Assembly: GCA_003497505.1 (NCBI GenBank)
Contig: DNNV01000235.1
Location: 1-13,505 of the forward strand
Direction of reading: 5' to 3'
DNA from: Clostridiales bacterium
GTDB taxonomy: Bacteria > Bacillota > Clostridia > Tissierellales > Sedimentibacteraceae
DNA: 13,505 nt
The translations under genes and the position numbers were made by a program. How positions within the stretch are numbered: the first letter of the stretch is position 1; every line of letters starts with the position of its first letter. Shown one piece after another: positions 1 through 13,505 of this stretch. Below the pieces are notes generated by a model, which had not been told where the DNA came from, made no database searches, and saw only the letters and a program-made list of their open reading frames with translations.

Positions 1-3
1 TAA

Positions 4-60
4 CCTCCTGTTTTATAATACTTTATATAATATATTATAGCCTATAATAAAATTTATCAA
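4..60 (-). promoter_or_regulatory. Promoter and ribosome binding site for a gene beyond the left edge
   Basis: Read on the minus strand, TTGATA lies at 60-55 and TATAAT at 39-34 (15-nt spacer; other overlapping AT-rich -10 candidates give longer spacing). AGGAGG follows at 9-4. The start codon would therefore fall just outside the window. Because this sits after the operon terminator at 70-101, the next gene to the left probably has its own transcription unit. The spacer is short and the region is very AT-rich, so the exact -10 is uncertain; the Shine-Dalgarno is clear. Confidence 0.5.
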
Positions 61-69
61 CTACTAACT

Positions 70-101
70 AAAAAGGGCTCCGAATAAAGCGGTGCCCTTT
101 T
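70..101 (-). terminator. Intrinsic terminator of the asd-to-4Fe-4S operon
   Basis: In minus-strand RNA the stem is AAAAGGGC-A-CCG / CGG-A-GCCCUUUU with one A.A mismatch and a 7-nt loop, followed by a five-U run at the 3' side. It begins about 20 nt after the stop codon of the last operon gene (121-627). The stem is nearly symmetrical, so weak termination from the other side is possible. Confidence 0.8.
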
Positions 102-120
102 AGCCTGTTATATTGGTAAT

Positions 121-627
121 TCATCTGATTATTCTCTTCATACTTACAGCTTCTTCAAAAAACTCCTTAGGATATTCAATCGTAACAACTGCCGTATGGT
201 CGTTGGCCTTTGGATTTCTTACCTTGACAACCCTGGCATTACATACGGATTTCCCGTGCCTGTCAACAGCTTCAACAATATCTCCCTCATTCGGAAGCGG
301 ATAGTATTCATACGGAAATGAAAGCAATGCATTTGTATCGCTGTATGTATAGTCCTTTATATAAATTGCCAGTCCAGGGCACGCAGCAATGCACATGCCG
401 CAGGCAATACATTTTTCAAAATCAATTTCAGGTAAATTTGTAATTGATTCTCCTATTGTAATTGCTCCCTTAGAGCATGAAGCCTCACAAGGGTTGCAGG
501 GTATCTCTTCAATACATTCAATTATCACAACAGGTCCTTTACGAAGCCGGTCATGAGACGGGAAGGCAGGGGACTTATGTAGTTCCTCAAGTGTAGGAGC
601 ACCTGTAGTTTTCAATGAATATTCCAT
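121..627 (-). CDS. 4Fe-4S dicluster protein, electron-transfer subunit of the operon's flavin dehydrogenase
   Basis: This 168-residue protein carries two cysteine sets. Cys38, Cys44, Cys47 and Cys51 form an irregular first set (C-x5-C-x2-C-x3-C). Cys73, Cys76, Cys79 and Cys83 (C-x2-C-x2-C-x3-C-P) form a canonical ferredoxin set. After about residue 100 there is a cluster-free, probably beta-rich extension ending in a short basic tail. The protein lacks a signal peptide and membrane segments, so it should be cytoplasmic. The start overlaps the end of the HcnB-like gene by 16 nt and has a good Shine-Dalgarno (GAGGTGAT three bases before ATG). It is the last gene before the operon terminator. 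By position it should pass electrons between the FAD subunits and a ferredoxin or NAD pool. Similar proteins sit beside HcnB-like oxidoreductases in other anaerobes, but the specific partner is inferred. Confidence 0.85.
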   Translation of the reverse strand: MEYSLKTTGAPTLEELHKSPAFPSHDRLRKGPVVIIECIEEIPCNPCEASCSKGAITIGESITNLPEIDFEKCIACGMCIAACPGLAIYIKDYTYSDTNALLSFPYEYYPLPNEGDIVEAVDRHGKSVCNARVVKVRNPKANDHTAVVTIEYPKEFFEEAVSMKRIIR

Positions 628-1724
628 TCAATCACCTCTTTTCCCTTCTGCAGCATTGAATCCTTGGCATCCCGGCGCCTCTGCCCAAAATAGCCGCTTC
701 TCAGAGCATTGAGATTTTCCCAGATTTCCCCGGAACGTGCGGCTGCTTCATCTTCTGTAATATAACCGAGTTCGGCCGCAACGTTTATTCCGGCAAGTCT
801 TCCTTCCTCCATTGCTGTGCTTGCTTCTTCTATTCCTGAAATATCACCTGCGATGAATATATCAGCCTGAGTTGAATGCATTTTATCATCGTGAACCGGA
901 ATGTGACCGCCCATTGCAGGAACAAAATTGAATTTGCATCCCGCAAGCCACGCCAGCTCCGAAAGAGGTGTCAACCCTGTTGCAAGGCATACCGTATCCG
1001 CTTCCAAAATACGTTCTGTTCCCGGTACCTGTTTAAACCCTGAATCAAGTTCAACAATCTCAACCGCCTCAACATGTTTAGTTCCGAAAGCGCGCTTTAT
1101 GGTATGCGAAACACAAAACGGCACTCCTGCACGGGACACCTTTGCAGTATGCACACCGTAGCCGCCTAATTTAGGTGCCGCCTCCAGGATGGCGGCGACT
1201 TCCGCACCTGCCTGCAAAAGCTGGTATGCAACAATTACTCCCACATTGCCTGAACCCAGCATAACAACCTTCCGTCCGGGCAAAACCCTGTTTACGTTAA
1301 TCATGGTCTGTGCCGCACCTGCTCCCATTACACCAGGAAGATCCCAGCCCGGAAATGCCACGGCATTTTCTGTTGCGCCTGTGGCAAGGATTATTTTTTT
1401 TGCCTTTACTATTTCACTTTTATTTCTGTTGCGCACAACCCAAAGATTATGCCCGTCCTCTATTCCGCACACTTCTCCGTTTAGCCATGTGTTTATACCG
1501 AGATTTTCGCTTTCACGCAGTAGCTCTGTACCTATATTCATACCGCGAATTCCGGCCTTATGGGCTCTTGAACCGAAAAATTTGTGTATCTGCTTGAAAA
1601 GCTGACCGCCGGGACGTGCATTTTCATCTATGAGCAAAACATCCACACCTGCCCGGCGTGCTTCAATAGCCGCCGAAAGGCCGGCAGGCCCTGCTCCCAC
1701 TATTGCTAATTCTGTTCCTATCAT
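612..1724 (-). CDS. HcnB/sarcosine-oxidase-alpha-like FAD/NAD(P) oxidoreductase subunit
   Basis: The protein has 370 residues with the two-dinucleotide-binding-domain architecture of pyridine nucleotide-disulfide oxidoreductases. The FAD Rossmann motif GAGPAG is at residues 10-15, followed by an acidic IDENARPGGQ segment near 32-41. The second motif GSGNVG is at 157-162, and the FAD-closing AGD segment is at 292-294 followed by EEASTAMEEGRLAG. HcnB-type proteins form part of multi-subunit dehydrogenases such as hydrogen cyanide synthase, opine oxidases and D-hydroxyproline dehydrogenase. In several relatives a BFD [2Fe-2S] domain forms the C-terminus; it is absent here and encoded separately at 2935-3225. 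The start overlaps the stop of the Fer2 gene by 4 nt (ATGA), indicating translational coupling. Likely role: takes electrons from the DAO-type subunit through Fe-S centres to NAD(P)+ or ferredoxin. The substrate is unknown. Confidence 0.87.
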   Translation of the reverse strand: MIGTELAIVGAGPAGLSAAIEARRAGVDVLLIDENARPGGQLFKQIHKFFGSRAHKAGIRGMNIGTELLRESENLGINTWLNGEVCGIEDGHNLWVVRNRNKSEIVKAKKIILATGATENAVAFPGWDLPGVMGAGAAQTMINVNRVLPGRKVVMLGSGNVGVIVAYQLLQAGAEVAAILEAAPKLGGYGVHTAKVSRAGVPFCVSHTIKRAFGTKHVEAVEIVELDSGFKQVPGTERILEADTVCLATGLTPLSELAWLAGCKFNFVPAMGGHIPVHDDKMHSTQADIFIAGDISGIEEASTAMEEGRLAGINVAAELGYITEDEAAARSGEIWENLNALRSGYFGQRRRDAKDSMLQKGKEVIEWNIH

Positions 1725-2047
1725 TGGCGACCCTCCTCAGACCAAATTCCCGTGCCCTGCTGTGTTGTAATTTTCATTCCTTCTCTAACCTCAGTAACAC
1801 AGGTTCGCACATTAGGTACACCGTCAACCGTCATGATGCAGTCCGTACAGCGCCCGATAGCGCAGTATATTCCCCGTGGCTTATGTTTATGGGCCGTATA
1901 GCGGTTTATAAATATATCGTTTGCAATCAGGGCTGCCGCAATCATCTCTCCTTCACGTACCATGACAGGCTTACCGTCCACAAATATCTGCACCTCTCTT
2001 GACGACCTTTCTTCTTCCAAGATAGGATGATTGGATACTCTGTTCAT
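1721..2047 (-). CDS. Fer2-type (2Fe-2S) HcnA-like electron-transfer subunit
   Basis: This small protein of 108 residues resembles the N-terminal 2Fe-2S domain (Fer2_4) of sarcosine oxidase alpha and free-standing HcnA/OoxA subunits. The ligands are Cys62, Cys67, Cys70 and Cys83, in the plant-ferredoxin-like spacing C-x4-C-x2-C-x12-C. A beta-grasp start is visible (EVQIFVDGKPVMVREGEMIAA in two strands). The start codon shares one base with the dapA stop (TAATG) and the stop overlaps the next start by 4 nt, so it is translated in step with dapA and the HcnB-like gene. It probably binds the HcnB-like subunit and carries electrons from the flavin dehydrogenase. Family assignment is firm; the physiological donor is inferred from context. 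Confidence 0.88.
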   Translation of the reverse strand: MNRVSNHPILEEERSSREVQIFVDGKPVMVREGEMIAAALIANDIFINRYTAHKHKPRGIYCAIGRCTDCIMTVDGVPNVRTCVTEVREGMKITTQQGTGIWSEEGRQ

Positions 2048-2934
2048 TATTTTACCTCCGAGATAAGCCCCAGCTCAGACATGGCATCCTTCAATGCACT
2101 GAGCACATCTTCGGAAGGTGCCGCAAGAGGCAGACGTGTAATGCCCACATCTATTCCAAGCAGATTAAGCGCTGCCTTAACAGGAATAGGGTTTGCAGTC
2201 ATAAACAGCTTTTCAGATATATCAACAAGCTTCAGATGCATTTTTGCAGCTTCATTTACATTTCCGCCCAGGTAATTGTCAATCATATACTTGATTTCAC
2301 GACACACAACGTGCGAAGTTACGGAAACAACACCATATCCTCCGACAGCCAGTGTCGGCAATATCTGAGCATCCTCCCCCGTATATACCAGGAATCCTTC
2401 TGCCGCATCACGCACTACGGCAGCTAACTGTGTAAGATTTCCTGAAGCCTCTTTCAATGCTGCAATATTCGGGATTTTAGAAAGTGCAACGGTGGTTTCA
2501 GCTGTCATATTGGCACCGGTACGTCCCGGCACGTTATAAAGCATAATAGGCAGCTCAGTTGCCTGCGCAACAGCCGCAAAATGTGCGTACAGTGATTCCT
2601 GATTAGGCTTGTTGTAATAAGGCACAACCACAAGCAATCCATCCACGCCTAATTTCTCCGCTTCTGAAGCATTCCCTATGGTAGTGGCAGTGGAATTTGT
2701 TCCTATTCCTGCTATTATCGGTACATCTACCGCTTGCTTTACACACAAAAGCAATTTTTTCTTTTCTTCAGATGTAACGGTCGGAGATTCTCCTGTTGTG
2801 CCGTTTATTACAAGCGCCGTGCTGCCTTGTGCAACTAAATGTCTTGCAAGCTCTGCTGCTCTGTCATAATTTACTTCTCCGTCAGGATGCATAGGAGTTA
2901 CCATAGCTGTGATTATTCTTCCCCAATTAGTCAT
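2047..2934 (-). CDS. dapA: 4-hydroxy-tetrahydrodipicolinate synthase (DapA family), canonical active site
   Basis: The protein has 295 residues, the normal length for this class I aldolase (TIM barrel). The family reaction condenses pyruvate with L-aspartate 4-semialdehyde. Visible active-site residues are GTTGES at 45-50 (Thr46, Thr47), Tyr107 in PYYNKP, Tyr133 and Arg138 in YNVPGRTG, the Schiff-base lysine Lys161 in ALKEASG, and NPIPVK at 248-253. Arg138, which binds the aspartate-semialdehyde carboxylate in true DapA, is kept. This argues against a pure hydroxyproline-type deaminase of the same family. The start directly abuts the BFD gene stop and the end overlaps the Fer2 gene by one base, so the aldolase is embedded in the redox genes. 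dapB and later lysine genes are absent. Direction of use, synthesis or retro-aldol cleavage, cannot be read from sequence. Confidence 0.93.
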   Translation of the reverse strand: MTNWGRIITAMVTPMHPDGEVNYDRAAELARHLVAQGSTALVINGTTGESPTVTSEEKKKLLLCVKQAVDVPIIAGIGTNSTATTIGNASEAEKLGVDGLLVVVPYYNKPNQESLYAHFAAVAQATELPIMLYNVPGRTGANMTAETTVALSKIPNIAALKEASGNLTQLAAVVRDAAEGFLVYTGEDAQILPTLAVGGYGVVSVTSHVVCREIKYMIDNYLGGNVNEAAKMHLKLVDISEKLFMTANPIPVKAALNLLGIDVGITRLPLAAPSEDVLSALKDAMSELGLISEVK

Positions 2935-3225
2935 TTATTGTTCCTCCATCAAATTGTTTTCATACTCCGTGATTAAATCAGACCTTACCGGACGCACCGG
3001 CTGCCGATAGCTGGATGTCTGCATTTCATCAAGCCGAGTATTGGTTTTTTCAGATAATATACGTTCCACAAGCCTTCTGCATGTGCGTCCTTGGCACAAG
3101 CCCATCCCGGCCCTTGTAAATCGCTTTAATTCATTCATTGTTACAGCGCCGTCTGCAATTGCAGCTTCAATTTCCTCTCGTGAAACCTCTTCACAGCGGC
3201 ATATTAATTCATCGCACATTTTCAT
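2935..3225 (-). CDS. Stand-alone BFD-type (2Fe-2S)-binding protein
   Basis: The protein has 96 residues. Cys9 and Cys11 (CRC) and Cys44 and Cys49 (C-x4-C) give the ligand pattern of the bacterioferritin-associated-ferredoxin-like (Fer2_BFD) domain, with the usual helical segment between them. Residues from about 60 on form a polar, probably disordered tail. In sarcosine oxidase alpha and many HcnB-like proteins this domain is fused to the C-terminus of the NAD/FAD subunit; here it is a separate polypeptide. The first ATG (3225) has GAGGT only 1-2 nt upstream, while the ATG at codon 3 (3219) is better spaced, so the true start may be two codons later. It is followed with no gap by dapA. A long intercistronic hairpin separates it from the transporter gene upstream. 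Confidence 0.85.
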   Translation of the reverse strand: MKMCDELICRCEEVSREEIEAAIADGAVTMNELKRFTRAGMGLCQGRTCRRLVERILSEKTNTRLDEMQTSSYRQPVRPVRSDLITEYENNLMEEQ

Positions 3226-3274
3226 TACCTCAAATTCTATAAATTATCCCTCTACTGTCCATGCAAAATTCAGC

Positions 3275-3314
3275 AATATTGAACATAACCGCAAGCGCAG
3301 TTACATTCAATATT
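3275..3314 (-). other. Intercistronic RNA hairpin, 18-bp stem
   Basis: In minus-strand RNA these 40 bases fold into an 18-bp stem closed by a GCUU tetraloop. The outer 9 bp (AATATTGAA / TTCAATATT) are perfect, followed by U.G and G.U wobbles, 4 bp, and 3 bp including one more wobble. On the plus strand the wobble positions become A.C mismatches, so the structure favours the operon transcript. It begins 25 nt after the transporter stop and ends 49 nt before the BFD start. There is no T-run after it, so it is not a normal terminator. A role as RNA-stability or processing element between operon halves is inferred. Confidence 0.7.
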
Positions 3315-3339
3315 ACTTATAAAGTTGTTTGTAAATAGG

Positions 3340-4818
3340 TTAATATGCCTTCAGCACAGGATTTACATTCCCTTGACTTACATATTTAGGATTAGGTGTA
3401 ACATTCTTTGTAAGCAAAGATATCACAACTATGGAAACTGCCGAAGCACACAGCGCAATTAATATGGCATTTGGACCCAAGGCACTCAGCTGAGAAAGCA
3501 CGGCGCCTACAACAATACCTACACGTGACCCCCAAGGTGTCACCTTACTGTTTTTCTTACCCATAGTAGGTCCTACACCTGTTTCCTCTTTCCACAGAAG
3601 CCCGATTACCAGCAATGGTACCAATCCGGCTCCCGCCATTGAATAGGCTTTGGAGAACAGGCTCATTATTGAGCCTGCATATATACCACCTAATGCTGCA
3701 AGTGCACCTATGCAAACTGTCAAAATTCGTGTAAGTTTTATCATCTGCTTGTCATTCAAATCTGTCTTGAATGTTCTCACTAAGTCATTTGAAATAAGTA
3801 TTGCAGCTGAATTAAGATTAGAGTCAGCTGAAGACATGCCGGCTGCTAATATCAGTACAAACAGCATAACTGTAACTATGAGCGGAACTTCATTCAGCAT
3901 GAACCATGACATTGCCTGATTCTGAGTTAAATCCTGGTTTATGGTAAGAATAATCAATCCCACTATTGCGGTACAAATGGTCATAATAATTGCAACAGAC
4001 CCTCCGTAAAGCATGGACCTTCTTGCTGTCTTTGGCCCCTTTGCAGCAAAGCACGGCTGCCAGTATATCTGAGCAACAAGAATACCAACGCATCCTGTAA
4101 CAAATTTGGTAATTAAGCTTATCATATCTGTACCTGCAAAAGTAAACATCTCTGCCTTGCCTACCTCAGCAAGTCGTGCGCCCAAAACGGCAAAACTGAA
4201 ATCTATTTTTGAAAACGCAACTATGTAGAATAATGTGCCGAAAACAATGCATATCAGTCCTTGAACGAAGTCCATCCACACCAGTGACAACATTCCTCCC
4301 ATGGTTGTATAAAATACGAACATAGCAGTAAAGAACAATATCACCGGAGTAGGGTTTATACCAGTGAACACACCGAAAAGCTCTCCAAACGCTTTACCCT
4401 GGCCGCCGATCCATGCTATCATAATGCATGATGCCAGCAATCCGCAAAGTGCGCGTGTTATCTTATCACGTGTTATTAAATCATCAATCATTTCCGGGAA
4501 GGTATTGTATGTCATCTTTCCTGCCATACCTGCAAAGGTCAGGGCAAATATAATTTTAGACCCCTGTTCCCCTACAATAAATACAAGCCATGGTAACCCG
4601 TTTACATACGCGCTTCCCGCATGCCCCATAAAATTCCCTACACCCATGATGTTTGCAAAGTGCGAGAAGAAAAGCAGATAAAACGGCAATGCTCCTCCGC
4701 CGATTGCATAATTGGAAAAGCTGAGTTCTGCCGTACTTTTTTGCTTTAAAGCAATAAAAAAGTAAAGAACAAACAATCCAATAGTCAATGCCCAAATAAT
4801 TATTCCTGCAGTATTCAT
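3340..4818 (-). CDS. Sodium:solute symporter family (SSS) transporter
   Basis: This is a 492-residue integral membrane protein, about 13 hydrophobic segments, the size and layout of the PutP/PanF-type sodium symporters. Family landmarks are the GGMLSLVWMDFVQG segment near 174-187, the cytoplasmic loop QPCFAAKGPKTARRSMLYG near 254-272, and AAGMSSADSNLNSAA near 325-339, which includes the Ser-Ser/Asp region of the sodium site. The ATG has a strong Shine-Dalgarno (AAGGAG about 8 nt upstream). It should bring an organic anion or amino-acid-like solute into the cell with Na+. SSS substrates range over proline, pantothenate, sugars and carboxylates, and the sequence alone does not say which. Lying between the DAO-type dehydrogenase and the Fe-S genes, it most likely imports the dehydrogenase's substrate, which would make the operon catabolic. 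Confidence 0.9.
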   Translation of the reverse strand: MNTAGIIIWALTIGLFVLYFFIALKQKSTAELSFSNYAIGGGALPFYLLFFSHFANIMGVGNFMGHAGSAYVNGLPWLVFIVGEQGSKIIFALTFAGMAGKMTYNTFPEMIDDLITRDKITRALCGLLASCIMIAWIGGQGKAFGELFGVFTGINPTPVILFFTAMFVFYTTMGGMLSLVWMDFVQGLICIVFGTLFYIVAFSKIDFSFAVLGARLAEVGKAEMFTFAGTDMISLITKFVTGCVGILVAQIYWQPCFAAKGPKTARRSMLYGGSVAIIMTICTAIVGLIILTINQDLTQNQAMSWFMLNEVPLIVTVMLFVLILAAGMSSADSNLNSAAILISNDLVRTFKTDLNDKQMIKLTRILTVCIGALAALGGIYAGSIMSLFSKAYSMAGAGLVPLLVIGLLWKEETGVGPTMGKKNSKVTPWGSRVGIVVGAVLSQLSALGPNAILIALCASAVSIVVISLLTKNVTPNPKYVSQGNVNPVLKAY

Positions 4819-4848
4819 ACTCCATCTCCTTTTAATTTTTTATAACAG

Positions 4849-4863
4849 GCGATCAATAATCGC
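4849..4863 (-). other. Small intercistronic hairpin before the symporter gene
   Basis: GCGAT / ATCGC form a 5-bp stem with a 5-nt loop in the 64-nt gap between the DAO-type gene and the symporter gene. Flanking ACAG / CTGT can add an outer stem with a bulge. No T-run follows, so it is not a terminator. It may be chance or a minor processing site. Confidence 0.3.
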
Positions 4864-4882
4864 TCTATTTTCCTGTCACTGT

Positions 4883-6067
4883 TCATACTTCCGCCACAGC
4901 GGAAGAAAATCTCCTAAGGTTTAGTTCTTCAAATCTTTTATGGTCCCCTATACCGCATATCATTTCTGACACCGATTTCCCGGTAATCGGCGAAAGAGCC
5001 ACTCCGTCTCCTTCATGTCCTGCAGCTATAAATAAACCCGGAAATCCGTCAACAGCACCTATAATAGGGCTTCCGTCTTCTGTACCAGGCCTGAATCCTG
5101 CCATTGTGCGGATTATATTTACATTGTTCATAACCGGGAAATATATGCGTGCCTGTTCTAAAATCCTTGAAAGTGCATTGAAGCTCGTTGCTTTATCAAA
5201 TCCTGCATTTTCACGTGTGCTGCCTATGAGGTAATTGCCTTCACCAGCACGGGTGAAAGAAAATCCCAATCCGATTTTTTTGTCATAATCACTTCTGTCA
5301 GACAGGATAGACGGGTCATGCTTTGATGCAATATAGGCTGCAGTCCAGCAATTTGTTTCTCCTATAGGTGCAATCTGTTCCGTAACCGCAAGCTGACCTT
5401 TTATCGGTGTAATCGGAATATGAATACCTATCAATTCTCCAACCTGGGCTGACCACGCACCTGCTGCAATTACAACGTTGTCGCATTCCACCTCTGTATC
5501 ATTTTGTCCTCTGACCATCCAGTGGTCTCCACGCTGCACAATTTCCAGAACAGGTGTATTTCTGAATACATCCATTCCCATCTTAAGTCCGTTGTTTAAG
5601 AACGCACGCATAAGCGTTAACGGATTTACCTGCGAATCGGATTTGCTGTATGTGGAAGCAATCATATAGCGTGCCACATGAGGCTGCTTTTTGAAAAGAG
5701 TATTCCTGTCTACGATTTCCACATCAAGCCCGCAGGAAACCTGCTTCCTGACAAAATCCTCCATGACCCTGAGCTGGATATCATTCTCTATGATTATCAT
5801 GCCTCCATGGGAATAAAAGCCTATGTCGGCATTCAATTCATCAGATAACCCGCGGTAAATTTCCAGGCTTTCCATAGCCAGTGTCAGTGCAATGCCTGGT
5901 TTTTTTGACTGCAGCAGTATCATATCGTCACATGAGCTTGAAGCTCCTCCCCCTATTTCCGCCTTTTCCAAAATGACGACGGATTTACCGGCCTTTAAGA
6001 GATAGTAAGCCGTTGCAAGCCCCATAACACCTCCGCCTATTACACAAACATCCTTTTTTAATTTCAT
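4883..6067 (-). CDS. FAD-dependent amino acid/amine dehydrogenase, DAO family (HcnC-like)
   Basis: The start is placed at the ATG at 6067: GGAGGAAATATA lies immediately before it, and the FAD motif follows at once. An in-frame ATG at 6094 would add nine residues that encode that very Shine-Dalgarno. The resulting 394-residue protein has the Rossmann FAD motif GGGVMG at residues 11-16 and an EKAEIGGGAS segment. Near the C-terminus are GFRPGTEDGSPIIG and AAGHEGDGVALSPITGK, typical of D-amino-acid, glycine and sarcosine oxidases and HcnC/OoxB-type dehydrogenases. The family oxidises a C-N bond next to a carboxylate to an imine. No signal peptide is seen. With the HcnA-, HcnB-, BFD- and 4Fe-4S-type genes it should be the catalytic subunit of an oxygen-independent dehydrogenase. 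It follows the aspartokinase gene by about 40 nt. Candidate substrates are cyclic imino acids; none is proven. Confidence 0.87.
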   Translation of the reverse strand: MKLKKDVCVIGGGVMGLATAYYLLKAGKSVVILEKAEIGGGASSSCDDMILLQSKKPGIALTLAMESLEIYRGLSDELNADIGFYSHGGMIIIENDIQLRVMEDFVRKQVSCGLDVEIVDRNTLFKKQPHVARYMIASTYSKSDSQVNPLTLMRAFLNNGLKMGMDVFRNTPVLEIVQRGDHWMVRGQNDTEVECDNVVIAAGAWSAQVGELIGIHIPITPIKGQLAVTEQIAPIGETNCWTAAYIASKHDPSILSDRSDYDKKIGLGFSFTRAGEGNYLIGSTRENAGFDKATSFNALSRILEQARIYFPVMNNVNIIRTMAGFRPGTEDGSPIIGAVDGFPGLFIAAGHEGDGVALSPITGKSVSEMICGIGDHKRFEELNLRRFSSAVAEV

Positions 6068-6107
6068 TATATTTCCTCCGTCCCCTGCCTTCACAGGTCA
6101 GTTATCG

Positions 6108-7172
6108 CTAAACATTTAAAGCAACATTTTCAAACAGCCTATGATATAAATTCTCGGCTAATACTTCAACCTGCCTTGATTCCACAAATATGTGCGCACA
6201 TAATTCATCGAAGTAACACGGTGCATCAACCTGCAGATTGCCCATTGCATTTTTTATATCCTCTTCGCCGCACCCACTGAACACCACGCTTATCAGCGAA
6301 TATTCGCCGCCCGGCGATGTACGTACCGCTCGTTCCTCTTCACCCCGGACTACAATCAGGTTATCTGACTGTTCAGGCTCAAACAAACCGCACTCCCGGA
6401 TAATGGCAATGCCAACAGGTCCTGAATCCATAACCGCATTTTTCACAAGCTTTGTACCCGCACCGGCATGAAAAGTAGAACGTACAAATACATCAAAATC
6501 ATACTTCTGTGCTTCCGCAATTGCACGTGGATGGATAACCCTTGCTCCCCAGCAGGCGAAAGCATACATGTGCTGCATATCCACATGCTCCATAAATTTA
6601 GCTCCCGGAACAACCCTCGGGTCTATAACCGCTATTCCAGGTACATCAGTAAATATATGAACAGCCTCCGCATTCATAAAACCGCCTATTACCACGGCAG
6701 AGGTGTCACTTCCTCCACGGCCCAGGGTTGTGACTTCATTGCGGACGCTTACTCCCTGAAAACCCGTCACCACTACTACTCTGCCCTCATACAGCTCGGT
6801 TTTTATAATTCTGGTATCCATATCAAATATATCCGCTCCGCCAAAAACGCCGTTAGTGACGATGCCGGCCTGTGCCGAAGTCATTGCAACCGCATTAATT
6901 CCATGCTGCACAAGGCTGTCTGCAAACACGCACGCAGAGATTACCTCGCCGCAGCTCATTAAAAGGTCCAGGGTATCTGACTTACTTTTTGTGTCTAACA
7001 GAGATATTAGAGTATCCGTAGCATACGGCTCACCCTTGCGCCCCATTGCAGAAACCACAACAATTATATTTTTTCCCGAAGCCCGCAAAGAAGCTATATG
7101 AGATATGGCACGCCTGCGCCCCTCTTCAGTTGCAACAGATGTTCCGCCGAACTTTACAACAACTATATTCAT
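6108..7172 (-). CDS. dapG: DapG-type aspartokinase with shortened regulatory region
   Basis: Catalyses ATP + L-aspartate to L-4-aspartyl phosphate + ADP. The start is set at the ATG at 7172 because MNIVVVKFGG matches the usual aspartokinase beginning and GGTGG lies five bases upstream; an ATG at 7184 (adding MVAH) has no clear Shine-Dalgarno. In the resulting 354-residue protein the catalytic motifs are intact: KFGGTSV at 7-13, VSAMGRKGEPYATDTL near 40-55 (a DapG hallmark), SCGE at 73-76, GRGGSDTSA at 152-160, TDVPG near 175-179 and DPR near 184-186. Ordinary monofunctional aspartokinases have about 400 residues with two ACT domains. Here only about 105 residues follow the catalytic domain, enough for a partial first segment and one ACT-like unit. 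Feedback inhibition is therefore probably altered. It sits 15 nt after asd. Confidence 0.9.
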   Translation of the reverse strand: MNIVVVKFGGTSVATEEGRRRAISHIASLRASGKNIIVVVSAMGRKGEPYATDTLISLLDTKSKSDTLDLLMSCGEVISACVFADSLVQHGINAVAMTSAQAGIVTNGVFGGADIFDMDTRIIKTELYEGRVVVVTGFQGVSVRNEVTTLGRGGSDTSAVVIGGFMNAEAVHIFTDVPGIAVIDPRVVPGAKFMEHVDMQHMYAFACWGARVIHPRAIAEAQKYDFDVFVRSTFHAGAGTKLVKNAVMDSGPVGIAIIRECGLFEPEQSDNLIVVRGEEERAVRTSPGGEYSLISVVFSGCGEEDIKNAMGNLQVDAPCYFDELCAHIFVESRQVEVLAENLYHRLFENVALNV

Positions 7173-7187
7173 ATGAGCCACCATCAG

Positions 7188-8198
7188 CTACATTAAGCTC
7201 ATTTCAACCATTTTTTCAGCAATTTGCACGGCATTCAGCGCTGCTCCCTTGAGCAGGTTATCCGCAACAACCCACAGGTTCAATCCGTTTTCTACGGATT
7301 TATCCAAACGAATTCTGCCTACGAACACATCATATTTATCCTTGCAGTTAATTGCCATAGGATATAATTTCTGCCCCGGATCATCTATGACTATAATTCC
7401 TTCCGACTTGCTCAACACTTCTCTCACTTTGGAAATATCAATTGGTTTTTCAGTTTCAATATTAATGGATTCACTATGACCGCGGAATACGGCAACGCGT
7501 ACTGTTGTTGGGGAAACCTTTATCGATGGGTCCAAAATTTTATGAGTTTCATTAATCATTTTCATTTCTTCTTTTGAGTAACCGTTTTCCATGAAAGTAT
7601 CAATATGCGGAATGGCATTGAAAAGAATTTGATGAGGATATACCTCATGGGTAATTTCTTCACCTCTTGCATACTGAGATGCCTGGTTTTCCAGCTCTTC
7701 AATTGCTTTTTGCCCGCTGCCGGAAACCGCCTGATATGTAGATACAACAATACGCTTAATAGTATATAAATCATGAACAGGCTTCAACGCTACAAGCATC
7801 TGTATTGTTGTACAGTTTGGATTTGCTATAATCCCATTATTGCTGCGCAGTGCCTCTGGATTAACCTCAGGTACTACCAGGGGAACACTTTCATCCATGC
7901 GCCATGTACTGGAATTGTCTATAACCTTGCATCCTTCTGATACTGCAATCGGTGCAAGCTCACGGCTTGCATCCTCTCCGGCTGAAAACAAGGCAATATC
8001 AACATCCTTGAAGGCTCCGGCCTTTGCTTCTTTTACCGCCAACGTTTTCCCGTTAAATAAAATTTCCTTTGATACATTCGCCGAAACATCCAGAGGTATT
8101 ATCTCCTTCACAGGAAACGAACGTCTCTCAAGCGTCCTGAGCATCTCCTGCCCTACTGCTCCCATTGCTCCAACAACAGCAACATTATACTTTTTCAT
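7188..8198 (-). CDS. asd: Aspartate-semialdehyde dehydrogenase
   Basis: The protein has 336 residues, the usual length. It interconverts aspartyl phosphate + NADPH and aspartate 4-semialdehyde + NADP+ + Pi in the cytoplasm. The N-terminal NADP motif is GAMGAVG (10-16). The catalytic cysteine is Cys129 in NPNCTT, Arg99 lies in the phosphate-binding STWR segment, Gln156 is in YQAVSGSG, and the general acid/base His241 is in RGHSE. The start is firm: AGGAGG lies nine bases before ATG. It is the first gene of the operon, about 95 nt downstream of the predicted transcription start. The order asd-dapG-dapA recalls the Bacillus subtilis spoVF-asd-dapG-dapA arrangement, but here three foreign genes separate dapG from dapA and no spoVF gene is present. 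The chemistry is GAPDH-like and reversible, which matters for the catabolic reading of the operon. Confidence 0.95.
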   Translation of the reverse strand: MKKYNVAVVGAMGAVGQEMLRTLERRSFPVKEIIPLDVSANVSKEILFNGKTLAVKEAKAGAFKDVDIALFSAGEDASRELAPIAVSEGCKVIDNSSTWRMDESVPLVVPEVNPEALRSNNGIIANPNCTTIQMLVALKPVHDLYTIKRIVVSTYQAVSGSGQKAIEELENQASQYARGEEITHEVYPHQILFNAIPHIDTFMENGYSKEEMKMINETHKILDPSIKVSPTTVRVAVFRGHSESINIETEKPIDISKVREVLSKSEGIIVIDDPGQKLYPMAINCKDKYDVFVGRIRLDKSVENGLNLWVVADNLLKGAALNAVQIAEKMVEMSLM

Positions 8199-8269
8199 CT
8201 TAACTCCTCCTGTTTAACTATTTACGGTACATGCACTCCCTAATGATAAGCAAGTATTCAATCTCACCT

Positions 8270-8287
8270 ACTCATCATATGATGAGT
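8270..8287. promoter_or_regulatory. Perfect 18-bp palindrome, likely operator of the asd operon
   Basis: ACTCATCATATGATGAGT reads identically on both strands. It occupies roughly +6 to +23 relative to the predicted start of the asd operon transcript, a classic repressor position. The adjacent FCD-family regulator gene (8493-9233) is the obvious candidate to bind it; that pairing is inferred from proximity. Confidence 0.7.
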
Positions 8288-8299
8288 TGTTATGTGAGC

Positions 8300-8329
8300 A
8301 TTATAATATACCTCTTTAATATTTGTCAA
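8300..8329 (-). promoter_or_regulatory. Sigma-A-type promoter of the asd operon
   Basis: On the minus strand TTGACA (8329-8324) and TATAAT (8305-8300) are separated by 18 nt; both hexamers match the consensus exactly. Transcription should start near 8293. The predicted leader is only about 95 nt, too short for a lysine riboswitch. Confidence 0.8.
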
Positions 8330-8345
8330 CATATATTATTGTTGA
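8326..8345. promoter_or_regulatory. Inverted repeat overlapping the -35 box
   Basis: TCAACA (8326-8331) and TGTTGA (8340-8345) are perfect inverted arms around 8 AT-rich bases, giving a 20-bp site that covers the -35 hexamer of the asd promoter and the bases just upstream. It may be a second regulator site. Short arms in AT-rich DNA make chance a real possibility. Confidence 0.35.
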
Positions 8346-8392
8346 GTTTCATATTTATTTCTGCTGCTGCATTTTCCAATCTTTTGACAACT

Positions 8393-8420
8393 AAAAAAGG
8401 AGATCATTAAAATCCCCTTT
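8393..8420 (-). terminator. Intrinsic terminator of the FCD regulator gene
   Basis: In minus-strand RNA, AAAGGGGAU (8420-8412) pairs with AUCUCCUUU (8404-8396) through one G.U wobble across a 7-nt loop, and a run of six U (8398-8393) overlaps and follows the 3' arm. It lies about 70 nt after the regulator stop codon and separates that gene from the asd operon. Confidence 0.75.
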
Positions 8421-8492
8421 AAATTTCCCCTTAATGTTATTTTGCCAAGATAAGTTTGTTACCACAGAAGCAAGCTCAATAATAGCATGTAT

Positions 8493-9233
8493 TTAAGGAC
8501 GCATTTCACCGCTGCTGTATTTGTTCCAATACGTCAAAACATCCTCCATCAGATTATCCATATGCTCAGCCATCAGTCTTTCCGCCTCATCCTCGTCCCT
8601 GTTCTTAATCGCATCATATATATTCATATGAGCCTTCGAATAAGGTGACTTAATCCGGCTTCTCATATACTCAAAAAGCGTTGACTGTTGTTTAAATGTC
8701 GATATTATATTATACATTGATTCCAAAATAGTATTCCCGGATGCATTTGCTATAGTGCGGTGAAACTCCAAATCTTCTTCGGCTATACTTTCACCGTTTT
8801 TCAGTTTTTCATTCTGCCTGTTAATTATTTCTTTAAGCTTCATTATACCGTCTTCGGAAATCATTCTTGCAGCTAATTTGCATGTTTCCTTTTCAATAGC
8901 CTTCCTTGCCTGAATTACCATCAAGAAATTCTCAAGTATTTCAGTAGAAATAATTTCATCTATTTTTTCCTGATGAAAATTAATTATATCTATAGTTTCA
9001 GCCTTTTTTATTGCCAATACACCCTCGGGAGTTATTACTCTGCCTTCATTCTTATATTTTTCCAAATAATCACTGTTTTCCAGCTTGGATAATATCCTTC
9101 CCACCGTTGCAATACTCACTTCTATTTTCTTTTCATTCAGTTTATTCTCAATAGCCCAGGTACCGATAGGCTTGTTGGACTCTTTAACAATTTTCAATAT
9201 TTCTATTTCTATATAATCGAGGATTTGCCTCAT
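8493..9233 (-). CDS. FCD-domain transcriptional regulator with NrpR/RNase R-type winged helix
   Basis: The start is set at the ATG at 9233, preceded by GGAGAGATAGA and directly followed by the winged-helix domain. A TTG at 9296 could extend the frame by 21 residues but would overlap the likely promoter. The 246-residue protein has an N-terminal DNA-binding domain (about 4-75) whose pattern of ILKIVKESNKPIG, SIATVGRILSKLE and GRVITPEG resembles the HTH_12 winged helix of NrpR/RNase R more than a GntR helix. The C-terminal half (about 100-240) is an all-helical FCD domain, with the metal-ligand set Asp154, His158, His202 and His224. FCD regulators sense carboxylates or sugar acids and mostly control catabolism. 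It lies next to the asd operon in the same orientation, separated by a terminator, so it probably controls that operon through the 8270-8287 palindrome. Confidence 0.82.
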   Translation of the reverse strand: MRQILDYIEIEILKIVKESNKPIGTWAIENKLNEKKIEVSIATVGRILSKLENSDYLEKYKNEGRVITPEGVLAIKKAETIDIINFHQEKIDEIISTEILENFLMVIQARKAIEKETCKLAARMISEDGIMKLKEIINRQNEKLKNGESIAEEDLEFHRTIANASGNTILESMYNIISTFKQQSTLFEYMRSRIKSPYSKAHMNIYDAIKNRDEDEAERLMAEHMDNLMEDVLTYWNKYSSGEMRP

Positions 9234-9267
9234 TCTATCTCTCCATACAATATATTCTTCTTCCCAT

Positions 9268-9296
9268 ATTATCTCATATATACTTAAATTGTACAA
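9268..9296 (-). promoter_or_regulatory. Promoter of the FCD regulator gene
   Basis: On the minus strand TTGTAC (9296-9291) and GATAAT (9273-9268) are 17 nt apart. This gives a leader of about 30 nt before the ATG at 9233, supporting that start over the upstream TTG. The -35 box lies in a 10-bp palindrome ATTGTACAAT (9288-9297). Confidence 0.5.
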
Positions 9297-9334
9297 TAGT
9301 TAATCCTGAATAATTATAGCGGAGGAGAGATGAT

Positions 9335-9374
9335 AAAAAAATCAGTACATTCTCTAAGAGTGTACTGATTTTTT
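9335..9374 (-). terminator. Strong, probably bidirectional terminator after the flavin reductase gene
   Basis: TCAGTACA (9342-9349) pairs perfectly with TGTACTGA (9361-9368). A seven-A run before and a six-T run after give T-tracts on both strands and extend the stem with A-T pairs. The loop is 11 nt. It lies about 12 nt past the reductase stop and insulates it from the regulator gene. Confidence 0.85.
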
Positions 9375-9386
9375 CATTTCTCTCTA

Positions 9387-11324
9387 TTATTTTGCTAAAG
9401 CAGCGCTTTTCCCTGCTATTCTTCCAAATACGGCGATGTCTGCCAATGCATTTCCGCCAAGTCTGTTGCTCCCATGAATTCCGCCTGTTACTTCACCTGC
9501 TGCATAAAGGCCTTTGATTAATTGTCCGTCAGCATCTACAGCCTGAGCAAATTCGTTTATTTCCACCCCACCCATTGTATGGTGAACCGTAGGCACACGT
9601 GCTCCCGCATAGTATGGTGCTGTATCAATCTTATCAGCAAATAATGTCCTGCCAAATTCGTCAGCAACAGTTCCGTCCACTGCTTTGTTGAATGTATCAA
9701 CAGCACTTACAAGGTTTGCAGGATCAACACCTATCTGAGCTGCCAGTTCTTCAAGAGTTTCGCCTTTGAACGCTCTTCCCGCTGCAACTAAATCATCAAT
9801 AGTTTCATTGAAATTGTTTTTAGTATCTCCGGAAGGATATGAATGCTTGTCAACTATAACCCACATGTAAGCATCCTTTTGCTCCATAAGAGCCTTCGTC
9901 ATAACGTCTCTTCTTGCTCCTTCGTCAACAAATCTGTTTCCTTCCTTATTAACGAATATACGGTTTTGAACTCCTTGCTCAATATTTCCGCTCAGACTTC
10001 CCGTTTTAGGATCTCCCATAGGAAGAAGCTGTATATGTTCCATTCCCACAAGTGAAGCATTAATTTCCTGAGCCATTACGATACCGTCGCCTGTAGCTCC
10101 TGTATGGTTTGTAGTCAGAGCTGCCTTCAGTGAAGGCCACGATTTGTTGTATTGCTCACGCATTTCCACATTGGCCCCAAAGCCTCCGGTTGCAAGAACA
10201 ACTCCATTATTTGCATGAAGCACTACCTTTGCGCCATTCTTTTCAGCATTGACACCTTTGACAGCGCCATCCTCTATGATGAAGCTGTTAGCTTTAGTAT
10301 CAAGCATTATTTCAATGTCGCTTTTGTTTTCTTCAATATATCCCATATATGTTTCAATATACCCTGTTCCAAGCGGTTTGACAGGTTTATGTGATCTGTT
10401 CCAAAGTGCGCCGAGAACTGTAAAAACTTCATTCTTGAATTCCATTCCGAGACCTTCAAGCCATTCAATAGCAGGAAGAGTATTTTCCGCAAATGTGTCT
10501 ATTAGGACAGGTTCCGCCACTTTATCTCCTCCATTATATGTTTGCAGCTTATGAAGTGTAGGAGAATCAAACAAAGTTGTTTTTCCTGAAGATAAATATT
10601 CATCCCATTCCTTCTTGAGTGTATCTTGCCACTCTTTAACCATCGGATCTGTTTGTTCCTCCGCCAATATTCCTTCGACAGTCTTCTTTTCAAGGTCTGT
10701 CATCTGCAAAGTCGATTGTCTGTCAGGATCTGCGGAATTGTATGCCGAGCCGGAAATAATTGTATTTCCTCCAACCTGAGGCTGTTTTTCTATAACAATA
10801 ACAGATGCTCCGTTTTGATGAGCAGACACCGCTGCTGCAAGACCTGCTCCACCGGCTCCTATTATAATTACATCTGCTGTTTTCTCAACATCTTCTGCTT
10901 TTTCATTGCTTCCTGCAATTTCTTTGCTCTTCAAAGCTGCGATATCTGCTCCGGCTTTTTCTAATGCTGCTTCTACAGCTGCCATTATACCTTTGCTTGA
11001 ATATGTCGCTCCTGAAACCATAGGGACATTAAGCGATGTGTTTTCTTTAATCTCCAGCACTATTTTTTCAACCGCCTTGTCACCAAGACCTGCTGTTTCA
11101 GTATGCACTACAGCTATATCGGTTATTTCTGTTTCAGTAACCGTAACTGTTGCTTTAATTGTTCCATGGAAGCCTTCGGCTTCTCCTTCATATGTTCCTG
11201 CTGTAAAAATTGCATTACCATCCGCTTCTCCTGCAGGTTTTTCACCTGTGTTGGTGCCGCATGCAGCCAAGCTTAAAATCATAGCCAAAGCTAAAGTTAA
11301 ACTAATTACTTTTTTCGACTTCAT
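9387..11324 (-). CDS. Flavinylated lipoprotein reductase (FMN_bind + FAD_binding_2, fumarate/urocanate-reductase-like)
   Basis: The start is at 11324: GGAGGAGAGA directly precedes ATG, and the next residues are a lipoprotein signal (lysines, hydrophobic core, LAAC with Cys22). An upstream in-frame ATG at 11372 lies within the operator. The 645-residue protein should be anchored outside the membrane. Residues about 40-125 are an FMN_bind domain with SGAT at 104-107, where Thr107 would carry covalent FMN added by an ApbE-type transferase. Residues about 150-645 are the FAD_binding_2 reductase fold: GAGGAG at 156-161, HHTMGG with His582, and GSNRLGGNAL with Arg621. No CxxCH heme motif exists, so electrons must come through flavin, as in Gram-positive extracellular reductases. 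The segment that is QAHPT-like in Shewanella fumarate reductase reads IQLLPM here, so fumarate may not be the substrate. Confidence 0.88.
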   Translation of the reverse strand: MKSKKVISLTLALAMILSLAACGTNTGEKPAGEADGNAIFTAGTYEGEAEGFHGTIKATVTVTETEITDIAVVHTETAGLGDKAVEKIVLEIKENTSLNVPMVSGATYSSKGIMAAVEAALEKAGADIAALKSKEIAGSNEKAEDVEKTADVIIIGAGGAGLAAAVSAHQNGASVIVIEKQPQVGGNTIISGSAYNSADPDRQSTLQMTDLEKKTVEGILAEEQTDPMVKEWQDTLKKEWDEYLSSGKTTLFDSPTLHKLQTYNGGDKVAEPVLIDTFAENTLPAIEWLEGLGMEFKNEVFTVLGALWNRSHKPVKPLGTGYIETYMGYIEENKSDIEIMLDTKANSFIIEDGAVKGVNAEKNGAKVVLHANNGVVLATGGFGANVEMREQYNKSWPSLKAALTTNHTGATGDGIVMAQEINASLVGMEHIQLLPMGDPKTGSLSGNIEQGVQNRIFVNKEGNRFVDEGARRDVMTKALMEQKDAYMWVIVDKHSYPSGDTKNNFNETIDDLVAAGRAFKGETLEELAAQIGVDPANLVSAVDTFNKAVDGTVADEFGRTLFADKIDTAPYYAGARVPTVHHTMGGVEINEFAQAVDADGQLIKGLYAAGEVTGGIHGSNRLGGNALADIAVFGRIAGKSAALAK

Positions 11325-11350
11325 TCTCTCCTCCAATTTTTGCTTCATAA

Positions 11351-11376
11351 TGAATGTATTCATTGAATGCATTCAT
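11351..11376. promoter_or_regulatory. Tandem palindromic operator of the TetR-family regulator
   Basis: Two 13-bp copies, TGAATGTATTCAT (11351-11363) and TGAATGCATTCAT (11364-11376), lie head to tail and differ at one base. Each contains TGAAT-N2-ATTCA, and the second is a perfect 12-bp palindrome. They begin at the end of the -10 box and cover the start of transcription of the reductase gene. The divergent TetR-family gene at 11514 is the likely binder. Confidence 0.75.
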
Positions 11377-11403
11377 TATATTCGATTGTTTGTTAAATAT
11401 CAA
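11375..11403 (-). promoter_or_regulatory. Promoter of the flavin reductase gene
   Basis: On the minus strand TTGATA (11403-11398) and TATAAT (11380-11375) are 17 nt apart. Transcription would start near 11368, inside the tandem operator, giving a leader of about 44 nt before the ATG at 11324. Confidence 0.75.
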
Positions 11404-11435
11404 GCATTATTTTTTTAAAAAATTTTATCTTTTAC

Positions 11436-11464
11436 TTTCAATGCACTATTTTATTATGTATAAT
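11436..11464 (+). promoter_or_regulatory. Possible promoter of the TetR-family gene
   Basis: A consensus TATAAT lies at 11459-11464, about 50 nt before the GTG start. The -35 position 17 nt upstream (TTTCAA) is a poor match, so this would be a weak promoter. A GGAGG Shine-Dalgarno at 11499-11503 follows. Confidence 0.4.
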
Positions 11465-11513
11465 GAAATTTAACAGAAAACTAAGAAGTTAATTTTGCGG
11501 AGGATGTGTAGAG

Positions 11514-12080
11514 GTGAAAGGTAGAGCTTTACAGGCACAAAGAACCAAGGAAAAAATTTATGAAACAAGTATTAATCTTTTTAAAAGCAAAGGATTTGAC
11601 AATGTAACCATACAGGATATTGCAAAATCTGCAAATATATCCGTAGGGCTATTTTATAATTATTATAAGTCTAAAAATGATATCTTGTATCAGAAATTTT
11701 TAATTGCAGATGAGGTTTTCAATAAGTTTATGGAAAACGGAATTAAAGGTGACACAATTAAGGAAAAAATTAAGAATTACATGCTTTTTTACATAGACTT
11801 CGTCATGGGTCATCCCTATGATTTTATTAAAATATTATATAACAACAATAACACCTTGTTTACGGAGGAAGGAAGAGCCATGCAGACTCTTCTGGACCCT
11901 ATTATTGAGGAAGGTTTTAAAAATAAAGAGTTAACAGTAAATATGAACGTCAATGAAGTCAACGAATACCTTTATCAGGCGATGAGGGGGCTGATATTTC
12001 ACTGGTGCCTGCATAACGGCGATTTTGATTTACACCAAAGAGCAGAAAAATACCTGGACCTGTTAATAAGTTCATTATAA
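11514..12080 (+). CDS. TetR-family transcriptional regulator
   Basis: The protein has 188 residues and begins at GTG with GGAGG ten bases upstream. Residues about 8-58 form the TetR_N helix-turn-helix: RTKEKIYETSINLFKSKGFD, then VTIQDIAKSANISVGLFYNYYKSKNDIL, which is close to the family consensus. The remaining helices (about 60-188) form the ligand-binding and dimerisation domain and do not identify a ligand. The gene is transcribed away from the flavin reductase gene, and the shared intergenic region carries two tandem TetR-type operators over the reductase promoter, so it most likely represses the reductase. It ends 35 nt from the convergent MATE gene. It looks more AT-rich than the metabolic operon. 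I see no clear terminator in the short gap downstream. Confidence 0.9.
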   Translation: MKGRALQAQRTKEKIYETSINLFKSKGFDNVTIQDIAKSANISVGLFYNYYKSKNDILYQKFLIADEVFNKFMENGIKGDTIKEKIKNYMLFYIDFVMGHPYDFIKILYNNNNTLFTEEGRAMQTLLDPIIEEGFKNKELTVNMNVNEVNEYLYQAMRGLIFHWCLHNGDFDLHQRAEKYLDLLISSL

Positions 12081-12115
12081 TTTTATTTATCTGTGCCGAT
12101 GATTGTAGGTTACAT

Positions 12116-13498
12116 TTACGCCTTACACTCATCTTTCAATACTTTTAGCTCGCTATGGCCGCTTTCCCATTTATGGCCGTTATATCGAACCATAAAGAAA
12201 AATGTCCTGATAACCCAATCTATAACCATTGCAACCCATACACCGAACATTCCAAATCCGGCGTACTTGGATAATACAAGCCCGAAGCCTATTCTCATGG
12301 TCCACATGGAGCATACTCCCACAATCATTGTATAGCGGGCATCATTAGATGCTCTCAATGTATTCGGCAAAGTAAATGACAACGGCCATATAAAGCATGC
12401 GCATACGCTGTGAAATATTATAACCTGGCTTGCCATAGCTGCAGTTTCTTTTGATAAGTGAAATATTTTAACTATGGACGGTGTGGCAAATACTATTCCA
12501 ACATTCAAGACAATCATTGAAATATATGCATACATTAATAATTTTTTTGTATAATACCTTACCTGCTGATAATCACCGGCACCCACACACTGGCTGACTA
12601 CAGTTATCAATCCTAATCCTATTGCGGCTCCCGGAAGTATACCAAATGCTGAGACTGTATTTCCTATTGCATTTGCTGTTATGGATGCTGTCCCGAATCC
12701 TGCCACAACGCTCAGCAGCAGTATTTTACCCAGCTGAAACATGCTGTTTTCAACACCGTTTGGAACACCTATCTGCAATATATTTTTAACCATGTCCTTA
12801 TTGTACTTATATCTGAATGGACGGCTGATGCGTATTATGAGCTCCTGATTTCTTAACAGAGAAATAATTATAACGGCAGCCACTGCTCTTGAAACAAGCG
12901 TCGGAATGGCCACTCCTGCAACTCCCATGCGGAATCCATACACCAGCAATGCATTTCCCGCCACATTTATGCCGTTCATTATAAGTGAAGTCATCATTGT
13001 TACCTTTGAATTACCCATAGACCTGAAAAGTGCCGCACCGCAGTTATAAATAGCAATAAAAGGAATGCTGGCGAACACTATGAGCATGTACGTGTTGGAG
13101 TAGGATGCAACATCAGGTTCAATACCTCCGAACAGCACATTTAATATGAATCCTCTTCCAAAATACATGATTGCCATCACAACCAATGAAATCAACGTCA
13201 CAAATACAATCAGCTGTTCACCGGCCTCGCATGCTTTATCGCTGCGACTCTTTCCTATATATTGACCTGCCACAACCGCTCCTCCCGTAGCCAGAGCAGC
13301 GAAAATATTTATTAAAAGTATATTTATAGAGTCAACGAGAGATACTGCGGAAACCGCACTTTCCCCTACGCTTGCAACCATCAATGAATCGGCCATCCCT
13401 ACAGCCACAGCAAGAAGCTGTTCAATCATAAGCGGAAACAGCAGCCGCAGCAAATTCTTATCAGTAAATAAATAATCCTTATTTGATATCTTTTCCAT
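12116..13498 (-). CDS. MATE-family multidrug/organic cation efflux transporter
   Basis: The protein has 460 residues with about 12 hydrophobic segments arranged as two six-helix MatE halves, the normal size. It starts with a short polar N-terminus, then LLRLLFPLMIEQLLAVAVGMADSLMVASVGESAVSAVSLVD, the typical first MATE helices with the small-residue-rich MADSLMV turn. Members export drugs or metabolites in exchange for Na+ or H+. The ATG at 13498 is seven bases from the window edge, so its Shine-Dalgarno and promoter are not visible and an upstream in-frame start cannot be excluded. It converges with the TetR gene. Whether the TetR regulates it cannot be judged, because its promoter lies outside the window. 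Substrate unknown. Confidence 0.9.
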   Translation of the reverse strand: MEKISNKDYLFTDKNLLRLLFPLMIEQLLAVAVGMADSLMVASVGESAVSAVSLVDSINILLINIFAALATGGAVVAGQYIGKSRSDKACEAGEQLIVFVTLISLVVMAIMYFGRGFILNVLFGGIEPDVASYSNTYMLIVFASIPFIAIYNCGAALFRSMGNSKVTMMTSLIMNGINVAGNALLVYGFRMGVAGVAIPTLVSRAVAAVIIISLLRNQELIIRISRPFRYKYNKDMVKNILQIGVPNGVENSMFQLGKILLLSVVAGFGTASITANAIGNTVSAFGILPGAAIGLGLITVVSQCVGAGDYQQVRYYTKKLLMYAYISMIVLNVGIVFATPSIVKIFHLSKETAAMASQVIIFHSVCACFIWPLSFTLPNTLRASNDARYTMIVGVCSMWTMRIGFGLVLSKYAGFGMFGVWVAMVIDWVIRTFFFMVRYNGHKWESGHSELKVLKDECKA

Positions 13499-13505
13499 TT
13501 TTCAT

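What the first reader, a model, noticed from the sequence alone, without database searches (positions are those of the whole stretch)
121..8198. Possible catabolic, ATP-yielding use of the DapA-Asd-aspartokinase series coupled to a flavin/Fe-S dehydrogenase
Seen: asd, aspartokinase and a canonical dapA share one operon with an SSS importer, a DAO-type dehydrogenase and four further electron-transfer proteins, with no dapB, spoVF or other lysine gene. Known: D-hydroxyproline catabolism pairs an HcnABC-like dehydrogenase with a DapA-family enzyme, and Asd and aspartokinase are formally like GAPDH and phosphoglycerate kinase. Inference: an imported cyclic 2,6-dicarboxylate (dipicolinate, piperidine-2,6-dicarboxylate or a 4-hydroxy form) is oxidised to the DapA product, cleaved to pyruvate and aspartate semialdehyde, and the semialdehyde is converted to aspartate with NADPH and ATP gain. 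That would be a fermentation with substrate-level phosphorylation from aspartyl phosphate. The rival reading is dipicolinate synthesis for spores by an alternative oxidase.
Basis: partly seen in the sequence, partly recalled or inferred. Interest (0 to 1): 0.78.

Follow-up and report, generated by a model that had tools for sequence, protein, structure and literature searches.

The report
Lysine-pathway enzymes run in reverse operon
In fermenting bacteria, a gene cluster appears to run the first enzymes of lysine synthesis backwards to gain energy from an imported compound, most plausibly the spore chemical dipicolinic acid, whose anaerobic breakdown pathway has been described as unknown.

Summary
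In detail: nine minus-strand genes (8198-121) encode asd, ACT-less aspartokinase, DAO dehydrogenase, SSS importer, BFD [2Fe-2S], canonical dapA, HcnA-like, HcnB-like and ferredoxin proteins. The genome has further asd, kinase and dapA copies. A core (dao, sss, usually gntR, bfd, dapA, hcnA, hcnB, fd) recurs in Sedimentibacter and in more distant genomes of the phylum. Three results favour catabolism: (1) the three core loci without asd or kinase carry an aldehyde:ferredoxin oxidoreductase instead; (2) a palindrome lies at the operon start in 15 of 15 testable loci, and before that oxidoreductase where it is divergent; (3) lysine riboswitches mark neighbouring lysine genes, none lies directly before an operon. 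Best reading: DapA runs backwards to pyruvate and aspartate semialdehyde, which is oxidised to aspartate with gain of ATP or reduced ferredoxin. The substrate is inferred. Diaminopimelate catabolism and spore dipicolinate synthesis are weaker but not excluded. No activity was tested.

The parts
7188..8198 (-). asd, aspartate-semialdehyde dehydrogenase (proposed direction: semialdehyde to aspartyl phosphate)
   Evidence: TIGR01296 440 bits, PRK14874 465 bits; 61% identical to the copy on contig C401 that is convergent with dpaB/dpaA-like genes
6108..7184 (-). aspartokinase, DapG-like, without recognised ACT domain (proposed direction: aspartyl phosphate + ADP to aspartate + ATP)
   Evidence: PF00696 only; best NCBIfam match PRK08210, residues 5-249, below its cut-off; own LysC-type kinase on C241 carries ACT
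4883..6094 (-). DAO-family flavoprotein, presumed catalytic subunit of the flavin/Fe-S complex
3340..4818 (-). SSS-family sodium:solute symporter, putative importer
   Evidence: PF00474 94 bits; TIGR00813 119.6 bits, below its cut-off of 184; only weak PDB relatives
2935..3225 (-). BFD-like [2Fe-2S] protein, a separate chain here
   Evidence: PF04324 59 bits; Cys motif CXC-X32-C-X4-C
2047..2934 (-). dapA, canonical dihydrodipicolinate synthase (proposed retro-aldol direction)
   Evidence: TIGR00674 312 bits against 206; GTTGE, YYNKP, YNVPGRTG and the Schiff-base Lys motif kept
1721..2047 (-). HcnA-like [2Fe-2S] protein
   Evidence: PF13510 109 bits; CX4CX2CX12C
612..1724 (-). HcnB-like FAD oxidoreductase (Pyr_redox_2)
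   Evidence: PF07992 121 bits; soxA-alpha family 143 bits, below its cut-off
121..627 (-). ferredoxin-like protein with two 4-Cys groups for 4Fe-4S clusters
   Evidence: PF00037, PF12838; Cys 38,44,47,51 and 73,76,79,83
8300..8329 (-). sigma-70-type promoter TTGACA-18-TATAAT, 12 of 12 matches
8268..8289 (.). operator-like palindrome just downstream of the -10 box (19 of 20 matches to CTACTCATCA-NN-TGATGAGTAG)
   Evidence: found at 15 of 15 operon loci with upstream DNA held
8396..8420 (-). terminator-like hairpin between gntR and the operon promoter
8493..9296 (-). GntR-family regulator with FCD domain, presumed regulator of the operon
   Evidence: PF07729 88 bits, PF08461 39 bits; a relative (40-84% identity) lies in or beside the operon in 13 of the 15 other loci, all but L015 and the cut L016

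Best explanation
This is a substrate-inducible catabolic operon that runs the first enzymes of lysine synthesis backwards. A sodium symporter imports the substrate. The DAO/HcnA/HcnB/BFD/ferredoxin flavin-iron-sulfur complex turns it into the DapA product (dihydrodipicolinate or its hydrate HTPA). DapA cleaves that to pyruvate and aspartate semialdehyde. Asd and an ACT-less aspartokinase then make aspartate, NADPH and ATP by way of aspartyl phosphate; in some relatives an aldehyde:ferredoxin oxidoreductase makes aspartate and reduced ferredoxin instead. The most likely substrate is dipicolinate: one two-electron ring reduction gives the DapA product, and dipicolinate + 3 H2O to pyruvate + aspartate is redox-neutral. 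Shown by sequence: gene set, conservation, swap, palindrome, separate lysine regulation. Inferred: every reaction direction, that the Fe-S proteins form one complex, the regulator-operator link and the substrate. I give about 0.8 to the catabolic direction, 0.65 to ATP from aspartyl phosphate and 0.35 to dipicolinate itself; the confidence below is for the statement without the substrate's name.
For: Gene set and own promoter. Core dao-sss-(gntR)-bfd-dapA-hcnA-hcnB-fd in the genus and in G514, G378, G886 and G970; complete in 12 of 15 further loci, the other three (L008, L016, L028) cut by a contig edge or locus end. asd and kinase, or kinase alone, in 12 of the 15; the three with neither in the fetched stretch (L027, L054, L055) carry an AFOR_N/AFOR_C oxidoreductase, directly behind fd in L055 and with its own palindrome in L027 and L054. 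Palindrome at 15 of 15 testable loci; shuffles give 0.15 sites at 16 or more matches in the whole 338 kb. Lysine riboswitches precede dapA2, dapB, ddh, dapH or lysC genes in L008, L010, L012 and L027, and one cut off by the contig edge lies behind the operon in L007; none lies directly before any of the 14 operon loci scanned. Operon kinases tested lack ACT, 4 of 4. The own genome has other asd, kinase and dapA copies. An aspartate aminotransferase-like gene (below the model cut-off) lies near the operon in G002 and G003. [quoted passage not shown]
Against: No substrate, activity or expression data. DAO/HcnABC-type complexes are known as amine or imine dehydrogenases; none is known to me as a ring reductase. 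The oxidoreductase's aldehyde is unknown, the L054 protein is only 30% identical to the other two, and L009, which has asd and kinase, also has an AFOR-family gene (26-29% identical) 3.3 kb behind the operon without a palindrome, so the swap is not strictly exclusive. Six loci hold the kinase without asd. ddh lies beside the operon in 8 of 15 loci and is commoner in operon-bearing genomes (8 of 10 against 2 of 15), as a diaminopimelate pathway would also predict. The palindrome consensus was read from the same upstream regions, so its matches there are partly by construction; only its rarity elsewhere is independent. dapB was not tested in the own genome. The kinase model is poor (pLDDT 60.9).
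Confidence: 0.6

Rival explanations
1. Diaminopimelate catabolism: meso-diaminopimelate from cell walls is imported, deaminated by Ddh or by the DAO to tetrahydrodipicolinate, oxidised by DapB in reverse or by the DAO complex to dihydrodipicolinate, then cleaved by DapA to pyruvate and aspartate semialdehyde as above.
For: ddh lies beside the operon in 8 of 15 loci: upstream in L008, L010, L011, L013, L015, L016, downstream in L012, L014. Strong ddh hits occur in 8 of 10 operon-bearing and 2 of 15 other genomes of the genus, Fisher p 0.002; with the diverged operons counted p 0.015. In L014 no terminator-like hairpin separates fd from ddh, though an 11-of-12 promoter does; in L008 none lies between ddh and the operon promoter. 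Oxidation is the usual direction for this enzyme family.
Against: The ddh and dapB genes look like lysine biosynthesis: lysine riboswitch before dapB-ddh in L008; dapA-dapB-ddh-lysC without the operon in G019 and G011; in L012 a terminator-like hairpin and an 11-of-12 promoter separate fd from dapB-ddh, and that dapB has lost the HH and D.PSGTA residues. The loci in G378, G886 and G970 show no ddh, and G002 and G003 gave only weak Ddh hits (E 5e-5 or worse) genome-wide. In G013 ddh is on another contig than the operon.
Confidence: 0.15
2. Spore dipicolinate synthesis: Asd, kinase and DapA make dihydrodipicolinate and the DAO complex oxidises it to dipicolinate in the mother cell, replacing DpaAB.
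For: 6 of 12 operon-bearing genomes of the genus have no strong DpaA hit but have SpoIVA, and 4 of those 6 have SpoVAC over its cut-off. Among 13 genomes at least 90% complete, a strong DpaA hit is missing in 3 of 6 operon-bearers and 0 of 7 others (p 0.07). The own DpaAB-like contig carries an asd plus ACT-less kinase pair.
Against: A strong DpaA hit and the operon co-occur in 6 of 12, the window's genome included; over all 25 genomes there is no association (p 0.43). The promoter is a 12-of-12 sigma-70-type one with a conserved palindrome at the start site. An importer and a co-regulated aldehyde:ferredoxin oxidoreductase have no evident place in synthesis.
Confidence: 0.1
3. Catabolism of another amine or imino acid whose dehydrogenation gives a DapA-cleavable 4-hydroxy-2-oxo (imino) acid, such as 4-hydroxypiperidine-2,6-dicarboxylate or 4-hydroxydiaminopimelate.
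For: Keeps the usual oxidative direction of DAO/HcnABC complexes; nearest folds are glycine, proline and sarcosine enzymes; hydroxyproline breakdown pairs a DAO-superfamily with a DHDPS-superfamily enzyme (PMC4113996 passages).
Against: These compounds are not known to me as abundant in nature; excess electrons would need a sink not visible in the conserved core.
Confidence: 0.2

Closest known systems
[quoted passage not shown]
   Same: Same plan: transporter, DAO-type dehydrogenase, DHDPS-superfamily enzyme, then oxidation of a semialdehyde (passages of PMC4113996, and PMC4575208)
   Different: Here a canonical DapA, and phosphorylating Asd plus aspartokinase (or an aldehyde:ferredoxin oxidoreductase) in place of an aldehyde dehydrogenase; no epimerase among the window genes searched
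Flavin-containing opine / D-hydroxyproline / L-proline dehydrogenases (OdhABC, HcnABC, PDH1)
   Same: DAO beta, Pyr_redox alpha and [2Fe-2S] gamma homologues; the gamma Cys motif of PMC4575208 is met, the BFD motif with a longer spacer
   Different: BFD cluster is a separate protein and a two-cluster 4Fe-4S ferredoxin gene is added; substrate and direction unknown
Bacillus spoVF-asd-dapG-dapA dipicolinate operon (recalled)
   Same: asd followed by a DapG-like kinase, and dapA, linked to dipicolinate chemistry
   Different: No DpaA/DpaB; importer, FCD regulator, palindrome and flavin/Fe-S genes instead; the genome has DpaA- and DpaB-like genes elsewhere
Fermentation of dipicolinate by an anaerobic coculture (Seyfried and Schink 1990; not read, known from passages of PMC9826295)
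   Same: Pyruvate and aspartate could account for acetate, propionate, ammonia and CO2
   Different: PMC9826295 calls the exact enzymatic pathway not elucidated; no link between that culture and this operon has been shown

Membership tests
Canonical DapA (EC 4.3.3.7) | Equivalog score and catalytic/ASA-binding residues (Thr pair, two Tyr, Arg of GRTG, Schiff-base Lys) | tested here: met
   TIGR00674 312 bits against 206; these residues kept in all 13 operon DapAs aligned. Residue roles recalled.
Canonical DapA (EC 4.3.3.7) | Catalyses pyruvate + aspartate semialdehyde to HTPA, or the reverse | not testable with these tools
   Needs an assay
HcnABC / opine / D-hydroxyproline dehydrogenase complex | DAO beta, ADP-binding alpha and gamma with CX4CX2CX11-12C | tested here: met
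   against the motifs in PMC4575208 (passages)
HcnABC / opine / D-hydroxyproline dehydrogenase complex | Second [2Fe-2S] motif CXC-X15-20-CX4C in the alpha subunit | tested here: not met
   Present with a 32-residue spacer and in a separate protein; the work-alike claim does not depend on it
HcnABC / opine / D-hydroxyproline dehydrogenase complex | Amine or imino acid dehydrogenation with FAD, FMN and [2Fe-2S] | not testable with these tools
   Needs purified complex
Hydroxyproline catabolic cluster | 4-hydroxyproline epimerase and ketoglutarate semialdehyde dehydrogenase (aldehyde dehydrogenase superfamily) in the cluster | tested here: not met
   No Pfam match to either family among the nine operon genes, gntR, the flavocytochrome-like gene, TetR and MATE genes of the window
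Lysine biosynthesis operon | Lysine-responsive control, dapB and later steps | tested here: not met
   No riboswitch in the window and none directly before any of 14 operon loci scanned; no dapB among the window genes
Spore dipicolinate synthase operon | DpaA and DpaB encoded with asd-dapG-dapA | tested here: not met
   Absent from the operon; a DpaA match (below the curated cut-off) and a Flavoprotein-domain DpaB-like gene are on contig C401
Spore dipicolinate synthase operon | Sporulation sigma factor promoter | tested here: inconclusive
   12-of-12 sigma-70-type promoter found; sporulation promoters were not scanned for
Anaerobic dipicolinate fermentation | Growth on and uptake of dipicolinate, ring reduction, acetate and propionate formed | not testable with these tools
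   No culture; literature seen only as passages

The most novel reading that the evidence does not exclude
This is the first gene cluster for anaerobic dipicolinate fermentation. The DAO/HcnAB/BFD/ferredoxin complex is a low-potential, dearomatising dipicolinate reductase: a flavin/Fe-S family known to me only for amine and imine dehydrogenation, working in reverse. The pathway then runs lysine synthesis backwards and makes ATP from aspartyl phosphate, or in the oxidoreductase variant regenerates the reduced ferredoxin that the ring reduction consumes.
Probability: 0.3. Interest if true: 0.88.

Novelty: new variant of a known kind. Interest (0 to 1): 0.72.

Why it matters
Dipicolinate is 5-15% of spore dry weight, and a 2022 paper states that the exact enzymatic pathway of its fermentation has not been elucidated (PMC9826295, passages). 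This operon gives a specific, testable candidate. Aspartyl phosphate would be an additional intermediate of substrate-level phosphorylation; a keyword search for that use of aspartokinase listed 8 papers, none evidently about it from title and abstract start. The swap between Asd plus kinase (ATP) and an oxidoreductase (ferredoxin) would be a case of two ways to conserve the same oxidation. Sources in the protein search name the DAO 'sarcosine oxidase subunit beta' and the HcnB-like protein 'thioredoxin reductase', and the asd, kinase and dapA genes match lysine-pathway models, so routine annotation would miss the pathway.

Tried and rejected
A meso-diaminopimelate pathway looked attractive when ddh and dapB appeared beside the operon in relatives. 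I downgraded it after the riboswitch, terminator and degenerate-dapB results and the Ddh-free loci; searches show that the terminator result of L012 does not extend to L008 and L014.

I expected the spore rival to fall by showing operon-bearing genomes to be non-sporulating. It did not: SpoIVA is in all 12 operon-bearing genomes of the genus (over the cut-off or in split pieces), and SpoVAC is over its cut-off in 9 of 12; G004 and G021 show partial hits, G015 none. The rival is therefore kept. The DpaA model at its loose threshold also rings in all 14 control genomes (over the cut-off in 1), so I counted only hits with E below 1e-45; none of the 25 genomes passes the curated cut-off.

Paper searches showed no description of this pathway in their listings; PMC9826295 (listed in 29, 41 and 51) was looked at as passages, as were PMC4575208 and PMC4113996. 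Most subscription papers are not in that library.

Keq values for aspartokinase and Asd that make semialdehyde to aspartate + ATP downhill (about -22 kJ/mol) are recalled from classical work, not from any call. Model accessions TIGR00036, TIGR02853, TIGR02836 and TIGR02838 were taken (the first) or recalled.

They showed an AFOR-family gene near the L009 operon and no hairpin before ddh in L014, both now told; I left the odds as they were.


Full report
What is there. Nine genes lie head to tail on the minus strand, 8198 to 121: asd, aspartokinase, DAO dehydrogenase, SSS symporter, BFD [2Fe-2S] protein, dapA, HcnA-like [2Fe-2S] protein, HcnB-like flavoprotein and a two-cluster ferredoxin. The largest gap is 114 bp. 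A 12-of-12 sigma-70-type promoter lies upstream of asd, behind a terminator-like hairpin that separates it from a GntR/FCD regulator gene. The dapA product scores well above the DapA equivalog cut-off and keeps the canonical motifs. The kinase has no recognised ACT domain.

The genome. The window is contig C86 of a 2.54-Mb assembly in 406 contigs, about 75% complete. Its closest named relatives are records titled Sedimentibacter, Tissierellia, Clostridiales, Firmicutes and Gracilibacteraceae MAGs, the nearest a Sedimentibacter. It holds two further aspartokinases: one without ACT beside an asd on C401, convergent with DpaB- and DpaA-like genes, and one LysC type with ACT on C241. It also holds a second dapA, 56% identical, on C186. 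So the operon genes are not the only copies. dapB was not tested in this genome (one search failed), and the only hit of the Ddh query there was weak (E 5.5e-4).

Distribution. DAO orthologues of 76% identity or more occur in 10 of 25 genomes of the genus, counting the own one; two more (G002, G003) have a 50% identical form. Outside the genus I looked at 249 genomes of the order (E 1e-90), 391 of the class (E 1e-80), 398 of the phylum (E 1e-100), and 6 and 22 genomes around two hits; these samples overlap. Matches outside the genus were G032 and G225 (order), G514 and G378 (class), G886, G970 and G976 (phylum). On inspection G514, G378, G886 and one G970 locus have the core with dapA; G032, G976 and the second G970 locus have dapA-free paralogous sets in the stretch seen, and G225 has an open frame joining a DHDPS domain to a DctM-type transporter domain.

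The oxidation step is swapped. Besides the window I compared 15 loci of the core type: L007-L016, L027, L028, L049, L054, L055. A tblastn with the window proteins finds the complete set dao, sss, bfd, dapA, hcnA, hcnB, fd in 12; L008, L016 and L028 are cut. asd plus kinase are in L007, L009, L012, L014, L028 and L049; kinase without asd in L008, L010, L011, L013, L015 and L016. The remaining three, L027 (G003), L054 (G886) and L055 (G970), have neither in the fetched stretch, and each carries an aldehyde:ferredoxin oxidoreductase with both AFOR domains: divergent from dao in L027 and L054, directly behind fd in L055. By inference such an enzyme would hardly replace ATP-dependent synthesis of the semialdehyde, but it can replace its oxidation. 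The L027 and L055 proteins are 53% identical; the L054 one is 30% identical to either, so it may be a different subtype. One exception to clean exclusion: L009, with asd and kinase, has an AFOR-family gene (26-29% identical to the three, cut by the locus end) with a polyferredoxin gene about 3 kb behind the operon, without a palindrome.

The regulon. The DNA in front of the operon carries a palindrome, CTACTCATCA-NN-TGATGAGTAG, just downstream of the -10 box. Scanning 28 stretches (338 kb), a match of 15 or more of 20 lies at the start of the operon in 15 of 15 loci whose upstream DNA is held (the window plus 14; L014 is cut in asd); two of them (L015, L055) reach only 15. It also lies before the divergent oxidoreductase gene in L027 (16) and L054 (17). 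In L049 it lies before dao and again at the called start of asd, which probably begins further down. One other site reached 15 (L006). Mononucleotide shuffles give 1.45 sites at 15 and 0.15 at 16 or more for the whole scan. The consensus was read from these same upstream regions, so the matches there are partly by construction; the rarity elsewhere is the independent part. I infer that the oxidoreductase belongs to the same regulon. That the FCD protein binds the site is not shown.

Separation from lysine synthesis. In relatives the operon often lies beside dapB, ddh, lysC, dapA2 or dapH genes. Of 19 sources searched, 14 of them operon loci, lysine riboswitches were found before dapB-ddh (L008), dapA2-dapB-lysC (L010), dapB2-lysC (L012) and dapA2-dapB-dapH (L027), and cut off by the contig edge behind the operon in L007; none lies directly before an operon. 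In L012 the dapB next to the operon is separated from fd by a terminator-like hairpin and an 11-of-12 promoter, and it lacks HH and D.PSGTA residues that the seven other copies compared keep. In L014 an 11-of-12 promoter but no hairpin lies between fd and ddh, and in L008 no hairpin lies between ddh and the operon promoter other than the palindrome itself, so read-through is not excluded there. ddh lies beside the operon in 8 of 15 loci. Strong ddh hits occur in 8 of 10 operon-bearing and 2 of 15 other genomes (p 0.002; with the diverged operons counted, 8 of 12 against 2 of 13, p 0.015). Relatedness among these genomes was not corrected for, and ddh also occurs in dapA-dapB-ddh-lysC clusters without the operon (G019, G011).

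Mechanism. DapA is reversible in principle. With Asd and aspartokinase the semialdehyde becomes aspartate with gain of ATP, which is the downhill direction by recalled equilibrium constants. What feeds DapA is the open point. The conserved core has one set of redox proteins and no aminotransferase, Ddh or DapB. A substrate one redox step from dihydrodipicolinate or HTPA is needed. Dipicolinate should be common where spore-formers live, and one two-electron reduction gives dihydrodipicolinate. The sum, dipicolinate + 3 H2O to pyruvate + aspartate, is balanced, because the electrons for the ring come back from semialdehyde oxidation, as NADPH or, in the oxidoreductase variant, as reduced ferredoxin. 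[quoted passage not shown] the original 1990 paper was not read). Against this, DAO/HcnABC relatives with known function dehydrogenate amines and imino acids (PMC4575208 and PMC4113996, passages), and the modelled DAO is closest in fold to glycine oxidase, L-proline dehydrogenase and sarcosine oxidase. A substrate that is oxidised, such as a hydroxylated piperidine dicarboxylate, therefore stays possible.

The spore rival. DpaA-model hits with E below 1e-45 occur in 15 of 25 genomes of the genus, none over the curated cut-off; weaker hits are unspecific, since all 14 control genomes give some. Of the 12 operon-bearing genomes, 6 have a strong hit and 6 do not; of the 13 others, 9 have one (p 0.43). 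Among the 13 genomes at least 90% complete, including two above 5% contamination (G003, G017), the three without a strong hit all carry the operon (3 of 6 against 0 of 7, p 0.07). SpoIVA is present in all 12 operon-bearing genomes, in split hits in G006 and G012, and SpoVAC over its cut-off in 9 of 12. So some carriers seem to sporulate without DpaA, and a role of the operon there cannot be ruled out. The importer, the sigma-70-type promoter with operator-like site and the oxidoreductase argue against it as the main role.

Verdict. The substrate and the direction of the flavoprotein step remain inferences; I prefer dipicolinate by reduction.

Noticed in passing
window 9387-11372 (-): 661-aa protein with a lipoprotein-like N-terminus (by eye), FMN_bind and FAD_binding_2 domains (flavocytochrome c / fumarate-reductase-like), just upstream of gntR; no relative in the 15 other operon loci. 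It could be an electron sink for aspartate-derived fumarate.
   Followed up: partly
window 11514-12080 (+) and 12116-13498 (-): A TetR-family regulator (PF00440) and a MatE-family efflux protein (PF01554) side by side.
   Followed up: partly
L002 (G000:C401) 1-3251: asd plus an ACT-less aspartokinase convergent with dpaB- and dpaA-like genes: an apparent spore-dipicolinate supply pair in the same genome.
   Followed up: partly
L012:16865-17533: Second dapB copy beside the operon that has lost the HH and D.PSGTA residues kept in seven other copies, although it still passes the dapB cut-off.
   Followed up: partly
L009:19611-21169: Polyferredoxin gene followed by an AFOR-family oxidoreductase gene (cut by the locus end) about 3 kb behind an asd/kinase-type operon, without the palindrome.
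   Followed up: partly
L014 (G514): An operon 78% identical in DAO to the window in a Gracilibacteraceae MAG; 21 other genomes of its order gave no DAO match at 1e-100; the DAO frame is interrupted by a stop. Transfer or mis-binning.
   Followed up: no
L046, L056, L057: dapA-free paralogous sets of dao, hcnB and ferredoxin (bfd in L056 and L057) with a DctM-type transporter and an Asp/Glu racemase-like gene: probably a different substrate.
   Followed up: partly
L045:12050-13780: One 576-aa open frame combining a DHDPS domain and a DctM transporter domain, beside dao, hcnA, hcnB and bfd.
   Followed up: no
L027:2878-3384 and L049:4630-5199: Flavin_Reduct-domain protein following the ferredoxin gene in two distant operons.
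   Followed up: no
G015 (same genus, 97% complete): SpoIVA present but no SpoVAC hit and no strong DpaA hit, with the operon present.
   Followed up: no
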